A stretch of 64,000 nt of DNA. Source: Saccharopolyspora shandongensis (GTDB taxonomy: Bacteria; Actinomycetota; Actinomycetes; Mycobacteriales; Pseudonocardiaceae). Location: the NCBI RefSeq assembly GCF_900106995.1, contig NZ_FNOK01000033.1:1-64000 (forward strand), given 5' to 3'. A program made the position numbers and the translations under genes. Positions 1-64,000 of this stretch are shown here, piece after piece (positions within the stretch are counted from its first letter, which is position 1; the number at the start of each line of letters is the position of its first letter). The notes beneath the pieces were generated by a model. It was given only the letters and a program-made list of their open reading frames with translations, was not told the DNA's origin and made no database searches.

Positions 1-269
1 AGCTGCTCATTGGACAGCCTGGGCATCCGCCCGGCACGACCGGCGCCCTCCAGCGCCTCGTGGCCACCTGTCAACCACGCCCGGTGCCACTTCGATGCGG
101 TCTGCTGTGATACCCCCAACGCCGAGGCCACATCGACCTGCCGCTCGCCCCGCTCGAACATCTCCGCCGCCCGCCTCCGCCGCTCACGCAGCGCCTCGAA
201 ATCCCGCCTAGCGGCGCCAGATTTGTTCTCACGGGACTGCTTACCCGTCGATCGTGAAGACCTCGCCAC
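1..269 (-). CDS. IS630-family transposase, N-terminal part, cut by window edge
   Basis: The reverse strand is open from a GTG at 269 to the window edge (89 codons). The protein begins ARSSRSTGKQSREN, then a basic helix and a helix-turn-helix, ERGERQVDVASALGVSQQT followed by SKWHRAWLTGG, ending in GAGRAGRMPRLSNEQL. This order (basic N-terminus, HTH, Gly-Ala-Gly-Arg-Ala-Gly hinge) is the usual start of IS630-type transposases. The catalytic DDE part would lie left of the window, so whether the gene is intact cannot be judged. Upstream of 269 there is no strong ribosome site, so the start is tentative. Confidence 0.65.
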   Translation of the reverse strand, partial: MARSSRSTGKQSRENKSGAARRDFEALRERRRRAAEMFERGERQVDVASALGVSQQTASKWHRAWLTGGHEALEGAGRAGRMPRLSNEQ

Positions 270-733
270 GCCACAATCATCCCACCGGGCAACACAAACC
301 AAGCACAACGACACACCCTATAACCAAAAGATCATTAAGTGATCTTGCGTCCAAGAGTACGAGCCGGGCTCGACGACAGCGAGTTGGATGGGCACACCGA
401 CCACGAGGACTACGAACGCCGTGATGCCGAGCACGATGAGGCATTCGCCGAGGCAGTCCGTGCCGAAGCCACGGCCCAACGCGACCGACCACTGTAGCAC
501 ACACGCTGACCTGACGTTGCGGTCAGCGGCAGCTGGTCCCCTTGTGCTCTTCCCGGTGAGAACAGTTGTCACGTAGAGATCAGCGAAAGCTACGGCTTGG
601 GCAGGAATCGCAGCGCGAGCACCGCTGCCACGCAGATGGCGGCTGAGCATGTCATTGCGGCATCACTCACCGCTTCGGCGAATGCCCCTAACGCCTGCTG
701 GAGTACTCGGTTGCCGGCGGCTGGAAGGTGGCT
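270..733. other. Intergenic stretch, no gene assigned
   Basis: No reading frame here has convincing family features. A short forward frame near 350-497 reads like the acidic end of a protein (DDSELDGHTDHEDYERRD) and stops at about 497. It may be a gene remnant left by the neighbouring insertion sequence. Nothing else was seen. Confidence 0.4.
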
Positions 734-1123
734 CTACTGGCCCGAAGTCCAGCTCGGCTGGCGGGCCAGATCGCGAGCGCCACCAGCTGCATGCGCGTGG
801 GATCCGGCGGGGTTCTTGTGTGCTCGTGGGCAGGGGTCGGTGAGGACGGTCCACCAGGTTTTGGTGATGTCGATGCACACCGGACCTGCCTGCAGGTGAT
901 GTTCGAGGTCCTGGACGACCGGGGTGGCCAGCCAGTCCGGCAGGGCCACGGCGTCGACTGCTTCGCCGGTGCGCAGGGTCAAGCGGCGGTGTACTGCATC
1001 GAAAGTCACCGACCAGCCCAACTTCAGCCGGTACCAGTCCGCGGCGGCGACCAGATCAAGCCGCCGGGCGTCGGCGGCTTCCCTCGGTGGCATACCGAGG
1101 ATCCTTCTGTGCTGGGGTGGCAT
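734..1123 (-). CDS. Small actinomycete protein of unknown function
   Basis: This 129-residue protein has a core of the type AADWYRLKLGWSVTFD, then RRLTLRTGEAVDAVALP and ending TKTWWTVLTDP. That layout is common in small uncharacterised proteins of Pseudonocardiaceae and Streptomyces next to XRE/DUF397 genes. No catalytic motif is visible. ATG 1123 has GGGAAG six bases upstream. It overlaps the end of the upstream gene (1056-1514), which suggests coupled expression. The last 20 or so residues are of low complexity and may not be conserved. Function is unknown. Confidence 0.6.
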   Translation of the reverse strand: MPPQHRRILGMPPREAADARRLDLVAAADWYRLKLGWSVTFDAVHRRLTLRTGEAVDAVALPDWLATPVVQDLEHHLQAGPVCIDITKTWWTVLTDPCPRAHKNPAGSHAHAAGGARDLARQPSWTSGQ

Positions 1124-1514
1124 GGTGGTCTTCCCGTTCCTTGTTTGACGATGGCCACTTCGCGGAGTTCGTGGGTACGGATTGGTGGTCCACGCCGAAC
1201 TCGAAAAACACCCCGAAAAGCGGTGTTCCGGTCCGGCGATGGCGGGATCGGGCTCCTGGTGCCGCCAGCGGAGCGTGTGTCGAGATGGCTTCGCGTACGG
1301 CGGCCCGCAGCCGCCCAGCTTCCATCGGCGTCAATGTGATCGGCCCGGGCCGGCTCGCCGTCAGCGTCACCCCGGTCGGCGCCAACCCCACGTACAGCCG
1401 AGCCCTTCTTTCCCGTACGTCGTGGCAGGAGATCGTCCATGTGTAGCGGTCGTGCGGACGCCCAAGGCGGAAGAGGACTGCCAGCACTGAAAGTCCGCGG
1501 CTTCGGCACCACAT
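1056..1514 (-). CDS. Hypothetical protein, paired with the gene at 734
   Basis: The 152-residue product has a conserved-looking centre: YTWTISCHD, then RRARLYVGLAPTGVTLTASR and LTPMEAGRLRAAVREAI. The phrase 'leucine-threonine-proline, then a helix ending in AVREAI' recurs in small actinomycete proteins encoded beside the 734-type gene. ATG 1514 is preceded by GAGGAG at eight bases. The C-terminus overlaps the next gene by 68 bases, which is long, so the real stop could differ if there is an undetected frameshift. No function is assignable. Confidence 0.5.
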   Translation of the reverse strand: MWCRSRGLSVLAVLFRLGRPHDRYTWTISCHDVRERRARLYVGLAPTGVTLTASRPGPITLTPMEAGRLRAAVREAISTHAPLAAPGARSRHRRTGTPLFGVFFEFGVDHQSVPTNSAKWPSSNKEREDHHATPAQKDPRYATEGSRRRPAA

Positions 1515-1601
1515 CGACCTCACTCCTCTGCTGGGAACCTGGTGGGCCACTTGCGTCGGAAGTTCACCGCGCTCGGCCCTGAATTTTGACAGGACCTGTC
1601 A

Positions 1602-1760
1602 TCAGGGGCCGAGAGCAGGCGACAACCCAGGGCGCACACCGGCGGGTGGGCGTCGCAGGTCGGTCCGCGAGGCGAGCTCGGCGGGATCTGGTCGGCCTGT
1701 GATCGTGAGGTAGCCGACGCACTGCTCGCACCGGGGTAGTGGGCTTTTGGGTGGCTTCAT
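1602..1760 (-). CDS. Small hypothetical protein with a CxxC pair
   Basis: A 52-residue frame starts at ATG 1760, whose ATGA overlaps the stop of the upstream gene at 1757. That overlap is the main evidence that it is real. The peptide starts MKPPKSPLPRCEQCVGYLTITG, so it carries one CxxC, possibly half of a metal site. It shows no recognisable domain. Confidence 0.45.
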   Translation of the reverse strand: MKPPKSPLPRCEQCVGYLTITGRPDPAELASRTDLRRPPAGVRPGLSPALGP

Positions 1761-1957
1761 CGCGCACGGTGGCTGGATCCAGCCCGGCACCTCGCCACGG
1801 GAATCCACTCGCCGGGCTGTACTTCGGTCATCCGCGCGTATCCGTCGTCGACGCCGGGGATGTGCACGGTGGTTCCAGCAATGTTCGGCCACCAGTTGAA
1901 CAGCACGTCCGCCGCCAGCTGTTCCAGGAACTCCTGGGAGAGGTGAACGGAAATCAC
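1757..1957 (-). CDS. Small hypothetical protein, 66 aa
   Basis: The product reads MISVHLSQEFLEQLAADV then LFNWWPNIAGTTVHIPGVDDG, with a plausible helix followed by a beta-rich part. GTG 1957 has a strong AAGGAG six bases upstream, which decides the start over a longer frame beginning at 1993. It is translationally coupled to the 52-residue gene downstream through an ATGA overlap. No family is recognised. Confidence 0.55.
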   Translation of the reverse strand: MISVHLSQEFLEQLAADVLFNWWPNIAGTTVHIPGVDDGYARMTEVQPGEWIPVARCRAGSSHRAR

Positions 1958-2100
1958 TGCGTGCTCCTTGGGAAAGGGTCCGGCCGGCGACACGTCATCG
2001 TGGTCATGGCTGTTCGGGGGTACAGCCCGGCGACGTGTCGCCAGCCGGCGGCTCGGCTCCCGGGCCGGGGGAGTGCTGGGAGCTGAGCCAGATCATGGGG

Positions 2101-2409
2101 TTAGCGCAGGGCGTGACGCGGTGCGTCGGTCTCGTCGAACAGGGCTCGCCGTACCGAGAGGTAGGGCTTGCACGGGGTTTTCGGTCGCCGCCACGGTTTC
2201 TGCCATCGCCACAAGCTTCGAGAACATGCTGGGCACTCACCGATCTCGTTCGGCTCGTGTTCGGCCATCAGGGTCCGCACGGCGTCGATGAGGTGCGGCA
2301 CCTCCGAACGAGCAACCGCGGTCACCGCCCGGTCATCACCATCGCTCACCACTCGCGCCACGTCGTCCAGACGTTGCCGCACCGATGTGTAGAGCTCCCT
2401 CAGAAACAC
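2101..2409 (-). CDS. Hypothetical protein with a zinc-knuckle-like C-terminus
   Basis: This 102-residue protein has an N-terminal helical part (LRELYTSVRQRLDDVARV) and a second half HEPNEIGECPACSRSLWRWQKP followed by a Cys at the KTPCKPYLSVRRAL segment. Such 'CPxC' small proteins are common beside XRE/DUF397 regulators in actinomycetes. I infer a metal-binding knuckle. GTG 2409 overlaps the stop of the upstream gene at 2400 by ten bases. Role unknown. Confidence 0.55.
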   Translation of the reverse strand: MFLRELYTSVRQRLDDVARVVSDGDDRAVTAVARSEVPHLIDAVRTLMAEHEPNEIGECPACSRSLWRWQKPWRRPKTPCKPYLSVRRALFDETDAPRHALR

Positions 2410-2660
2410 GTGCCACCCACCACGATCGTTCGAGGCGTGGGGTCGTAGTTCGCGTGTGACTCCCAGATCGCCTCCCGGGCCGCAGCGAGCAAGTCGCGAA
2501 GCTGCTCGGCGTTCACCTCGAACCACTCACCAGGCGGCGACTGCACACCCACGCGGCCATGGGTGAGAGGGAGAACCCGTAGGCCCCGGTTGCGGCCCAT
2601 TACGTCGGTGCACCCGACCTCGTGCCCTTGGTTGTTGAAGATATTATCCTCTGTGGACAT
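2400..2660 (-). CDS. Hypothetical protein, 86 aa, first gene of a leftward pair
   Basis: The product starts MSTEDNIFNNQGHEVGCTD and contains EWFEVNAEQLRDLLAAAREAI, a short beta segment followed by a helix like that in the 1056-1514 protein (EAGRLRAAVREAI). I therefore suspect the two are distant relatives. It heads a leftward pair with the overlapping CPxC protein gene and is divergent from the XRE regulator at 3050. No function is assignable. Confidence 0.55.
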   Translation of the reverse strand: MSTEDNIFNNQGHEVGCTDVMGRNRGLRVLPLTHGRVGVQSPPGEWFEVNAEQLRDLLAAAREAIWESHANYDPTPRTIVVGGTCF

Positions 2661-3049
2661 TCGTCGCCTCCATTCCAGCGAAAGCCAGAGCCCGTTAACT
2701 CGTCTTGAAGAGGCCCCGGTTGACTGCACTTCGTCCGACGCGGTGCGATTGCCGAGGCCACAGTGGAGCGGTCCAGTTGGCGGTGCCGCACGGTGAACGC
2801 CATCGCCTCTGGGGGAGGGGCGCTAGCGAGGTGTCCGCTGGTGACCGGTAGCGGTGGACAGGCGTCTTCCCGTCAAGTCGACCGCGGAGTCCGGGCTCGA
2901 AGGCCTCCAGATAAACTGGATGTACATCTTGTACTCCCTTGTTCGTGCTGTGCCGATGTAAACGACAATAAAACTGTAAGTACAGTCTGTAAATACAACT
3001 TTCTGGTGACGTCGTACCACTGCTCAGTGTCGATACGGAAAGGACCGGG
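2661..3049. promoter_or_regulatory. Divergent intergenic region upstream of the XRE regulator
   Basis: This 389-base gap separates the leftward small-gene pair from the rightward XRE gene and must hold promoters for both. The part at about 2925-3010 is clearly richer in A and T than its surroundings, as expected for a promoter region. A ribosome site GGAAAGGA lies just before 3050. I could not fix a -35/-10 pair with confidence. Confidence 0.4.
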
Positions 3050-3943
3050 ATGTCAACATCATCCGCGGCGATCACGATGCAGCAGCGCCAGCTTGGCAAC
3101 GAGCTTCGAAAGCTCCGCGATGCCGCCGGCCTGACGCAGGAGGAGGCAGCTCAGCACCTCGGGAAGGCGCACAACAAGATCAGCCGTGTGGAGAACGGCA
3201 AGGTCAGCATCGCCAAGGTGGAGCTGGAAGCGCTCCTTTCGCTCTACCAGGCTTCGGAGAAGGACAAGGTTTGGTGTCGCGAGTTGGCCAAAGGCGCTCG
3301 GCGCCACCGCGGTCGACCACGCGACGAGGCGGCGCTCTATCTGGGACCGAAGTGGTTCCGCGCGTTCCGAGACTTTGAGCAGAGCGCGACCCAGGTGATG
3401 ATGGTGGCCTCCGAGGTAACCCCAGGGATCTTGCAGACTGAGGACTACATCCGTGCGATGTTCGCTGGCCGGGGCAACGACCCCAACGGAAAGGCCGTCG
3501 AAGACACCGTTCGTATCCGCCAGGAACGCCGGGCGATCCTTACCCGCGAGAGCGCCCCGCACTTTTCATTTGTGCTCAGCGAATCCACGCTGCGCCGCCA
3601 GATCGGCGATCCCACGGTCATGCGCGAGCAGCTGGCCTACCTGGCGGAGGTTGCGCTCCTGCCCAACGTCACCCTCCAAGTCATCCCGTTTAGCACCCGG
3701 TCCTACGTCGACGTCGGCTACGACTTCGTCATCTTCCGCTTCGACCAGGACACCAGCACCGACATCGTCTACATCGAGATCTACGGCGACGCGATCTACA
3801 TCGACAAGCCGCCCGAGGCCGTACGCCGCTACACCGACTTGCTCAGTCAGCTCTACGGCATCGCCTTGGGGCCGGTCGAATCGCGTAACTTCGTGCTCGA
3901 AGTGGCCGACCAGCTCGCTGGAAGCAACGTAGGGAAGGACTGA
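3050..3943 (+). CDS. XRE-family regulator with DUF5753 C-terminal domain
   Basis: The 297-residue protein begins with a helix-turn-helix (residues about 10-70; LGNELRKLRDAAGLTQEEAA, then HNKISRVENGKVSIAKVELE). It continues into the DUF5753 domain (VMMVASEVTPGILQTEDYIR, HFSFVLSESTLRRQIGDP, LPNVTLQVIPFSTRSYVDV). This is the very common actinomycete regulator class encoded with a small DUF397 protein, and that partner follows six bases downstream. These pairs act as DNA-binding regulators, with some influencing development. The target is not shown here. The ATG has GGAAAGGA six bases upstream. Length is normal for the family. Confidence 0.92.
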   Translation: MSTSSAAITMQQRQLGNELRKLRDAAGLTQEEAAQHLGKAHNKISRVENGKVSIAKVELEALLSLYQASEKDKVWCRELAKGARRHRGRPRDEAALYLGPKWFRAFRDFEQSATQVMMVASEVTPGILQTEDYIRAMFAGRGNDPNGKAVEDTVRIRQERRAILTRESAPHFSFVLSESTLRRQIGDPTVMREQLAYLAEVALLPNVTLQVIPFSTRSYVDVGYDFVIFRFDQDTSTDIVYIEIYGDAIYIDKPPEAVRRYTDLLSQLYGIALGPVESRNFVLEVADQLAGSNVGKD

Positions 3944-3948
3944 GCCGC

Positions 3949-4170
3949 ATGGCCAGCACAGATACCGATTGGACCCAGGTCGAGTTCACCAAGTCGTCCT
4001 ACAGCGGTACTGACCAGGGCAACTGCGTCGAGCTCGCTGCCTTAGCCGGGATCGTTGGCCTCCGTGATTCGAAGCTGGGCACAGCCAGCCCTGTTCTCGA
4101 GTTCACCGAGCGCCAGTTCCACGGTTTCCTGGCAGGTGTGAAGGCCGAGGCGTTCGACGGGCGCCGGTAG
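3949..4170 (+). CDS. DUF397-domain protein
   Basis: This 73-residue protein reads WTQVEFTKSSYSGTDQGNCV, then VGLRDSKLGTASPVLEFT. This is the DUF397 pattern: W..S..S...G.CVE, the 'RDSK' turn and a final F. It sits directly after its XRE partner, with AAGGA just upstream. DUF397 proteins are thought to work with the adjacent XRE protein; some pairs act toxin-antitoxin-like. I infer joint regulation by co-transcription. Confidence 0.92.
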   Translation: MASTDTDWTQVEFTKSSYSGTDQGNCVELAALAGIVGLRDSKLGTASPVLEFTERQFHGFLAGVKAEAFDGRR

Positions 4171-4333
4171 GACGCCCCACCTCGCAGGCGTGCCCTACGC
4201 AGGCGCAACTCATCGCGCCTGCGTCGGGCGGCTGCCTGTCGGCTGGACCGGGGCGATCCGCTCGGAATGGGTGCTTGATCAGAAGGCTGTCCAGCTTCCT
4301 TCGTCTCGGCGATTTTTGATCCTGACTTCGCGT

Positions 4334-5215
4334 TCATGGGACGGGGTGCCACCCTGGCCAGGGTCGGCTTCCGTGTTCGCCGCGTAGGCAGGCGAGGCGG
4401 TGGGCCAACTGGGGTTGGATCGCGGGGTTTGTGCTGGCGATCTGTGCTGCCATAGTGGTCATCCGCAGCTCGCGGATGTCTCGTAGGACCTCGAAGCCGT
4501 CCCACTTTGTGACGTCGTAGCCGTAGATCTTGCAGTAGGCAAGCCATGCTTCAGAGTCGATCATTTGCGTTGTGACGTACCCGACCGCGGTCGACACGAG
4601 GTCCCACTCAGGAGGCCCGAACGAGCAGCGTTCGAAGTCATGGAGAACGGGGCCGGCCGCTGTCAACGCGACGTTTCCCCGCCATGCGTCCCCGTGGACG
4701 ACACGTCGGGTCATACCTTCCGGCAGGTCAGCGTAAGCGCTTTCAAGCTCAGACAGCCGTTGGCTCATCCACGCACGATCACCCGAGGACAACGCGCGCG
4801 CGTTGTCGATCCGATCCGCCAGACGAACGAACGGAGCCAGTTCGGGAAGGCTGAACCCGGGAGTCGGAAGGCTGTGAAAGTCGCGTAGCACAGTAGCGAC
4901 GTCGGAGGTCGTTCCTTGGCTGTGTGGTGGCAACTCATGCCAGAACGTGACCGCGCGACCGAAGGCGGCGACAGGCTGTTCGACGTCGCGAAGAGGGCGG
5001 ACGGCAGCCACGCCGTTATCCTCCAGCCAGGTGGCGACTTTGATTTCCTTTGCCGCCGCCGCGTCTTGGCCTGATCGTGCGATGCGTGCGACTACGCCGT
5101 TGGGAAGACGGAAGAGAGCGTTCTCGCCGAGCCGGATCACCTCGGCGCCGGCGGCCCGCAGGCCGACCCGGGTGCTTGCTGCGTTGAGCACTGCTGCAAG
5201 AGACAAGTCGTTCAT
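4334..5215 (-). CDS. Phosphotransferase family protein (APH/choline kinase fold)
   Basis: The 293-residue protein has the kinase-like fold of aminoglycoside phosphotransferases. The N-lobe is LGENALFRLPNGVVARIAR with the ATP-binding Arg/Lys region. The catalytic loop is VVHGDAWRGN (H-G-D-x-x-x-x-N) and the metal-binding segment is LHDFERCSFGPPEWDL. The substrate is not predictable, and many such actinomycete proteins do not confer aminoglycoside resistance. Its ATG at 5215 overlaps the stop of the upstream regulator gene (ATGA), so the two are one operon and the regulator may respond to the same signal. Confidence 0.85.
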   Translation of the reverse strand: MNDLSLAAVLNAASTRVGLRAAGAEVIRLGENALFRLPNGVVARIARSGQDAAAAKEIKVATWLEDNGVAAVRPLRDVEQPVAAFGRAVTFWHELPPHSQGTTSDVATVLRDFHSLPTPGFSLPELAPFVRLADRIDNARALSSGDRAWMSQRLSELESAYADLPEGMTRRVVHGDAWRGNVALTAAGPVLHDFERCSFGPPEWDLVSTAVGYVTTQMIDSEAWLAYCKIYGYDVTKWDGFEVLRDIRELRMTTMAAQIASTNPAIQPQLAHRLACLRGEHGSRPWPGWHPVP

Positions 5216-6537
5216 GTCGTCGCCACTGCGGAACCGATCCGGCTGCAAAGCTCGGCGACCTCGTCGAGGCGCACATGGGGCTTGCCCGCCCGGCGAAGTT
5301 CCCTGAGATCGTCAGCTGCTCGCCGTGACTTGATCGGCCCCGCCTCCTGAAGCGCTTGGGTGCCTAGTTGAGCGGCCTCGGTTGGGTCGCCGGCGACCAT
5401 CGTCAGAGATGCGAGCTTTGTCTGACTGATCACACGTGATCGAGCGTGGGCGTCGGCGTGTGCAGCCACAGACGCCGCGAGACGGCTTCGAGCCTCCGTG
5501 ATGAACTGTCCACGCACCCCGAGTTCCCACAACGCATGTCCTGTGTCGCCAGCATGCTGGGCAGCGTCGTAGTACATCATCCATGGTGGGTTCTCTGCTG
5601 GATTCGCGTTGCTGAATGAGTCATCGGCGAGCCCGACCGCGGTCAGGGTGTCCTGGGTCCGACCGAGCTTTCCGAGAGCACGGGCTCGGGCGGTGTGCAG
5701 CATGGCGCGTTCAGTGGGTACGAGCCGGTCGGCTCGAACGAGCGCCAGTTCGGTGTAGGTCAATCCTGCGTCAGGGTCTCCACACCAAATCGCCTGCCGT
5801 GCCATCGAGGACAGGACTTTGGCACGCAGGTGCCAGTCTCCGGCCTCCTCGGCGCACGCCAGAGCAAAGCGGAACATACGGTGGGCGTCGTCATGGGCGT
5901 AGGCGTCAAACGCCATAAAACCTGTGACGTGAGCTAGATATCCAACCGCCGAGAACAAGTCATTCCGAACTGCTGGAGCGCACCGTCCGTTGAGAAGCTC
6001 CGCGGAATAACGCAATTGCGAGGCTACTGCTTCCCGGACCAAGCCACCCCCGTAGCGAGCATCCCAGCCGCCGAAGGCTTGGGCGGCGGCACGAACGTCT
6101 GCCACCTCGGACGCGCCAACGACGGATGGAACTGGAGTCGGCTCGCTAGGGGCGAGCATGTCGAGGATCGAAGGGCCGACTAAGGCGGCAGTGCTGACGC
6201 CGACGGCCGCACGCAAGAATTCCTGACGGTCCACGTCAGCCACCGTAGAACGGCTGCGTCGAGGACGTCGAAACCCCAACTCCCGATCGGTACGGACTCC
6301 GAGTACTGCGCGTAGTCCTGCGCGCCGGTCGGCGTCTTGTGGCCATCGGATCTTTCCCTGTTCAAGTTTGCCGATGTAGTTCGCGTTCAGCGCGGTCACG
6401 CGAGGTGGGTTTGTGTGCTCGTAGACCCACGTGTTGACCAGGTCGGCAAGCTCTTCGCGCGAAAGCGCTTCGCCCGTTGCATTCGGTGACGCGGAGCGCT
6501 CACGGGCGCGGCGAAGTAGATCGTTGGGCTCAGACAC
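5212..6537 (-). CDS. XRE-type regulator with TPR-like C-terminal half
   Basis: The 441-residue protein has an N-terminal helix-turn-helix (residues about 20-80, including ALNANYIGKLEQGKIRWPQD). A linker follows, and then a long helical domain whose repeats resemble tetratricopeptides (ACAEEAGDWHLRAKVLSSMA, YTELALVRADRLVPTERAML). Such proteins are common in actinomycetes in front of phosphotransferase or nucleotide-sugar genes. GTG 6537 is supported by AAGGAG eight bases upstream. The stop overlaps the start of the phosphotransferase gene. A short hydrophobic patch near residue 120 (AAVGVSTAALVGPSIL) resembles a Tat-like remnant but is probably internal. Confidence 0.85.
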   Translation of the reverse strand: MSEPNDLLRRARERSASPNATGEALSREELADLVNTWVYEHTNPPRVTALNANYIGKLEQGKIRWPQDADRRAGLRAVLGVRTDRELGFRRPRRSRSTVADVDRQEFLRAAVGVSTAALVGPSILDMLAPSEPTPVPSVVGASEVADVRAAAQAFGGWDARYGGGLVREAVASQLRYSAELLNGRCAPAVRNDLFSAVGYLAHVTGFMAFDAYAHDDAHRMFRFALACAEEAGDWHLRAKVLSSMARQAIWCGDPDAGLTYTELALVRADRLVPTERAMLHTARARALGKLGRTQDTLTAVGLADDSFSNANPAENPPWMMYYDAAQHAGDTGHALWELGVRGQFITEARSRLAASVAAHADAHARSRVISQTKLASLTMVAGDPTEAAQLGTQALQEAGPIKSRRAADDLRELRRAGKPHVRLDEVAELCSRIGSAVATT

Positions 6538-6790
6538 GGTTGTTCTCCTTGAAGGGCGGAGCGTGCCCATGTTTGCACAATGAGTAACCGGCGTCACGTT
6601 TGAAGCTCCCAGCTATCCTCCCGCAAACATCCCCTTGACAACCCAGTTATGCACCGTTCCGGTGCCTCCACATCACCGGCAGAGTCGGCTTCATGTCGGG
6701 ACGTCGGACAGCAGAGACGGAGGCTGCACAGGTGCTATGGGCGCGCAGTGAGCCGGCGAAAGCGATTGCGGCAGGGGAGGCATCAGTTCG

Positions 6791-7198
6791 ATGACCAATC
6801 CGGCGAACACCTTCCTCGAGCTCGGCATGCTGCCTGCGTGGCTCGAACAGCACATCCAGGCGATCGAGGACACATGTCGAGCTGGATACAGGTTTCTCTA
6901 CCTTCCGAACTTGGAGAACCTGACGATGTTGCAGGCATTCCACTCCGCGCATGGGGCCACTGACTGGTACTGCGCGGGCTCGGCGACGGAAGCGATCGGG
7001 TCTCGGTTCGTTCTCGACTTCGGTCGGCCGCGCCAGTTGTGGCAGGCGTGCGGTTCGGTCACTGACGTGATCGGCGAGCTGCTGCAACTGCCGCCGCACG
7101 GTTCCCCGGGCGCCCCGAGCCTCGCGCTTTCGGGACCCAGCGACCTGTGGGTGCCCCCGCTTGCGCGGTCGACGTTCGGCGGCATCGGCCTTTCCTGA
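6791..7198 (+). CDS. Hypothetical protein, 135 aa
   Basis: The product begins MTNPANTFLELGMLPAWLEQ and holds YRFLYLPNLENLTMLQAFHS. It looks like a small soluble alpha/beta protein with ordinary high-GC codon bias. GGGGAGG lies about eleven bases before ATG 6791. It stands alone, divergent from the regulator gene at 6537, with about 250 bases between them for both promoters. The opposite-strand frame at 6647-7099 was judged a shadow. Confidence 0.6.
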   Translation: MTNPANTFLELGMLPAWLEQHIQAIEDTCRAGYRFLYLPNLENLTMLQAFHSAHGATDWYCAGSATEAIGSRFVLDFGRPRQLWQACGSVTDVIGELLQLPPHGSPGAPSLALSGPSDLWVPPLARSTFGGIGLS

Positions 7199-7401
7199 CG
7201 CCGCTGCGCGGTGATTGCGTTCCTGTAGCTGGGTTTTCTAAGAGGGCTCGGCCGTTGGCGCCGACGGCTCGTGACTGTCGGATCGAGCAGCCTCCCCGCG
7301 CTTCTCAAGGGACTCCTTTGCGGACGGTGAGGTCCTAGAACCGGCTGGGAAGCCGGTGCCCCCGTCCGGTACCACCCGGCCGTTTTCAAGAGGAGGAAAG
7401 C

Positions 7402-7611
7402 ATGTTGGAAGAGTTGAGAGAAGTTTCCTGTCGCGATCGCGCCGGCCGGGATGGGGACGTCGTGGTCGGTCGCATGTCCTCGGCCGTGTGGCTGCGCGTG
7501 GCCGGCGAGGAGCGATTGCTGGACATCGGGCAGGCCGAGGAGTTGTACGTTGCCATCGGCATTCAGGTCGCAGCCCTGCAGACCGCGCGCCGTGAGGCGG
7601 TGCGGGCATGA
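7402..7611 (+). CDS. Hypothetical protein, 69 aa, first of a five-gene overlapping string
   Basis: The ATG at 7402 has a strong AGGAGG, so translation from here is well supported. The sequence MLEELREVSCRDRAGRDGDV then SSAVWLRVAGEERLLDIGQA suggests a small beta-rich domain. Its stop overlaps the ATG of the next gene. No family is recognised, and the interest lies in the chain of overlaps that leads to the RbpA-like gene. Confidence 0.6.
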   Translation: MLEELREVSCRDRAGRDGDVVVGRMSSAVWLRVAGEERLLDIGQAEELYVAIGIQVAALQTARREAVRA

Positions 7612-7727
7612 GCGATCTGACGTTCGCCTTTCTGCTCGTGGTGGTTCTCGCCGTCACGCTGGGAACGGGTTTGTGGTGGCTGCTCCTCGGCGGAGTGGAT
7701 TCGGAGCGGCCGGAGGGAAAAAAGTGA
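7608..7727 (+). CDS. Single-pass membrane microprotein, 39 aa
   Basis: ATG 7608 overlaps the previous stop (ATGA). The peptide MSDLTFAFLLVVVLAVTLG then TGLWWLLLGG is one clear transmembrane helix followed by a charged tail, SERPEGKK. Its stop overlaps the GTG of the next gene (GTGA). It is too short for most gene finders. I rely on the overlap chain and the hydrophobic profile. Confidence 0.6.
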   Translation: MSDLTFAFLLVVVLAVTLGTGLWWLLLGGVDSERPEGKK

Positions 7728-8233
7728 GCCACCCGCGTCTGCCGATCCGGTCATCCTCCACGGAACCGGCCGAGATCGACGACTTGACGTGGGTGGCGAG
7801 CCCAAGCGAGTCCGTGATCCACGCCCGCGGCCCCGGCGACGGTCTGCTGTGCGAGCACGAGGTTGTAGAGGAGCCGGAGACCTGTACCGGGTACCTCCCG
7901 GCGTCCCGCTGGCCTGGCTACCAGCCGCACCTCGCGTGCCTGGCCGCTGCTCCGCCATGGGTCACCGATCTCGTGGAACCACGCGCTGCACGTCCGTACG
8001 GAGAAGAGGAAACGGTCACGGGACGGCGCGCCATCGAGAGGGTGGCGACCCTGCAGATGCCGGGCCTCGCGAAGCGCATCAAGTCGTTCGAGCGCGCGAT
8101 GGCTGTGCCGCCGACCAGACCCGCCAACGAAAACGGCCCTGGCAGTTCCTACCTGCCAGGGACGCGAGCGGAGTCTAGCTGGACGCTAACTGGCGAGTCG
8201 ACCATGCCGGACGTGCTCGGGGAGGTCGCGTGA
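7724..8233 (+). CDS. Hypothetical protein, 169 aa
   Basis: Translation starts at GTG 7724 inside the stop of the microprotein gene. The product is rich in Pro, Glu and Ser. It contains two Cys-containing segments (GDGLLCEHEVVEEPETCTGY and HLACLAAAPP) that could bind metal, but no known domain is visible. Its stop overlaps the GTG of the RbpA-like gene. A longer in-frame extension to 7451 exists but would overlap two better-supported small genes, so I rejected it. Confidence 0.5.
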   Translation: MSHPRLPIRSSSTEPAEIDDLTWVASPSESVIHARGPGDGLLCEHEVVEEPETCTGYLPASRWPGYQPHLACLAAAPPWVTDLVEPRAARPYGEEETVTGRRAIERVATLQMPGLAKRIKSFERAMAVPPTRPANENGPGSSYLPGTRAESSWTLTGESTMPDVLGEVA

Positions 8234-8562
8234 ACCTGCGCGACCACGGCATCGAGCCCAGCCTCTCCAAGGCAAGCGATCAACGTGCAGCACCGCGCCG
8301 GGTGGTGCGCTACGCCTGCCCCAAGAACCACGAGTTCGAGATGCAGTTCTCCGGCGACGCTGAGGTACCTCCGGCCTGGGAATGCCGTATGCACGGCACC
8401 GAGTCGTTGTGCCTCGACGGCGGCGAACCGGAGCAGAGGATTGCTAAGCCGCCTCGTACCCACTGGGACATGCTGCTGGAGCGACGCACGCTCCCGCAGT
8501 TGGAGAACCTGCTCGCCGAGCGGCTGACACTGTTGTGGAAGCGGCGGGTGAATGCGCGTTGA
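8230..8562 (+). CDS. RbpA-like RNA polymerase-binding protein
   Basis: The 110-residue protein matches the layout of actinobacterial RbpA. It has a disordered N-terminus ending APRRVVRYACPKNHEFEMQF, then GDAEVPPAWECRMHG and a C-terminal helix region THWDMLLERRTLPQLENLLA. RbpA binds the RNA polymerase beta-prime/sigma interface and stimulates transcription with group I and II sigma factors. The housekeeping protein has a Cys/His zinc site. Here the second CxxC is replaced by CxxH (ECRMHG). This looks like an accessory paralogue rather than the chromosomal rbpA. It is coupled to its neighbours by GTGA and TTGA overlaps. Confidence 0.8.
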   Translation: MNLRDHGIEPSLSKASDQRAAPRRVVRYACPKNHEFEMQFSGDAEVPPAWECRMHGTESLCLDGGEPEQRIAKPPRTHWDMLLERRTLPQLENLLAERLTLLWKRRVNAR

Positions 8563-8714
8563 AGCGTGCCGAGTCGACACTTGAAAAAATCGTCCCCTTT
8601 TCGATTCTCTGCTTCGTCCTGCTCATGCTCGCCTTCCACCACGGATACCAGCAAGGCGAGCTCGACGGCTACGACTACGGCCGACGATCGTGCAGGTTTG
8701 AAAGTTCCCCATGA
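8559..8714 (+). CDS. Small membrane protein, 51 aa, last gene of the string
   Basis: A TTG start at 8559 overlaps the stop of the RbpA-like gene (TTGA). The peptide contains LEKIVPFSILCFVLLMLAF, a single membrane helix, then HHGYQQGELDGYDYGRR, a polar tail. No family is known. The same phase stays open after the stop (8715 to about 8923, ending VSDPAITRYRELISETP) without a start codon, which may be the remains of a sixth gene. Confidence 0.5.
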   Translation: MKRAESTLEKIVPFSILCFVLLMLAFHHGYQQGELDGYDYGRRSCRFESSP

Positions 8715-8937
8715 TCTCGACCCGCTACCGGTATCACCACACCGGAGTGCGGGCCGTGGCCGGGTGCTGCTCCAACGACGTGGCGACACCCGGAATCTCC
8801 AAGAATAGTCGCAGTCGGCACAAGCGACCACACGCACCTTCGAGAACTCGTCGCCGCAACCGACATGCCCGTCAGCGATCCGGCAATCACTCGCTACCGC
8901 GAGCTGATCAGCGAAACGCCGTGAACGCCCGCTGCAA

Positions 8938-9828
8938 TCAGCGGCCGAGGGCAGCGATCAGCGCCTCTGCTTCACCGGTGGCCGCCTCATGCAACGGCGC
9001 CGGAACCGAGGAGTCGTTGATGATCTTCGCCAGGCAGAACAACGCCATAAGCCGGCCCGTGGACGTTTCCAGATCGGCCCGCCGCTCGCTCCACACACGG
9101 TTGGCCAGCACGGGAATGGTCAGCGAGCTTGCCCACAGGTTCGCGGCGTCCAACCCCCTCGGGGCCAGGCCGTGGTCTTCCCAGTCCAAGATCCAGCACT
9201 CGCCAGGACCGGTGAGGTTGGCCCAGTTCAGATCGGCATGTGCAGGAACCCACGGATCGCCGATGGACGTGTCGACCCGGCCCGGAAACGCCCGCTCGAT
9301 CTCGCGAGCCACGAGCCCTTCGGTCATCACCTCAGTATCCGGGGTGGCAGTCCGGGTCGTGTGCTGGCGAGCGAGCGCATCCAAGGAGGTATTCAGCGTG
9401 GCCCACCAGGCATCGGAAAGCGCGATGCCTTCGCGAAGAGGACCGCGCTGGACTGGGGGCTCCGCGATGAGTTGCACCTCGTCGGCACGCCAGAGGGTCA
9501 TCTCGTCGAAATCCTGCCAGCACAGCGAGCGGTACCACGCGGGGTTGGCGATGCCGTCCAGGAGCGCGGCGGCCTCCATGCCATTGGCCGTTTGCCCTTG
9601 TTCGGCGATCTTGGCGATAGAGCGACGCTCGATACGCACCCACGTTCCCCGGTCGGTCCGAGCTCCTGCTGAGCGCCGCTTCCGCACCACCGCATCAGGC
9701 GCACGGTCAAGACACACACCGAACCCGCGCTCCACACGACCAAGAACGTCCTCAATGGACTCCTTGCGCAGATCGCGAGTCGCCGGAGAAACGGCTGCAG
9801 CGATGGTCGTATCGGCCAACGAGATCAT
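8938..9828 (-). CDS. Phosphotransferase family protein (APH-like), second copy type
   Basis: This 296-residue protein contains the catalytic loop VPAHADLNWANLTG (H-A-D-L-x-x-x-N) and the metal-binding ILDWEDHGLAPRGLDAANLW, the hallmarks of the APH/kinase-like superfamily. It is only distantly similar to the protein at 4334-5215. The substrate is unknown. ATG 9828 was preferred over the upstream ATG at 9876 because the protein family start (ISLADTTIAAAVS) fits it. It is transcribed toward the five-gene string, so the two converge around 8720-8940. Confidence 0.8.
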   Translation of the reverse strand: MISLADTTIAAAVSPATRDLRKESIEDVLGRVERGFGVCLDRAPDAVVRKRRSAGARTDRGTWVRIERRSIAKIAEQGQTANGMEAAALLDGIANPAWYRSLCWQDFDEMTLWRADEVQLIAEPPVQRGPLREGIALSDAWWATLNTSLDALARQHTTRTATPDTEVMTEGLVAREIERAFPGRVDTSIGDPWVPAHADLNWANLTGPGECWILDWEDHGLAPRGLDAANLWASSLTIPVLANRVWSERRADLETSTGRLMALFCLAKIINDSSVPAPLHEAATGEAEALIAALGR

Positions 9829-9941
9829 GCTCCTTCGCTCGACATGCCCGCATGCGAAGGTACCAGCAAAAATCACGGCCCGTCATGGTCGGTGACTATC
9901 TGCGCGCAGATCGCACTTCGTGATCTTGATCTGATCGGGCG

Positions 9942-10431
9942 ATGTACGGCGAACTTGGCATCGGGTGCTCCGCAGGCCCTCCTCCTCCAGAGGGGCCGCG
10001 TCATCACAGAACCGCACGGCGCTCGGTCGACGACGCTTACAACGCCCTTCCCGACGAATGGCAAGATCAATGGCCGTCGGAATCGCACTGGCGCCAAGAG
10101 CCCTACAACCAGGGCAAGGAAAGCGCCGACGGCTACTACTTCGTGTTTTGGTCGCTGACTGCTCGTCGCTATGGCCCCCGCAGGTTCCCGACGTCTTTCG
10201 ACAGGTCAACCGGGTGGGTTTATGTCGACGAAACGACGCTGCAGCCGACGTGGACACCCGAACAACAAACGCGCCCCACGTGCGGTCAAGTGGGCGTTCC
10301 ACGGCAGCGTCGGTGACACCGCCGCGGGTCTTGAACTGGTCAAGAAGATCGCCGAAGAACTCCGGATCCCGGATGCCGGATGCCGAGTCGCCGGAGCCTG
10401 TGAGGTTCCAGAAGTCGGCTACCAACGATGA
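9942..10431 (+). pseudogene. Probable broken hypothetical gene beside an insertion sequence
   Basis: A forward frame reads DDAYNALPDEWQDQWPSESH through GWVYVDETTLQPTWTP with a codon pattern typical of real genes. It then degenerates near 10280. Another frame takes over with AVKWAFHGSVGDTAAGLELV to a stop at 10431. The simplest reading is one small gene with a frameshift near 10280. The insertion sequence begins ten bases after its end. No family is recognised. Confidence 0.35.
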
Positions 10432-10440
10432 CCAGCGGTT

Positions 10441-11516
<1,076 letters not shown>

Positions 11517-11603
11517 TCATGGCCTGTCTGTCGGTGGCGCCGAAAGGTGCAGGTCGCAGGACGTGGACCGACTTGTGGAACCCCACAGGCTGCGGGGCTG
11601 CGC

Positions 11604-13406
11604 TCAGGTTTCTGCTGTGAGAGTGGTGACCCCTTCCGCTTTCAGATGGTTTTGCACTGGTTCATAGACGGAATCGGGGAGCGCGAGTGCTAGTAGACGG
11701 CGTGCTCGGGTGACGGCGACATACAGTACGCGCAGGCTTTCGGCGACCTCCGGTGGATGTTCGCCGCTCCTCCAGGCATCGACCATGCCGGTGGTGCGGT
11801 CATCCTCGGGGACGATTACGAGCACGGCGTCAGCTTGTTCGCCTTTGACTTGGTGTATTACGGAGGCCCTGATCTCCCCGGCACCGCCGCCAGCGGACAC
11901 CGCGGCCACCTTCCGCGGGGCCTTGCTTTTCGCCGTACCGGCTCTCAGGCTGCCGCTTTGACTCGCGCGCGTCTGGCCTGGGTTTGGAGGGTGTTGTTTG
12001 AGGACCGAGTTCGCTGCCTTGCACCACTCGGTGAAGGTGCCCTGATCGACGCCGGGCAGCCTGGAGCCAGCTCGGGCGGCCTGGCGGCGGAACGCGATTC
12101 GGTCGAGGCCGTACCTGTCACACAGCACATCGATCGTGGCGCCGTCGGTATCGCTGTACCAGAATGTGATCAGGGCTCTTTCGAGGATGTCGTAGGCGAC
12201 GTCACGGGTCCGCTGTGGGGGTGAATCGGACAGCACGGCAGCCGCCCATGCGACGCGCGCCGCTGCCGGGCTTGCTGGGGGCTGACTGGAGCTGGCGCTT
12301 CCTTTGGGTAGGCGCCGACCGGCATGAGCGAGAACAAGTTGTTGTTCGGCGGGGATATCCAGGTCCCGGGCCTGGGCGATGAAGGTGGTGACGGCGGCGT
12401 CGACCTCGGAGGGTGCGTTGGCTCGGATGAGTAGGACGCCCATGGCGTCGTCGTGGTGGTCGCCGATGGGGTCGTCGGCGGGCCGTGCGAACCGCCTTGG
12501 CCGCAAGGTTGCGGCGGTCTGACAGATAGCAGGGGTGCTGCGCCAGTTGCCGGTCAGTTCGATCGGTTCGGTGAGTGTGGCGCCGAAGGCTCGAACGCTG
12601 TCCGGCTCAGCTCCGCGAAACTCGTAGATAGCCTGATCCGGATCCCCGATGAACACCAGCGGGATGTAGCCGTCGCGGAGGTCTTCGAGGATGGCTAGGT
12701 CGAGGTTAGAGCAGTCCTGTGCTTCATCGATGATGATTTCTTCGAACCGGGTGCGCAGCAGGGAAACTACATCCGCGTGCCGAGTCCGCAGGTAGTGCCG
12801 TGCCAGGACGCGGATCTCGTGCCCGGTGACGTAGCCGCGGTGCCGCGCGTAGTCGGTCCGTATGCGAACAGCCTCGACCTCAGCCTGTTGGACCAGCCCT
12901 TCCTCCTTGAGCTGGCGTAGAACTGGGTAAACCCGGTTGGACTGTTGCACCTGCGCAGTGCACTGGCCGGTGTCGAGGTCGTGGCGGAACTGGAAGTCAC
13001 TGAGCCGGATCTTGTGATCGTGGCTTTTTCCCCTGACGGTGACGACGGCGTTGATGCGGTCCCACGAGTCGATGCGGTGTCGTCGTCGGTCGGGCTCGAT
13101 GAACGGTCGGACTAGGTATCTCCACAGGAAGGTGTCTATGGTGCCGACGAAGTGAGGGAACCGCAGCAAGTCACCTCGGGTGCTTTTCGTGCAACGTTGT
13201 TGAATTTCGGCGCAGGCGACGTTTGTGAACGACACCAGTGCGCGTCCTCGGCGTGCGCCGGTGGTGGGACGGGTGAGGTGGCGTTCTACGATGACGCGGG
13301 TTTTGCCGGCGCCGGGGCACGCCTGCACGTACATCGGCGCCGCAGTGTCCACGACGCGCTGTTGTTGTTTGATCGCGAGGGTACGGCGTTGCTCGATGCT
13401 CGTCAT
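11604..13406 (-). CDS. gajB: Gabija GajB, UvrD/Rep-type helicase
   Basis: This 600-residue superfamily 1 helicase has Walker A ACPGAGKT at residues 29-36, Walker B DEAQD at 227-231, motif III/IV with FIGDPDQAIYEFRGA, LTGNWRSTPAI, motif V VIHQVKGEQADAV and motif VI VTRARRLL. In Gabija, GajB works with the OLD-family nuclease GajA; nucleotide depletion during phage infection relieves GajA inhibition and leads to DNA damage. The ATG at 13406 overlaps the gajA stop at 13403, so both are one leftward operon with gajA first, the standard Gabija order. It is somewhat longer than the best-known GajB. A Ser/Ala/Lys-rich insertion lies about 120 residues before the end. Confidence 0.88.
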   Translation of the reverse strand: MTSIEQRRTLAIKQQQRVVDTAAPMYVQACPGAGKTRVIVERHLTRPTTGARRGRALVSFTNVACAEIQQRCTKSTRGDLLRFPHFVGTIDTFLWRYLVRPFIEPDRRRHRIDSWDRINAVVTVRGKSHDHKIRLSDFQFRHDLDTGQCTAQVQQSNRVYPVLRQLKEEGLVQQAEVEAVRIRTDYARHRGYVTGHEIRVLARHYLRTRHADVVSLLRTRFEEIIIDEAQDCSNLDLAILEDLRDGYIPLVFIGDPDQAIYEFRGAEPDSVRAFGATLTEPIELTGNWRSTPAICQTAATLRPRRFARPADDPIGDHHDDAMGVLLIRANAPSEVDAAVTTFIAQARDLDIPAEQQLVLAHAGRRLPKGSASSSQPPASPAAARVAWAAAVLSDSPPQRTRDVAYDILERALITFWYSDTDGATIDVLCDRYGLDRIAFRRQAARAGSRLPGVDQGTFTEWCKAANSVLKQHPPNPGQTRASQSGSLRAGTAKSKAPRKVAAVSAGGGAGEIRASVIHQVKGEQADAVLVIVPEDDRTTGMVDAWRSGEHPPEVAESLRVLYVAVTRARRLLALALPDSVYEPVQNHLKAEGVTTLTAET

Positions 13407-15307
13407 GGGGTGTCATCCACTTCGGCAATCCACCGGATCGCGTCCTGAATGTACTGCGGTACAACGAAGTCGCCTGTCGCGGCGCTCAGTTCAGCCACGG
13501 CCTGCGCAAAATCACCCTTCTTGAGGTCGTGCTTTTTGAAGCTCGTCATGAACCGCTCGACCCGAGTAGCCGGATCCTCGGCCTCGACAATGCCCGCCCA
13601 CTCTGCGGGACCCGCTTGGGGACGCTGCTTTGTGTAGGCCTTGCCGATCACCTCGTGGTTGTTCGGGCCCGCCTGCATCAGTTCCGGTTCCAACGTAGGG
13701 CACCCGAGGAACACTTTGAATCGGTCGGCAGCCCCCAACGTAGTGGCGAGCTGCTGGAGCCGTTGTTTCCGGTCTCCAGAAACTGCGGGGTCCTCGTCGG
13801 TGATCACCGCGACCCGTTCGGCAACGCGTCCACCGTGGTGCGCGGTTAGCAAGACCCGGACGTAGGGCTCGAAGTCCACACCGTCGATCGGCACCAGGGT
13901 ACTGCCGACGAATCGTGCCCAGGCAGCGCGGGCGCGGGCCTGATCTGGTGCTTCCTGCTGGTCGTCGTGCAGGTCGAACAGCGGCGCTGGATCGGGTCGG
14001 GGCAGGACGCGACGCGCGAACGCGGGAATGAGGAGCGCTTCGGCGATGCCTTCAACCAACACGACGCGGGGGCCGAACAGCATTGCGCTGCGGGTCGCGT
14101 CCAGGTAGCGCTTGAGCTTGTCATCCGCACGGCGAAGGTCAATCTCGGCCAGCGGGACTGCTTTCGTTTCGTAGGCGCTGCCGCGATCCGTGGCTGCCTG
14201 GTCCGGCTCTGGGTGGGCAGTCAGGGTGCGCTCGTCTGGTGGCTGCGCGGGTGGTAGCGGGTTCCGTTTGAGGATAACAAGGTCAGCGATGTTGGTGGAC
14301 GCGGCGATGAGCGGCGAGTGGGTGGTGACCACAACCTGGATCCGTCCGGCGTAGTCGCCGGGTGTGGGTTGCCACGCTGCGCCTTCGGCCGCGTCCCGCA
14401 AGTACTCCACCAGCAATGTCTGCAGCTGGGGATGCAGGTGCGCCTCGGGCTCTTCTACCAGGAAGATTGTCAGGTCGTGGTCGCGTGCCGCGCGGAGCTC
14501 GGCGAGCACCGTCGCGATGAACAACAGGTTGGCGTAGCCGAGTCCGGACTCAGCGATGTCGCGGGGATCGAGGCCGCGGTCATTCATCCGTAAACGCAGC
14601 GACCGTGCGATGGACAGCAGGTCCGGGTCGGCCACGGCGACATCGGCGTCCTGCGGACTGGCGCCGGCGGTCACGTCAGCCAGCGGGGCGCGGACGGCGT
14701 TGTTGACCTGATCGAGGATTTTGTGCTGACGGATCTCGTCGAATTTCCTCTTCACGTCCTCGACAAAGTCGTCTTCGGCTAGCCCCTCCTCGGCGAGCAG
14801 GTACCGCAGGATGATGCGCAGGCGCTGGCCGGACCCCGAGCTAAGTTCCCGCTGCGCATCACGCAGCGGCGGGAGGTAGACGTGTCGTAGGCGTTCCCGA
14901 GCTTCAGGTTCGGGGTCGCGGTCAGTGCTGGTATCTTGCCCGGCGACCCAGGTGATCCGCCCACGCGTGTGTACACCGGTAGGCGCCGTGAACGTGAGCT
15001 GGTAGCGCACCGTCGACATATCCGCGAGCACGCCCTGACTGTAGGTGCCGAGTTGCTCGGGGTCGGTGATCTCGTATTCTGCTGCCAGAGTAGCGGCCGT
15101 GACATCGGGCGCGCGGGAGATATCATTGGCGTCCCAGTAGCGATCGCGCCTGCCGTCGAGAGGATCGGTGAGCAGCCGGATAGCGTCTAGCAGGTTGGAC
15201 TTGCCGCCGTTGTTCTCCCCAATGACCACGGTAAGATGCTCACGTAGCGGAACTGTCACGGAAATTAGTGATCGGAAGCCCGCAGCGTCGACTGACTTGA
15301 GCCGCAC
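13403..15307 (-). CDS. gajA: Gabija GajA, OLD-family ATPase/TOPRIM nuclease
   Basis: The 634-residue protein has an N-terminal ABC-type ATPase with Walker A GENNGGKS at residues 30-37, the signature region ESGLGYANLLFIATVL and Walker B IFLVEEPEAHLHPQLQ. A C-terminal TOPRIM nuclease follows, with its Glu in VVLVEGIAEALLIPAF and the acidic pair in VAVITDEDPAVSGD. This is the OLD/GajA architecture, and the adjacent UvrD helicase makes it Gabija. GTG 15307 was chosen over an upstream frame to 15400 because AGAGGGG precedes it at six bases and the protein begins there with the family-typical LKSVDAAGFRSL. The DNA cut by this homologue is unknown. Confidence 0.9.
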   Translation of the reverse strand: MRLKSVDAAGFRSLISVTVPLREHLTVVIGENNGGKSNLLDAIRLLTDPLDGRRDRYWDANDISRAPDVTAATLAAEYEITDPEQLGTYSQGVLADMSTVRYQLTFTAPTGVHTRGRITWVAGQDTSTDRDPEPEARERLRHVYLPPLRDAQRELSSGSGQRLRIILRYLLAEEGLAEDDFVEDVKRKFDEIRQHKILDQVNNAVRAPLADVTAGASPQDADVAVADPDLLSIARSLRLRMNDRGLDPRDIAESGLGYANLLFIATVLAELRAARDHDLTIFLVEEPEAHLHPQLQTLLVEYLRDAAEGAAWQPTPGDYAGRIQVVVTTHSPLIAASTNIADLVILKRNPLPPAQPPDERTLTAHPEPDQAATDRGSAYETKAVPLAEIDLRRADDKLKRYLDATRSAMLFGPRVVLVEGIAEALLIPAFARRVLPRPDPAPLFDLHDDQQEAPDQARARAAWARFVGSTLVPIDGVDFEPYVRVLLTAHHGGRVAERVAVITDEDPAVSGDRKQRLQQLATTLGAADRFKVFLGCPTLEPELMQAGPNNHEVIGKAYTKQRPQAGPAEWAGIVEAEDPATRVERFMTSFKKHDLKKGDFAQAVAELSAATGDFVVPQYIQDAIRWIAEVDDTP

Positions 15308-15411
15308 GATATCCCCTCTGCTCGCGGACCAGGGCACCCCACCTGCGCGCGCTCGCACGGAGGACGTGCAGTGATCGTCTACGTTGTGCGTCGCGATCAC
15401 GATGCCGTGCG

Positions 15412-15939
15412 TTACCGGGTGTGGTCAAGCTCGTGATTTCCGCGCTTGTATCGGCCATCGGTTTGTTCACGATCGTGATCGGCCGGGACCTCGGGGCGGG
15501 GATGTCGCGTTCCCTCAGCTAGACCACGTTGGCTCCATGCGTCGCGGATCCTCTGGAGTCGGCGTCGCGGTGGTGGGCAACTCCGAGTGGGTGCTGCACC
15601 GCGGATGCGCCGTCTGCGCGTGCAGTGGCCTGCGATAGTGGGATCCTGCGGTTCGTAGGTGATTCCGTGCCCTTGGGCGTCGTTGCGAAGGCGTTCCCGG
15701 TGTCGGCGGAGATCTTTCCACCACGACAGCTTGTTGCCTGACTCGTGGGGAAACACCGTGTGGAGCACGGTACAGAGCACGCCGCCCAACGTGCAGAGCG
15801 TGATCGCCCACCAAGGTGCGTTCGCCCATGCTGCTGCAGCGCTGCTGATGCTTGTGCCGCCCAGGATGACCGGGATTGCCGGCATCCGTGTTGGTGTGGC
15901 TGGTGAGCGGTCGTTTGGGGGTTCGTTGACGTGGCTCAT
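15412..15939 (-). CDS. Hypothetical membrane protein upstream of Gabija
   Basis: The N-terminal hundred residues look genuine. A polar start MSHVNEPPNDRSPATPTRMP is followed by two hydrophobic stretches (AIPVILGGTSISSAAAAWAN and APWWAITLCTLGGVLCTVLH), then FPHESGNKLSWWKDLRRHRE. The HES-(x)n-WW-(x)n-RHR part is seen in small actinomycete phage/plasmid membrane proteins. The last 70 residues are Arg-rich and look like read-through of non-coding sequence, so the natural stop may be earlier. It is oriented like gajAB, but 100 bases separate them and a direct role in defence is only a guess. Confidence 0.5.
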   Translation of the reverse strand: MSHVNEPPNDRSPATPTRMPAIPVILGGTSISSAAAAWANAPWWAITLCTLGGVLCTVLHTVFPHESGNKLSWWKDLRRHRERLRNDAQGHGITYEPQDPTIAGHCTRRRRIRGAAPTRSCPPPRRRLQRIRDAWSQRGLAEGTRHPRPEVPADHDREQTDGRYKRGNHELDHTR

Positions 15940-16051
15940 CCCGCGAGCTCCGCAGGGTCTGGAATGAGGTTGTTTGGCTGGGGAGGTCGATCTCGCCGCG
16001 TCGCGCCATGGTGCGAACGCGGCGGCTCATGTGCCTCTACGGTGCCAAAAC

Positions 16052-16256
16052 TCAGAACATGGGTCTGACCTGGGGTTTTTGATTGGTTTCAAGCGGCTCG
16101 GCAGATTCGTTGATCAAGCCGACGAGGACCTTGCGGCGGAGGATGGGAGCGTCATCCGTAATCACCGCTGTGGGATCGTGCTCCGGCGGGTGTTGGTCGA
16201 GGCTCTGATGTGGACGGTGGGTGTTGAAGTGGTCCGCGTACTCACACAGCACCCTC
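16052..16256 (-). mobile_element. Transposase C-terminal remnant
   Basis: The reverse frame reads VLCEYADHFNTHRPHQSLDQ and ends RRKVLVGLINESAEPLE before a stop at 16052. This is the conserved C-terminal tail of rve-type transposases (Y-x-x-H-F-N-x-x-R-P-H-Q, then the GLINEY motif). The rest of the gene is missing, so it is an IS scar. It differs in sequence from the C-terminus at 16291-16975 and so comes from another element. Confidence 0.75.
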
Positions 16257-16284
16257 ATAGCGTTGCCCTTGCCGAAAACCGCAT

Positions 16285-17356
16285 CCGTGCAGGATAACGC
16301 CGACGTCACGGCGAATTGCTCGTCCGGGGAGTGAAAGTGGCCGCCTCCACGGTCTGGGAGATCTTGCAGACGGCCGGGATTGACCCCGCACCCGAACGCA
16401 ACTCCAGCACATGGGCCGACTTCCTGCGCTCCCAGGCCGATGCCTTGCTGGCGTGGGACTTCTTCGAGACGATCACCCTGTCTGGGGCGCGAATGTACGT
16501 GCTGGCGGTGATCGAGCACGCCAGTCGCCGGATCCGGATCCTGGGTGCCACCGCGCACCCGACAGCATCGTGGGTCACCCAAGCCGCAAAGAATCTCGTC
16601 ATGGACCTCGAAGACACCGGGTGTCGGGCGCGGTACCTCATCCGGGATCGGGACGGGAAGTTCCCCGCCCTGTTCGATACCGTCCTGTCGGATACCGGGA
16701 TCGAGGTCGTACTCAGCGGCGTCCAGATGCCGAGAATGAACTCAATCATGGAAAGGTGGGTACAGACCTGCCGACGCGAATTGCTGGACCGCACCTTGAT
16801 CTGGAACCAGCGCCACCTGCTCCACGCCTTGCGCGAGTTCGAACAGTTCTACAATTCCCACCGGCCTCACCAGGGCATCGCGAACGCCCGCCCGCTACGC
16901 CCCTTGCCCATACCGGTCACGGATCCAGAGCAGCTCGAGCCCCTCAACATACGTCGACACGATCGACTGGGTGGCCTCCCACCGCGCAGCATGACCTGCA
17001 CGGCAACTGTTCTCCTGTGCCATGCGTAGCACCAGAGCCCTGATGGAGCGGACGGTGCGTGGCCGGCCAGAGCGCTTCGATTTGGAAGAAGTCGCATGGC
17101 GGTGTGCGACCAAGTCGCGGTGCCAGCGCAGCACCGTGTCCGGACGCACGAGCAACCGCAACCTGGGCAGTAGATTCCGTGGTAGCCGGTGCAGTAGCGC
17201 CGCGAGGAACGCTCGATCGCTTGGATCGAAACGCGCCCTTTTCTTGCCGAGTTGGCGCTCCAGCACCGTGATCTGACGGCGCAGGGCGAGGATCTCGATG
17301 GCCTTGTCCCGGTCACTCATGGGCAGCAGGCGCAGCATGGCGAACGCGTTGGTCAC
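16285..17356. mobile_element. rve-type transposase split by an internal inversion
   Basis: The N-terminal third lies on the reverse strand (17356 to about 17010: MTNAFAMLRLLPMSDRDKAI to RALVLRMAQEN). The C-terminal two thirds lie on the forward strand (about 16297 to 16975: RRHGELLVRGVKVAAST, first Asp in LLAWDFFETI, second in YLIRDRDGKFP, Glu in NSIMERWVQTCRREL, then HRPHQG...LGG). The flipped block is bounded by the 9-base inverted repeat CCGTGCAGG (16285-16293) and CCTGCACGG (16995-17003). Flipping it back joins QENSCRAG to RRRHGELL in frame, apart from one TAA where a Tyr codon is expected. The element is therefore a rearranged, dead IS copy. Confidence 0.8.
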
Positions 17357-17679
17357 ACCGAGTTAGGCCAGTCGCAGCAGCACAGTCGATCAGCATGCCT
17401 TGGCGCTCGGCAGAGCGAGAGCATCCGCTTGGTTGACCCTCCCGTGCGCCGTGCCGACTGCGTCTCACCAAGGCGGATGAGATTATCGGCAAGGGCAGGC
17501 CTCCTTGGCAGACGCGCCCGACGGGCCACCTCGTACTGGCGGGCCACTGATCTAGTGGGCTAGACCAGGAGCAGTGCGGTTTGTTGGCATGCTCCTGGGC
17601 GTGTGCCAGCCAGAACACGGCCACCTGGGGGCGAAGCTACGTCGAAGTTCTTATAGTGTGACTTCGAGGAGTGATCAAA
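17357..17679. other. Gap between IS remnant and restriction system
   Basis: No gene was seen in these 323 bases. The sequence immediately after 17356 is still IS-like flank. It contains no convincing terminator for the hsdS gene, which ends at 17680. Confidence 0.4.
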
Positions 17680-19026
17680 CTACAAGCCTTCGACAATCAT
17701 CTTTTCAACTTGTAGTGTCACTTCTTTTTCAAGGCGTTCCGAATCTTGATTCAGTTCGTGGGCTTCCTTTCGGGTTTCGCTCCAGAACTGACCTACTTCG
17801 CGCTGTGTATCGATTGGTGGTACCGGAATCCGAAGTTCACGCACATCGGAACTGCTGATCGTCGCGAGGTTAGTGGTCTTCTTTGCTCGTCTCCGAAAAT
17901 GTCCCCGGCTAGGCTTTGTCTGCATGTAGGCAAGAAGGTACTCGGGCAATAGTAGGTTCGTGTTTGCGCGGACCTTTAGGACGTGGTTCTGGTGTACACA
18001 ATCCTTAATTTCTCCTTGCCAAAGTGCGGGCCTTCCTACAAGCTCGGCACTGTTACCTTCACACAACAAGACGTCTCCCGGCTCAAGGCGAAGCGCGTCC
18101 ATCTGGTCATCCGCAACCTCTATGCATTTTACTTCGCGAAGATCGAGGTATCCGTCTTGCACGTTAGCAACGCGCAAATATGGACGCGGATGTGCATCTG
18201 GTCGATTTCGGGGGCTTTTCTGAATACCGTAGTTAACCTTGGCGATTTCTGGATCGCCAAGCGGCCTGACTTCGTATCGGCTCGTAAGTTCGTCACTAAT
18301 TCCGCGGGCCGCCGCGGTTGCGTTGAACACGGACCATCGTTCAAGTGCGTGTGATGGCGCGGCGAAGGTTCCTTCGATTGGACTCACATCGGGCGACGAT
18401 AGACCAAGAATTTCAGTGATAGCGGCGATTCCAGATTGGAGCCGTGCCTCGGCCTCCTCTCGAAGCTCCTGAGCCTTAGTAAACGCCGCTTGGTATCGAT
18501 CGACGATGTACTTTTGTTCGGATTTCGAGGGAAGGGGTATAAGAAATCTTTCGAAGTTTTCCGCTGAGACCCGCTTTCGTCCGGAGTGACCAACTACAAG
18601 GGCCTGTATCTGACTGCGAAATGTGTCCGTTCTGCAGAGAATTTGAACATATTCGGGGAGGATCTTTCCGGTAGCCTTTACGTCATAGATCGGATATTCA
18701 TTGGTAAATGCGAGGGGTCCATAGTAGTCGGGCATTACTCCGATCGCGCCGTTACGCACATCGATGCGAGAGAAAACTACGTCGTTGGGCCTTGCGACGT
18801 ATGTAGCCCCTTGAATAACTTTTGATTCTGGGCGTTGAGTTATCTTGCCGTTGAAATGAACAGATCCGTATCGAAGGCCGCCCGAATTCGGTTCGATACG
18901 GCGAACTGCAACTTCACCAAAGGGAGCAAGCTGTTCAGGTGTCCGTCGCCACGTTCGAGTGAGAACGTTCTTGACATCCCAACGTTGCAGTGACGCAAAC
19001 GGCACGACTTTAACTGTGCTACTCAT
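17680..19026 (-). CDS. Restriction-modification specificity subunit (HsdS-like)
   Basis: The 448-residue protein has two target-recognition halves separated by helices, as in type I and type IIB specificity subunits. The first half has YGSVHFNGKITQRPESKVIQ, VFSRIDVRNGAIGVMPDYYG and RKRVSAENFERFLIPLPSKS, then a central coiled coil SEQKYIVDRYQAAFTKAQEL. The second half has YLRVANVQDGYLDLREVKCI, LLCEGNSAELVGRPALWQGE and IPVPPIDTQREVGQFW, and a final coiled coil. It would recognise a bipartite DNA site. Its ATG overlaps the stop of the methylase gene (ATGA). Base composition is visibly less GC-rich than the surroundings, a sign of transfer. Confidence 0.9.
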   Translation of the reverse strand: MSSTVKVVPFASLQRWDVKNVLTRTWRRTPEQLAPFGEVAVRRIEPNSGGLRYGSVHFNGKITQRPESKVIQGATYVARPNDVVFSRIDVRNGAIGVMPDYYGPLAFTNEYPIYDVKATGKILPEYVQILCRTDTFRSQIQALVVGHSGRKRVSAENFERFLIPLPSKSEQKYIVDRYQAAFTKAQELREEAEARLQSGIAAITEILGLSSPDVSPIEGTFAAPSHALERWSVFNATAAARGISDELTSRYEVRPLGDPEIAKVNYGIQKSPRNRPDAHPRPYLRVANVQDGYLDLREVKCIEVADDQMDALRLEPGDVLLCEGNSAELVGRPALWQGEIKDCVHQNHVLKVRANTNLLLPEYLLAYMQTKPSRGHFRRRAKKTTNLATISSSDVRELRIPVPPIDTQREVGQFWSETRKEAHELNQDSERLEKEVTLQVEKMIVEGL

Positions 19027-21467
19027 GCGCTTTCCTGGCTGTCTGCCATACTGAGCTTCTCCTGGCTGTGCCGCATAAATCCTTCCCTGTCCTGGAGGAA
19101 CTTTCGAGCGTCCGCTAGCACACGAGGAAGACCATTGGAGACATGCTCTCCTGTCTCTCCGGTTGCTGTGATACCTGCTGACTCCACTTCTGCCATGAAG
19201 ACAGGGTAGGAAAATAGTACGCGGGCCCGTTGACGCGTCATTTCCTCCGCTAGTCGGTCAAGCTCCGCACGTCGAGAGATCAATTCCTTATTCAATTGCT
19301 TGGCCCGGGATCGATCGTCCTCGGTTAGAGCACTGCGAAGTTTCGATCGGGCGACGCGCAGATCTTTTTGATTGGGAGGAGTGGCGTTTGTGAGGGTGTC
19401 AATCTCGTCAACAAGGTTGGCAAGCTCGGGGCGGTCGTAGATCCGAACACGGTAGTCAAGTTCGTCGAGTTCCCGGTATTTCTCGGCGAGCTCCGATGCT
19501 GTCTCTTTCCTTGCTTGATCAATCGATTCCGCCCATTTGGTCTCTTCCTCCTCTGTGAAGCGGTCAAGAAACACCAGTGACGTTTTAACGGTCGCTTTAG
19601 ATGAAGCGAAGACATCCTGGGGAATTGAGATTACGGCGGTCAGTTTTGCTCGCCCTTCAACATATTCTCTTAGCCATGACATCGATGGGTTATTGAGAAT
19701 GCCATCGGGCAATACAATTCCCATGCGGCCGCCTTTTTTCAACAGTCGCAAGCATCGCTCCAGGAAAAGAGTTTCCGTTTGGCGACTGGGGCGAACCTTT
19801 GCGACACCTATTTCGCCTGCAATTGGATCGCGTCCAATATCAAACAATTCAAGGATGGGGCGACGGTCGCGCATGGCCTCGGCCAAATTATCGTAAGACT
19901 CAAGCCATTTGTCGCCATAGCGAAGCGTGTTCGCCTTCACGATTGCTTGGTCAGTATCGACACGAGTTTGATCTGTAGCGCCAACCCTTTGATCTTTGCC
20001 GACGTTGGCTCCAAAAGGTGGATTGGTGACGACGATATCAAATCGGCCTTCGTGTACACCGTGTACGTCAAGTAGGCCATCGTGATAGTAGATGCCACCG
20101 TGTCCATCGCCGTGCATGATCATATTCATTTTGCTGGTTCGGGCAGCCCGAGCCTCTGCGTCGACACCGAAGATCTGCTCGGCGGCAATCTTGGCCATGC
20201 GAGACTGACGATCGGTGATGTCGAGCTGCTTGTTGTATTCATGTTGAATACGTTCTGCTTCGAGGGCGAGTTTCTCTTCTGGCCATTCTTCTCGGTTTGC
20301 GGTATCTGCGACTTTGGCGAGCTTTTCGGTTTTTTGGGCATGAACATCTTGCTCTACTTGATTACGCAGGTGTTCGAAGGCTTTGATAAGAAAGCCTCCC
20401 GTGCCGGAAGCTGGATCGCAGATGAGATCCCCTTCTTTAGGGTTAAGAAATTCGATCATGAAGTCTACGATTGGACGCGGAGTAAAGAACTGCCCAAGCT
20501 CTCCTCGGAAAGTTTGTCCAAGGAATTTCTCGAATGCGATGCCTTTGACGTCATCGCCGGTGTCCGATAGATTGAACTTTTCGAGTTTGTTTACGATCCG
20601 CTTGAGGGTCTCTAGTGAGACTCGAATTCTGTCTTCTTTTCCGAAAAGCTTCTCGGCTTGGTAATACTTTTTTGTAGAGTCAAAAAGTTGATCGAGAAAA
20701 TGTCGAGGGTCGAGTGCTACGACTTGAGTCTCGGCTTGGCGGTTGATGGCTTCTTCGGTAAGGACCTGCGATCGTCCTCTCCGCTCGTGCGCCATCTTGA
20801 TGAAGAGGATTTTGGAGATCTCGTCGAAGGCTGCACCTGGGTCCATCTTGTGGTTGTCTCGAAGGATGCAGTGGCACTCGTATAGCAACCGCTGAAACTC
20901 GTCGCGAGTGAATGCCTTTGTTGCCCGCTGAATCTGTTTCAAGCGCCTTGAATCGCTGAGGTCGTCCGCGTGAGGGATGGTCTCGATTTCGATTCGGCGA
21001 CCAGGAGCGCCCGGCTCAAGGAAAGAGAACGATGTCTCCTTCATGTTATGCATGACCAGAAAATTAGCACCCATGGCCCTAGCATACGATTCGCCCTGAG
21101 CGTAATCATCTGGGTCAATCCGAACGTGTTCGGCCTTTACCTCGACAACTACGGAATAATTTGTGTTCTTTTCGAGGTCCTCGGCGGAAGTGGCTACTAC
21201 GATATCAGCCTTCGAAGATTTGCGGCCGGATTGCGTCTGTTTCTCTTGTGCCATTTGTTCGAGACTGTATCCCCAGTCTCGATGTAGCTGAAAGATGAAG
21301 TCCTGGCGTACTTTTTCCTCAGGCTTCGCCAGAAGCCACTTTCGGCGCAAAGGAGCCCACAGCCACCCGCCTGACGTATGAACGGGGTTGTCCGGCGGCC
21401 CGAAAGGTGTGTCGGGAGTCCACTTGGGTTTCGTTGCTCCAGAGCTCCCACTTTTCGTACCCGCCAT
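19023..21467 (-). CDS. N6-adenine methylase fused to an N-terminal PD-(D/E)xK-like domain
   Basis: The 814-residue protein begins with a nuclease-like domain of the HsdR N-terminal type (residues about 40-180) in which D88 (SKADIVVA) and E109-V-K111 (VVVEVKAE) form a plausible PD-(D/E)xK core. It continues as an HsdM-type methylase: helical region 190-310, GQFFTPRPIVDFM at about 326-337, the S-adenosylmethionine loop DPASGTGGFL at 351-360 and NPPF at 482-485. A long coiled-coil C-terminus follows. Only hsdS follows; no separate HsdR gene is present. The fusion suggests cleavage and methylation in one subunit, as in BcgI-like type IIB systems, but it could also be type I lacking its motor. AT-richer codon use indicates recent acquisition. 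Confidence 0.88.
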   Translation of the reverse strand: MAGTKSGSSGATKPKWTPDTPFGPPDNPVHTSGGWLWAPLRRKWLLAKPEEKVRQDFIFQLHRDWGYSLEQMAQEKQTQSGRKSSKADIVVATSAEDLEKNTNYSVVVEVKAEHVRIDPDDYAQGESYARAMGANFLVMHNMKETSFSFLEPGAPGRRIEIETIPHADDLSDSRRLKQIQRATKAFTRDEFQRLLYECHCILRDNHKMDPGAAFDEISKILFIKMAHERRGRSQVLTEEAINRQAETQVVALDPRHFLDQLFDSTKKYYQAEKLFGKEDRIRVSLETLKRIVNKLEKFNLSDTGDDVKGIAFEKFLGQTFRGELGQFFTPRPIVDFMIEFLNPKEGDLICDPASGTGGFLIKAFEHLRNQVEQDVHAQKTEKLAKVADTANREEWPEEKLALEAERIQHEYNKQLDITDRQSRMAKIAAEQIFGVDAEARAARTSKMNMIMHGDGHGGIYYHDGLLDVHGVHEGRFDIVVTNPPFGANVGKDQRVGATDQTRVDTDQAIVKANTLRYGDKWLESYDNLAEAMRDRRPILELFDIGRDPIAGEIGVAKVRPSRQTETLFLERCLRLLKKGGRMGIVLPDGILNNPSMSWLREYVEGRAKLTAVISIPQDVFASSKATVKTSLVFLDRFTEEEETKWAESIDQARKETASELAEKYRELDELDYRVRIYDRPELANLVDEIDTLTNATPPNQKDLRVARSKLRSALTEDDRSRAKQLNKELISRRAELDRLAEEMTRQRARVLFSYPVFMAEVESAGITATGETGEHVSNGLPRVLADARKFLQDREGFMRHSQEKLSMADSQESA

Positions 21468-21811
21468 GACGTCCTCTCTGTGTCATCTTTGCTGTGCTGA
21501 CTTCCTGACGCCCGCGCCTCGTGTGGCGAGCCGCCGAAGCAGAGGCTCAGCCTAAGCCCCCTGTCCGACATTCAGAGCGTGGTGCCCCTCCTACGGCCGT
21601 CCGAGCCATCTGGAGGCTCATGTGGCCACAGGGTATGAAGTCGCATCAGCGGGTGTGGAGGTAGCGATCGGTGGCGCGGAGGCCGGGCGTTGCGGTGCTG
21701 ACGGAACTCTGACTCTGCTGCACGAGTGGAAGGGAGACCTGGCAGGTGAGGTTCCCCCTGCGGGTCGGACACCTTGAGTCCAGGCAGTAGTGGCCTGGGG
21801 AAGGATGGCCG
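21468..21811. other. Gap upstream of the restriction system, likely promoter plus IS debris
   Basis: These 344 bases precede the leftward methylase gene and should include its promoter. The methylase ATG is followed upstream by AGAGAGGACGTC on the coding strand, a usable ribosome site. Toward 21800 the sequence passes into an IS3-type remnant. No gene was found. Confidence 0.35.
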
Positions 21812-22440
21812 GGTGGCACGTCGGTCGAAGTACCCGAGCAGTTCCTCAAGGACGCGGTTGAGCTGGTGCCTTCCTCTGATCGCCCGTTGCGGGAGGCTGC
21901 CCGCCAGTTGGGACTCAAACACGAGCAGGGTGCGGGCCGCCGATAGCGCGCAGACCAGCGGGGTGGATGAGCTCGCAGCCGGTGAGCGGGAGGAGCTGCG
22001 TAAGCGGGTGGTGGAGTTGGGTCGTTGACCTGCAGCTACCGGTTCCTCTCCGAACACTCGGCGTCACGCGGCTGTGCCGGGTCCTGGATGTACGTCGCCA
22101 GGGCTTTTATGGGTGGATCAACACTGCCCTGGCGCGGGCGCAGCGGGCCGCGGCAGAGGAGGAGCCTGCCACTGAGATCGCCGAGATCCACCGCGGTGCC
22201 TATGCTCGCCACGGGTCGCGGCTGTACCTCGTACCGGCACGGCCGCGCCTTCGCCATGTGGTTCGGTGACGAGCGAATCAAGAGTCCACTCAACAGACGC
22301 GAGCGGATCAGCGCAGAACCGGAGTCCCGAAACGGCCGACGCCGCGCAGTCCGGATGGAGCAGCACTTCATCACCGCCGAAGCGCACCGGCTCGGAACCC
22401 GCTCGCCGTCCGTGCCCCGTTCAGCGGGATGACGGACCAG
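21812..22440 (+). mobile_element. Degenerate IS3-family orfA/orfB remnant
   Basis: Forward fragments in different frames read ARRSKYP, EQFLKDAVELVPSSDRPLRE and AARQLGLKHE, the N-terminus of an IS3-type orfA. They are followed near 22030-22210 by RFLSEHSAS, VTRLCRVLDVRRQGFYGWI and EEEPATEIAEIHRGAYARHG, the start of orfB. Frames change several times and the catalytic domain is gone, so this is a dead relic. The gmrSD-like gene begins 54 bases after it. Confidence 0.7.
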
Positions 22441-22493
22441 TGCACGTCTGCTAGATCTTGATCACACAATGCCGCACGTAATGAGGGGGTACC

Positions 22494-24680
22494 GTGGCGG
22501 ATGCGCCGATCCAAGGACACTCGTATACCATACATCAACTGTTCTCTGGCGACCGGACTTTCAAGGTAGACAACTATCAGCGCGAGTACAGCTGGGACCG
22601 GCGCGATGTTGCCACGCTCGTCCGAGATCTCCATCGGAGCTTTAGGAAGTCTTGGAAACCCACTCATGGTCGGCGAGAAACGGCCGAGTACCATCCGTAT
22701 TTCCTCGGGCCGTTTGTTTACGTTGAATCCGGAGAAACCACCGTCCTCGTGGACGGTCAGCAGCGGATTACGACGCTGCATCTGCTCCTCATCCATCTGT
22801 ACCGGTTGATGAAGGACCGCGAGGAGGGGGAGGAAGCCGGCAAGCTTCACAACCTCATCTCCACGTCCAGCTATGGTGAGACGACATTCACTGTGCATGC
22901 GCCGGAGCGGGACGAGCTGCTGCGCGCACTGGTCAAATGCTTCCCGTACGAGCTGCCCGCGGATCCAAGTCCGTCCGTGCGTAACTTGTACGAGCGATCG
23001 CGGGACCTGGAGGAAGATTTCCCTGAGGAACTCGCCGGTGAAGCCTTACTACACTTCACCGATTGGTTGCTCACGCGTGTCTGCATGGTCGGCATTAAGG
23101 CGCACAGCAACCAGCACGGCTGGGAAATATTCGTCACCATGAACGACCGCGGGGTCCGGCTCGCTCCGATCGACCTGCTGAAGGGGCACCTCATCGAGAA
23201 GGCCCGCCAGGACACGACTGATCTGAACAACCAGTGGCGCGAGATGCTCACCCAGCTCTCCGCGCTCGGCACTCGAACCCCCGGTGAGTTCCTCGAGACT
23301 CTTCTGCTGGCGAAGTACGCCACGGTCGACGACGAGAACGACCGGGCCGCTGTCACTGGCGCTAGTCATGAATGGGTCCGGGCCAACGCCGACCGTATCG
23401 GTCTTCACACTTCCGAGGATTACCGACAGTTCCTCGGGACCACTATCGTCAACCTCGCCCTCCGGTACCGGACTCTGCTTGCAGCGGCACGCAGCCAGGA
23501 CCCGGAGTTCGCGGCGATCAGGTACAACGCCGAGAATGGCTTGGACAAGCAGTACCTGCTCATCATGGCTGCTGTGGAGCCCAGCGACACGGAAACGGAG
23601 TTCCGGTATAAGGCATCGCTGATCGCCTCATTCCTAGATCTCATCTACCTGCGGAAGCTCGTCAACGGAACGGTCAGTCGGCCAAACGAGCTCGATGACG
23701 ACATCTACGAACTCGTCCGAGACATCCGGGGCATCGGCTCGGCTGCGAAGCTCAGCACGCTCCTGTCGGCACGCATCGTCGAGCTTTCCGACGAGTTCAG
23801 GGGCATGTCGAGCTTCGGGCTCCAGCCGGACAACCGGCGTCAGATACGCTACCTGCTGGCGAGACTGACCGCCTTCGTCGAAGCCGAGTGCGAAACCGAT
23901 CGTGACGAGCTCAGCGAGTTCGTCAGGTACGTCGCTGGTGAAACACCGTTCGAGATCGAGCACGTCTGGGCCAACAAGTTCGAACGCCATCAGGCCGAAG
24001 TGAAGACGGAGAAGACGTTTCACTCGGTCCGCAACAGGCTGGGCGGGCTGCTGCTCCTGCCGAAGTCCGACAATGCAAGCTTCAACGACAAGACCTACCC
24101 CGACAAGCTGCCGTTCTATTTCCGGCAGAACACGCTGGCCAGGTCGATGAACAAGGACAGTTACCGGAATTACCCGGGATACCGCAAGTTTCTGAAAACA
24201 TACAAGCTCGACAAGCTAATGACGCACTACGACGAGTTCACCAAGGAGTCGATCGAGCAACGGCAGCAGCTCTACACCCGGCTGTGCGACATCATCTGGG
24301 ATCCAGAGCGGCTCGGCTTCTCGATCCCGAAGAATGTCAGCCCCCAGCGCCGGCAGGCGCGGCGTACGCGCGCCAACTACGACGTGTCGCTGAGCGATCT
24401 CCTTATAGCTGAGTTCCTTAGACCGGGTGAGCAGATCGTGGGTAAGCACAAAGGAACGAATCACGAAGCGTGCGTACTAAGCGATGGCAAGATCCAGATG
24501 AGCACCGGCGAGCTCTTTCCCAATCCCTCCCGCGCAGCGATGTACGCCGTCAACCGGCAATCATGTAATGGGTGGACCTTCTGGAGACTCGCCAGGGACC
24601 CTTCCCAGACCCTCGCCAACATGCGCGCGCAGGCGCTCGCCTCCGGCGAGCTGGACGGCAGTCAACAGCTCGCGATGTAG
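22494..24680 (+). CDS. GmrSD-type restriction protein (DUF262 + DUF1524)
   Basis: The 728-residue protein has the ParB/sulfiredoxin-like DUF262 domain at the N-terminus (DNYQREYSWDRRDVATLV, then TTVLVDGQQRITTLHLLLIH). After a long helical middle it carries a DUF1524 HNH-type domain (EIEHVWANKFERHQ, FHSVRNRLGGLLLLPKSDNASFNDK). It ends in a small extra domain with LRPGEQIVGKHKGTNHEACV, which resembles restriction-enzyme-associated RAMA-like domains. Proteins of this layout (GmrSD, BrxU) are type IV enzymes cutting modified phage DNA. The usual HNH His is represented by EIEHVW. GTG 22494 has GAGGGGG upstream. It forms a defence island with the restriction system and Gabija. Confidence 0.85.
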   Translation: MADAPIQGHSYTIHQLFSGDRTFKVDNYQREYSWDRRDVATLVRDLHRSFRKSWKPTHGRRETAEYHPYFLGPFVYVESGETTVLVDGQQRITTLHLLLIHLYRLMKDREEGEEAGKLHNLISTSSYGETTFTVHAPERDELLRALVKCFPYELPADPSPSVRNLYERSRDLEEDFPEELAGEALLHFTDWLLTRVCMVGIKAHSNQHGWEIFVTMNDRGVRLAPIDLLKGHLIEKARQDTTDLNNQWREMLTQLSALGTRTPGEFLETLLLAKYATVDDENDRAAVTGASHEWVRANADRIGLHTSEDYRQFLGTTIVNLALRYRTLLAAARSQDPEFAAIRYNAENGLDKQYLLIMAAVEPSDTETEFRYKASLIASFLDLIYLRKLVNGTVSRPNELDDDIYELVRDIRGIGSAAKLSTLLSARIVELSDEFRGMSSFGLQPDNRRQIRYLLARLTAFVEAECETDRDELSEFVRYVAGETPFEIEHVWANKFERHQAEVKTEKTFHSVRNRLGGLLLLPKSDNASFNDKTYPDKLPFYFRQNTLARSMNKDSYRNYPGYRKFLKTYKLDKLMTHYDEFTKESIEQRQQLYTRLCDIIWDPERLGFSIPKNVSPQRRQARRTRANYDVSLSDLLIAEFLRPGEQIVGKHKGTNHEACVLSDGKIQMSTGELFPNPSRAAMYAVNRQSCNGWTFWRLARDPSQTLANMRAQALASGELDGSQQLAM

Positions 24681-25600
24681 TAAGGGGTAGCAGCACGGAC
24701 GGTGTGGCGGGCACCTCGACGAACATGAACGCGAACGAGGTGATCGCCAACGGCGATCTGGAGATCCTGGGCCGGCCGCGCGGCGACTACGCGACGGTGC
24801 ATCCGCTCGACCACGTCAACTTCGGCCAGAGCACCAACGACGTCTACCCGACGGCGGTCAAGTTGGCTCTCGACGTGCACATCGACGAGCTGCTGGCGGC
24901 GCTGGCCCGCCTTCGGGGGACTCAGCTCCAGGACGCCGTTCCGATGACGCTCGGCCAGGAGTTCGGCGCGTTCGCGGTGACCCTCGGGGAGGACGAAACC
25001 CGTCTGTCCGAGGTCTGGCTGCTGCTGCACGAGCTCAACCTCGGTGGGTTGGCCATCGGCACAGGGCTCAACGTCCGCCCGGGCTACCGGGAGGCAGCGC
25101 TGGCGCACCTGCGGGACATCACCGGGATCACCACGTTCGCCTCCGCCACCAACCTCGTCGAGGCCACTCAGGACGTCGGGGTGTTCGTGCAGCTGTACGG
25201 CGTCCTCAAGCGGACGGCCGTCAAGGTCTCGAAGATCTGCAACGACCTGCGGCTACTGTCCTCCGGGCCGCAGGCCAGGTGTGGCGAGATCATGCTGCCC
25301 ACGCGGCAGGCAGGTTCGTCGATCAGGCCCGGGAAGGTGGACCCGGTGATCTCGGAGATGGTCAACCAGATCGCCTTCGACATCATCGGCAACGACGTGA
25401 CGGTGACCCTGGCGGTGGAGGGGCGGCCCGCTGCAGCTCAACGCCTTCGAACCGATCATCGCGCGGGCGCTCAGCGTCGGGATGGGCCATCTCGCCGCCG
25501 GGTTGAGGTGCTGGCCGAGCGGTGCGTGGCGGGGATCGACGCTCGCAGGGAGCATCTCGGGGCGGTCGTCGCGGGTTCGACCCTTTGTGCGCGCTGAGTC
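24681..25600 (+). pseudogene. Aspartate ammonia-lyase pseudogene
   Basis: The reading frame contains unmistakable aspartase/fumarase segments: AGTSTNMNANEVIANGDLEI, HVNFGQSTNDVYPTAVKLAL, GTQLQDAVPMTLGQEFGAFA, LAIGTGLNVRPGY and MVNQIAFDIIGNDVTV. The first 100 or so residues are missing. About 60 residues between VKLALDVHIDELL and RGTQLQDAVP are deleted, and the C-terminus runs out of frame near 25430. The catalytic-loop region near residues 315-330 is altered (LPTRQAGSSIRPGKVDPVIS for the normal GSSIMPGKVNP). It begins right after the GmrSD-like gene, so the island boundary may lie here. Confidence 0.8.
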
Positions 25601-25619
25601 CGGAGCTCGGTTACGAGAC

Positions 25620-25990
25620 GACGTGCGCGATCGCAGTGGAAGCGCACCGGGGTGCTCGGGTGCCGCCGGGAATGTGGTGCAGGCCAGGGTCATCCAGGGT
25701 GGCGTGCATGTCCATAGTCCTGGGCGTGCGGTGGTTGGTTTTGTCGTATCGGGCTGGCAGCTTCCCGCCGCGGGCGGCGGTGTTCCAGGCCTGGGATGCC
25801 ACCGGCGTGTTCGCACGGGTGTTGGACTCCGGCGAAGCGGCGACATTCAGCTCGGATTCGGTAGTGGTCTCCGGGGTGGGCAAGACCCAGGTGGCGTTGG
25901 ACTATGCCGAGCGTGTGGGGGCCACGGTGGGGCGGAGTTGGTCGTGTGGGTGACCCAACGCCTGCGCCATCGCCGCGATCATCGTTGACA
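25620..25990 (+). pseudogene. NB-ARC/STAND ATPase remnant
   Basis: A forward frame reads PRAAVFQAWDATGVFARVLD then VVVSGVGKTQVALDYAERVG, which is the start of an NB-ARC domain with a P-loop of the form GVGKT. The frame ends at 25953. A second frame continues AELVVWVTQRLRHRRDHR, the segment that normally follows. The rest of the protein (sensor and repeat domains) is absent. This is a fragment of a STAND regulator or defence ATPase. Confidence 0.6.
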
Positions 25991-26182
25991 GGCACACGAC
26001 GTCGCTGGTCCTGGCGGCAGTGACTTCTTCCCGCATTCAAGCAAACTCGTTAAGTCCTTGGGACATGTTTTCTTACTTGGCTAACGAATTTCGTCGTGAC
26101 ACCCAGCGGCGGATGATCCACCGGTGTCTAGGCATGATCTCGGAAGTCATACGATGTGCTGTTGCGACTGGCCCACCTCAGC

Positions 26183-26285
26183 ATGGCGAATGCGTTCGCC
26201 ATGCTGCGTCTGCTACCTATGAGTGACCGGGACAAGGACATCGAGATCCTCGCTCTGCGCCATCAGATCACGCTGCTGGAGCCGG
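26183..26285 (+). mobile_element. N-terminal fragment of a transposase like that at 17356
   Basis: The frame MANAFAMLRLLPMSDRDKDI then EILALRHQITLLE is nearly identical to the N-terminus on the reverse strand at 17356 (MTNAFAMLRLLPMSDRDKAI, EILALRRQITVLE). It is then cut. A copy of the same IS family once inserted here, so the two sites could recombine. Confidence 0.75.
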
Positions 26286-26535
26286 TTGTTGGTTCGACGC
26301 CATCGAGGCCGTGTAGGTGCTCTGCGGCGTGGCCCGCTCCCATGCCGAGAACAACGTGCCCGGTTGTGCAATATGGCCAAGGGGTTGGCCAGCCGTCTCG
26401 GCGGCAAGATCACGAACGAGGGTGCATTTATGGTGCAGAATCGCCACCGATTGGGGGCGAGTGTGGCCGATTGAAGGCGTGAGCGATCGCAAATATCCCA
26501 GCTAGATCGACCGGTGGCGACTGACGGGCAGACCG

Positions 26536-26581
26536 GCCTGTTAACCGAAGGGTTACTGGTTCGAGTCCAGTCGGAGGAGCA
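26536..26581 (+). tRNA. tRNA-Asn 3' fragment, probable attachment-site scar
   Basis: The bases ending at 26581 contain GTTAACC, GGTTACTGGTTCGAGTCCAG and then TCGGAGGAGCA. That is the anticodon-loop side, a perfect T arm and the 3' acceptor strand of an actinomycete tRNA-Asn (GTT). The 5' half (acceptor and D arm) is missing, and the anticodon stem does not pair. Integrative elements commonly leave such 3' tRNA pieces at the end away from the intact gene. It is followed by a strong terminator, also normal for a tRNA gene. Confidence 0.6.
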
Positions 26582-26583
26582 AC

Positions 26584-26617
26584 AAACCCCAGGTCTTCGG
26601 CCTGGGGTTTTTCTTTT
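26584..26617 (+). terminator. Rho-independent terminator after the tRNA-Asn fragment
   Basis: AAACCCCAGG (26584-26593) pairs perfectly with CCTGGGGTTT (26601-26610) around a 7-base loop, and is followed by TTCTTTT. It is a classic strong terminator and probably belonged to the original tRNA-Asn transcript. Confidence 0.85.
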
Positions 26618-26640
26618 CCGGTACGTATCTCGAGATCAAC

Positions 26641-27079
26641 AGCTCAAAGACGCTGCATTTTCAACCGAGCTGCCGATACAACTTCCCATAGGGCGGAACG
26701 ATTCTGGCTGCGACCAGCTCGACCGGTACTGGCGGCCCATGGACGTTTCCTGGGGGAAGAGGCATGCACGTCCGGCGCGCATCGACTACGTCACCGACGC
26801 CGACGGGCACGCTCTGGCCGACGGGCGTTGTCATCCCTTGCGTCCGGCCGCGCGGGCGAGTTCGTCGGATTTTCCAGGGCTGTGGGGTTCTGTAAGCCTT
26901 GCCCGGCCTCTGCCAACTGGCGATCACGATTGATCTGGGGCAGATATCGGTCGTATTGCTCGTCGACGGGTTGTTTGCCGCGGACGAGGGCTCCCTCCTC
27001 CATGCGGTAGGTGCGGTCGCGGGGATCGCGAAAGCTCAGCCAGTTGAAACTGGTGGTGGCTCGGCGGGCGTCGGCGTTG
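26641..27079. other. Gap downstream of the TetR gene with a short direct repeat
   Basis: No complete gene is visible in these 439 bases. Two 20-base segments, GGCGTTGTCATCCCTTGCGT (about 26825) and GGCGTTGTCATTCCTTGCGT (about 27073), differ by one base. On the reverse strand each carries an ATGACAACGCC start-like context, so the second may be a duplicated gene start. A reverse frame near 26900-27060 (NWLSFRDPRDRTYRMEEG) looks like a protein fragment that I could not place. Confidence 0.4.
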
Positions 27080-27778
27080 TCATTCCTTGCGTTTGGCGTC
27101 GAGGCCTGCGATGACGGTCTGGGCGGTGATTTCGAACTGTGAGTCCCAGTCGCCGAGGAAGGCTGCCAGGTGCGTGGCCAGTGTCGGGTAGAGCTCCTGA
27201 TCGTGGGCGATGCGCTGGCGCAGGGCTTCCCGGCTGTTGGCCTCTGCTTGTCCGGCCCAGGCTGCTTGGGATGAGGCGGTAGCGATGACGAGGTTCGATA
27301 TCGCGGCAGCGGCCGCCGAGAGGGTGATTCCTTCGAATCCGGCCCTGTCGAGCGCGGCGTACACGGTCTCGGAGCGTGCCAGCGCGAGTGGTCCCGCCAG
27401 GGGCCGGGTGCTGGCGAGCGACGCTGCCCACGGGTGACGCAAGAGCATTGCACGAAGCTGCCGCATGTAGGTCAGCACGACTTCCTTCCAGTCCGTTGCG
27501 CTGTGTCCGCCGGGAAGCGTGATCTCGGCGAAGACCTCATCGAGTGCGAGGTCGAGAACGTCGCCTTTGGTCGCGACATGCCAGTACAGGCTCGTGGCGT
27601 GCACGTCGAGATCGCCGGCGATCTTGCGCAGGCTCAGCCCGTCGATTCCTTCCCGGTCGAGCCGGTCGACAGCAGCCGCGACGATGCGCGCACGGTTCAG
27701 CGCGGGAGCTTTGCGGCGTTGCTGCGGTTCGCGGAACCACACCGCACCGGGCACGTCCTCGTTGCGTTTGACGACCAT
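27080..27778 (-). CDS. TetR-family repressor with tetracycline-repressor-like C-terminal domain
   Basis: The 232-residue protein has the TetR helix-turn-helix (residues about 30-75; ALNRARIVAAAVDRLDREGI, LSLRKIAGDLDVHATSLYWH). Its C-terminal half is of the TetR_C_1 type (LRHPWAASLASTRPLAGPLA). It is divergent from an MFS drug-efflux gene 50 bases away. That is the standard arrangement for a repressor controlling its own pump, with ligand binding releasing the operator. The likely operator is the palindrome at 27807. The signal is unknown. Confidence 0.9.
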   Translation of the reverse strand: MVVKRNEDVPGAVWFREPQQRRKAPALNRARIVAAAVDRLDREGIDGLSLRKIAGDLDVHATSLYWHVATKGDVLDLALDEVFAEITLPGGHSATDWKEVVLTYMRQLRAMLLRHPWAASLASTRPLAGPLALARSETVYAALDRAGFEGITLSAAAAAISNLVIATASSQAAWAGQAEANSREALRQRIAHDQELYPTLATHLAAFLGDWDSQFEITAQTVIAGLDAKRKE

Positions 27779-27806
27779 GCCCTCACCTTATCGGCACTGA
27801 ATTTCT

Positions 27807-27819
27807 CCTACGCTGTAGG
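27807..27819. promoter_or_regulatory. Candidate TetR operator palindrome
   Basis: CCTACgctGTAGG is a perfect 5-base inverted repeat with a 3-base centre, placed between the tetR-like and MFS starts. GTAGGT recurs at 27835-27840. The place and symmetry fit an operator controlling both divergent genes; there is no direct evidence of binding. Confidence 0.5.
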
Positions 27820-27828
27820 TTTGTAACC

Positions 27829-29325
27829 ATGAATGTAGGTGAGAGTGTGGTCAGTGGCATCCGGCGTGATCCCCGGCGGTGGGTGATCTTGAGCGCGGTC
27901 TGCGTGGCGCTCACGGTGATCGTCGTCGACAACACGATCCTCAACGTCGCAATCCCGACCATCGAGGAGCAGCTCAGGGCGAGCCCTGCCGAGTTGCAGG
28001 CGGTCCTCAACTCCTATGTCGTGGTCTTCGCCGGGCTCCTGGTCGCCGCCGGGCTGATCGCGGACCGTTACGGCCGCCGATTGGCCGTCATCGTCGGGCT
28101 GGGAACCCTGGCCGCGACCTCGGTGACGGCGGCGTTCGCGGCTACGGCGTTGTGGCTGATCGTGGCCCGCACGCTCATGGGTGTCGGCGCGGCGTTGGTG
28201 ATGCCGGGCACGCTGGCGATCCTGGTGCACGTGTTCGAGCCTGGCGAGCGGGTCAAGGCGTTCGCGGTCTGGTCGGCGGTCGGCTCGGCCGCGATGGCTG
28301 TCGGACCGCTCGTCGGTGGCGTGCTGGTCGAGCAGTGGGGATGGCCGGGGATCTTCGTGATCAATGCCGTCCTGGCGGCAGCGGCGAGCGTGCTGATCGC
28401 CTGGCTGGTCCCCGAGTCCCGCGACCGGCAGCATCGCCGCATCGATCTGGTGGGCGCGGCCGCGGTCACGTTGGCCATGGGCTCGTTCGTCGCCGCGATC
28501 ATCCTCGCTCCTGATCACGGGCCGCTATCGCCGGCCGTGCTCGCATGCCTCGCCCTGGCTGTCGCCGGCGCGGTCGTGTTCTGGGTGCGCCAGCGGCGTG
28601 CGCAGTCTCCGATGATCGAGATGAGCCTGTACCGGGATCGCCGGTTCGCCGGGGCCAGCGTCGCGGTCGCTGTCTTGGCCATCGGCACCGGCAGCGTGCT
28701 GTTCATCCTGACCCAGCACCTCCAGCACGTCCTGGAGTACACCCCTCTGCAAGCAGGTCTCGCGATCATCCCCTTGGCCATCGGCGTGGTCGGGGCCTCG
28801 CCGATCGGTGAACGGCTCCCCGGCCGCATCGGCTACCGCCGCTCGATCATGACCGGCTTCGCCGTCACCGCAGTCGGCTTCGCCGTCCTCGGCATGCTCA
28901 CCCCGGCCAGCGGCTACGCGGTCATCTCCACGGGACTGTTCCTAGCGGGAGCCGGATCGGGACTCGCCTCGCCGGCGGTCCACACCACTGTCCTCGGAGC
29001 CGTGCCACCAGACCGCGCGGGCATGGGCTCAGCCCTCAACGACACGCACCAGCAACTCGGCATCGCCTTGGGCGTGGCCCTCATCGGCAGCATCGTCGCC
29101 GCCGGTTACCGGCACTTCGCGCCCCCGACGCTGAATGTCCACGCCGGATCGTCCCTGGGCAGCACTCTGGGCGAACTGACCGATCAGCAACAGAACCTCA
29201 TCAGCGCCGCGCACCTCGCGTTCACCCAGGCGCAGAGCATCGCCATGTTCATCTGCGCCGCCTTCGCCATCGCCGGTGCCGTCATCGCCTGGCGCGTCCT
29301 GGCACCAGACCACCAGAAGCCGTGA
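27829..29325 (+). CDS. MFS multidrug efflux transporter, DHA2 (EmrB/QacA) family
   Basis: The 498-residue protein has about 14 membrane helices and the DHA2 motifs. DNTILNVAIPTIEEQL lies in helix 1, GLIADRYGRRLAVIVGLG is motif A, and RTLMGVGAALVMPGTLAILV and AVGSAAMAVGPLVGGVLVEQ lie in helices 4 and 5. It would export drugs or a metabolite by proton antiport. Translation from ATG 27829 has almost no leader and no clear ribosome site, so a leaderless transcript is likely. GTG 27847 is an alternative start. It is probably repressed by the divergent TetR protein. Confidence 0.92.
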   Translation: MNVGESVVSGIRRDPRRWVILSAVCVALTVIVVDNTILNVAIPTIEEQLRASPAELQAVLNSYVVVFAGLLVAAGLIADRYGRRLAVIVGLGTLAATSVTAAFAATALWLIVARTLMGVGAALVMPGTLAILVHVFEPGERVKAFAVWSAVGSAAMAVGPLVGGVLVEQWGWPGIFVINAVLAAAASVLIAWLVPESRDRQHRRIDLVGAAAVTLAMGSFVAAIILAPDHGPLSPAVLACLALAVAGAVVFWVRQRRAQSPMIEMSLYRDRRFAGASVAVAVLAIGTGSVLFILTQHLQHVLEYTPLQAGLAIIPLAIGVVGASPIGERLPGRIGYRRSIMTGFAVTAVGFAVLGMLTPASGYAVISTGLFLAGAGSGLASPAVHTTVLGAVPPDRAGMGSALNDTHQQLGIALGVALIGSIVAAGYRHFAPPTLNVHAGSSLGSTLGELTDQQQNLISAAHLAFTQAQSIAMFICAAFAIAGAVIAWRVLAPDHQKP

Positions 29326-29608
29326 GAGGCCACCGCAATGACGATTGGCATTCCAATCACGTCGCTGTGCTGCCGGCACATCTATCGATGGCGTAGTCCG
29401 CGTCCGGGTACAAGGCCGTGCCGGTGACCTTCCCGGCTGGTTCGCGACCGCACGGGACTCTGTCACCGATTGCCACGACATCACCGTCCTGATCTGCGGC
29501 CACCGATTGCGGCACGGGCGACCAGCTGAAAGTGTCCTGAGTGGACGGAATGGACGCCCGATACGACTCTGGTCTTCGCCCGGTCAGTGCTCGGTGCGGT
29601 GCGGAAGG

Positions 29609-30085
29609 TCAGACGTCGATTTCGTTTACCGCGGCGAGCATGCGGCGCAGCACTCGCAGGGTCGTTGCGATCTCGGCGTCGGTGAGGTCGCCGTCGACGT
29701 GACCCAGTACCTCGTGTTCGCTCCCCTGGACCGTGCGGATGGCGGTTTGGCCGGGCTCGGTGAGCTCCACCAGTGACGATCGACGGTGGGCGGGGTTTCT
29801 CTTCAGCACGACGAATCCTTGCTCCAGCGCGTCGTTGACCATGCGCTGCACGAATTGCCTGCTGAGTCCTAGGGTTCGGGCGATCTGCGGGACGGTTTCC
29901 GCCGTCCCGGTGCGTACCAGCAGTTCGAGGACGGTGCGGACGCCGACGGAAAGCCCGGTGTGCGGGCTTTCGTTTTCGACCACGCGGGTTGCTCTGCGGT
30001 AGAGCGGGCCGAGCACGGCATAGATCTCGGCCAGTCGCGGGCCGAGCTGCTCCGGCGGCAGCGGGGAGTCGATTTTGACAACCAT
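29609..30085 (-). CDS. MarR-family regulator
   Basis: The 158-residue protein has the winged-helix core of MarR proteins: VRTVLELLVRTGTAETVPQI, RTLGLSRQFVQRMVNDALEQ, then the wing VVLKRNPAHRRSSLVELTEP. MarR dimers usually bind palindromes in their own divergent promoter and release on binding a phenolic or oxidant signal. Two near-identical inverted sites lie at its own start and 140 bases further toward the divergent DinB-like gene at 30412, which is its likely target. Confidence 0.88.
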   Translation of the reverse strand: MVVKIDSPLPPEQLGPRLAEIYAVLGPLYRRATRVVENESPHTGLSVGVRTVLELLVRTGTAETVPQIARTLGLSRQFVQRMVNDALEQGFVVLKRNPAHRRSSLVELTEPGQTAIRTVQGSEHEVLGHVDGDLTDAEIATTLRVLRRMLAAVNEIDV

Positions 30086-30245
30086 GGTGTCATTATGGCA
30101 TTTCGGCAACAGTGAGCCCAATTGAAGCGGTCCGCGTTCCGGTCCCGGGCGGAGAGCTGCGCGGCCGGGAGGGTGGTGTCCGGCTGTGGCGATCTTGAGT
30201 CCCCTCTTCGGGTTGGCAACCTGAATGTCATTGTGACACCATGGT
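30081..30245. promoter_or_regulatory. Pair of inverted 20-base sites, candidate MarR operators
   Basis: The site at 30081-30100 (ACCATGGTGTCATTATGGCA) and the site at 30226-30245 (TGTCATTGTGACACCATGGT) are reverse complements of each other at 17 of 20 positions. The first covers the start codon of the MarR gene. They flank the intergenic promoter region, the expected geometry for autoregulation by looping or double occupancy. Confidence 0.55.
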
Positions 30246-30411
30246 TGACATAAGTGGTCGAGTCGGTCGAGGTTCGCCAATGGCGAGCTGAAGGTTCGTG
30301 GTGATCAGTTCCGGGTCGCCGCTGGTGGTGCCGCACGCCGGGGCTTCCGGGCGCACTGAGGTGATTTCGGCTGTTGACCGGGTCCTTCCTGTTTCGAGGA
30401 GTGGTTGATAG

Positions 30412-31044
30412 ATGGGTGGCTACCGTGAGCGGGTCGATGCCCTGGAGGCGGTTTGGGCTTGCTGGGCCGAGATCGGCGCGGGACTGTCCGAGCAGCAGTG
30501 GTCGAGGGCGACGCGCTGCCCTGGCTGGGACGTGGCTGCGCTCTACGCGCACGTGGGCATGTTCCCCGCCGCAGTCGCCGATCCGCCCGCTGGCGCAGTG
30601 AAGACAACCGCGGCACCGGTCACCGCAGTGGAGATCCTGCGTGGGTTCAACGCCCCCGGCGGGGTTGCGCACGAGATGGCCGACCAGGTCGCCCATGCCG
30701 CCGTGGCCACGGCGAGCAGCCTTGATCGCGCCGGTCTGATCGGCCACTACGCCGACGACGCGCCGCGTGCGGTCGCCGCGCTGCGAGACCGCGGGGCGAC
30801 GTCCCTCGTTCCCTGGCCGGGAGCCAACGCGGTGACGACCTGGGATGAGGCAGTGCGCATCGTGCTGATGGAGTCGGTGGTACATCTGCTCGATGTGCTC
30901 GACGGGCTGGAGCGGGCGCCGGAGGTTCCCGCGGCGGCGCTGCGCGAAACGGTCCATCTGCTCGCGGAGATCGCCGAGCCCGTTTCGTTCATCGAGGCGG
31001 CCACCGGACGGATCCCCAAGTCGCCGCTGCCCGTTCTCCGCTGA
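30412..31044 (+). CDS. Mycothiol-dependent maleylpyruvate isomerase/DinB-like family protein
   Basis: The 210-residue protein fits the MDMPI/DinB_2 family: the four-helix start YRERVDALEAVWACWAEIGA, then QWSRATRCPGWDVAALYAHV. That last segment carries the W-(x)n-PGWDV-(x)n-H motif that contributes a metal ligand. Family members are metal-dependent thiol transferases or isomerases that often use mycothiol. The substrate cannot be told. It is divergent from and probably regulated by the MarR protein. Confidence 0.8.
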   Translation: MGGYRERVDALEAVWACWAEIGAGLSEQQWSRATRCPGWDVAALYAHVGMFPAAVADPPAGAVKTTAAPVTAVEILRGFNAPGGVAHEMADQVAHAAVATASSLDRAGLIGHYADDAPRAVAALRDRGATSLVPWPGANAVTTWDEAVRIVLMESVVHLLDVLDGLERAPEVPAAALRETVHLLAEIAEPVSFIEAATGRIPKSPLPVLR

Positions 31045-31074
31045 CCCGCGGCACGGGGACAGCCCGATCAGCCA

Positions 31075-31109
31075 CACCTGCCTGGGAGCTGGGGGTTCCC
31101 AGGCGGGTG
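31075..31109 (+). terminator. Hairpin terminator after the DinB-like gene
   Basis: CACCTGCCTGGGA (31075-31087) pairs with TCCCAGGCGGGTG (31097-31109) with one G-T wobble. There is no U tract, so it would be of the tail-less actinomycete kind. Confidence 0.5.
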
Positions 31110-31327
31110 TGAGCGCTCCGCGCGAAGGCTACGCGCCCTCAACTTGCGGTCGGATTTGCCTGAGAAGGGCCGCGCCTTCGATCAAGCCCGGCTTTGCGAA
31201 GGAGTCTCCTGCGTCGAGAACTGTGTCAAGATCGGCAAGATCAAGGGTGAATCACGGTACCTTGGTCGCGGATTCTTTGATTCATCCCGGAAGCGAAGTT
31301 CGTGGGGTAGAGCGGAAAGGGCTCGGA

Positions 31328-32108
31328 GTGGGCGCGTTGATTACGGAGGACAGCGGAACGTTCCAAGACACCGAATGCTGAGAGTTTCGTCCTTCCGCCG
31401 ATCTTCGGCGAGGTCACCAAGCCGATGGTCCTCGTCGTGCTCTCGGCGATCATGGTGGGTGCCTATTTCGTGCTCGCCACCCGGAATCTCAAGCTGGTGC
31501 CGGGCAGGGCGCAGTTCGTAGCCGAGTCCGTCTACGGCCTCACCCGCAACAAGATCGCGCGGGAGCAGATCGGCGCTGAGGACTTCCGCCCGTTCGTGCC
31601 GCTGATCTTCACGCTGTTCACCTTCGTCCTGGTGAACAACATCTTCGGCATCATCCCGATCGTCCAGTTCCCCACGATGTCGCACATCGGCTTCCCGATC
31701 GCGCTCTTCCTCGTGGTGTACGCGGTGATGCATGGCGTGGGTATCAAACGACATGGCTTCGTCGGCTACTTCAAGCACGTCATGTTCCCGCCCGGGGTGC
31801 CCAAGTCGATCTACGTCCTGCTGTCGCCGATCGAGTTCGCCCAGAAGTTCGTCCTGCAGCCGGTCTTCCTGGCGATCCGGGTATTCGCTGCGATGTTCGC
31901 CGGGCACCTGATCCTGCTGGTGTTCATCCTCGGTGGGCAGTACCTCCTCCTGGAGGCCGGCGCGTGGCTCAAGCCCGTCTCGCTGGTGGCTTTCGCCTTC
32001 GCTATCGCCCTGACCTTCGTGGAGGCCCTGATCCAGGTGCTGCAGGCGTACATCTTCGCTGTGCTGACTGCGAACTTCATCGCCGCCGCCCTCTCCGAAG
32101 GGCACTGA
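31328..32108 (+). pseudogene. atpB: Orphan ATP synthase subunit a gene (atpB), one-base frameshift
   Basis: GTG 31328, with GGAAAGG seven bases upstream, starts VGALITEDSGTFQ. One extra G at about 31367 then throws the frame into a stop at 31379-31381. Removing it gives TPNAESFVLPPIFGEVTKP and joins the long frame to 32108, total 259 residues, normal for F0 subunit a. The rest is intact: five or so membrane helices, RNLKLVPGRAQFVAESVYGL, and the proton-channel Arg in LAIRVFAAMFAGHLILLVF, followed by EALIQVLQAYIFAVLTANFI. No other atp gene is nearby, so this is an extra copy, not the operon. If not a sequencing error, only a protein lacking about 33 N-terminal residues could be made, from ATG 31425. 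Confidence 0.85.
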
Positions 32109-32274
32109 CCAGGACGCTCCGTGCTTCCGCCGCACTCGGTTGATGGCCGGCCTCGACTCATCGAAGCCGGGGGCGAAGTTCTTCCGTGGGGTGTCGGGGC
32201 CGGCGTGGGGCAGCCCGCTCTCGTCAGTGGCCGTCCGTTCGGTCCTCGTCTTCGGCCGTGTGCTGTTGCGCGGG

Positions 32275-33036
32275 TCAGGGGCGGGTTGCGTAGACTATTC
32301 TGTTGTCTATTCCTTTTGGGGCTTCTTCGGGGGTTTGGGCTCTTGCTTTGAAGCCTCTGGTCGTCAGGGTTTCTAGGACACTGTCTAGTGTGGACCTTGT
32401 TTCGTGGACCTCTATTGCTAGTTGCTTGATTCGGGGCCAGTCCTCTTCCGCTATTCCCCTCAGGGCCGCTTCTTCGCTTCCCTCGATGTCCATCTTGATC
32501 AGGTCGATCTCGACGTTCGGGGGTAGGAGGTCCGACAGCGGCGTGGTGGGGACCTGGACCGCCTCGTTTCGGTAGAGCTGTTCCGCGATCGCCGGATTCG
32601 CGTACTTCGCTACCGTTTGCTTGTCCTTGAGCTTTTCCGCCAGGTGGGCCGTCGAGTTTCCCGGCATCGACGGGAAGAAGTAGAACTCCGTCGTTCCCGG
32701 CGCGTCCGACAGGCCCGTGGGGTGGACCGTGACGCCGGAGACGTTGTGGTGGCGGAGGTTCGCTCTCAGGGCTTCGACGTTGTGCGGGATCGGTTCCACC
32801 GCCAGCACCGACGCTTCCGGGTAGTGGTGCTTGATGAACAGCGTGAACAGGCCGATGTTCGCTCCCGCGTCGACCACCAGGCCCTTCGGGTCGATCGGGG
32901 TCAGGCCGCTCAGGTAGGTGTTCCGGCCGAAGATCTCCGCGTAGATCAGCTTCGCCTCGGTCAGCACGGGGTTCCCGGTCGCCGGGGTGTAGCACTCGAA
33001 TCCCTCGGCCACCTCGACGAGGTCCAGGTCAGACAT
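32275..33036 (-). CDS. FkbM-family methyltransferase
   Basis: The 253-residue protein has the S-adenosylmethionine loop VDAGANIGLFTLFIKHH, the acidic motif VLAVEPIPHNVEAL and the FkbM-type KMDIEGSEEAALRG near residue 165-185. FkbM proteins O-methylate hydroxyl groups, often on sugars or macrolides. ATG 33036 overlaps the end of the glycosyltransferase gene by eight bases, so the two are co-translated and a sugar added by the transferase may be the methylation target. It belongs to the left edge of the thiopeptide locus, divergent from the pyridine-synthase-like gene. Role in the pathway is inferred from position only. Confidence 0.88.
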   Translation of the reverse strand: MSDLDLVEVAEGFECYTPATGNPVLTEAKLIYAEIFGRNTYLSGLTPIDPKGLVVDAGANIGLFTLFIKHHYPEASVLAVEPIPHNVEALRANLRHHNVSGVTVHPTGLSDAPGTTEFYFFPSMPGNSTAHLAEKLKDKQTVAKYANPAIAEQLYRNEAVQVPTTPLSDLLPPNVEIDLIKMDIEGSEEAALRGIAEEDWPRIKQLAIEVHETRSTLDSVLETLTTRGFKARAQTPEEAPKGIDNRIVYATRP

Positions 33037-34243
33037 CCACTCCACCCTTCGCCACCGAGCCGGGGTCGCCGGCCAGGAACTCCGTCAACGCGTCTGCGCC
33101 TCGCGCCGCCGCATCGGTGCTGCGCAGTTCTTCCCGCCAGATTGCCAAGTTGTCCCGCACGGCCCGATCCGCCGCGAGTTCTTCGACCGCCGCGCGCAGC
33201 TCCGCCGCCGTCACCGCTTCCGGGTCCACCGCTCGTCCCAAGCCCAGTTCGGCCGCGCGCCTGCCGTTGAATGCCTGTTCGGGCGTCTGCGGGAGCGACA
33301 CCAACGGGACGCCGTGCAGCAGGGATTCCATTGTGGACCCCATGCCGGTGTGCGAGACGAACGCCGATGCGTGCCGCAGCACCGCCAGCTGCGGGACTTG
33401 CTGGTGCACCTCGAAGTTCGCCGGGATCTCCGCCGGCGGGTCGGCGCGGCCGGTCGCCATGACCACGTGCCAGGGCGTGTCGGCGAACGCTTCGACGCAC
33501 ACCCGCAGCAGGTCCGGCCGGTCGTTGAACACCGTTCCCAGGGAGATGAGCAGGATCGGCGCGTCCGCGGCCGGCGGTGACCAGTCGTCCGGGCGGGCTC
33601 GTCCGGGCAGGCCCGGGCCGAGGAAGCGGAACTCCGGGCCGAACGTCTCGCCCGCGATCTGGAACTTCCGCGGCAGGAAGACCAGGTTCAGCCCGGCGCG
33701 GGCCGCGGTCGGCAGCAGCGCCTGCAGTGGCAGGCCCCGCCGGTGCGCGAATCCGGCGAGCTTCTGGCCGCTCGCGAACAGCCTCGGATCGGTGTGGTCG
33801 AGGTCGGCCGGCCACATCTGCTGCTGTAGCGAGAAGTGCTCGTTGCCGACCATGTTCGGCGCCAGGCCCACGCCCGGCACCCCGAGTTCGGCGGCGAGGG
33901 CGCGGCCGGGCAACCCCATGACGTCGAAGCACACGCAGTCCGGGCGGTCGGCCCGGAACGGGCTCGCCAGCTCGTCGTACGTCGTGATCAGCTCTTCGAT
34001 GCCCGCGTCCATCATCTTGATCATGTTCGCCGCGGTGTAGCCGCGACCCGCCAGCCCGGCCAGCTCGACGTGCCACGGCATCACCACCGGCGTCGCGCCC
34101 GCCCGCCGGACCGCCGCGGCCTGATCGCCGCCGGTCGCGTAGCTGATCCGGTGGCCGCGGGCCACCAGTTCCTCCACCAGTGGCAGCGTCGGGTTCACAT
34201 GGCCGTGCGCGGCGAGCGAGACGAACGCGAAGTGCTTGCCCAT
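33029..34243 (-). CDS. Glycosyltransferase, GT1/MGT type
   Basis: The 404-residue protein begins with the GT1 N-domain (HFAFVSLAAHGHVNPTLPLV, His in the usual catalytic place). Its C-domain donor site is FVSHTGMGSTMESLLHGVPL then SLPQTPEQAFNGRRAAELG. This is the macrolide-glycosyltransferase group (OleD/YjiC-like), which moves a sugar from a UDP- or other NDP-sugar to a natural product, either as tailoring or as self-protection. ATG 34243 was chosen over 34255 because it starts MGKHFAFVS. It is divergent from the candidate pyridine-synthase gene with about 195 bases between, so a shared promoter region is likely. Confidence 0.88.
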   Translation of the reverse strand: MGKHFAFVSLAAHGHVNPTLPLVEELVARGHRISYATGGDQAAAVRRAGATPVVMPWHVELAGLAGRGYTAANMIKMMDAGIEELITTYDELASPFRADRPDCVCFDVMGLPGRALAAELGVPGVGLAPNMVGNEHFSLQQQMWPADLDHTDPRLFASGQKLAGFAHRRGLPLQALLPTAARAGLNLVFLPRKFQIAGETFGPEFRFLGPGLPGRARPDDWSPPAADAPILLISLGTVFNDRPDLLRVCVEAFADTPWHVVMATGRADPPAEIPANFEVHQQVPQLAVLRHASAFVSHTGMGSTMESLLHGVPLVSLPQTPEQAFNGRRAAELGLGRAVDPEAVTAAELRAAVEELAADRAVRDNLAIWREELRSTDAAARGADALTEFLAGDPGSVAKGGVDV

Positions 34244-34438
34244 GATCCTCCCCATCGCCCGCGCTCGTAGCGCGCGGCGAACTCCCCGCAGTGGCCGGAA
34301 AGTCGGCGGACCGCGCCGGATCCGAGGCGGTCGACGCCGCGGAGCCTACCCGAACTTCCGCGCGGCTGTGGAGAATCTTGGACAGCATCGGAAGATTCTT
34401 GGTTGAATGCGGACCGAGCCGCGATTCAGGGGAGTGCG

Positions 34439-35539
34439 ATGAACGAGAACCAGTCCGCGCCACCGGATTCCGGAACCTGGCACGGCGTGCAGATCTACTA
34501 CGCGGCGGAGAAGGACGATCTCATCCTGGATTGCCTGCGGCCGCTGTTCGCCCGGATGCCGGCGGCCGCCGAGCGGATGTTCTTCGTCCGCCACTGGCTT
34601 CGCGGCCCGCACCTGCGGCTGTGCTTCCGCGCGCCCGAGCCGGTGTTCCGGGAGGTGATCCGGCCCGAGGTGGAGAGCGCGGCGAACCGGTACCTCGCCG
34701 AGCACCCCTCCACCGCGCGGATCGACGAACGGGAGCTGCTGGCCACCCATCGCGAAGTCGCCCGCCAGGAGCGGGAATCGGGCCCGCTGGCGCCGTTCCA
34801 CCCGGACAACTCGATCCAGCACGCGCCGCACGACCGGCGCATCCACGTGCTCGGTGGCGAGGCGGCCGCCGCGCTGCTCGAAGCCTTCTACCACGAGACC
34901 AACGAGCTGGTCTTCGAGATGCTCGACCAGGTGCGCGCCGGGCGCAGCCGGGTCGGCCTCGCCGCCGACCTCATGATCGCCACCGCGCACGCGATGTGGC
35001 CGGGCATCGACCGCGGCTTCATCTCCTACCGGTCGCACGCCGAGGGCTTCATCGTGCGTGCTCCCGACCCCGCCGCGCGGCGCGAGTTCTGCGTCCAGCA
35101 GTACCGCTCGCAGGCCGCTGTGCTGCGGGAACGGTTGGTCGGCGTGCTCGACTGCGTGGCGGGCGGCGGCACCGACGTGCCGTTCGTCGCCGAGTGGGTC
35201 CGGCTGCTGGGCCGGTTCCGCTCGACCGCCGAGCCGTTGATCGGCTCCGGCGAGCTGTCGTTCGCGGGCGCGGTCGCGCCGGACGCGGCGCAGAGCTGGG
35301 ACCCGGGCATGCTGGAGCACAGCACTTTCCACCGGTTGTTGCAGGGCGATGGCGGCCGGATGGCCGATCTGCAGCGAGATCCGGGGTTCCTCGGGTTTCG
35401 TTTCGCGCTCAACTACCTCTACCTGCACCTCAACCGGATCGGCTTGCTGCCGGTGGAGCGGTTCCTGCTCTGCCACCTCATCGCCGACGCCGTCGAGGAG
35501 CACTACGGCATCTCGGCCAACGACTTCGTCGCCTCCTGA
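34439..35539 (+). CDS. LanB-C-like protein, candidate pyridine synthase (TbtD/TclM-like)
   Basis: The 366-residue protein is of the thiopeptide-type bacteriocin family (LanB C-terminal fold): WHGVQIYYAAEKDDLILDCL, MFFVRHWLRGPHLRLCFRAP, TYPICALLY followed by a helical end LLPVERFLLCHLIADAVEEH. In thiopeptide pathways one such protein eliminates glutamate from Ser/Thr, and a second joins two dehydroalanines by [4+2] cycloaddition and releases the leader. The eliminase candidate lies next to the LanB-N gene at 45655. This stand-alone copy is therefore the better candidate for the cycloaddition enzyme. AGGGGAG precedes ATG 34439. The assignment between the two is by context, not by active-site residues. 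Confidence 0.75.
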   Translation: MNENQSAPPDSGTWHGVQIYYAAEKDDLILDCLRPLFARMPAAAERMFFVRHWLRGPHLRLCFRAPEPVFREVIRPEVESAANRYLAEHPSTARIDERELLATHREVARQERESGPLAPFHPDNSIQHAPHDRRIHVLGGEAAAALLEAFYHETNELVFEMLDQVRAGRSRVGLAADLMIATAHAMWPGIDRGFISYRSHAEGFIVRAPDPAARREFCVQQYRSQAAVLRERLVGVLDCVAGGGTDVPFVAEWVRLLGRFRSTAEPLIGSGELSFAGAVAPDAAQSWDPGMLEHSTFHRLLQGDGGRMADLQRDPGFLGFRFALNYLYLHLNRIGLLPVERFLLCHLIADAVEEHYGISANDFVAS

Positions 35540-35577
35540 TCAGTCCAATGTGGACCACTCGCTCGTGGGCGGGTGGC

Positions 35578-35583
35578 TAGGCT
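35578..35583 (+). promoter_or_regulatory. Possible -10 element of a leaderless transcript
   Basis: TAGGCT lies seven bases before GTG 35590, and no ribosome site precedes that start. Actinomycete leaderless mRNAs show exactly this spacing, so transcription of the hydrolase gene may begin at its start codon. Confidence 0.4.
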
Positions 35584-35589
35584 GGCGCC

Positions 35590-36501
35590 GTGGAGAACGC
35601 TAGCGTGGTGTCGGTTCAGGTTTCGCGTCCCGACCTGGTCGGGGTGCTGTGCAGTCCGAAGTCGCCGGGGCCGCACCCGGCCGTGCTCGTGGTCGGCGGC
35701 TCGTCCGGAGCGGTGCCCGAGCTCGTTGCCCGCCTGCTCGCCGAGCAGGGCTTCGCCGCGCTCGCCGTGGCGTGCTTCGGCGCGGCGGGGCTGCCGCGGG
35801 ATCTCATCGAGATCCCGCTCGAGTACTTCTCCGGTGCGCTGCGCTGGCTCGCCGGACGTCCCGAGGTAGACGCCGACCGGCTCGCCGTGCTCGGCCGCTC
35901 GCGCGGCGGCGAGCTCGCGTTGTTGCTGGCAGCGGCCCATCCGGAGCTGGTGCGGGCGGTGGTCGCCCACGTACCCAGCAGCGTGGCGTGGCAGGCCGTG
36001 CCGTCGGATCCCCGGGCCATGATGGCCGGCCCCCGGTCGTCGTGGAGTCGCGGCGGCGAGCCGGTCCCGTTCGTGCCCATGCTGCCGCCCAGCGCCGCCG
36101 AAATGGCCGAGTTCCAGGGCTTCCTGAGCGGTCGTCCGGTGTCGTTCCGGTCGGCGTTCGAGCGCGCCATGGGGCAGGACGAGGCCGTCGCGGCCGCCAG
36201 CATCGAGGTGGAGCGGATCAACGGGCCGGTGCTGGTGCTCAGCGGTGGCCGGGACGGGCTCTGGCCGTCCGAGCTGTTCGGTGAGCGGATCATCGCGCGG
36301 CTCGACGCGCGCGGGCACAGGTTCCCGCACCGGCACGTGTGCTACCCGGAGGCAGGTCACCTGCTGGGTGCTCCGGGTACGGCGGCGCGGCCGCGGGGCG
36401 CCGGCTTCGACCGGCTGGTGATGGGCGGTGACCCGGTGGCGGATGAGACGGCCAGTCGCGACAGCTGGCCGCACGTGCTCGAGTTCCTGTCCATCTCCTA
36501 G
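35590..36501 (+). CDS. Alpha/beta hydrolase (BAAT/dienelactone hydrolase-like)
   Basis: The 303-residue protein has the alpha/beta-hydrolase triad: nucleophile in [16 protein letters not shown] (GxSxG), Asp in [12 protein letters not shown] and His in [13 protein letters not shown]. The layout around GRSRGGE and the following helix matches the BAAT C-terminal family of acyl-CoA thioesterases and acyltransferases. In this locus it might hydrolyse an ester or trim or protect the peptide; that is a guess. It lies between the candidate pyridine synthase and the precursor gene, all in the same direction. Confidence 0.8.
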
Positions 36502-36843
36502 GTACGCCTGAGTCTCGAAAACCGTTGCCTGTTCTCATAAATCTCTCAGGAAGTCTCGGCGGCTGCCGCGGCGCGGGAGTCTAGCCGAGTGCTGGATCGC
36601 CGTCCCTGCTCTTTTCGGCGTAACCTCCCGTTAACATCTGCCGGGCGAAGGTTCTAGCGATTCTCTAGTTATTCGTTCCCTACCTGGGATTGTTGGTCCA
36701 CGGCGGAATCGCAGTACCGTTGCGCTGGACTTTTTCGTGGCATGCCAACAGATCTCGTGCTAGAACTGGGCACGTCGGCGCCGGGATCCCGGGAATTACG
36801 TTGACAAATCATCTATTCCGTTGACCAGAATGTGGGGTATGGC
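36502..36843 (+). promoter_or_regulatory. Intergenic region upstream of the precursor gene
   Basis: These 342 bases hold no gene and are richer in A and T than the flanking genes. A TTGACA at 36801-36806 could be a -35 box, but no good -10 lies at the right spacing (accaga at 36824). TTGTTGG and TTGCGC elsewhere are no better. The precursor gene very likely has its own promoter here because RiPP precursors are strongly expressed. A GGGG stretch just before ATG 36844 is the only ribosome-site candidate. Confidence 0.4.
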
Positions 36844-37017
36844 ATGGAAGATCTGAAGTTGGAGCTGGAAAGCCTGCAGGTGGAAAGCCTCGCCTTCGGC
36901 GCTGACGCGGACCGCGACCTCCAGTCCCTGGGCATGGGCCACGGGATGACCGAGGTCGGCGCTTCCGCCGGTTGCTGCTGCTGCACCTGCAGCTGCTGCT
37001 GCTGCCCGTGTGGCTGA
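36844..37017 (+). CDS. Thiopeptide-type RiPP precursor peptide, ten-cysteine core
   Basis: The 57-residue peptide has an acidic leader, MEDLKLELESLQVESLAF onward, ending GHGMTEVGA at residues 32-40. As I recall, that is the same ending as in the thiomuracin precursor. The core follows at residues 41-57: SAGCCCCTCSCCCCPCG. It has ten Cys, two Ser and one Thr. Ser41 and Ser50 (core positions 1 and 10) have the spacing that gives a 26-membered ring as in nosiheptide. Core position 2 is Ala, not Cys, as in lactazole-like cores. The Cys would become thiazoles, including two runs of four in a row. GTG 36832 is an alternative start in frame. The next genes encode the needed cyclodehydratase, dehydrogenases and dehydratase. 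Confidence 0.9.
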   Translation: MEDLKLELESLQVESLAFGADADRDLQSLGMGHGMTEVGASAGCCCCTCSCCCCPCG

Positions 37018-37393
37018 TTGGCGCCACCTGCGGAGAGCCGGGAGCTAGCGCCCTGCGCTGATCCCGACTGGCGAGTTCGCTCGTCTTCCGCATAGGCGGG
37101 CGCGGGGTTTCGTCGAGCGAAAAGCCCGGCGGGCCCCGTGCTCGTCGTGCGTCCGCCGTGATCCCGTTTGCTGCTGCCCTGGATGGACCAAGAGATGATT
37201 TCAGGATGGATTTGCGTGGCGGTGCGGGTGGCGGAACCTCAGACGCCGCCTGGACTCCGGGATCCCCGACTTGTGTATGCCCAATACGCGGCGCTGGGGC
37301 TGTCCTCGCCAGACGACGTCTGAGAACCCGCGGCGGTGCGAGCTGAGTCCCACACCGCATGCGGCTGACGCCGCATTCTGAAAGGACCCCTTA
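37018..37393. other. Gap between precursor and modification operon
   Basis: No gene is seen in these 376 bases. They hold a copy of an intergenic repeat (37207-37350), and GAAAGGA just before GTG 37394. The gap could attenuate or separate transcription, so that the precursor is expressed more strongly than the enzymes. Confidence 0.5.
37207..37350. repeat. Intergenic repeat, copy 1
   Basis: Blocks TTTGCGTGGCGGTGCGGGTG, GGGATCCCCGACT, GGGGCTGTCCTCGC and GAACCCGCGGCGGTGC occur here in the same order as in copy 2 at 48208-48365, with variable sequence between. The two copies bracket the modification operon. A stem CCCCGAC...GGGG is possible in the centre. I do not know the element; it may be a genus-wide intergenic repeat or a structured RNA. 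Confidence 0.7.
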
Positions 37394-39445
37394 GTGAAGC
37401 CGAAGCTCAAGAACGACACGCTGTACCTCCCCTCCGCGGAGGGGATCTACTTCGTGAGCAACCACGGAACGTTGACGCTGGACGGCAAGCACATCTACCA
37501 GTGGGTGGACAAGCTCGCCCCGTTCCTCACCGGTGCGCACACGCTCGACGAGATCACCGCGAGCCTGTCCGAGGACCGCAAGCGCATGGTGGTCGGGTTG
37601 ATCGGCGGGCTGGTCCAGAAGGGCTTCATCAAGGACGTCGGCGACGACCGTCCACATGGGCTCGACGACGGCGTGCTCGCCGCGTACGAGTCCGAGATCG
37701 CGTTCATCGACTACTACCGGGACTCGGCCGCGCACCGCTTCCAGCAGTTCCGGGAGAGCAAGGTGCTGCTGGTCGGCGCCGGTCAGACCGCACTCGCGCT
37801 CGCGCAGGCCTGCCTGCACGCCGGGCTGCTCGAAGTGCACGTCGCGATCACCGACGAGGCCGCCACCGACCGGTCGCGCCTCGACACCTACCTGTCGCAC
37901 GCCCGCGAGCGCGACTCGGCGCAGTCGATCGTCGAGCACCGCGCCGCCGTCGACGGTCCGGTCGAGGAGTGCAAGGCGGCGCTGGGCTCGTTCGACGCCG
38001 TCATCCACGTTTCCGACAAGCCGATGCTCGACCGCGCGCGGCGGCTGAACCGGGCCTGCGCCGATCTCGGCACTCTGTTCGTCCAGGCCGTTGTGGACGG
38101 TGACGAGGCGTGGATCGGGCCGCTGGTGGCGCCGGGCGACGACGTGTGCTGGGAATGCGCGCGGCTGCGGGTGCTGGGCAGGCGCGAAGGCGCCGAGTTC
38201 GCCGACCGGCCCGACGCGACGCCCAGCGAGTTCCTGGCCGGTCCGACCGCCGCGATCGTGGCCAACCAGCTGTCGTTCGAGGTGTTCAAGCACCGCACCG
38301 AGGCCGGGCCGGTGGAGACGGCGGGCGCGCTGGTGCGGCTGGACCTGGAGACCCTGCAGAGCTCGAACCACCCGGTCACCCGGCATCCGCTGTGCACCGC
38401 GCACGGCGACCCGGAGCCGCGCGGTGAAGCGGAGTTCCTGGCCGCAGTAAGCGAACTCGCGGCCGGTCCGGAGATCACCGGCGAGGAGTTCTCGGCCGCC
38501 GCGGCCGCCTGCTTCGAGCCGTCGACCGGCCTGCTGGCCAGCCTGGACGAGGGGGACTTCGGGCAGCTGCCGTTGAAGGTGTCGCGCGCCGAGTACGCGA
38601 ACGTGCTGCTGCTGCCGGACTTTGAGCGGGAGAGCGCGGCGGCCGTCGAGGTGGCCACCGACTTCACCGAAGCCCGCGAGCGCGCTACGCGCCGGGCCTG
38701 CGAGCTCTACGCGGCCAGCGCGGTCGACCGGCGCCGGTTGAGCGGTTCGGACGAGCCGCGCACCTGGGGCCTGGACCTGATCACCGGGGCGGCGCGTTCG
38801 CTACCCGCCGCCGACGTCTTCCCCGCCCTGCGCGGGGTGCTGCCGCACGCGACGGACCTGCCCGGTCTCGCCTCCGGCTCCACCTGGGCCGAGGCCGTCG
38901 GCCGCGGCCTGCTGGCGCTGGCCGACCGGATCACCGTCGCGGAGGTCGCCGAGTCGGTGCGCCCGGCCGTCGACCCCGCTGCCGCTCCGCGCACCGAGCG
39001 CGCGGAGCGCTACTGGAAGATGCTCGACATCGTCGGCGTCGAGGTCGCGATCCACGACATCACCGGCTCGCTCGGCGTGCCGACCTTCGCGGCCTGCGTC
39101 GGAGCGGAAACCGTCGGCTGCGCTTCGGGATTCGACATCGGTCAGGCGATCGAAGAGGCGCTGGAGCAGGCGCTGCGGCACCACCAGGCGCAGGCCGGCG
39201 AGTGGCCCGGCTACGCGACCGCCCGGACCGCGCACCTGCCCGAGCTGCCGCCGGAGCTGCGCGGCCCGCAGACGGCAATCGCCGCCGCAGAGCAGCCGGG
39301 CGGCTGGCCCGAGGTCCAGGAGCTCCTGCTGAGCCGCCTGGGCGGCGCCGGGCACCGGCCCGTCGCCGTGCCGCTGGACCACGACCCGGTGCTGAACCGG
39401 GTGCTGCCCTACATCGTCAACGTCGTGCTCGGAGAAGAGAACTAG
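37394..39445 (+). CDS. ThiF-like/RRE cyclodehydratase partner (TbtF-like)
   Basis: The 683-residue protein starts with a wing-helix leader-binding domain (RRE, residues about 10-85; EGIYFVSNHGTLTLDGKHIY). A ThiF/E1-like Rossmann domain follows (KVLLVGAGQTALALAQACLH) with the zinc Cys pair CWEC in VCWECARLRVLG. It is of the 'thiazole-containing bacteriocin maturation protein' type, close in role to TbtF. It binds the leader and presents the core to the YcaO enzyme for cyclisation of Cys. GTG 37394 has GAAAGGA upstream. Its stop overlaps the next start by one base (TAGTG), so the two subunits are coupled. Confidence 0.88.
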   Translation: MKPKLKNDTLYLPSAEGIYFVSNHGTLTLDGKHIYQWVDKLAPFLTGAHTLDEITASLSEDRKRMVVGLIGGLVQKGFIKDVGDDRPHGLDDGVLAAYESEIAFIDYYRDSAAHRFQQFRESKVLLVGAGQTALALAQACLHAGLLEVHVAITDEAATDRSRLDTYLSHARERDSAQSIVEHRAAVDGPVEECKAALGSFDAVIHVSDKPMLDRARRLNRACADLGTLFVQAVVDGDEAWIGPLVAPGDDVCWECARLRVLGRREGAEFADRPDATPSEFLAGPTAAIVANQLSFEVFKHRTEAGPVETAGALVRLDLETLQSSNHPVTRHPLCTAHGDPEPRGEAEFLAAVSELAAGPEITGEEFSAAAAACFEPSTGLLASLDEGDFGQLPLKVSRAEYANVLLLPDFERESAAAVEVATDFTEARERATRRACELYAASAVDRRRLSGSDEPRTWGLDLITGAARSLPAADVFPALRGVLPHATDLPGLASGSTWAEAVGRGLLALADRITVAEVAESVRPAVDPAAAPRTERAERYWKMLDIVGVEVAIHDITGSLGVPTFAACVGAETVGCASGFDIGQAIEEALEQALRHHQAQAGEWPGYATARTAHLPELPPELRGPQTAIAAAEQPGGWPEVQELLLSRLGGAGHRPVAVPLDHDPVLNRVLPYIVNVVLGEEN

Positions 39446-41439
39446 TGGCCGAAGACGTGCACAAGGCAACCGGCGCGACCATCCGGGTCGGCATCGCGGG
39501 CGAGGGCGCGCTCCACGCGGCGACGTGGCGCGAGGTGTCCCGGCGGTACGCGGTGGTGGACGCCGAGACCGAATCCGAAGTGGACATCGTGCTGCTCGTC
39601 GAGGACGGCTGGGACCGGCAGCGGCACCGGCGGTGGAGCGATCGGTCGCGTGCCGACGGGATTCCACTGCTGCCGGCCTACGTCACGCCCGGTGCGGCAC
39701 TCATCGGCCCGTTTCTGTCCACTCTGGACGAAGGTTGTCTGGAGTGCGTGGAGCAGCGCCGCCTGCGCGCCCGCAACGACGGCACCGACTACGCCAAGGT
39801 CCTGGAAGCCCATCCCGAGCGGATGGCGTCGATCGGCGGGCAGTGGCTGACCGCGTTCGCCGTGGACCTGCTCAGCACGTTGATCGCGCGGGAGGTCGAC
39901 CGGTTCGCCGCCGACCCGGCGACGCCGAGCACCCGCGGCGGGCTCATCCGCCTCTCCCTGGACGACCTGCGCACCAGCACGCACGGCTGGCTGCCTGATC
40001 CGCTGTGCGACCGGTGCGGCCGGCTGCCGCTGGACACCCGGGAGGGCGCGGAGATCGAGCTGCAGCACCGGCCGAAGGCCTCCGTCGACGGCTACAGGGT
40101 CCGTTCCCTGGCGGGCGAGCACGACCGGCTGCGCGACGTCTACGTCGACTCCGAAGCCGGGTTGCTGCGCGCCGTCTACAAGGAAGGACGCAGCGTCTTC
40201 CCGAGTTCGAGCGCGCCGATGGGGCTGCGGGCCACCACCCGCACCGAGGTCGGCTACGGGCACCAGCTCGACTTCTCCGCCAGCCAGCTGACCGCCATCG
40301 CCGAGGGCATCGAGCGCTACGGCGGCATCGAGCCGGGCGGCAAGCGGACAGCGGTCCGTGCGAGCTATAACGAGCTGGGACCGGATGCGCTGGACCCCAC
40401 CACGCTGGGCCTGCACACCGACGAGCTCTACAGCCGGCCGGGCTTCCCGTACCCGCGCTACCACCACGACCTGACCTTCAACTGGGTGTGGGGCCACTCC
40501 TTCGCCCGGCAGCGGCCGATCCTGGTGCCGGAGAACTACGCCTACTACGGCACCGTCTACCGCAACACCCGGGACCACCCGTTCGTCTACGAGATCTCCA
40601 ACGGCTGCGCCCTGGGCGGCTGCCTGGAGGAGGCGATCCTGCACGGCATCCTGGAGGTCGCCGAGCGGGACGCGTTCCTGATGACCTGGTACGCCCAGCT
40701 CTCGGTGCCGAGGATCGATCCGCGATCCGCGCCGAACCCCGAGGTGCCGCTGATCATCGAGCACATCGAGAGCTTCTCCGGCTACTCGATCGAGGTCTTC
40801 AACATCACCATGGAGCAGGGCGTGCCGTGCTTCTGGGTGCTGGCGGTGGACCGCCGGGGCATGCCCGACATGCCCAAGGTGCTGTGCGCCTCCGGCTCGA
40901 ACCTGAACCCGGAGAAGGCGCTGATCAGCGCGTTGATGGAGCTGGGGCCGCTGGTGAGCAGGCCGCCGGAGTTCCACCGGCAGAACCGGCCGCGGGTGGA
41001 GGAGATGCTCGCCGATCCCGACGCGGTGGTGTCGATGGAGGACCACGCCGCGCTCAACGGCGCGCCGGAGGTCTTCGACCGGTTCGACTTCCTGCTGAAC
41101 GGGTCGCCGGTCCGGCAGACCTTCGCCGAGGCGTTCAAGGACTACTACCAGAAGCCGAAGAACGCGGACCTGCGCGACGACCTGTCGGAGACGCTGCAGC
41201 AGTACCTGCGCACCGGGCTGGACGTCGTCGTGGTCGACCAGACCACGCCGGAGCACCGGGCGGGCGACTTCGCCTGCGTCAAGGTGATCATCCCCGGCTG
41301 CCTGCCGATGACCTTCGGGCACCTGCGGCGCCGCGACCGGGGTTTCGAGCGTCTGCACCGGATTCCGCACGAGCTCGGCTACCGGGACCGGCCGCTGACC
41401 GATGCCGACATCAACCCGCACCCGCACCCCTTCCCGTGA
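39445..41439 (+). CDS. YcaO-domain azoline cyclodehydratase (TbtG-like)
   Basis: The 664-residue protein has an N-terminal partner-like domain with zinc ligands (DEGCLECVEQRRL, LPDPLCDRCGRLPLDT) and a C-terminal YcaO domain. The ATP-binding acidic residues are in LTAIAEGIERYGG and in EEAILHGILEVAERDAFLM, and it ends NPHPHPFP, the PxPxP tail typical of active enzymes. It would use ATP to cyclise Cys (and possibly Thr/Ser) to azolines. GTG 39445 overlaps the preceding TAG, with GGAGAAGAG upstream. A longer frame to 39202 overlaps the partner gene and was rejected. Confidence 0.93.
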   Translation: MAEDVHKATGATIRVGIAGEGALHAATWREVSRRYAVVDAETESEVDIVLLVEDGWDRQRHRRWSDRSRADGIPLLPAYVTPGAALIGPFLSTLDEGCLECVEQRRLRARNDGTDYAKVLEAHPERMASIGGQWLTAFAVDLLSTLIAREVDRFAADPATPSTRGGLIRLSLDDLRTSTHGWLPDPLCDRCGRLPLDTREGAEIELQHRPKASVDGYRVRSLAGEHDRLRDVYVDSEAGLLRAVYKEGRSVFPSSSAPMGLRATTRTEVGYGHQLDFSASQLTAIAEGIERYGGIEPGGKRTAVRASYNELGPDALDPTTLGLHTDELYSRPGFPYPRYHHDLTFNWVWGHSFARQRPILVPENYAYYGTVYRNTRDHPFVYEISNGCALGGCLEEAILHGILEVAERDAFLMTWYAQLSVPRIDPRSAPNPEVPLIIEHIESFSGYSIEVFNITMEQGVPCFWVLAVDRRGMPDMPKVLCASGSNLNPEKALISALMELGPLVSRPPEFHRQNRPRVEEMLADPDAVVSMEDHAALNGAPEVFDRFDFLLNGSPVRQTFAEAFKDYYQKPKNADLRDDLSETLQQYLRTGLDVVVVDQTTPEHRAGDFACVKVIIPGCLPMTFGHLRRRDRGFERLHRIPHELGYRDRPLTDADINPHPHPFP

Positions 41440-41458
41440 CGCGGGCGCTGGAGGTTCA

Positions 41459-43021
41459 ATGGGCAACTGGGACCTGGACATCGGCGAGCACTACCTGCGC
41501 CGCACGGTGCACGAGGCCGAGGAACTCTTCGCGCAGGTGCTCGGCGAGGAGCCGATCGGCGCCGATCCGCTGCCGTTCAAGATCTACCGGGACGTGCCGC
41601 GGCATCGGCTGCCCGGCGCGCTGCCGCTGGAGATCGGCGATGCGCGCAGCGCCTTCGCCGACTTCGCCGCGCCCGAGCCGGCTCGGCGCGAGCCGGAGCA
41701 GCTGCTGTCGGCATTGCTGTACTACGGCTACGGATTCTCCCGCTGGGACGAGGGGCCGGGAGCGGTCTGGCCGTACCACCGGATGGTGCCGTCGGCCCGG
41801 TGCTACTTCCCGACCGAGCTCTACCTGTGGATGCCCCGCACCGGCGAGGTCCCGGCGGGGATCTACCACTACGACACCCTGCACCACTCCCTGGCGCTGA
41901 TCCGGGAAGGCGACTTCCGCGTGGAGCTGGGCCGGTTGCTGGGCGCGGACGTCGACGACGTGCACAGCGTGCTGCTGCTGTCGTCGCTGTTCTGGAAGAA
42001 CGCCTTCAAGTACCGGGGTTACTCCTACCGCCTGTGCGCCCAGGAAGCGGGCATGGTGGCCGGGAACCTGCTGATGGTCGCCGGCGCGCTGGGGCTGCGC
42101 GGCGAGGTGGGCTTCCAGTTCGCCGACCGCCGCGCCGGACGGCTGCTCGGCCTGGTGGATTCCGAGGAGCACCTGTTCGCGGCGCTGCCGCTGCGCCGGG
42201 ACGGATCGGTCGCCGAACCGGCGCCGGACGTTGCGGTCCCGCCGGTTTCGCACCGCTACGTCCGGCCCGAGGGGGACGTGCACCCGCACGATGCGCTGTT
42301 CACCTCGATCGCCGAGAACTCCCTGCTGGACGACGTGGATGAGGGCGCCCGCCAGCTCCCGGTGTCTCGCCGCTGCGACAGCGGCGAGACACCGACGCTG
42401 CCGATGCCGCCCGCGCGGCGCGAACCGATCGGCCTCGGCGCGACGTTGCGGGCACGCAACTCCGGCAACGTGCTGTTCAACCCGATCGCCAAGACGCTGC
42501 CGCTGGCCGATCTCTGGGAGATCGTGCGGTACGCGACCGATCCGTACCGCAGCGATCTGCGCGACGGGGTCGCCGAGCCGGGGGTGAGCCTGCACGTCGT
42601 GGCGCTGGACGTGGCCGGCCTGGCGAAAGGCGTCTACCGGTTCTGCCGGGAGCACGCCGGCCTGCACCTGGTCGCCGAAGGCGACTTCTCCCGGCCGCTG
42701 CAGGGCACCCTGCCGGTGCCGAACCTGAACCTGTGCGCGTCCAACGCGGTCCTGTACCTGGCCGCGGACCACGCCGAGGCCAGCCGCACCTTCGGCAACC
42801 GCGCCTACCGGCTGATCAACCTCGAAGCCGGGATCGTCGCGCAGCGGCTCTGCGTGCTCAGCGCCGCGCACGGCCTGGCCGCTCGTGTCCACAATGGATA
42901 TGACGCGGCCGGTGTCGAGTCGATCCTGCGGCTGGACGAGGCGAAGCTGACCCCGTTCTTCCAGATCGCGATCGCGCACAACCGGCCGGGGGTCCAGCAC
43001 GGGCTCCCGGTCGTCTTCTGA
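41459..43021 (+). CDS. SagB-type azoline dehydrogenase 1 (tandem nitroreductase fold)
   Basis: The 520-residue protein has two nitroreductase-like halves. The first carries PSARCYFPTELYLWMP, GIYHYDTLHHSLALIREGDF and SLFWKNAFKYRGYSYRLCAQ, and the second GVYRFCREHAGLHLVAEGDF, then LEAGIVAQRLCVLSAAHGLA. These are the FMN-binding and active-site blocks of TOMM dehydrogenases such as McbC, SagB and TbtE, which oxidise thiazolines to thiazoles. ATG 41459 has GGAGG upstream. It follows the YcaO gene directly. A second, clearly different copy is at 46638. Confidence 0.9.
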   Translation: MGNWDLDIGEHYLRRTVHEAEELFAQVLGEEPIGADPLPFKIYRDVPRHRLPGALPLEIGDARSAFADFAAPEPARREPEQLLSALLYYGYGFSRWDEGPGAVWPYHRMVPSARCYFPTELYLWMPRTGEVPAGIYHYDTLHHSLALIREGDFRVELGRLLGADVDDVHSVLLLSSLFWKNAFKYRGYSYRLCAQEAGMVAGNLLMVAGALGLRGEVGFQFADRRAGRLLGLVDSEEHLFAALPLRRDGSVAEPAPDVAVPPVSHRYVRPEGDVHPHDALFTSIAENSLLDDVDEGARQLPVSRRCDSGETPTLPMPPARREPIGLGATLRARNSGNVLFNPIAKTLPLADLWEIVRYATDPYRSDLRDGVAEPGVSLHVVALDVAGLAKGVYRFCREHAGLHLVAEGDFSRPLQGTLPVPNLNLCASNAVLYLAADHAEASRTFGNRAYRLINLEAGIVAQRLCVLSAAHGLAARVHNGYDAAGVESILRLDEAKLTPFFQIAIAHNRPGVQHGLPVVF

Positions 43022-43037
43022 GGTGGGACGGGAGCCG

Positions 43038-45662
43038 ATGACATACCGCGTCGAACCGGCCTTCGCGGTGCGCGTGGCCGGAATGCCGCTGGCCTTCCTC
43101 CGGCGGCTGCGCACCGAGCGCACCGCCGAACTCGTCGAGCAGATCCTCGATGCGGATCAATGGCTTTCAGAGCACGGCGACGCGCTCTCCGATGCGCTGC
43201 ACGACGTCGTCGGTCGCACCACCGACACCGGCCTGCGGAGGCGGCTCATCAACCTGCGCCGCGACGTGTTCCAAGGCAGGCAGCCCCGATCCGGCGTCGA
43301 CGACGAACTGCTGACCCAGCTGCCCGCGGAGCTGGCCGAGGCGCTCACCGACTGGCAGCGCCGCGTCCACGAGCGCGGTGCGCTGATCGTCGCCGCCGAG
43401 GCGGAACTGCCCGCGGAAGTGGCGCGGCAGCGGCACGCCGTGCACGAGCTGGCCGCCGACCCGGCCTTCCAGCGCGGCCTGGTGCTGGCCAGCCGGGATC
43501 TCTACCTCAGCCTCCGCAAGGCGTCGCCGGACCAGCCGGATCGCAAGCTGGAGCGCAAGCTCGCCAAGTACCTCTCGCGCACCGCGGCCAAGACCAGCCC
43601 GTACAGCACGTTCACCGGCTTCGCGGAGGGCCGGTGGACCGACGATGGCCCGCAGCTGCACTACGCGGGCGGCTCGCGCCGCAGCGTCGTCGAACTGAAC
43701 GCCTTCACCCAGCAGCAGATCCCGCGTGCGCTGGCGGGCTGGCCGGAGATCCGGCCGCACCTACCGCTGGCGGTCAACACCAGCGTGGTCGAGGACGGCA
43801 AAGTGCTGCGGTTCCTCGGGCACAAGGACGGCGAAGCCGTGCTGGAACTGGCGAACACCCCGACGCTGCAACGCTTCCTGCGGGAGATCCGACACGGCGC
43901 CGACCGGACCTACCGCGGCGTGGTGGGTGCGCTGGCCGGGATGGACCGGGAGGATCGCAGCGCGCAGATCGCGGGATTCCTCGACCAGCTCATCGACATC
44001 GGCCTGGTCGAGATCGGTTTTGGCATACCGGACAACGAGACCGACCACCTCGGCAGGCTCGCCGCGGAGCTGGCGGGCTTCCCCGGCGACCGCGTCGCCG
44101 ACGTCCGGGCCACACTGCTGGCGCTGCGCGACGATCTGGAGACCTACGGGCGGCTCGACGCTCCCGAGAGCCGGTTCGAGCAGACCGCCGTGGTCACCGA
44201 CCGGCTCCGGCAGGTCTACGCCCGGCTCGGCTGGGACGACTCGGGCGCGGAGTTCCCGAAGCAGGTGTTCTACGAGGACGTGCTGATCACCGGCGGCGCG
44301 GTGACCGGCCGGCTGGAATCCTGGCGCGGGCTGTTCGACCAGCTCGAACTCGTGCGGCGGATGGCCGGGCTGTACGACCGGTTCCTGCCCGGCCGCATCG
44401 CCGCCGAGGCGTTCTTCGCCGACCGCTACGGCGCCGGCGCCCAGATCCCGTTCCTGGACTTCTACCGAGACTTCGGCCGGGCGGCGGGCAATCCGGCGGA
44501 CACCGGCAGCCGGGTCAGCGGGGCGGACCTGGCGACCTGCTACGAGCGGGCGTTCCCGGTCCCGCAGATCGGCCTGGAGCGGCTGGATCGGCTGGCCGCC
44601 CTGCAGCAGCGGTTGGTCGCCGCGGTGGCCGAAGCGCCGGTCGACGATGCCGGGGTGCGGCACCTGTCGTCGCGAGCCATCGGCGAATTCCTCGACCAGT
44701 TACCGGATTTCGTGTCGCCGATCGAATCGGTCGCCTGCTACCTGCAGCCGATCGCCGGTGACCGGCCGCGCGCCGTGCTGAACGAGCTGATGACGGGATC
44801 CGGCCGCAGCCGGGCCCGCCTGCTTCGGCTCGGGCGGCGCACCGGCGGCGAGGCCTTCGCACCGCCCGAGGCCGCCACCGCGCCCCGGCGGTACGCCGAG
44901 ATCACTGGGACCGTCGGCTCGAACCTCAACCTCAAGCACCCGCTGACCCACTTCGAGATCAGCTACCCGGCGAGCACCAGCGACCGGCCACCGGACCGGC
45001 GGCTGGCGCTCAGCGACCTCCTGGTCGTGCACGACCCCGGTGCCGGGGTGTTGCGGCTGGTCTCGAAGGGCCACGGCGTGGAGATCATGCCCGTGCACCT
45101 GGGCGTGATGGTCGAGTTCCTGCTGCCACCCGCGTACCGGTTCCTCATCCAGATGTTCGGCCAGGCCGTGCCGCGCTTCGAGTTCATCAAGCAGCTGTCC
45201 ACCGCCGCCCCCGCGGACGAGGTGGACGGCGTCCGCCGGTATCCGCGCCTGGCGCTGGGTGACCTGGTGCTCAACCGCGCGGCGTGGGTGGTGCCCAGCG
45301 GGCTGCTGCCCAGGCGCGCCGCCGGCGGCTCGGCGCTGGAGCACCTGATCGAGGTGAACCGCTGGCGGCGCCGCCACGGGATCCCGCAGCAGTGCTTCGT
45401 CCGCGCCGTCGCCGGGCACGGCAACGCCTCGCAGCGGTCCCGTGTGGACGGTCTGTTCGACAAGACGCGCAAGCCCGTTTACCTGGACTTCGGCAGCGAA
45501 CTGTTCGGCCACGTCTTCGAGGAGGTCGCCGCGAGCACCGACCAGCTGCTGGTCTTCGAGGAGATGCTGCCGGGACCGCAGGACCTGGTACCCGGCGAGG
45601 AGGACGGCGCTCGCGCCACGGAGCTGGTGGTCGAGCTGACGCAGGCAGGACGCGATGACTGA
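43038..45662 (+). CDS. Class I lantibiotic dehydratase, N-terminal glutamylation domain (TbtB-like)
   Basis: The 874-residue protein is a LanB-N enzyme: KLAKYLSRTAAKTSPYSTFT (the RxxxR...TP-x-G-x-F type start), a long central part, and VYLDFGSELFGHVFEEVAAS at the end. LanB-N enzymes transfer glutamate from glutamyl-tRNA to Ser/Thr. The elimination half is the separate next gene, as in thiopeptide systems. ATG 43038 is preferred over GTG 43023 because GGGAG lies just before it. The gene has one TTA codon (44700-44702, in FLDQLPDF), so its translation may depend on the bldA tRNA. Confidence 0.92.
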   Translation: MTYRVEPAFAVRVAGMPLAFLRRLRTERTAELVEQILDADQWLSEHGDALSDALHDVVGRTTDTGLRRRLINLRRDVFQGRQPRSGVDDELLTQLPAELAEALTDWQRRVHERGALIVAAEAELPAEVARQRHAVHELAADPAFQRGLVLASRDLYLSLRKASPDQPDRKLERKLAKYLSRTAAKTSPYSTFTGFAEGRWTDDGPQLHYAGGSRRSVVELNAFTQQQIPRALAGWPEIRPHLPLAVNTSVVEDGKVLRFLGHKDGEAVLELANTPTLQRFLREIRHGADRTYRGVVGALAGMDREDRSAQIAGFLDQLIDIGLVEIGFGIPDNETDHLGRLAAELAGFPGDRVADVRATLLALRDDLETYGRLDAPESRFEQTAVVTDRLRQVYARLGWDDSGAEFPKQVFYEDVLITGGAVTGRLESWRGLFDQLELVRRMAGLYDRFLPGRIAAEAFFADRYGAGAQIPFLDFYRDFGRAAGNPADTGSRVSGADLATCYERAFPVPQIGLERLDRLAALQQRLVAAVAEAPVDDAGVRHLSSRAIGEFLDQLPDFVSPIESVACYLQPIAGDRPRAVLNELMTGSGRSRARLLRLGRRTGGEAFAPPEAATAPRRYAEITGTVGSNLNLKHPLTHFEISYPASTSDRPPDRRLALSDLLVVHDPGAGVLRLVSKGHGVEIMPVHLGVMVEFLLPPAYRFLIQMFGQAVPRFEFIKQLSTAAPADEVDGVRRYPRLALGDLVLNRAAWVVPSGLLPRRAAGGSALEHLIEVNRWRRRHGIPQQCFVRAVAGHGNASQRSRVDGLFDKTRKPVYLDFGSELFGHVFEEVAASTDQLLVFEEMLPGPQDLVPGEEDGARATELVVELTQAGRDD

Positions 45663-46641
45663 AGCGCAGTGGATCAGCGTGCACATCCACTACCACGATC
45701 CGCTGGAGGCGGTCGTCACCGGCGCGGTCCGGCCGCTGGTGGCGGAGCTGGGCGGCGGACTCGACGGGCACTTCTTCGTGCGGCACTGGCAGGCGGGCCC
45801 GCACCTGCGGCTCCGGGTGAAACCTCGTTCGCCCGGCGACGCCGACAAGGTCCTCGAACTCCTCGACCGGCGGGTGGGGGAGTTCCTCCGCGACCGCCCG
45901 TCCCGCGCGACCGTCACCGAGCAGGACTACCGCGAGGTGGCCGATCCGCTGGTGGGGATCGAGCGGGGCCAGCACGAGGCCGAACCGCTGCAACCGAACA
46001 ACACCGTGCGGCACGTGCCCTACGAACCGGAATACGCGCGCTACGGCGGCACTCCCGAGGCCATGGGCGTCGTCGAACGGCACTTCGCCGAGTCCAGCGA
46101 GCTGGTGGCCGACCTGCTGGCGCAGGGCCCGACCGGCGATCAGCGCACCGGGCAGGCGCTGGCGATGATGCTGGTCTGCGCGATGACCGCGGCAGGCGGC
46201 TCCGACGGCCTGGCCGACTACCTCGGCACCGGTCACCGCGACTGGGGGCGACGGCTGGTGTTCGGCGATCCGGACGCCGCCGAGACCCACTTCGAGGCGA
46301 AGTACCAGCGGCAGCGGGATCGGCTGCTCGGCGTCGTCGAAGGGCTGGTCCGGGCGGTCGACTCCGGCGCCACCGAGCGCGCTGGAGCCGCGGTGGCGCG
46401 GTGGGCCGGCGCGACCACGACCCTGCGTGACGAGTTGCGGCTGCTCCGGGAGGGCGGCCGGTTCGAGGTGCAGGACGTGCTGATGCCGCCGCAGCGGCAC
46501 CGCGAGGCCGAACTCGCCAGCGTGCTGCTGTTCTGCTCGCACATGAACAACAACCGGCTGGGCATCTCGCTCCCGGAGGAGTCCTACCTGATGTACCTGC
46601 TGTGGCGGGCGGTTTCCGAGATCACCGGGAGTGCGAGTTGA
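45655..46641 (+). CDS. LanB C-terminal elimination-type protein (TbtC-like)
   Basis: The 328-residue protein belongs to the SpaB_C/thiopeptide-type bacteriocin family: WISVHIHYHDPLEAVVTGAV, GHFFVRHWQAGPHLRLRVKP and SVLLFCSHMNNNRLGISLPE. Positioned right after the LanB-N gene, with which it overlaps by eight bases, it is the natural candidate for glutamate elimination, giving dehydroalanine from Ser1 and Ser10 of the core and possibly dehydrobutyrine from Thr8. It resembles the protein at 34439 but is shorter. The roles of the two could be swapped. Confidence 0.85.
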   Translation: MTEAQWISVHIHYHDPLEAVVTGAVRPLVAELGGGLDGHFFVRHWQAGPHLRLRVKPRSPGDADKVLELLDRRVGEFLRDRPSRATVTEQDYREVADPLVGIERGQHEAEPLQPNNTVRHVPYEPEYARYGGTPEAMGVVERHFAESSELVADLLAQGPTGDQRTGQALAMMLVCAMTAAGGSDGLADYLGTGHRDWGRRLVFGDPDAAETHFEAKYQRQRDRLLGVVEGLVRAVDSGATERAGAAVARWAGATTTLRDELRLLREGGRFEVQDVLMPPQRHREAELASVLLFCSHMNNNRLGISLPEESYLMYLLWRAVSEITGSAS

Positions 46642-48188
46642 ACACCGAGCAGTCGGCCGCGAGCGCCCGCAAGTACCTGGCACTGGCCGAGGGCATGCCG
46701 ATTCCCGAGGAGATCGACTGGGGCGATTCGCCGACCCAGTTCAAGGTCTACCGGGACAAGCCGCGGATTCCGCTGGGCTACCGGACGACGCCGACCGCCG
46801 AGGCATCGCCCACCGATCGGCTCGGGCAACTCCTGCTGGACTGCTACGGGGTGACCCGCTACCGGTGGACGACGGCCGACGCGCTGCGCCGGTTGATCGG
46901 CACCCGGGGAGCGGAGCCCGGCGGCGGCGCGAAGCTCGCCAGGAACGCGTTGCGGCCGGTGCCGTCCGGCGGTTCGCGGTTCCCCGCCGAGCTGTACGTG
47001 GTGGCCGGCCCCGGCAGCGGCGCTCCGCCCGGCGTTTACCACTACGACGCCGCGCACCACTCGCTGGTGACGTTGCGGGACGGCGACTGGACGCCCGAAC
47101 TGGCCGCCGGGCTGGGCGGCGAGCGTTCGGAGCTGACGCTGCTGACGACCGCGTTCTTCTGGAAGAACGCGTTCAAGTACGGCGACGTGACGTACCGGCT
47201 GTGCGGCCTGGACATCGGTGTCCTCATCGGACAGATCCTCGCCGTGGCCGCGCGCGAGCAGACCGAGGCGAGGGTGCGGTACCAGTTCGCCGACGACACC
47301 CTGGACGGCCTGCTGCGGCTCGACCCGATGCGGGAAAGCGTCTACGCCGCAATAGCTCTCGGCCCCGTCGAACGCACCTCGGGCGGATCGCGCCCCGTCA
47401 CGGGCGCGGAGCGCCCGCGGACCGGCTCGGGTTCGGTGGCGGAGCGGGACTGGTCGATCGCGACATTGCCGCTGCAAGCCGAGGTGCACCAGGCGTCCAG
47501 GCGCGCCGCGTCGCCGCCGGAGGCAGGCGCCAAACCGGAGATCAGTGCCTCGGGCGTGCCCGGCGGGGGAACGGTGGCACTGCCCGGCCGCCGGGTCGAC
47601 CCGCTCGGCGGGTTGCGGGCCCGGCGTTCCTCGATGGGCTACTTCACCCCGTCCGACCTGGGCCAGGACGCGCTGGCGGCGCTGCTCGCGGCGGCGGCAG
47701 AGGGCTACCGGAACGATCTCGACGGGCCGTCACCCGCGGTCCGGCACACCGCACTCCTCTGCGCGGTGAACCGGGTTTCCGGCCTGGAGCCCGGCGTCTA
47801 CCGCTACCGGCCGGAGCGCGCTGACCTGGAGCTCGTGCGCGCCGCGCCCGGAATCGGCGGCGAACTCCAGGAGGCGCTGCTGATCAAGCTCTTCAACCTC
47901 ACCCACACGAACCTGTGCATCTACCCGGTGGGCGAGTACGAGAGCGGCTTCCGCGCGCACGGCGACCGCTGGTACCGGATGCAGAACATGGAAGCCGGAA
48001 TCCTGACGCAGCGGCTCTACCTGGCCGCGGCGGCGCTCGGGCTGCGCTGCCACGCCAGCCTCGGCTACCACGTGCCGCAGACCAACCGCCTGCTCGGAAT
48101 CGACGGAACGGGCCTCACCAGCCTGCTCCAGGTGATGATCGGCTCCGGCCGCGCACCAGGAGACTTCTACGAGGCGGGCTGGCATTAA
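46638..48188 (+). CDS. SagB-type azoline dehydrogenase 2 (tandem nitroreductase fold)
   Basis: The 516-residue protein is a second double-domain TOMM dehydrogenase: PSGGSRFPAELYVVAGPG, GVYHYDAAHHSLVTLRDGDW and TAFFWKNAFKYGDVTYRLCG in the first half, then GVYRYRPERADLELV and YRMQNMEAGILTQRLYLAAA in the second. A Pro/Ala/Gly-rich linker of about 80 residues joins the halves. TTG 46638 overlaps the previous stop (TTGA), with GGGAG six bases upstream; a GTG at 46602 is less likely. Two dehydrogenases in one cluster is unusual. They may act on different cysteines or form a heteromer. Confidence 0.87.
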   Translation: MNTEQSAASARKYLALAEGMPIPEEIDWGDSPTQFKVYRDKPRIPLGYRTTPTAEASPTDRLGQLLLDCYGVTRYRWTTADALRRLIGTRGAEPGGGAKLARNALRPVPSGGSRFPAELYVVAGPGSGAPPGVYHYDAAHHSLVTLRDGDWTPELAAGLGGERSELTLLTTAFFWKNAFKYGDVTYRLCGLDIGVLIGQILAVAAREQTEARVRYQFADDTLDGLLRLDPMRESVYAAIALGPVERTSGGSRPVTGAERPRTGSGSVAERDWSIATLPLQAEVHQASRRAASPPEAGAKPEISASGVPGGGTVALPGRRVDPLGGLRARRSSMGYFTPSDLGQDALAALLAAAAEGYRNDLDGPSPAVRHTALLCAVNRVSGLEPGVYRYRPERADLELVRAAPGIGGELQEALLIKLFNLTHTNLCIYPVGEYESGFRAHGDRWYRMQNMEAGILTQRLYLAAAALGLRCHASLGYHVPQTNRLLGIDGTGLTSLLQVMIGSGRAPGDFYEAGWH

Positions 48189-48207
48189 GACTGTTTACCG
48201 GGCCCGT

Positions 48208-48365
48208 TTTGCGTGGCGGTGCGAGTAGCGGCCCCCCGCGGGAGTTGCTGTCGCCTTCTCGCTGTGGGATCCCCGACTCATGAATGCCAATTCACCACGT
48301 CGGGGCTGTCCTCGCTGGGAGAACCCCGGAGGGGTGGGCACCGTGAACCCGCGGCGGTGCAAGTT
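48208..48365. repeat. Intergenic repeat, copy 2
   Basis: This copy repeats the blocks of the element at 37207 (TTTGCGTGGCGGTGCGAGTA, GGGATCCCCGACT, CGGGGCTGTCCTCGC, GAACCCGCGGCGGTGC). It has a perfect 7-base stem CCCCGAC...GTCGGGG in its middle. It sits just after the last gene of the operon, and the flanking 48189-48484 holds no gene. Confidence 0.7.
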
Positions 48366-48484
48366 GCGAGGGTGGGCTAAGCGCCTTCGCCGCTTCAAAA
48401 ACCCGCCCTACCGCATTCCAGCACGTCCAAGATGACTCCTCGACCCGGGAGCGGTGGGTGCGCCGCCGCTCCCGGGGACCGAAG

Positions 48485-49765
48485 TCACCTCCTGGCGCCC
48501 GACCTGGCGGGCTCCCGTGCCGGCTGCCGCTTCCGCTGCATCATGCCGTTCATGGCGCGGAAGAAGACCCGCGACAGCGACACCGCGACCTTGTTGCTCT
48601 GCAAGCCCTGCTTCTGGTACTGCAGCGCCTTCCGCACGGCGGCGAAGCCGTATTCGAGCATCCCCGCCTCGAAGGCGCGGATCGCCTCGGTGGTCGCCAC
48701 CTTGCCGTCGCGCGCCGAAACCAGTTGGCGGCACAGCAGATCCGCGTCGCGCAACGCGGTGTTGCCGCCCATGCCGCCGACCGGCGACATGCTGTGCACC
48801 GCGTCGCCGAGCAGCGTGACGTTGGTGGTCTCCCACGGCTTGACCGGCACCGATGTCTTGTACGGCACCAGAAGCGCGCTCTCCGGATCGGATTCGGCGA
48901 TCAGCCTGCGCAGTTGCGGGTGCCAGTCGCCGACGAGCCGTTCGATCAGGCCCTTCAGCTCGGGCCCGTCCAGGGCCTCGATGTTGGCCGGGCACGCGCC
49001 GCGGCGGATCACGAAGGCGCTGCCGACGTAGGCGTCGTCGCCGCGCGTCTCGGGCAGGTCGTCCATCGCGGCCGTGCGGTCGAAGACCGAGATGGACAGG
49101 AAGAACGGCGCCGGCGCCATGATCATGCTCCGCCCGGTGGACAGCGGCGGCTGCAGCCAGGCGCGAACCTCCTCGGTGAGCGGGAGTTTCAGCCCGATGC
49201 CGTAGGCGTCGGTGTCCACCCGCTCCACGTGCGGCAGGTACTGCTTGCGCACCGGGGAGTTGACCCCGTCCGCGCCGACCAGGACGTCGCCGGTGGCGGT
49301 CGTGCCGTCGGCGAAGTGCGCGGTGATCTCGCCGTCCGGGCCGCGCTCGTAGCGTTCGAACTTCTTGTCGTAGTGCAGGACTTCGTCGAGCTCGGCGAGC
49401 AGCACCTCGCGCAGGGTCACCCGGTCGATCGCGTGGGAGCGCTCGGTCGGCCCGGAACCCGCGGCGCCGCGGGCGTCCTGCTCCATCACCATCAGTTCCT
49501 GCAGATCCTCGGTGAGGAACCGGAAACTGCCCAGGTCCACCGTGCTGCGCACGAAGGTCTCCCAGGTCTCCGCCGGCAGGCAGGCGTGCAGCGCCTTCGC
49601 CCCGTGCGGGTCGATGTGGATCCGGTAGCCCTCCAGGCGATCGGTGCGGGTGCGATCCCGTTCGTAGACCGCGACGTCCACCCCGGCCTTGCGCAATCCC
49701 TGTGCCAGGCAGAGGCCGCCGATGCCGCCGCCGATGACGAGAACCCTTAACGATGTTTCCGGCAT
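48485..49765 (-). CDS. FAD-dependent monooxygenase
   Basis: The 426-residue protein is a class A flavin hydroxylase: N-terminal FAD motif VLVIGGGIGGLCLAQGLRKA, the DG motif VLVGADGVNSPVRKQ and the GD motif VTLLGDAVHSMSPVGGMGGN. It would hydroxylate or epoxidise a tailoring position of the product, taking the role that a P450 has in thiomuracin. ATG 49765 has GGAGG upstream; a longer frame to 49933 is not supported. Codon 6 is TTA (49748-49750), another bldA-type control point. It converges on the end of the modification operon and is divergent from the methyltransferase at 50043. Confidence 0.9.
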   Translation of the reverse strand: MPETSLRVLVIGGGIGGLCLAQGLRKAGVDVAVYERDRTRTDRLEGYRIHIDPHGAKALHACLPAETWETFVRSTVDLGSFRFLTEDLQELMVMEQDARGAAGSGPTERSHAIDRVTLREVLLAELDEVLHYDKKFERYERGPDGEITAHFADGTTATGDVLVGADGVNSPVRKQYLPHVERVDTDAYGIGLKLPLTEEVRAWLQPPLSTGRSMIMAPAPFFLSISVFDRTAAMDDLPETRGDDAYVGSAFVIRRGACPANIEALDGPELKGLIERLVGDWHPQLRRLIAESDPESALLVPYKTSVPVKPWETTNVTLLGDAVHSMSPVGGMGGNTALRDADLLCRQLVSARDGKVATTEAIRAFEAGMLEYGFAAVRKALQYQKQGLQSNKVAVSLSRVFFRAMNGMMQRKRQPAREPARSGARR

Positions 49766-50042
49766 TTCCTGCTGGCCTCCTGGTAGTTCCCGGATTCCCC
49801 GGATCGCGTCGAGCGGGCGCGGGTGCCGATCGCGGCCACCCGTTCGGTTGCCCACCGAATGCCCGGCCGGTAGGCTTCGATTGCGCGTGACCGGCTCGGT
49901 CCGCGCAATCGGCCGACAGTCATCGCGGTGCAATGTTTTCGACCGGGTGCCACGGGTTTTCGGCGGTTCGGTGCGCTTCGCCCCCCGGCTCGACCACGTT
50001 CCCCCCCGCTGACTGTTTCACATTACCTTCGGGCGGTCCAGG
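49766..50042. promoter_or_regulatory. Divergent region between monooxygenase and methyltransferase
   Basis: This 277-base gap must carry the promoters of both genes. I found no clear consensus boxes. A run of eight or nine C at about 50001 and an AT-richer part at 50013-50030 just before the methyltransferase are notable. SARP binding would be expected here or upstream of other operons. Confidence 0.4.
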
Positions 50043-50711
50043 ATGCAGATGCAAGAGATAACGACCAAAGCCGGATACGACCGATGGGCGAGCACGTACG
50101 AACGAACGCCGAATCCGGTGGTGTCGCTGGACTCCCGGCACAGCATCGGGCTGCTGGCGCCGAAGCCGGGGGAGCGGATCCTGGACGCGGGCTGCGGAAC
50201 CGGGCGCAACCTCGGCGCGATGCTCGCCGCGGGCGCGGAGCCGCAGGGCGTCGACTTCTCGGCCGGGATGCTCGACGTGGCCCGGCACAGCCATCCGGGC
50301 GTCCCGCTCTTCGAGGGCGACCTGCAGGAGGCGCTGCCGTTCGCCGACGCCGAGTTCGACGCGGTGCTGTGCGCCCTGTTGGGCGAGCACCTGGAGGAGC
50401 CGGCGCGGGCGGTCGCCGAATTCCACCGGGTGCTGCGGCCGGGCGGGCGGCTGGTGTTCTCCGTCTTCCACCCCGAGATGGCGGCGACCGGGATGTCGGC
50501 GCAGTTCGAGGACGCCGGGGAGGTGTTCAAGATGGTCGCCCATCCGTACACAGTGGACGATTATGCGGGCTGGATCGCGGGCGCCGGTTTCACCGAGGTC
50601 CAGCGGCACGAGCTTTCCGGTGACGAGCAGATGGTCGACGAGGTCCCGTGGGCGTCGTGGCTGGTGGGCCGCCCGCTCGTGCTGGTGCTGACCGCCGCGA
50701 AAGCAGCCTGA
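50043..50711 (+). CDS. Class I SAM-dependent methyltransferase
   Basis: The 222-residue protein has the motif I loop RILDAGCGTGRNLGAMLAAG, motif II VDFSAGMLDVARHSHPG and VLRPGGRLVFSVFHPEMAAT. It is of the UbiE/Methyltransf_11 type. It may methylate the peptide product, or an oxygen introduced by the monooxygenase next door. The neighbouring S-adenosylhomocysteinase genes (52038, 56241) could recycle the by-product. The ATG follows a very pyrimidine-rich leader with only GTCCAGG as a weak ribosome site, and ATG 50049 is an alternative start. Confidence 0.85.
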   Translation: MQMQEITTKAGYDRWASTYERTPNPVVSLDSRHSIGLLAPKPGERILDAGCGTGRNLGAMLAAGAEPQGVDFSAGMLDVARHSHPGVPLFEGDLQEALPFADAEFDAVLCALLGEHLEEPARAVAEFHRVLRPGGRLVFSVFHPEMAATGMSAQFEDAGEVFKMVAHPYTVDDYAGWIAGAGFTEVQRHELSGDEQMVDEVPWASWLVGRPLVLVLTAAKAA

Positions 50712-51147
50712 GCGAGCGCCGGCGGGATTTTCCGGCGACGCCCGGGCGATCTGCCGGGTAAGGTGATCGGGTAGCGCGGGTTTTCCTGGGGACGAGCGGG
50801 AGGGCGTTGGCATGGGAGTTGTGATCTGCTGGGGGATTTCACCGGGCGCGCCCGGCGGCGGCGATGTGCCCCGCCCCGTCCCGGATGTTCACGGCAGACC
50901 CTGACGCGAACGGCATCGGCGAATCGGCGCGGCCGCGAGCGGGCGGCCGCGATGCCCGGCGAACCGGCGTCCAGGTGACGCACTTCGTCGCGGCTTCACC
51001 CGGTCTTCCCCGGCACCACGGCTGATCCTGCCCGGACGGAGGACAGGGGACCTCGGGACGTGCTGCGCGTTGCGGGCGTGATCGCTGCTGCGATCACCCG
51101 TCCCGGCTGACAACTTCGTCCAATTCGTAGGCGGATGGTTGCTGGGC
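50712..51147. other. Gap upstream of the SARP gene
   Basis: No gene was found in 436 bases. The sequence includes the palindrome at 51078 and presumably the SARP promoter. Reverse-strand frames over this part are long only because of the high GC and lack family features. Confidence 0.4.
51078..51097. promoter_or_regulatory. Perfect 8-base palindrome upstream of the SARP gene
   Basis: GTGATCGC, four bases, GCGATCAC form a perfect inverted repeat 50 bases before the SARP start. It may be an operator for a dimeric regulator of the activator gene. There is no T tract, so a terminator is less likely. Confidence 0.45.
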
Positions 51148-51963
51148 ATGCCGTTACTGGAAATCAACGTGCTGGGGCCGGTTTCGGTCCGGCTGCGGAA
51201 CTGTTCGATCGTGCCGACCGCCGGGAAGCCGCGGCAGGTGCTCGCCCTGCTGGCCCTGCGGTGCGGGCGCGCGGTTTCCGCATCGACCCTGATGTCGGAG
51301 ATCTGGGGCGATGCGGTGCCCCGCAGCGGACCGACCACGCTGCAGACGTACGTGTTGCAGCTGCGGCGGCGGATCGAGGGCTCGCTGCCGGTCGGCAGCA
51401 AGCAGACGGCCAAGGAGTTGCTCGCCCGCAGCTACAACGGCTACCAGCTCGTGGCGGCATCGCGTTCGTTCGACCTCGCCGAGTTCGACCGGCTGGCCGC
51501 GAGCGGCAGCGCCGCCCTGGAGAAGTGCGATGCGGAGAGCGCTGCGAGGTACCTGGGCCAGGCGTTGGACCTGTGGCGCGGCCCGGTCCTGGTGGACGTG
51601 CCGATGGGCCGGGTCTTGGCGGCGGCCGCCGCGACGATCGAAGATGCCCGCACCCGCGTGCTGGAACAGCGCATCGTCGCGGACCTCCACCTGGGCAGGC
51701 ACGCGGCGCTGATCCCGGAGCTGCGCACGCTGGTGGCGGCGCACCCGGCCGACGAGAACACCAGCGCACTGCTGATGATCGCGCTCCAGCGGTCGGGCGC
51801 GGTGCCCCGGGCGCTGCAGGTGTTCGAGGACCTGAGCCGGGCGCTGGGTGGCGAACCGTCGGCCTGCCTGCAGCGGCTCCGGCAGGAATTGATCGAGGAT
51901 CCAGCGAGAATCGAGGTGTCGACGTACTTCCCGGTCGAACGCGGACTCCCGCGGACGGTCTGA
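51148..51963 (+). CDS. SARP-family transcriptional activator (BTAD domain)
   Basis: The 271-residue protein has the N-terminal OmpR-like winged helix (LEINVLGPVSVRLRNCSIVP, LLALRCGRAVSASTLMSEIW, TLQTYVLQLRRRIEG) and the bacterial transcription-activation domain (FDRLAASGSAALEKCDAESA, LRTLVAAHPADENTSALLMI). SARPs of this length are pathway-specific activators. Its third codon is TTA (51154-51156), so its synthesis should depend on the bldA tRNA; it is the likely master switch of the thiopeptide locus. The start could also be TTG 51139. A strong terminator hairpin follows. Confidence 0.9.
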   Translation: MPLLEINVLGPVSVRLRNCSIVPTAGKPRQVLALLALRCGRAVSASTLMSEIWGDAVPRSGPTTLQTYVLQLRRRIEGSLPVGSKQTAKELLARSYNGYQLVAASRSFDLAEFDRLAASGSAALEKCDAESAARYLGQALDLWRGPVLVDVPMGRVLAAAAATIEDARTRVLEQRIVADLHLGRHAALIPELRTLVAAHPADENTSALLMIALQRSGAVPRALQVFEDLSRALGGEPSACLQRLRQELIEDPARIEVSTYFPVERGLPRTV

Positions 51964-51972
51964 AGTGATCTG

Positions 51973-52026
51973 AGTGCTCGTGAGTGGTTGCTCCGGTTCT
52001 TACCGGAACAACCACTCACGAGCACT
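51973..52026. terminator. Long bidirectional terminator hairpin
   Basis: AGTGCTCGTGAGTGGTTG (51973-51990) pairs perfectly with CAACCACTCACGAGCACT (52009-52026), and the inner CCGGT/ACCGG extends the stem with one mismatch around a TCTT loop. It sits between the convergent SARP gene and the leftward gene ending at 52038, so it can end both. Confidence 0.88.
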
Positions 52027-52037
52027 GGGGGCGCCCT

Positions 52038-52621
52038 TCAGCCGACGGCGCGGACTTCGGCGATCCGGTTTTCCAGGGCCGCGCCGAGTTCTGCCGGGCC
52101 GAGCTGGGCGAGGATGAGTTCTGGGCCGACGCCGGGGCGGTGTTGTTGGGTCAGGCCGTATCGGCCGTCCGGTTCGAAGGCGTCGAACGCACCCTGGCGA
52201 GCTTCTCGGGCTGGTGCTCGGCCATCAGCACCACGAGTTCGACGTCGTCGTCGAGGACGAGGTCCGGTTCCGAGTCGCCGATGGACAGCAGGCCCGCGCG
52301 CCAGTCCTCGACCGGCTCGCCGCGCCGCCCCACGGTCTCGATCCCGCGCTCTCGGAGGTGCGCCACCACGTCGTCCCGGGTGGTGCGCGGGTTGCTGCCG
52401 CCCACCACGACCTCGGCCCCGGCGTCCTGCAGGACGGTCGCCAGGAATCCCGTCTTCGGGTCGATGTGCAGGGCGACCGCCACCCGCAGGCCCTGGAAGG
52501 AGCCGTCGCCGACCAGCCCCCGGACGTAGGAGTCCAGCAGCGGGGAGTTCCGCTGGATCCACGCCATCTCGTCGGCGACGCCGCCGGAATCGGGAACGGT
52601 CACGGTGTCGTGGTGGTCCAC
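52038..52621 (-). CDS. S-adenosylhomocysteinase N-terminal-domain-like protein, probable frameshift
   Basis: From GTG 52621 the frame reads ADEMAWIQRNSPLLDSYVRG, then LRVAVALHIDPKTGFLATVL and AEVVVGGSNPRTTRDDVVAH. This parallels the substrate-domain start of S-adenosylhomocysteinase (compare LRIAACLHVTTETANLV and GSNP). The frame ends at 52151. A shift near 52190 leads into QGAFDAFEPDGRYGLTQQHR, ending ILAQLGPAELGAALENRIAE at 52038, just before the terminator, which supports one gene with an indel. No NAD domain exists, so it cannot be a normal hydrolase. The start overlaps the HAD gene by 22 bases. Confidence 0.6.
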
Positions 52622-53319
52622 GTCGGCCTCCCGGTGTCTTGGTTCGGCTGTCGGTGGCCGAGCAGCGCGGTCACGGCGTCGCGCAGGTTTTCGGCGATCG
52701 GCACGTCCAGCGCCTCGAAGTGCTCCCGGGAGTGGAGCGCGTCTCGGCCCGCGTGGTACAGCACGCAGTGCGCGCCGCATTCCCGCGCGGCCAGCGCGTC
52801 GTCCACGCTGTCGCCGACGAGGAGCACACTCTCCGGGCGCGCACCGATCTCGGCGAGGTGCCGCCGGAGGTGCGGGGCCTTCTTCGCGGCCTCGTCGGTG
52901 CGCAGCCCGTCGATGCGGCGGAAGAACGCGGTGATATCCGCGGTCTCCACCAGCGGCAGCAGTTTTTCGTGCGGGTACATCGAAAGCAGCGACTGGGCGA
53001 AGCCCGCGTCGGCGCACTGCCGCAGGACGTCGCGGGCCTGCGGGTGCAGGCCGAGGTTCTGGCGGTAGCGGACGTAGGTCTCCTGGAACGCCTCGGCCAG
53101 CCACTGCTGCTCTTCGTCGCTGAGATCGCGCTCGGCGAGCCGGTCGTAGAACAGCGGGATGGGCTGGGTGTGGTGCTCCTGGTACCGGGCTCGCGTGACG
53201 GTCGGCAGCCCAGCCCGGGCGAAGATGTCGATCGTCGCGTCGATCAGCGCGGCGGTGTCGGCGAAAAGCGTGCCGTTCCAGTCCCACACGATGTGGTCGA
53301 TCTCGGCGAAGCGCGTCAA
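52600..53319 (-). CDS. HAD-superfamily phosphatase
   Basis: The 239-residue protein has the HAD nucleophile motif HIVWDWNGTLFADTAA (DWNGT, second acidic residue replaced by Asn), a four-helix cap, SLLSMYPHEKLL and the Mg-binding VLLVGDSVDDALAAREC. It is phosphoglycolate-phosphatase-like; the substrate is unknown. TTG 53319 is chosen because AAGGAG lies seven bases upstream, whereas an extension to 53469 has no support. It lies in a leftward group with the histidine phosphatase and the S-adenosylhomocysteinase-like gene, a set that suggests nucleoside or sugar-phosphate metabolism. Confidence 0.85.
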   Translation of the reverse strand: MTRFAEIDHIVWDWNGTLFADTAALIDATIDIFARAGLPTVTRARYQEHHTQPIPLFYDRLAERDLSDEEQQWLAEAFQETYVRYRQNLGLHPQARDVLRQCADAGFAQSLLSMYPHEKLLPLVETADITAFFRRIDGLRTDEAAKKAPHLRRHLAEIGARPESVLLVGDSVDDALAARECGAHCVLYHAGRDALHSREHFEALDVPIAENLRDAVTALLGHRQPNQDTGRPTWTTTTP

Positions 53320-53353
53320 GTCGTTCTCCTTTCCACACGCGGCATCGGCGGAA

Positions 53354-54065
53354 TCAGCGGACGTGTTCTGGCGCGGAGCGTTCACGGGGAGAGCTACTAC
53401 CAGAAGGTGCCGGTCCCGGACCGGTGCCGTCCGGATTCCTACGCCATTCGAGTGGGAGGTGGGACACATCGCCCAGCCCGCGCAGCCGCCCGCGGTCCTG
53501 GCCGAAGGTGAGCTCGGTGACCGAACCGACCGGTGCCGCGGCCAGATCGCGGTAGCGGGAAAGCGGAATGCCCAGCAGGAACCACGCGGCGAGCCGGACC
53601 GGGGCCTTGTGCGTCACCGCGGCCACCGCGCGGTGCCGTTCGAGCGCGTCGCGGACGGCCGCGACCACTCGCGCCGCCACCTCCAGGCCGGATTCGCCGC
53701 CCGGCGGGCAGTGCGGCGCCGGATTGCGCTTCCAGGATTCGCAGCACTCGTATCCGTCCAAATCGGACGGTTTTTGCTATCCCAAGAACCGAAGGACAAT
53801 TCGCACATCCGATCGTCCACTTCGTACTTATCCGTGTCGCGAGTCAGCAGATCGGCGGTCGTCCTGGCCCGGGTGGCGGGGCTGCTCGGGACGAGGTCGA
53901 TGCCGTCGAGCGCGGGATGGTCGGCCAGGTGCCGCGCCCTGGTCTCGCCGGTGGCGGTCAGCGTCGCGCGCGCCGCTGAACCTGCCTTCGACGGTGCATC
54001 GCGTCTGGGCGTGCCGGGATGAGCAGGAGGCGGCCGGGAGCGGGCGAAGTGCGTTGGGGGATCAT
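53354..54065 (-). pseudogene. Histidine phosphatase family gene with several frameshifts
   Basis: Read in turn, three frames give a whole protein of about 236 residues: MIPQRTSPAPGRLLLI, RHAQTRCTVEGRFSGARD, TLTATGETRARHLADHPA, then FGSWD, LDGYECCESW and PPGGESGLEVAARVVAAVRD. The last conserved part is VAAVTHKAPVRLAAWFLLGI. Both catalytic His (RHAQT and VTH) are retained. Breaks fall at a CCC run near 54016, near 53960, and at an A run near 53775. All are one- or two-base changes, compatible with sequencing error in homopolymers. If real, the gene is dead. It would remove a phosphate next to the HAD phosphatase. Confidence 0.75.
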
Positions 54066-54276
54066 TTTGTGTGCGAACGCCGTCGTGCCGCCGATGTAGC
54101 CGCCGCGCGGCCTGCCGCGATGTAGGGCCGAGGTGGGCTCGCGGCGGACTCCGTGCTCGCGGCGGCGGACCTCGTCGTCCCGACCAACGAGGAGTGCGGA
54201 GTCGCGACGCTGCTGGACGCGGTGGTCGAACAGCGGCGGGCCGCCCGCGCCGGCGAGCGCGAGCGGTCCCACCGCC
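54066..54276. other. Gap with a short coding-like fragment
   Basis: A forward frame from about 54150 reads LAAADLVVPTNEECGVATLL and DAVVEQRRAARAG, which resembles part of an ATP-grasp enzyme. It has no start or continuation. It overlaps nothing else, and is best seen as debris. Confidence 0.3.
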
Positions 54277-55485
54277 TCAGCGGGCGGTCGACTGCTCGGA
54301 TTCCGTTGGGGTGCTTGATGATTCGGGGCCGATCAGTCGCAGGCCGACGACGTAGATCGCGAACCCGATCAGCGCGAACAGCGCCATGGCGCCGAAGGAG
54401 AGGTTGATCGGTAGCGAGCTCACCGCCGCGCCCGCCGTCGCCGCGCCCGCCGCGTTGCCGACCAGGAAGATCGTCACCAGCCAGGCGAACGCTTCCGTGA
54501 CGGTGCCCGGCGGGCAGATCCGGCCCACCAGCACGTACGAACAGGTGAGGGCCGGGGCGAGGAAGAGCCCACCGATGAACGCGAGGACGGTCATCGCGAT
54601 GGCGCCGGGCGTGAGCATCAGCGGCAGGTACAGCGCGGCCAGCGTGCCGAGCAGCACCAGCAGCCGCTTGCTGTCCCGGCTCTTCCACACCCTGGCGCCG
54701 TAGACGATGCCGCCGATCATCGCGCCGACCGCGTTCGCGCTCAGCAGCACGCCGTTCATGGTGGGCAGGGACACGTGCTCGGAGTAGGCGACGGCGAGGA
54801 TGCTGAACGCCCCCATGGCCGCGCCGACGCCGCAGTTGCACACCAGCACGACGGTCAGCAGCGGTGAGCGGAGCGGGCCGAGCCAGTGCCGTTCGGCGTG
54901 CACCGGCCGCCAGCGCCAGGCCGGCGGGGCGAGGCAGAACACCACCACGCCGATCAGGCCGAACAACCCGGTCGCCAGCACGACGTACTCGGAGGGTGCG
55001 ACGGCGATGCCGCCGGCCACCAGCAGCGGGCCGCTGATGAAGATGACCTGCTGGGTGGAGGAATCCAGCGCGTAGCCGGCTTCGAGCTGTTCCTTGGGCA
55101 GGATGTCCGCCCACAGGCTGCGCAGGCACGCCTCCAACGGCGGGGTGAGGGCGCCCGCCAGCACCACCGAGGCGCCGAGCAACAAATAGTCGTCGACGGG
55201 GAGGAACGCGGCCGCGAAGAACCCGATCGCCGAGCCGGCGGCGGAAATGAGCATGACAATCGGTTGGCCGAACCGGTCGACGAGTCTGCCGAGCAGTGGG
55301 GAACCGGCCGCGGTGCTCAAGGCGTAAATCGCGGTGAAAAGACCGGCGACCGCGTAACCGGCCTGCTGCTGCCGGAGATGGATGGCGATCGCGATCGGAG
55401 CCATTCCGTTCGGCAATCTGCCGACAATGCTTGATCCGAGCAGGTGAGCGACATACTTCTGCCGAAGCATGGCCACGTACTGCAC
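54277..55485 (-). CDS. MFS transporter
   Basis: The 402-residue protein has twelve hydrophobic segments and the MFS signature between helices 2 and 3 (GSPLLGRLVDRFGQPIVMLI). GTG 55485 has AGGAGG eight bases upstream, which decides the start against a longer frame to 55785. It could export the thiopeptide or another product of the neighbouring phosphatase genes. It lies beyond the SARP terminator, so its membership in the thiopeptide locus is open. It heads the leftward group ending at 52038. Confidence 0.88.
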   Translation of the reverse strand: MQYVAMLRQKYVAHLLGSSIVGRLPNGMAPIAIAIHLRQQQAGYAVAGLFTAIYALSTAAGSPLLGRLVDRFGQPIVMLISAAGSAIGFFAAAFLPVDDYLLLGASVVLAGALTPPLEACLRSLWADILPKEQLEAGYALDSSTQQVIFISGPLLVAGGIAVAPSEYVVLATGLFGLIGVVVFCLAPPAWRWRPVHAERHWLGPLRSPLLTVVLVCNCGVGAAMGAFSILAVAYSEHVSLPTMNGVLLSANAVGAMIGGIVYGARVWKSRDSKRLLVLLGTLAALYLPLMLTPGAIAMTVLAFIGGLFLAPALTCSYVLVGRICPPGTVTEAFAWLVTIFLVGNAAGAATAGAAVSSLPINLSFGAMALFALIGFAIYVVGLRLIGPESSSTPTESEQSTAR

Positions 55486-56240
55486 TGTTTCTACCTCCTG
55501 CGAGATCGGCGGCGGGAAACGACTGGCGGTCCGGGTGGTGGCCTTGTCGTGTTCTCGTCCGTTCCGGCCTAGGTGATGGATCAGCCGGGAAGGGCGTACC
55601 GGTGGCGATTTCGCCGACGTTGGCGACCCGGTGGATATCCTAGTCGCGCGCGAGGGAGCGGGCGAGGTTTCCGACGGCCTCTCGTGAAATGCGCTCATCG
55701 CTGTCCGGGGCGTTCCGCTGGCCGATTTAGCCTCGATGGCCTGCGAATGCGGCTGCCGCAGTGGTCTTTGTCGGGAATATTCCAAAGTCCCTGTATATGC
55801 GATTTGACCCTTCGCTCCACTCGTTCTGGCGATTGACGCACATCGGTGTGCGCTCTTTCGGCTTCGGTGTGGGGCGTCCGAGAATTCCGCTCGCTCCGAC
55901 GGCGGTTCGCGTAATGCGTTGCAGCGAATGGGTGAACGTGGAGTTCGCTCCCGCTAACCGCCCAGCGTGGCGCAGGTGGAAGAACCAGCAGATGTCGGTT
56001 TTGTTCGGCAACGCGTTCTTGCCGGTCGGGCAAATGGCGCGCTCGACTTCATTGCGGGGCTGCTGCAGGGTCGGCTCCAGTGTTGGAGAAATGTGAATTC
56101 ACCCGCTCAATGTCCCGGGAGTCTTCTCCGACGCCGGCGCCCCGTGAAAAATGACGTGGCGGCCTTTCGGGGATGAGTGCACCCCGATCTTTCCGGAGTG
56201 CGCTCCAGGCTGACGTGACTGAGGAGAGCAGGGCTTTTCG
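55486..56240. other. Long intergenic region between MFS and S-adenosylhomocysteinase genes
   Basis: These 755 bases have no convincing gene. They are less GC-rich than the genes at both sides and carry several short frames on both strands with no ribosome sites. Both flanking genes point away from the region, so two promoters should lie here. I looked for a SAH-type riboswitch before 56241 and saw no match. Confidence 0.4.
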
Positions 56241-57481
56241 GTGGGTATGGTGCACGATCTGGCGCTGGCCGATCAAGGACAACGCAAGATAGATTTCGCG
56301 TCGCGGCGCATGCCGGTTCTGCGCACGCTGACCGAGCAGTTCGCGGAGGCGAAGCCGTTCACCGGTCACCGCATCGCGGCTTGCCTGCACGTCACCACGG
56401 AGACGGCGAACATGGTGCGCGCGCTGGTCGCGGGCGGCGCCGAGGTCGCGCTGTGCGGATCCAACCGGACGACGTCGCCGCCTCGATCCAGCGGGACATC
56501 GGCGCCGAGGTCTTCGCGGTGTACGGCGCCGATCGCGACACGTTCTACGGGCACGTCCAGGCGGTGCTCAAGACCCGTCCGACCATCGTCGTCGACGACG
56601 GCGCGGGCCTCACCACCACGATCCACAACGACCACGCCGAGCTCCTCACCGACGTGATCGGCGGCACCGAGGTGACGTCCACCGGCGTCCTCCGGATCAA
56701 GAACATGGCCGACGACGGCGCGCTGCGCTACCCGGTGTTCCCGACGAACGACGCGGCCACCAAGCACCTGTTCGACAACCGCTACGGCACCGGCCAGAAC
56801 ACGATCGACGGCATCCTGCGGGCGACCAACATGCTGCTCGCCGGCTCGACCTTCGTCGTCGTCGGCTACGGCTGGTGCGGTCGCGGCGTCGCGATGCGCG
56901 CCAGGGGCATGGGCGCCAACGTCATCGTGGTCGAGGTCGACCCGGTGCGGGCATTGGAGGCCGTGCTCGACGGCCTGACCGTGATGCCGATGTCGCGCGC
57001 CGCCGAGCACGGCGACATCTTCGTGACGGTCACCGGAAACCGGGACGTCGTCACGATCGAGCACATGCGCAAGATGAAGGACGGCGCGGTCGTCGCGAAC
57101 TCCGGCCACTTCGACATCGAGATCGGCGTCGAGGACCTGCGCAAGGAGGCCGAGCAGGTCACCGAGCTCCGCCCGAACTGCGTCGAATACCGGCTCCCGG
57201 TGGGCAACCGGATACTGCTGCTGGCCGAGGGCCGGCTGGTCGGCCAGTCGGCGGCGGAGGCGCACCCGGCCGAGGTGATGGACATGACCTTCGCGACCCA
57301 GGCGCTGGCGCTCGAACACCTGGTGGCCAACGCGGCGTCGCTGCCCGCGGGCGTGCACGGCATCCCGAAGGACATCGAGAACCGCGTGGCGAAGGCGAAG
57401 CTGGACGCCTACGGCGTCGAGATCGAGGAGCTGTCCGACCAGCAGAAGCGGTACCTGACCGACTGGCGAGTCGGCACCTGA
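56241..57481 (+). CDS. ahcY: S-adenosyl-L-homocysteine hydrolase, one-base frameshift
   Basis: The sequence encodes a complete hydrolase of about 413 residues if one C is restored near 56464: GHRIAACLHVTTETANMVRA, VALCGSNPDD, VDDGAGLTTTIHNDHAELLT, RYGTGQNTIDGILRATNM, the NAD loop FVVVGYGWCGRGVAMRARGM, VANSGHFDIEIGVEDL, and the C-terminal KRYLTDW. The base missing in the CCC run moves GSNP into GSNRTTS. It would split S-adenosylhomocysteine to adenosine and homocysteine. Its length is that of the shorter archaeal/actinomycete type. It may be a second copy serving methyltransferases of the locus. As written in this sequence it is interrupted. Confidence 0.8.
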
Positions 57482-57596
57482 TCGTCGCGTTCGGCAGCGG
57501 TCCCGCCCTGGTCGTCCCGACGGCCGGGGCGGGACCGTCCCGGCAACGCGCAGCGTGCTCCGGCGATCACGCGCGGGACCACATGGGGGTGTGGGC

Positions 57597-58082
57597 ATGC
57601 GCGGCGACTCCAAGCCGCCGGCGAATCGCTTCGAGTACGACGCTTCCTCTCGTACAGCCACGGGGCCGACGGCAAGCTGGCCGCCGACGTGCGGGGCGCG
57701 ATGCTGCGGATCGAAAGACCGTGGTGGAGGGTCCGCGGCAAGCTCCGCATCTTCCGCGGCACGACCTGCGGCGCTCGCGCCGCAGGTCGTGCCGGCCAAC
57801 CCGAAGTCCGCGGAATCCGCGTGGGTCCAGCACGAGGTCCAGTTCTGGAAGGAGCAGGGCAGGGCGAAGTCGCTGCTGATCGTGCTCACCGACGGCGAGA
57901 TCCGGCTGACCGCGAGCAGCGAGACCACGATCACGACGGCGATGCTGTGGAACGTGGGAGACCTGCCGGATGTCGTGGCCCGCGCCACCGAGCTGGCCTG
58001 CGCCGCAGCCGGTCCCGGCTTCACCGAGCAGGAGTGGAACGTGCGCGCGCCCGGTTTGCCCTACCGGCGCCTCTGCCCGTGA
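57597..58082 (+). pseudogene. TIR-domain (TIR/WD40-type) protein relic
   Basis: From ATG 57597 the reading MRGDSKPPANRFEYDA shifts by one base into FLSYSHGADGKLAADVRG, RIERPWWRVRGKLRIFR, the start of a bacterial TIR domain. It shifts again to LAPQVVPANPKSAESAWVQH, EVQFWKEQGRAKSLLIVLTD. The end PGFTEQEWNVRAPGLPYRRL resembles the C-terminus of large TIR proteins with WD40 repeats. About 20 residues of the TIR core and the whole repeat part are missing, so this is a decayed gene by internal deletion, not only a sequencing slip. Confidence 0.65.
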
Positions 58083-58537
58083 CCGGCCTCTGTGGACGCA
58101 CGCGGTCGGTGGCACCGGAGTTCACCCGACAAGGTAAGCTTTGAGCAGGAGCGCAACCGCGACGGCAGGTATTCGGCCGGTGACGGGTGCGAGCAGCGCA
58201 TGAGCCGGGGAGAGTCCCGCGCCCGGATCTTCCGGTAGTGGGGCGGTTCCGCGTTCGTGTCACCTGTCCGAGCGAATTGGACGGCGGGTCGGATAACGAT
58301 CCGGGATCGCCGCACGATCTCGTCCATGCCCGGCTCGCGGCGGTCGGTTGGAGCACGGATGATTTGTCCGAGCCCGTGAGCCGCGGGCCGGAAAGACCGA
58401 CTGTGCTGGTTGATCCGCTCGATTGCTGACCGAAATGAACTCGTGATGCGTTGCGCGCAACGGAATCCCGTTGCGCTTCGTCTCTTGAGCAGTGGTCGTT
58501 CGTCCAAGGGGACTGACAGAGGACGGGGGAAGTCAGG
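58083..58537. other. Gap before the small membrane protein gene
   Basis: No gene was identified in 455 bases. A short forward frame (about 58255-58429, containing GGSDNDPGSPHDLVHARLAA) may be debris. The promoter of the small gene at 58538 should be near its end. TTGAGC at 58484 is not a convincing box. Confidence 0.35.
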
Positions 58538-58744
58538 ATGTCCGCACCAGGTATCGGCAAGGAATCGCACATCTCGCTGCCGGATTTCGGCTCGGTGGCC
58601 AAGCTGCCGAAGCCGATCAAGGCGCTCGTCTACTTGATCATGCTGTCGGTGTTGACAGTGGCCGGGATCGGCGCGCTGATGGCCACGATCGCGGTCATCG
58701 GCCAGTTGACCGGAGCGTTCGACGTGTTCAGCTTCTTCGGCTGA
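58538..58744 (+). CDS. Small single-pass membrane protein, 68 aa
   Basis: The peptide has a polar start (MSAPGIGKESHISLPDFGS) and one long hydrophobic helix, ALVYLIMLSVLTVAGIGALM to IAVIGQ. A strong terminator follows 15 bases after the stop, which supports a real transcription unit. No family is recognised. It is unlikely to be part of the thiopeptide locus. Confidence 0.6.
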   Translation: MSAPGIGKESHISLPDFGSVAKLPKPIKALVYLIMLSVLTVAGIGALMATIAVIGQLTGAFDVFSFFG

Positions 58745-58758
58745 GCAGCAGACCGACC

Positions 58759-58797
58759 GGGGCCGGCGCATCGCACGGGTGCGCCGGCCCCGTTTTC
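58759..58797 (+). terminator. Rho-independent terminator
   Basis: GGGGCCGGCGCA (58759-58770) pairs perfectly with TGCGCCGGCCCC (58780-58791), followed by GTTTTC. It ends the small membrane protein transcript. Confidence 0.85.
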
Positions 58798-58955
58798 ATT
58801 CGTCCGAAACCCCCGGTAGTCCACTCGGCGTAACGCCGTGCGCAGCGCATTCGACCGGTTCGACCAATCGATCCGTAGGCCGGTCGGCGGGTCCACCCGC
58901 CAGCTCGAACCCCCCGCGACCTCGCTACGATCGCCGGTATTGCGAAAGCAATCCT

Positions 58956-59030
58956 GGGGCAGTAGCTCAGCAGGTCAGAGCAGCGGACTCATAATCCGTC
59001 AGGTCGTGGGTTCAAGTCCCACCTGCCCCA
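58956..59030 (+). tRNA. tRNA with CAT anticodon (Met, or Ile2), integration target
   Basis: A full cloverleaf is seen. Acceptor GGGGCAG pairs with CTGCCCC; the D arm is GCTCAGCAGGTCAGAGC; the anticodon arm CGGA-CTCATAA-TCCG has CAT in the loop; and the T arm is GTGGGTTCAAGTCCCAC. There is no encoded CCA. Elongator Met and lysidine-type Ile2 cannot be told apart by eye. The integrase gene of the element lies only 66 bases beyond the tRNA 3' end, the normal layout for an element using that end as attachment site. Confidence 0.93.
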
Positions 59031-59031
59031 C
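59006..59031 (+). other. Inferred attachment site at the tRNA 3' end
   Basis: The T arm and acceptor strand (from about 59006) would be the core where the AICE recombined and restored the tRNA gene. The other copy of the core should lie beyond the right edge of the window, so the limits are inferred. Confidence 0.5.
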
Positions 59032-59096
59032 AAAACACCTGGTGGAACAGGTGCGGGGAAAGGGCAGAGAGATCATCTCCACACTTTCCCCACACC

Positions 59097-60272
59097 TTAT
59101 TCACCGAACCACTCAACCCGGCTCAGGGCGTCGGCCGCCTTGCGGCTCTTGACCCGGCGGCCCATGTAGACGTCCTGGGTTGTCGAGACCTTAGAGTGCC
59201 CCAGCTGGTCGGCGACCTCTCGCGCGGTCAGCCCAGCCTCATCGAGCACGGTCGCCACCGAGCGCCGGAACGTCCTGAACGTCACCCAGGGATATCCGGC
59301 GTCGCTCCGGAAGTCCCGCCAGCGGGCCAGGGTGTTGTGCTTGTCCCGATGGCCGCCCTTGCTGTTCGGAAAGAGCGGCCCCGAGATCTCATCCGGCTCG
59401 ATGCCGAACCGCTCCGCCAGTCTGGCCCGACGCTCACGGAGCATGGCAACCAACCAGGTCGGGAGCGCAACAGCCCGGCCCGAGACCTCGGTCTTGCCGT
59501 CGTTGATCATCTGGCCTCTCCCCGTGGCTCTGATCAGGTTGCCAGCCCAATCCACGGTTCCAGCCTCAAGGTCCAGATGGTGCCAGTGCACTGCAAGGGC
59601 CTCACCGGTGCGGAAGCCGGTGCCTGCATACCAACGTACGAGGTCAGGAAGGTCGTACTTGATCGCCGACTCGCTCTCGTCAAGCTTCGTCAGAAGGTCT
59701 CGCATCTCGTCCGACTCGAGTGCGCGCGACGCCTTGCGACGACCTTCGAGCTGCCCCATGTCACGCACCGGGTTGCGCTGCATCGCCTTGTAGCGGACCG
59801 CCAGACCGCAGATTCCCGAGATGATGTTCCGGACAGTCCGCGCTGAGTCCACGCTCTTGTTCTTTCGCACCGACTGACACGTCTGGTCGATGCGGAACAC
59901 TGTGATCTCCCGAAGGCGAAGCTCACCCAGGGCTGGGAGAACGTATGTGTTGAGCCGTCCTCGGTAGGTGTCCAACGAGGTCGGAGACCGTACGCCCTCC
60001 TCCACTGCCTCCTCAAACTCCTTGATCCACAGCTCGGCCGCTTCGCGGAACTTCGAATCAGGAGACAGTCCGGCGTGCTGCGCCGGGGTCAAGCGGTCCC
60101 GCAGCTCTTTCTTGAGCTTCTTCTCCGCCAGACTCTGCGTACGGCCTGATCGCTCCACCGGGCGTGTCACGCCGTCGTAGTCGCGATACTTCGTCATCGC
60201 ACGCCAGCCCGTGGCGGTCTCGTAGAAACGGATTTTCCCGTACGTACCGACGTCCAACGGCGGCCGCGGCAT
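59097..60272 (-). CDS. int: AICE integrase, tyrosine recombinase
   Basis: The 391-residue protein has the SAM-like core-binding domain (SPTSLDTYRGRLNTYVLPAL) and the catalytic domain. The first Arg is in GTGFRTGEALAVHW, the second in TFRTFRRSVATVLDEAG, with LADQLGH-type EVADQLGHSKVSTTQ and the Tyr nucleophile in DVYMGRR. The His usually found three residues before the second Arg is replaced (F-R-T-F-R-R). ATG 60272 is chosen because AGGGG lies seven bases upstream. It catalyses site-specific insertion at the neighbouring tRNA. It follows the excisionase gene by four bases, as in pSAM2-like elements. Confidence 0.92.
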   Translation of the reverse strand: MPRPPLDVGTYGKIRFYETATGWRAMTKYRDYDGVTRPVERSGRTQSLAEKKLKKELRDRLTPAQHAGLSPDSKFREAAELWIKEFEEAVEEGVRSPTSLDTYRGRLNTYVLPALGELRLREITVFRIDQTCQSVRKNKSVDSARTVRNIISGICGLAVRYKAMQRNPVRDMGQLEGRRKASRALESDEMRDLLTKLDESESAIKYDLPDLVRWYAGTGFRTGEALAVHWHHLDLEAGTVDWAGNLIRATGRGQMINDGKTEVSGRAVALPTWLVAMLRERRARLAERFGIEPDEISGPLFPNSKGGHRDKHNTLARWRDFRSDAGYPWVTFRTFRRSVATVLDEAGLTAREVADQLGHSKVSTTQDVYMGRRVKSRKAADALSRVEWFGE

Positions 60273-60276
60273 TAGA

Positions 60277-60453
60277 TCACCCCTCATCCAGGGACTCGAA
60301 CCACCGCTCGACGTCGTCGGGCTTGTATCGGACGTACTTGCCGACCCGGCGGCCGGGCGGTCCGTAGCCGCGGGTGCGCCACTGGTAGAGCGTGCCGGCG
60401 GGGACGCCCAGGTAGGCCGAGACCTCGCCGATGCCCCACAGGTTGCGGATCAT
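60277..60453 (-). CDS. xis: Excisionase, HTH_17/MerR-like
   Basis: The 58-residue protein is one small winged-helix domain: LWGIGEVSAYLGVPAGTLYQ, then GRRVGKYVRYKPDDVERWFE. This is the usual AICE excisionase, which bends the attachment site and turns the integrase toward excision. GGAAGGA precedes ATG 60453. It starts two bases after the repSA stop and is followed by int, so the three are co-transcribed. Confidence 0.9.
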   Translation of the reverse strand: MIRNLWGIGEVSAYLGVPAGTLYQWRTRGYGPPGRRVGKYVRYKPDDVERWFESLDEG

Positions 60454-60455
60454 GG

Positions 60456-61994
60456 TCAGTCCTTCCTTTCTTTGGCGTGGCGGTGTTTGCGTTGTTCTCG
60501 CCGGCGTTCGGCGATGGCGGCGGCGAGTTCGCGTTCGGCGGGGGTGTGGTGGCCGACGCTGGTCATGGCCCAGTCGTTGATCACTGTGATCGTTTCGTCG
60601 TCGGTGATGCCGAGTTGGGCGAAGGTGTGTTCGTGCTGGTACTGGCGGCGGTCGTCGCGGATCTGCCGGAACGGCACCGAGTACTGCCGGGATTTGGTGA
60701 GGAAGTGGCCGCGGAAGCCGAGCATGTGTGCCCAGCGGCGGAGCCGGAGCGCATCCAGGGGGTCGGGCTTGTCGGTGCGCCCGGGGTGGAGGCGGTGGAG
60801 GCGGGTGGTGCGGGTGATCTCGCCGCCGTTGTCGCAGGTGTCGCAGTAGCGGGCCCGCTGGCGTTGCTGGCAGGCGCAGCCCTCGGCCTGGTGGGGGCCG
60901 TCGGGGTGGCAGTCCGGGCACGTCACCAGGGCCCCGAGGTCCCATGCGGTCTGGATGATCCGCCGGTGGTGCGCGCTGACCTGCAGGCGGTCGATGTCGG
61001 CCTGGCAGCGGATCCGGCGGTCCGCGGCCTGGGCGGTGCTGGTGCCTTTGGTGGCGTACTTGGCGATGTAGGAGGCGATCCGGTCATCGCTGATCACACC
61101 GCGGTCATCCTCCACTGCGGAGGCGTCGAGGGGGCGGATCGGGCGGATGTCGAGCTGGTCCCCGAATGCCAGCTCCCAGACGCGGCCGTCAACCTTCGGG
61201 GAGGTGATCACGGTGTTGGCGCGCGCGAGCCGGACCGCGTCGGTGAGCACGCCGACCGTGCCCCATCGCGGGGTCGGGTCGTTCGGTCCATCGGGGCCGT
61301 CGAGGCGGATGACGGCGTGGAAGTGGATCACGCCGCGGCGCTGGTATTCGGCGACCTTCGCGAACGACAACCGCGCGACCTCGCTGAAGGCGCTTTGGCG
61401 GAGGCCGGCGGCTTCGGCGAGGTGGCGCTTGAGGTAGGTGGTGAAGCGGTGCCAGAGCGCGCCGGCGTGGGCCTGCCACAGCACGTGCCCGCGGTAGTCG
61501 TAGGTGCCGGGGTCGATCGGCTGCCCGAGGCGGGGGTCGTCGGGGTGGTGGTACTCGCCGCACCGGCACGGGATGACCTTCCCGTTCGGGGTGGGGCGGT
61601 TGTGGACCGGACCGAAGGATGGGGCGGTGAGGGTCACGAACAGCCGCGGCTTGTCCGCGACCGTCACGGGGATGCCTTTGGTGCCGCCGGCGAGCCCGGC
61701 GTGGAGCAGGTGGTAGGCGTCGGCGGCGTAGCGGTCGGAGCAGGCGACGCAGACGCTTTCGCGGCGGTTGCCGCAGGGGACCATGACCTGTCCGGTGCGG
61801 TCGGCGAGCACCTTACCGGTGGCGGTGTCCTGGACAGCCCAGGAGCCGGAGAGCCGGATCGGGTGGGTGCAGCCGCCAAGCCGCTCGATGCTGGTGCGCC
61901 ACTGCTGGAAGCCGGCGGCGCGGGCGCGGCGCTGCACGCCATCAGTGGTCAGGCGCCGGTAGTCGGTCGGGTTGATCAGGGCTCTCGGGGGCAA
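60456..61994 (-). CDS. repSA: RepSA-type replication initiator
   Basis: The 512-residue protein starts RALINPTDYRRLTTDGVQRR. It has zinc-like Cys clusters (CVACSDRY, CRCGEYHH, CPDCHPDG and CACQQRQRARYCDTCDN), the initiator segment VAEYQRRGVIHFHAVIRLDG (HxH motif of rolling-circle Rep proteins) and IASYIAKYATKGT with the Tyr/Lys active-site motif. This is the RepSA/pSAM2 class that starts rolling-circle replication of excised AICEs. TTG 61994 has GGAGG nine bases upstream and was preferred to longer frames. A terminator-like hairpin lies just upstream. Confidence 0.9.
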   Translation of the reverse strand: MPPRALINPTDYRRLTTDGVQRRARAAGFQQWRTSIERLGGCTHPIRLSGSWAVQDTATGKVLADRTGQVMVPCGNRRESVCVACSDRYAADAYHLLHAGLAGGTKGIPVTVADKPRLFVTLTAPSFGPVHNRPTPNGKVIPCRCGEYHHPDDPRLGQPIDPGTYDYRGHVLWQAHAGALWHRFTTYLKRHLAEAAGLRQSAFSEVARLSFAKVAEYQRRGVIHFHAVIRLDGPDGPNDPTPRWGTVGVLTDAVRLARANTVITSPKVDGRVWELAFGDQLDIRPIRPLDASAVEDDRGVISDDRIASYIAKYATKGTSTAQAADRRIRCQADIDRLQVSAHHRRIIQTAWDLGALVTCPDCHPDGPHQAEGCACQQRQRARYCDTCDNGGEITRTTRLHRLHPGRTDKPDPLDALRLRRWAHMLGFRGHFLTKSRQYSVPFRQIRDDRRQYQHEHTFAQLGITDDETITVINDWAMTSVGHHTPAERELAAAIAERRREQRKHRHAKERKD

Positions 61995-62019
61995 TGGTGT
62001 CCACCTCCACACAAGAAAG

Positions 62020-62065
62020 CGGCGGGACACCAGTCCGGATCGATCGGCCCGGTGGTGTCCCGCCG
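62020..62065 (-). terminator. Terminator hairpin downstream of the methyltransferase gene
   Basis: CGGCGGGACACCA (62020-62032) and TGGTGTCCCGCCG (62053-62065) are a perfect 13-base inverted repeat. On the reverse strand it is followed by CTTTCTTGTG, a short T-rich tail, so it can end the transcript of the upstream gene before repSA. Confidence 0.75.
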
Positions 62066-62107
62066 AGCTGGATCGGTATGCGGTATTCGGTTGTGGAGCA
62101 AGAACTT

Positions 62108-62785
62108 TCAGGCGGCCGCGGTGGCCGGGGTGGTGGCCTCGGCCAGGAGGGCGGCGCCGATGTACTCGGTGAAGACCGGCGGGATGGCTTCGCGGAGGGT
62201 GTCGCGGGTCATCCAGTCGATGCCCATCGCGTCCCGGGCGGCCTGCACGCCGGAGAAGTTGCCGACAACGTGCATGAACTCCCCCGGCCGGGGCGGGCGG
62301 CCCATCTTCGTCAGTCGCGCCACGTGCTCGGGGTGCGCGGGTGCGGAGAGGGGGAAGTTTGTTTCGAACAACCGGTGCCGGTACACCTTGAGCTGCGGGA
62401 ACATGGCGCCGCAGAGCATGACGGGGTTGTGCAGGGGCGCGCCTTCGACGTTCTCGATGACCCACGGCCGACCGGTCGCAATGAGCAGGTCGCGGGTGGG
62501 CGCGATGAGGTCGGGGTGATCGTTGCCGCGGATGCGCTGCGCGTTGGTGAACGCCTGGCACGGCGGGCTGGCGTGGATCGCGTCGAACTCGTGACCGTGC
62601 GCGGCGAGGAATTCCAGGGCGTCGGCCTGGTGGAACTCGAACGGGTAGCGGGGCTGCGGGGCGATGTCGACGCCGACGACGTCGAACCCGGCGCGGTGGT
62701 AGCCCATTCCGGCGCCGCCAGCACACGAGTACAGGTCCAGCAGACGCGGACGGCGACGAGGGAGGGGGCGGGCGAGGCTGGTCAC
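62108..62785 (-). CDS. DNA cytosine-C5 methyltransferase, short form
   Basis: The 225-residue protein has the C5 methyltransferase motifs: motif I LLDLYSCAGGAGMGYHRAGF, motif IV IHASPPCQAFTNAQ with the catalytic PCQ Cys, motif VI WVIENVEGAP and motif VIII YRHRLFET. Motifs IX and X and a large target-recognition domain are missing, so it is a minimal phage- or plasmid-type enzyme. It may guard the element against host restriction. GTG 62785 has AGGAGG upstream. A repeat of the sequence after its stop also lies after the stop of the next upstream gene. Confidence 0.88.
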   Translation of the reverse strand: MTSLARPLPRRRPRLLDLYSCAGGAGMGYHRAGFDVVGVDIAPQPRYPFEFHQADALEFLAAHGHEFDAIHASPPCQAFTNAQRIRGNDHPDLIAPTRDLLIATGRPWVIENVEGAPLHNPVMLCGAMFPQLKVYRHRLFETNFPLSAPAHPEHVARLTKMGRPPRPGEFMHVVGNFSGVQAARDAMGIDWMTRDTLREAIPPVFTEYIGAALLAEATTPATAAA

Positions 62786-62807
62786 GGTGGCACCTCCTGG
62801 GTGTGGG

Positions 62808-62890
62808 CCCGGCGGGGTGTTCCCGTGAGCCCGTGCCCCGCGGTACGCCCCGCCGAGCCGGTACGGATCAGTGATTCGGTTGTGTGGTAA
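62808..62890 (-). repeat. Intergenic GC-rich inverted repeat with a shared motif
   Basis: This gap carries GGCGGGG (about 62810) and CCCCGCC (about 62847) that can pair. Next to it CCGCCGAGCCGGTACGGAT and GATTCGGTTGTG resemble the 62060-62096 gap (CCGCCGAGCTGGATCGGTA, TATTCGGTTGTG). Two intergenic regions of the element thus share a composite motif, perhaps a binding site or terminator cassette. Confidence 0.45.
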
Positions 62891-62896
62891 CGGTTT

Positions 62897-63805
62897 TCAC
62901 GTCACGGCGTGGCCGTTGGTGGTGCTGCCGGCGACTTGTGCGGCGATGTCGTCCGGGAGCCGGACAACGGCTTGCACGTCGGCTGCGGTGAATTCCCGGC
63001 CCTCACGGAGTGCCTGGGTGCGGGCGTTGTCGATCGCCTGGATCATTTGCGGCGGCAGCTTCGGGCCCCGCTGGACTGTCTTCACTACCGCGGGCGGCTC
63101 CGGGGCCACGGGCTGTTCCGCTGTGGCCAGCGGTTCGGGCTTCGGTGCCGGGGTCGGTTCCGAGTCTGGTTTCGGGGTGGCCTCCGGTGTGGCCGGTGGT
63201 GCGGGTTCGGGGTCGGGTTGGTGGCGGTCGGCTTCGGCGTAGCCGTTGAGGATGGCTTGCCGGGCGCGGGCCTGGATGACCGGGATGACCTCGGCCAGCC
63301 CGTAGACGATCACCGGGATGATCGCGTGTACCAGCGCCGATCCGGGGTTGAACTCCGTCCAGTTGGTGACCAGCGGGACGAGTTGCGGGATCACGTTCAT
63401 GAACAACGTGGCCGCCAGCAAGACCTGCTTGAGCCGGGTCCACCAGGCGTGTTCGAGGTCGATGCCGTGGGAGAGGATCAGGGCTTCGAAGTTCAGCAGC
63501 ACGATCAGCAGCCCCGCGAACATCGGTTCTACGGTCCAGGCTGCCCACCAGATCGGATCGGCTGGGGTCGCATTGCCGGCGAGGAAGCGCTGGACGCCGG
63601 CAGTGGTGAACACCAGCCCGAGGGCGAGGAAGAACCACAGCCCGATCAGGGTGCGGCGGCGGTGGCGCTCGATCTCCACCGCCGTGAGGTCGGGGTTTCG
63701 GACCAGGCCGCGGAGGCGGGTCGCTTCCGCGATCTGGGCGCGGAGTTTGCCGACCCGCCGCGTCTCGCCCTCTGGCGCACCCTTCGGGCGTCGGCGCAAG
63801 CGCAT
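62897..63805 (-). CDS. SpdB-like conjugal transfer (spread) membrane protein
   Basis: The 302-residue protein has a basic N-terminus, then four membrane helices (LIGLWFFLALGLVFTTAGVQ, PMFAGLLIVLLNFEALILSH, LAATLFMNVIPQLVPLVTNW, ALVHAIIPVIVYGLAEVIPV). A Pro-rich tail follows (PEPAPPATPEATPKPDSEP) and a soluble end. This is the SpdB/DUF2637-like layout seen in AICE and Streptomyces plasmid spread genes, which help plasmid movement along the mycelium. TAGGAG precedes ATG 63805. Confidence 0.8.
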   Translation of the reverse strand: MRLRRRPKGAPEGETRRVGKLRAQIAEATRLRGLVRNPDLTAVEIERHRRRTLIGLWFFLALGLVFTTAGVQRFLAGNATPADPIWWAAWTVEPMFAGLLIVLLNFEALILSHGIDLEHAWWTRLKQVLLAATLFMNVIPQLVPLVTNWTEFNPGSALVHAIIPVIVYGLAEVIPVIQARARQAILNGYAEADRHQPDPEPAPPATPEATPKPDSEPTPAPKPEPLATAEQPVAPEPPAVVKTVQRGPKLPPQMIQAIDNARTQALREGREFTAADVQAVVRLPDDIAAQVAGSTTNGHAVT

Positions 63806-63814
63806 GATCGGCTC

Positions 63815-64000
63815 CTATTCGCTGCTGGGGGTGAACAGGGCGTACAGGCCCCGCACGATCACGATCACCGCGATGCCGCCGGCGATGGCGTAACCGGGCC
63901 CGGCCAGCAGCCACACCAGCGCCAGAACACCGATGGTCAGCAGTAGCAGGATGAGGACGGTCTTGATCGCGGCACCGGTCAGTTCAACGTGGACAACGGG
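63815..64000 (-). CDS. Small membrane protein of the AICE, cut by the window edge
   Basis: The reverse frame ending at 63815 reads VELTGAAIKTVLILLLLTIG, ALVWLLAGPGYAIAGGIAVI, then RGLYALFTPSSE. It has two membrane helices and its start lies beyond 64000. It is ten bases upstream of the SpdB-like gene in the same operon and is probably another spread or transfer component. Confidence 0.75.
   Translation of the reverse strand, partial: PVVHVELTGAAIKTVLILLLLTIGVLALVWLLAGPGYAIAGGIAVIVIVRGLYALFTPSSE

What the first reader, a model, noticed from the sequence alone, without database searches (positions are those of the whole stretch)
34439..48188. A thiopeptide-type locus with an apparently undescribed ten-cysteine precursor
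The precursor at 36844-37017 and its enzymes form a full thiopeptide set: ThiF/RRE partner, YcaO, dehydrogenases, LanB-N, and two LanB-C-like proteins. The leader end GHGMTEVGA is, as I recall, that of the thiomuracin precursor, but the core SAGCCCCTCSCCCCPCG is unlike any I know. Seen: genes and motifs. Known: the TbtB-TbtG roles. Inferred: one product made by this set.
Basis: partly seen in the sequence, partly recalled or inferred. Interest (0 to 1): 0.92.

Follow-up and report, generated by a model that had tools for sequence, protein, structure and literature searches.

The report
Conserved ten-cysteine thiopeptide antibiotic gene cluster
This bacterial gene cluster appears to make an unusually sulfur-rich, ring-shaped peptide of the thiopeptide antibiotic type, and the 17-residue product sequence is letter-for-letter the same in six genomes although the enzymes that build it have drifted far apart.

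Summary
The finding holds. At 36844-37017 lies a 57-residue precursor (leader end GHGMTEVGA, core SAGCCCCTCSCCCCPCG) inside a complete thiopeptide set. Of the two 'LanB-C-like' proteins, 34439-35539 is a TbtD/PbtD-type pyridine synthase (463 bits, cut-off 325) and 45655-46641 the TbtC-like eliminase. Five other genomes carry the identical core, one named (Couchioplanes caeruleus subsp. azureus). No pair differs by a core residue, although core codons differ synonymously by up to six and six enzymes compared fall to 55-77% identity between lineages. In two genomes it sits between rpoC and the rpsL operon, where four kin examined lack it. The only serines, positions 1 and 10, predict a 26-membered pyridine macrocycle with up to ten thiazoles (calculated M 1334.03 before tailoring). 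Ring size suggests the L11/23S target, but no TSNR_N resistance gene passed its cut-off and the usual contact residues (recalled) are absent. I found no published match in open-licence papers; the main genome-mining paper was not held. Chemistry, product and target are inferred.

The parts
32275..33045 (-).
   Evidence: TIGR01444 101.2 bits, cut-off 37.7; present in 6 of 6 loci
33029..34255 (-). MGT-family (macrolide-type) glycosyltransferase, OleI-like
   Evidence: TIGR01426 343.5 bits, cut-off 260; best solved relative OleI-type 2iya; 6 of 6 loci
34439..35539 (+). TbtD/PbtD-type pyridine synthase
   Evidence: NF045556 463 bits, cut-off 325; TbtD 5wa3 E 9.3e-65; 6 of 6 loci, one clade
35590..36501 (+). 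BAAT_C/dienelactone-hydrolase-like alpha/beta hydrolase, role unknown
   Evidence: PF08840 101.7 bits; 6 of 6 loci
36844..37017 (+). Precursor peptide, 57 aa; leader 1-40, core 41-57 SAGCCCCTCSCCCCPCG
   Evidence: NF033399 over cut-off; identical core in 6 of 6 loci
37394..39445 (+). TbtF-like ocin-ThiF leader-binding partner, with a weak YcaO-like C-terminal part
   Evidence: ThiF and TIGR03882 over cut-off; TIGR03693 199 bits, below its cut-off of 561.9; 6 of 6 loci
39445..41439 (+). TbtG-like YcaO cyclodehydratase
   Evidence: PF02624 278 bits; TIGR03604 359 bits, cut-off 219; 6 of 6 loci
41402..43021 (+). SagB-type azoline dehydrogenase 1 (TbtE-like; true start may lie further in)
   Evidence: TIGR03605 144 bits, cut-off 78; 6 of 6 loci
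43023..45662 (+). TbtB-like LanB-N glutamyl transferase
   Evidence: PF04738 136.9 bits; best solved relative 6ec7 E 1.7e-85; 6 of 6 loci
45655..46641 (+). TbtC-like LanB-C glutamate eliminase
   Evidence: TIGR03891 79 bits, cut-off 48; 149 bits on NF045556, below its cut-off of 325; 6 of 6 loci
46602..48188 (+). SagB-type dehydrogenase 2
   Evidence: TIGR03605 154.8 bits, cut-off 78; 5 loci, the sixth (G004)
48485..49765 (-). FAD-dependent monooxygenase (FAD_binding_3)
   Evidence: PF01494 76 bits, cut-off 22; nearest solved chains 4hb9, AbsH3, Tet(X)-type; 6 of 6 loci
50043..50711 (+). Class I SAM methyltransferase (Methyltransf_11)
   Evidence: PF08241 85.8 bits; no NCBIfam model over cut-off among the 25 shown; 6 of 6 loci

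Best explanation
A 13-gene thiopeptide cluster acting on one precursor. Inferred steps, by the established TbtB-TbtG pathway: the ThiF/YcaO pair and two dehydrogenases turn most or all of the ten core cysteines into thiazoles; LanB-N and LanB-C turn Ser1 and Ser10, the only serines, into dehydroalanines; the TbtD-type enzyme joins these into a pyridine, closes a 26-membered ring and releases the leader. The product would have a tetrathiazole in the ring (C4-C7), thiazole 9 on the pyridine, a second tetrathiazole in the tail (C11-C14) and Pro-Cys-Gly at the end. The FAD monooxygenase, two methyltransferases and OleI-like glycosyltransferase then probably hydroxylate, methylate and glycosylate it, the sugar perhaps serving self-protection. 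It is probably an antibiotic; the target is open. Shown by sequence: genes, linkage, conservation, core. Inferred: all chemistry, tailoring sites (a guess), activity. The confidence given is for the thiopeptide with the Ser1-Ser10 pyridine ring; for ten thiazoles I would say about 0.5, for a glycosylated product about 0.5.
For: Pyridine synthase, LanB-N, LanB-C, YcaO, ThiF and dehydrogenase models. All columns at least 93% conserved in 35 pyridine synthases agree with the window protein. Exactly two Ser in the core, spaced i to i+9. Core residues identical in 6 of 6 loci with synonymous change while enzymes diverge. Thirteen-gene synteny in 6 of 6 loci and a clean insertion in G719 and G722, with 4 of 4 kin examined lacking it. 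One precursor-like ORF per locus.
Against: No expression, mass or activity data. Four linked thiazoles inside a 26-membered ring is a strained arrangement for which I know no precedent. No exporter, pathway regulator or recognised resistance gene is conserved in the block; a BTAD-type regulator at 51139-51963 is shared only with G004. The significance of core conservation is modest for near pairs (chance of no change 0.10-0.17) and clear only for the distant ones (0.013, 0.0075). Pfam's precursor model is just missed.
Confidence: 0.82

Rival explanations
1. Same pathway, but only some cysteines become thiazoles; a remaining thiol (for instance Cys16 after Pro15) stays free or adds to dehydrated Thr8 and closes a second ring, somewhat as in cyclothiazomycin, whose tail is linked back to the macrocycle.
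For: Cyclothiazomycin's second ring is described in PMC3917276 (section 9). Thr8 is conserved and dehydratable. Two dehydrogenases do not guarantee oxidation of all ten sites.
Against: Nothing in the cluster is recognisable as dedicated to a thioether bridge; the YcaO/dehydrogenase set is complete.
Confidence: 0.25
2. The product is an already known thiazole-rich peptide whose genes were never identified.
For: Older poorly characterised compounds exist: PMC3917276 says saramycetin, called an antifungal thiopeptide, was not fully characterised (section 9).
Against: No paper found links this core or Couchioplanes to a thiopeptide compound (listings only). From memory, saramycetin has a Val-derived thiazole, which this core lacks; not checked.
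Confidence: 0.12
3. A linear azole peptide (goadsporin-like) is made and the TbtD-like protein has another role.
For: Split LanB plus azole enzymes also occur in goadsporin-type clusters (recalled; a goadsporin protein is a distant second match of the LanB-N).
Against: The pyridine synthase passes an equivalog cut-off by a wide margin and keeps the conserved columns; it is kept in 6 of 6 loci.
Confidence: 0.03
4. The cluster is decayed or silent and the conservation is recent shared ancestry.
For: No expression data; G000 and G004 are close relatives (enzymes 93-97% identical).
Against: All 13 window ORFs are open; four independent lineages with enzymes 55-77% identical keep the exact core with synonymous codon changes.
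Confidence: 0.04

Closest known systems
Thiomuracin / GE37468 / GE2270 (tbt, get, pbt clusters)
   Same: TbtB-TbtG enzyme set, TbtD/PbtD-type pyridine synthase (NF045556), precursor family NF033399, leader end GHGMTEVGA.
   Different: Core of ten Cys with Ser1-Ser10 spacing (26 atoms instead of 29); no Asn; Ala2 instead of Cys2 (thiomuracin core recalled; compare L053); two dehydrogenases and a glycosyltransferase.
Micrococcin / thiocillin, nosiheptide, thiostrepton, persiathiacin (26-membered, ribosome-binding)
   Same: Ser1-Ser10 spacing; a C-x-C-S run before and at the second Ser (persiathiacin core SCTTCECSCSCSS seen; others recalled).
   Different: SAGCC replaces SCTTC at the start; far more Cys; no 23S methyltransferase of family TSNR_N over cut-off.
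Lactazole
   Same: Unmodified residue at position 2 (Trp2 there, Ala2 here), called unusual in PMC7210931 (passages).
   Different: Lactazole has a 32-membered ring, low Cys/Ser/Thr content and five enzymes.
Cyclothiazomycin
   Same: Pyridine thiopeptide rich in thiazoles; poly-Cys tail (core recalled).
   Different: Its tail is joined back to the macrocycle; its core has no matching pattern (recalled).
Pyritides
   Same: Pyridine synthase and split LanB.
   Different: Pyritides are pyridine macrocycles made without azole enzymes of their own (abstract of PMC9247985); here YcaO and dehydrogenases are present.

Membership tests
Thiopeptide (pyridine type) | Pyridine synthase gene | tested here: met
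   NF045556 463 bits, cut-off 325; TbtD 5wa3 E 9.3e-65
Thiopeptide (pyridine type) | Azole-forming ThiF/YcaO/dehydrogenase set | tested here: met
Thiopeptide (pyridine type) | Split LanB dehydratase (glutamylation and elimination) | tested here: met
   PF04738 and PF14028 proteins; TIGR03891 over cut-off
Thiopeptide (pyridine type) | Precursor with leader and a Ser/Cys-rich core holding two Ser for the pyridine | tested here: met
   Ser at core positions 1 and 10 only
Thiopeptide (pyridine type) | Pyridine-centred macrocycle in the mature product | not testable with these tools
   needs mass spectrometry or NMR
Thiomuracin/GE37468 (29-membered, EF-Tu) group | Precursor family NF033399 | tested here: met
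   31.2 bits, cut-off 29; relatives 33.5 and 30.1
Thiomuracin/GE37468 (29-membered, EF-Tu) group | 29-membered ring (second Ser at position 11) and conserved Asn | tested here: not met
   Second Ser at 10, no Asn in the core; rule from PMC3917276 and PMC7136475
26-membered, L11/23S-binding group | 26-membered ring spacing | tested here: met
   Ser1-Ser10: 2 + 8 x 3 = 26 atoms, by hand from the core
26-membered, L11/23S-binding group | Conserved ring residues that contact L11/23S | tested here: inconclusive
   SCTTC replaced by SAGCC; that these are the contact residues is recalled. PMC3917276 notes promothiocin B lacks the conserved residues yet is active
26-membered, L11/23S-binding group | 23S A1067 methyltransferase (TSNR_N) for self-resistance, common but not universal (recalled) | tested here: not met
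   0 of 17 genomes over cut-off, six producers included
Pyritide | No azole-forming enzymes in the cluster | tested here: not met
   YcaO and two dehydrogenases present
Linear azole peptide (goadsporin-like) | No pyridine synthase | tested here: not met

The most novel reading that the evidence does not exclude
A new subclass of thiopeptide: a 26-membered ring with up to ten thiazoles in two tetrathiazole runs, hydroxylated, methylated and glycosylated, lacking both the EF-Tu Asn and the usual L11/23S contact residues, and so binding a known target in a new way or a new target, with protection by an OleI-like glycosyltransferase rather than rRNA methylation. The unchanged core across two bacterial families would then reflect a fixed target.
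Probability: 0.4. Interest if true: 0.75.

Novelty: new variant of a known kind. Interest (0 to 1): 0.62.

Why it matters
New thiopeptide scaffolds are sought as antibiotics. This one joins thiomuracin-type machinery to a 26-membered ring, an extreme cysteine load and a compact set of tailoring enzymes that seems to move as a unit. Because the core is unchanged in six genomes, one of them a named collection strain, its product mass can be looked for directly. It would also test whether ring size alone sets the target of a thiopeptide.

Tried and rejected
EF-Tu as target with a resistant EF-Tu: in the Micromonosporaceae group no alignment column separates the two producers from five kin. In the other two groups 5 columns (three producers, three kin) and 20 columns (one producer, three kin) do, and my motif look-up at the known contact sites (recalled) failed on several sequences, so it is inconclusive there. 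A second EF-Tu occurs in G722 and in four cluster-free genomes of its genus, not in G719, so it is not tied to the cluster.

23S A1067 methyltransferase: none of 17 genomes over the cut-off; three cluster-free kin (G001, G005, G010) gave sub-threshold matches.

Duplicate ATP synthase subunit a as self-resistance: two copies only in G000 and G004 of 14 genomes; the other four producers have one. Not part of the conserved block, so not adopted.

Of the translated hits that my script printed (those ending within 40 codons), only L117 has a thiopeptide leader; L155 is another known peptide kind; the rest look by eye like repeats or wrong-frame chance. Plasmid collection: no match to the precursor; 7 records match the pyridine synthase or LanB-C, best full-length match 39% identity over 94%.

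Other genomes: of 397 order genomes 4 match the pyridine synthase at E <= 1e-60, the window's own included; of 200 genomes in the family of G1157 29 do, none above 45% identity. Of 394 class genomes searched with the precursor, 4 match at E <= 0.001, the window's own included; the other three do not have this core. These sets overlap. The order and class sets and that of G1157 are even draws, not whole groups.

Structure prediction and fold search were not run, because sequence models had already placed the main enzymes.
Full report
What is there. The precursor at 36844-37017 encodes 57 residues ending in SAGCCCCTCSCCCCPCG. Around it Pfam and NCBIfam identify an ocin-ThiF partner, a YcaO cyclodehydratase, two SagB-type dehydrogenases, a LanB-N glutamyl transferase, a LanB-C eliminase and, upstream of the precursor, a TbtD/PbtD-type pyridine synthase that passes its curated equivalog cut-off, 463 against 325 bits. 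The second LanB-C-like protein scores 149 bits on that model, below the cut-off, and is read as the TbtC-like eliminase. TbtD and PbtD are the pyridine synthase's best solved relatives. The LanB-N is closest to 6ec7, which I recall to be TbtB.

Relatives. By pyridine synthase, 3 of 22 genus genomes match at E <= 1e-30, 28 of 390 family genomes at 1e-20 and 13 of 354 genomes in the family of G506 at 1e-40. Among the genomes searched with this protein, six (the window's included) have it at 60% identity or more over most of its length; every other listed match is at 45% or less. Those six carry the same core: G000 (the window), G004, G007, G178, G719 and G722. G719 is Couchioplanes caeruleus subsp. 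azureus JCM 3246: its contig length of 638,017 equals that of NZ_BMQY01000005.1, where a separate DNA scan found the same precursor. That species is in Micromonosporaceae.

Selection. Over the six loci the 17 core residues are identical. In 15 pairs, the core codons (stop included) show 0 non-synonymous and 0 to 6 synonymous differences, while the 40 leader codons show 1 to 10 non-synonymous ones. If codons changed independently at the leader's rate, no change in 17 codons would have a chance of 0.013 for G000-G719 and 0.0075 for G178-G719, but 0.10 to 0.17 for two nearer pairs; pairs are not independent. G000 and G007 share a genus and 98% of EF-Tu residues, yet their pyridine synthases are 65% identical, as far apart as across families. 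The cluster has probably moved between hosts while its core stayed fixed. The six pyridine synthases form one clade with support 1.0 in a tree of 35; branching inside the clade is poorly supported in part (0.41).

The true extent. Thirteen genes occur together in all six loci: FkbM methyltransferase, MGT glycosyltransferase, pyridine synthase, BAAT-type hydrolase, precursor, ThiF, YcaO, dehydrogenase 1, LanB-N, LanB-C, dehydrogenase 2, FAD monooxygenase and class I methyltransferase. My simple gene caller missed the first two genes in G007 and dehydrogenase 2 in G004; tblastn found them. In G178 a second glycosyltransferase-like gene (28% to the first), and in G007 a transposase-like fragment (by eye), lies between hydrolase and precursor. 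In G719 and G722 the block sits between rpoC and a small gene followed by rpsL, rpsG, fusA and tuf. In the four kin examined (G714, G720, G723, G506), rpoC is followed within about 0.5 to 1.3 kb by that small gene, with no match to the four block genes tested there. An insertion whose ends match the conserved set is good evidence that these genes form one unit.

Mechanism (inferred). In the thiopeptide pathway (PMC7136475, section 4 read) Cys residues become thiazoles, Ser becomes dehydroalanine by glutamylation and elimination, and an aza-Diels-Alder step joins two dehydroalanines, in most cases releasing the leader. Here the only serines are positions 1 and 10, so the pyridine should join them. 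Counting backbone atoms (2, plus 3 for each of residues 2 to 9) gives 26. Ala2 leaves that side of the pyridine without an azole, as Trp2 does in lactazole, which PMC7210931 calls unusual (passages). C4-C7 and C11-C14 would be two tetrathiazole runs. The calculated neutral mass with ten thiazoles is 1334.0266; the same arithmetic gives 1143.2101 for micrococcin P1 against 1143.2100 from its formula, both core and formula recalled. Position 8, here Thr, carries the added indolic acid in persiathiacin and nocathiacin (Ser8; PMC11406533 passages) and, as I recall, the side group in nosiheptide and thiostrepton. It is one candidate for the sugar. A hydroxylated pyridine is another: PerS4 puts glucose on nosiheptide, tentatively there. 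Which site is used is a guess.

Target and protection. PMC3917276 (section 8) and PMC7136475 state that 26-membered rings bind the L11/23S region and 29-membered rings EF-Tu, with a conserved Asn. Ring size therefore points to L11/23S. Against this, the core begins SAGCC where persiathiacin has SCTTC (other ribosome binders recalled), and no TSNR_N protein passed its cut-off in 17 genomes, the six producers included. There is no Asn for EF-Tu. The nearest solved relative of the glycosyltransferase is 2iya, an oleandomycin glycosyltransferase; NCBIfam's OleI self-immunity model scores it 245 bits, far below that model's cut-off of 700, while the general MGT family is passed. Self-protection by glycosylation is plausible but untested.

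Novelty. Full-text searches for pieces of the core, for thiopeptides with Couchioplanes or Pseudonocardia, and for polythiazole thiopeptides gave no description of this peptide (listings). Papers seen in part: PMC3917276 (passages and sections 8, 9), PMC7136475 (passages and section 4), PMC11406533 (passages), PMC7210931 (passages), PMC11285071 (passages), PMC9247985 (abstract and outline). The library holds open-licence papers only, and the genome-mining paper I looked up was not held. I file the finding as a new variant of a known kind.

Noticed in passing
window 31425-32108 (and G004): A second gene for ATP synthase subunit a lies next to the block. Of 14 genomes searched only G000 and G004 have two copies, and the other four producers have one. 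The two copies' start regions differ.
   Followed up: partly
G719 and G722, between rpoC and the rpsL-rpsG-fusA-tuf operon (L188, L189, L204, L206): The whole block is inserted between two essential transcription and translation operons; four kin examined lack it. Whether the site is meaningful or a chance landing place is unknown.
   Followed up: partly
window 36756-36765: A stretch like CGTGyTAGrAA, about 80-90 bases before the precursor, looks conserved upstream in all six loci, perhaps a promoter element.
   Followed up: no
L037, L038, L039, L041, L044: Other TbtD loci carry precursors with thiomuracin-like leaders but long Gly-, Ser- and Cys-rich cores, unlike classical thiopeptides.
   Followed up: no
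L042, L043, L045, L049, L050, L052: TbtD loci with short Asp/Cys-rich or Cys/Trp cores and a different leader type (VETIGVVPA...), perhaps pyritide-like.
   Followed up: no
L054: A thiomuracin-type leader with a 26-membered-ring core (SCTTCVCVCSCCTS), so the two ring sizes already mix within this enzyme family.
   Followed up: no
L155: Three short peptides with runs of Cys in one locus; the one tested matches NCBIfam's streptolysin S family.
   Followed up: no
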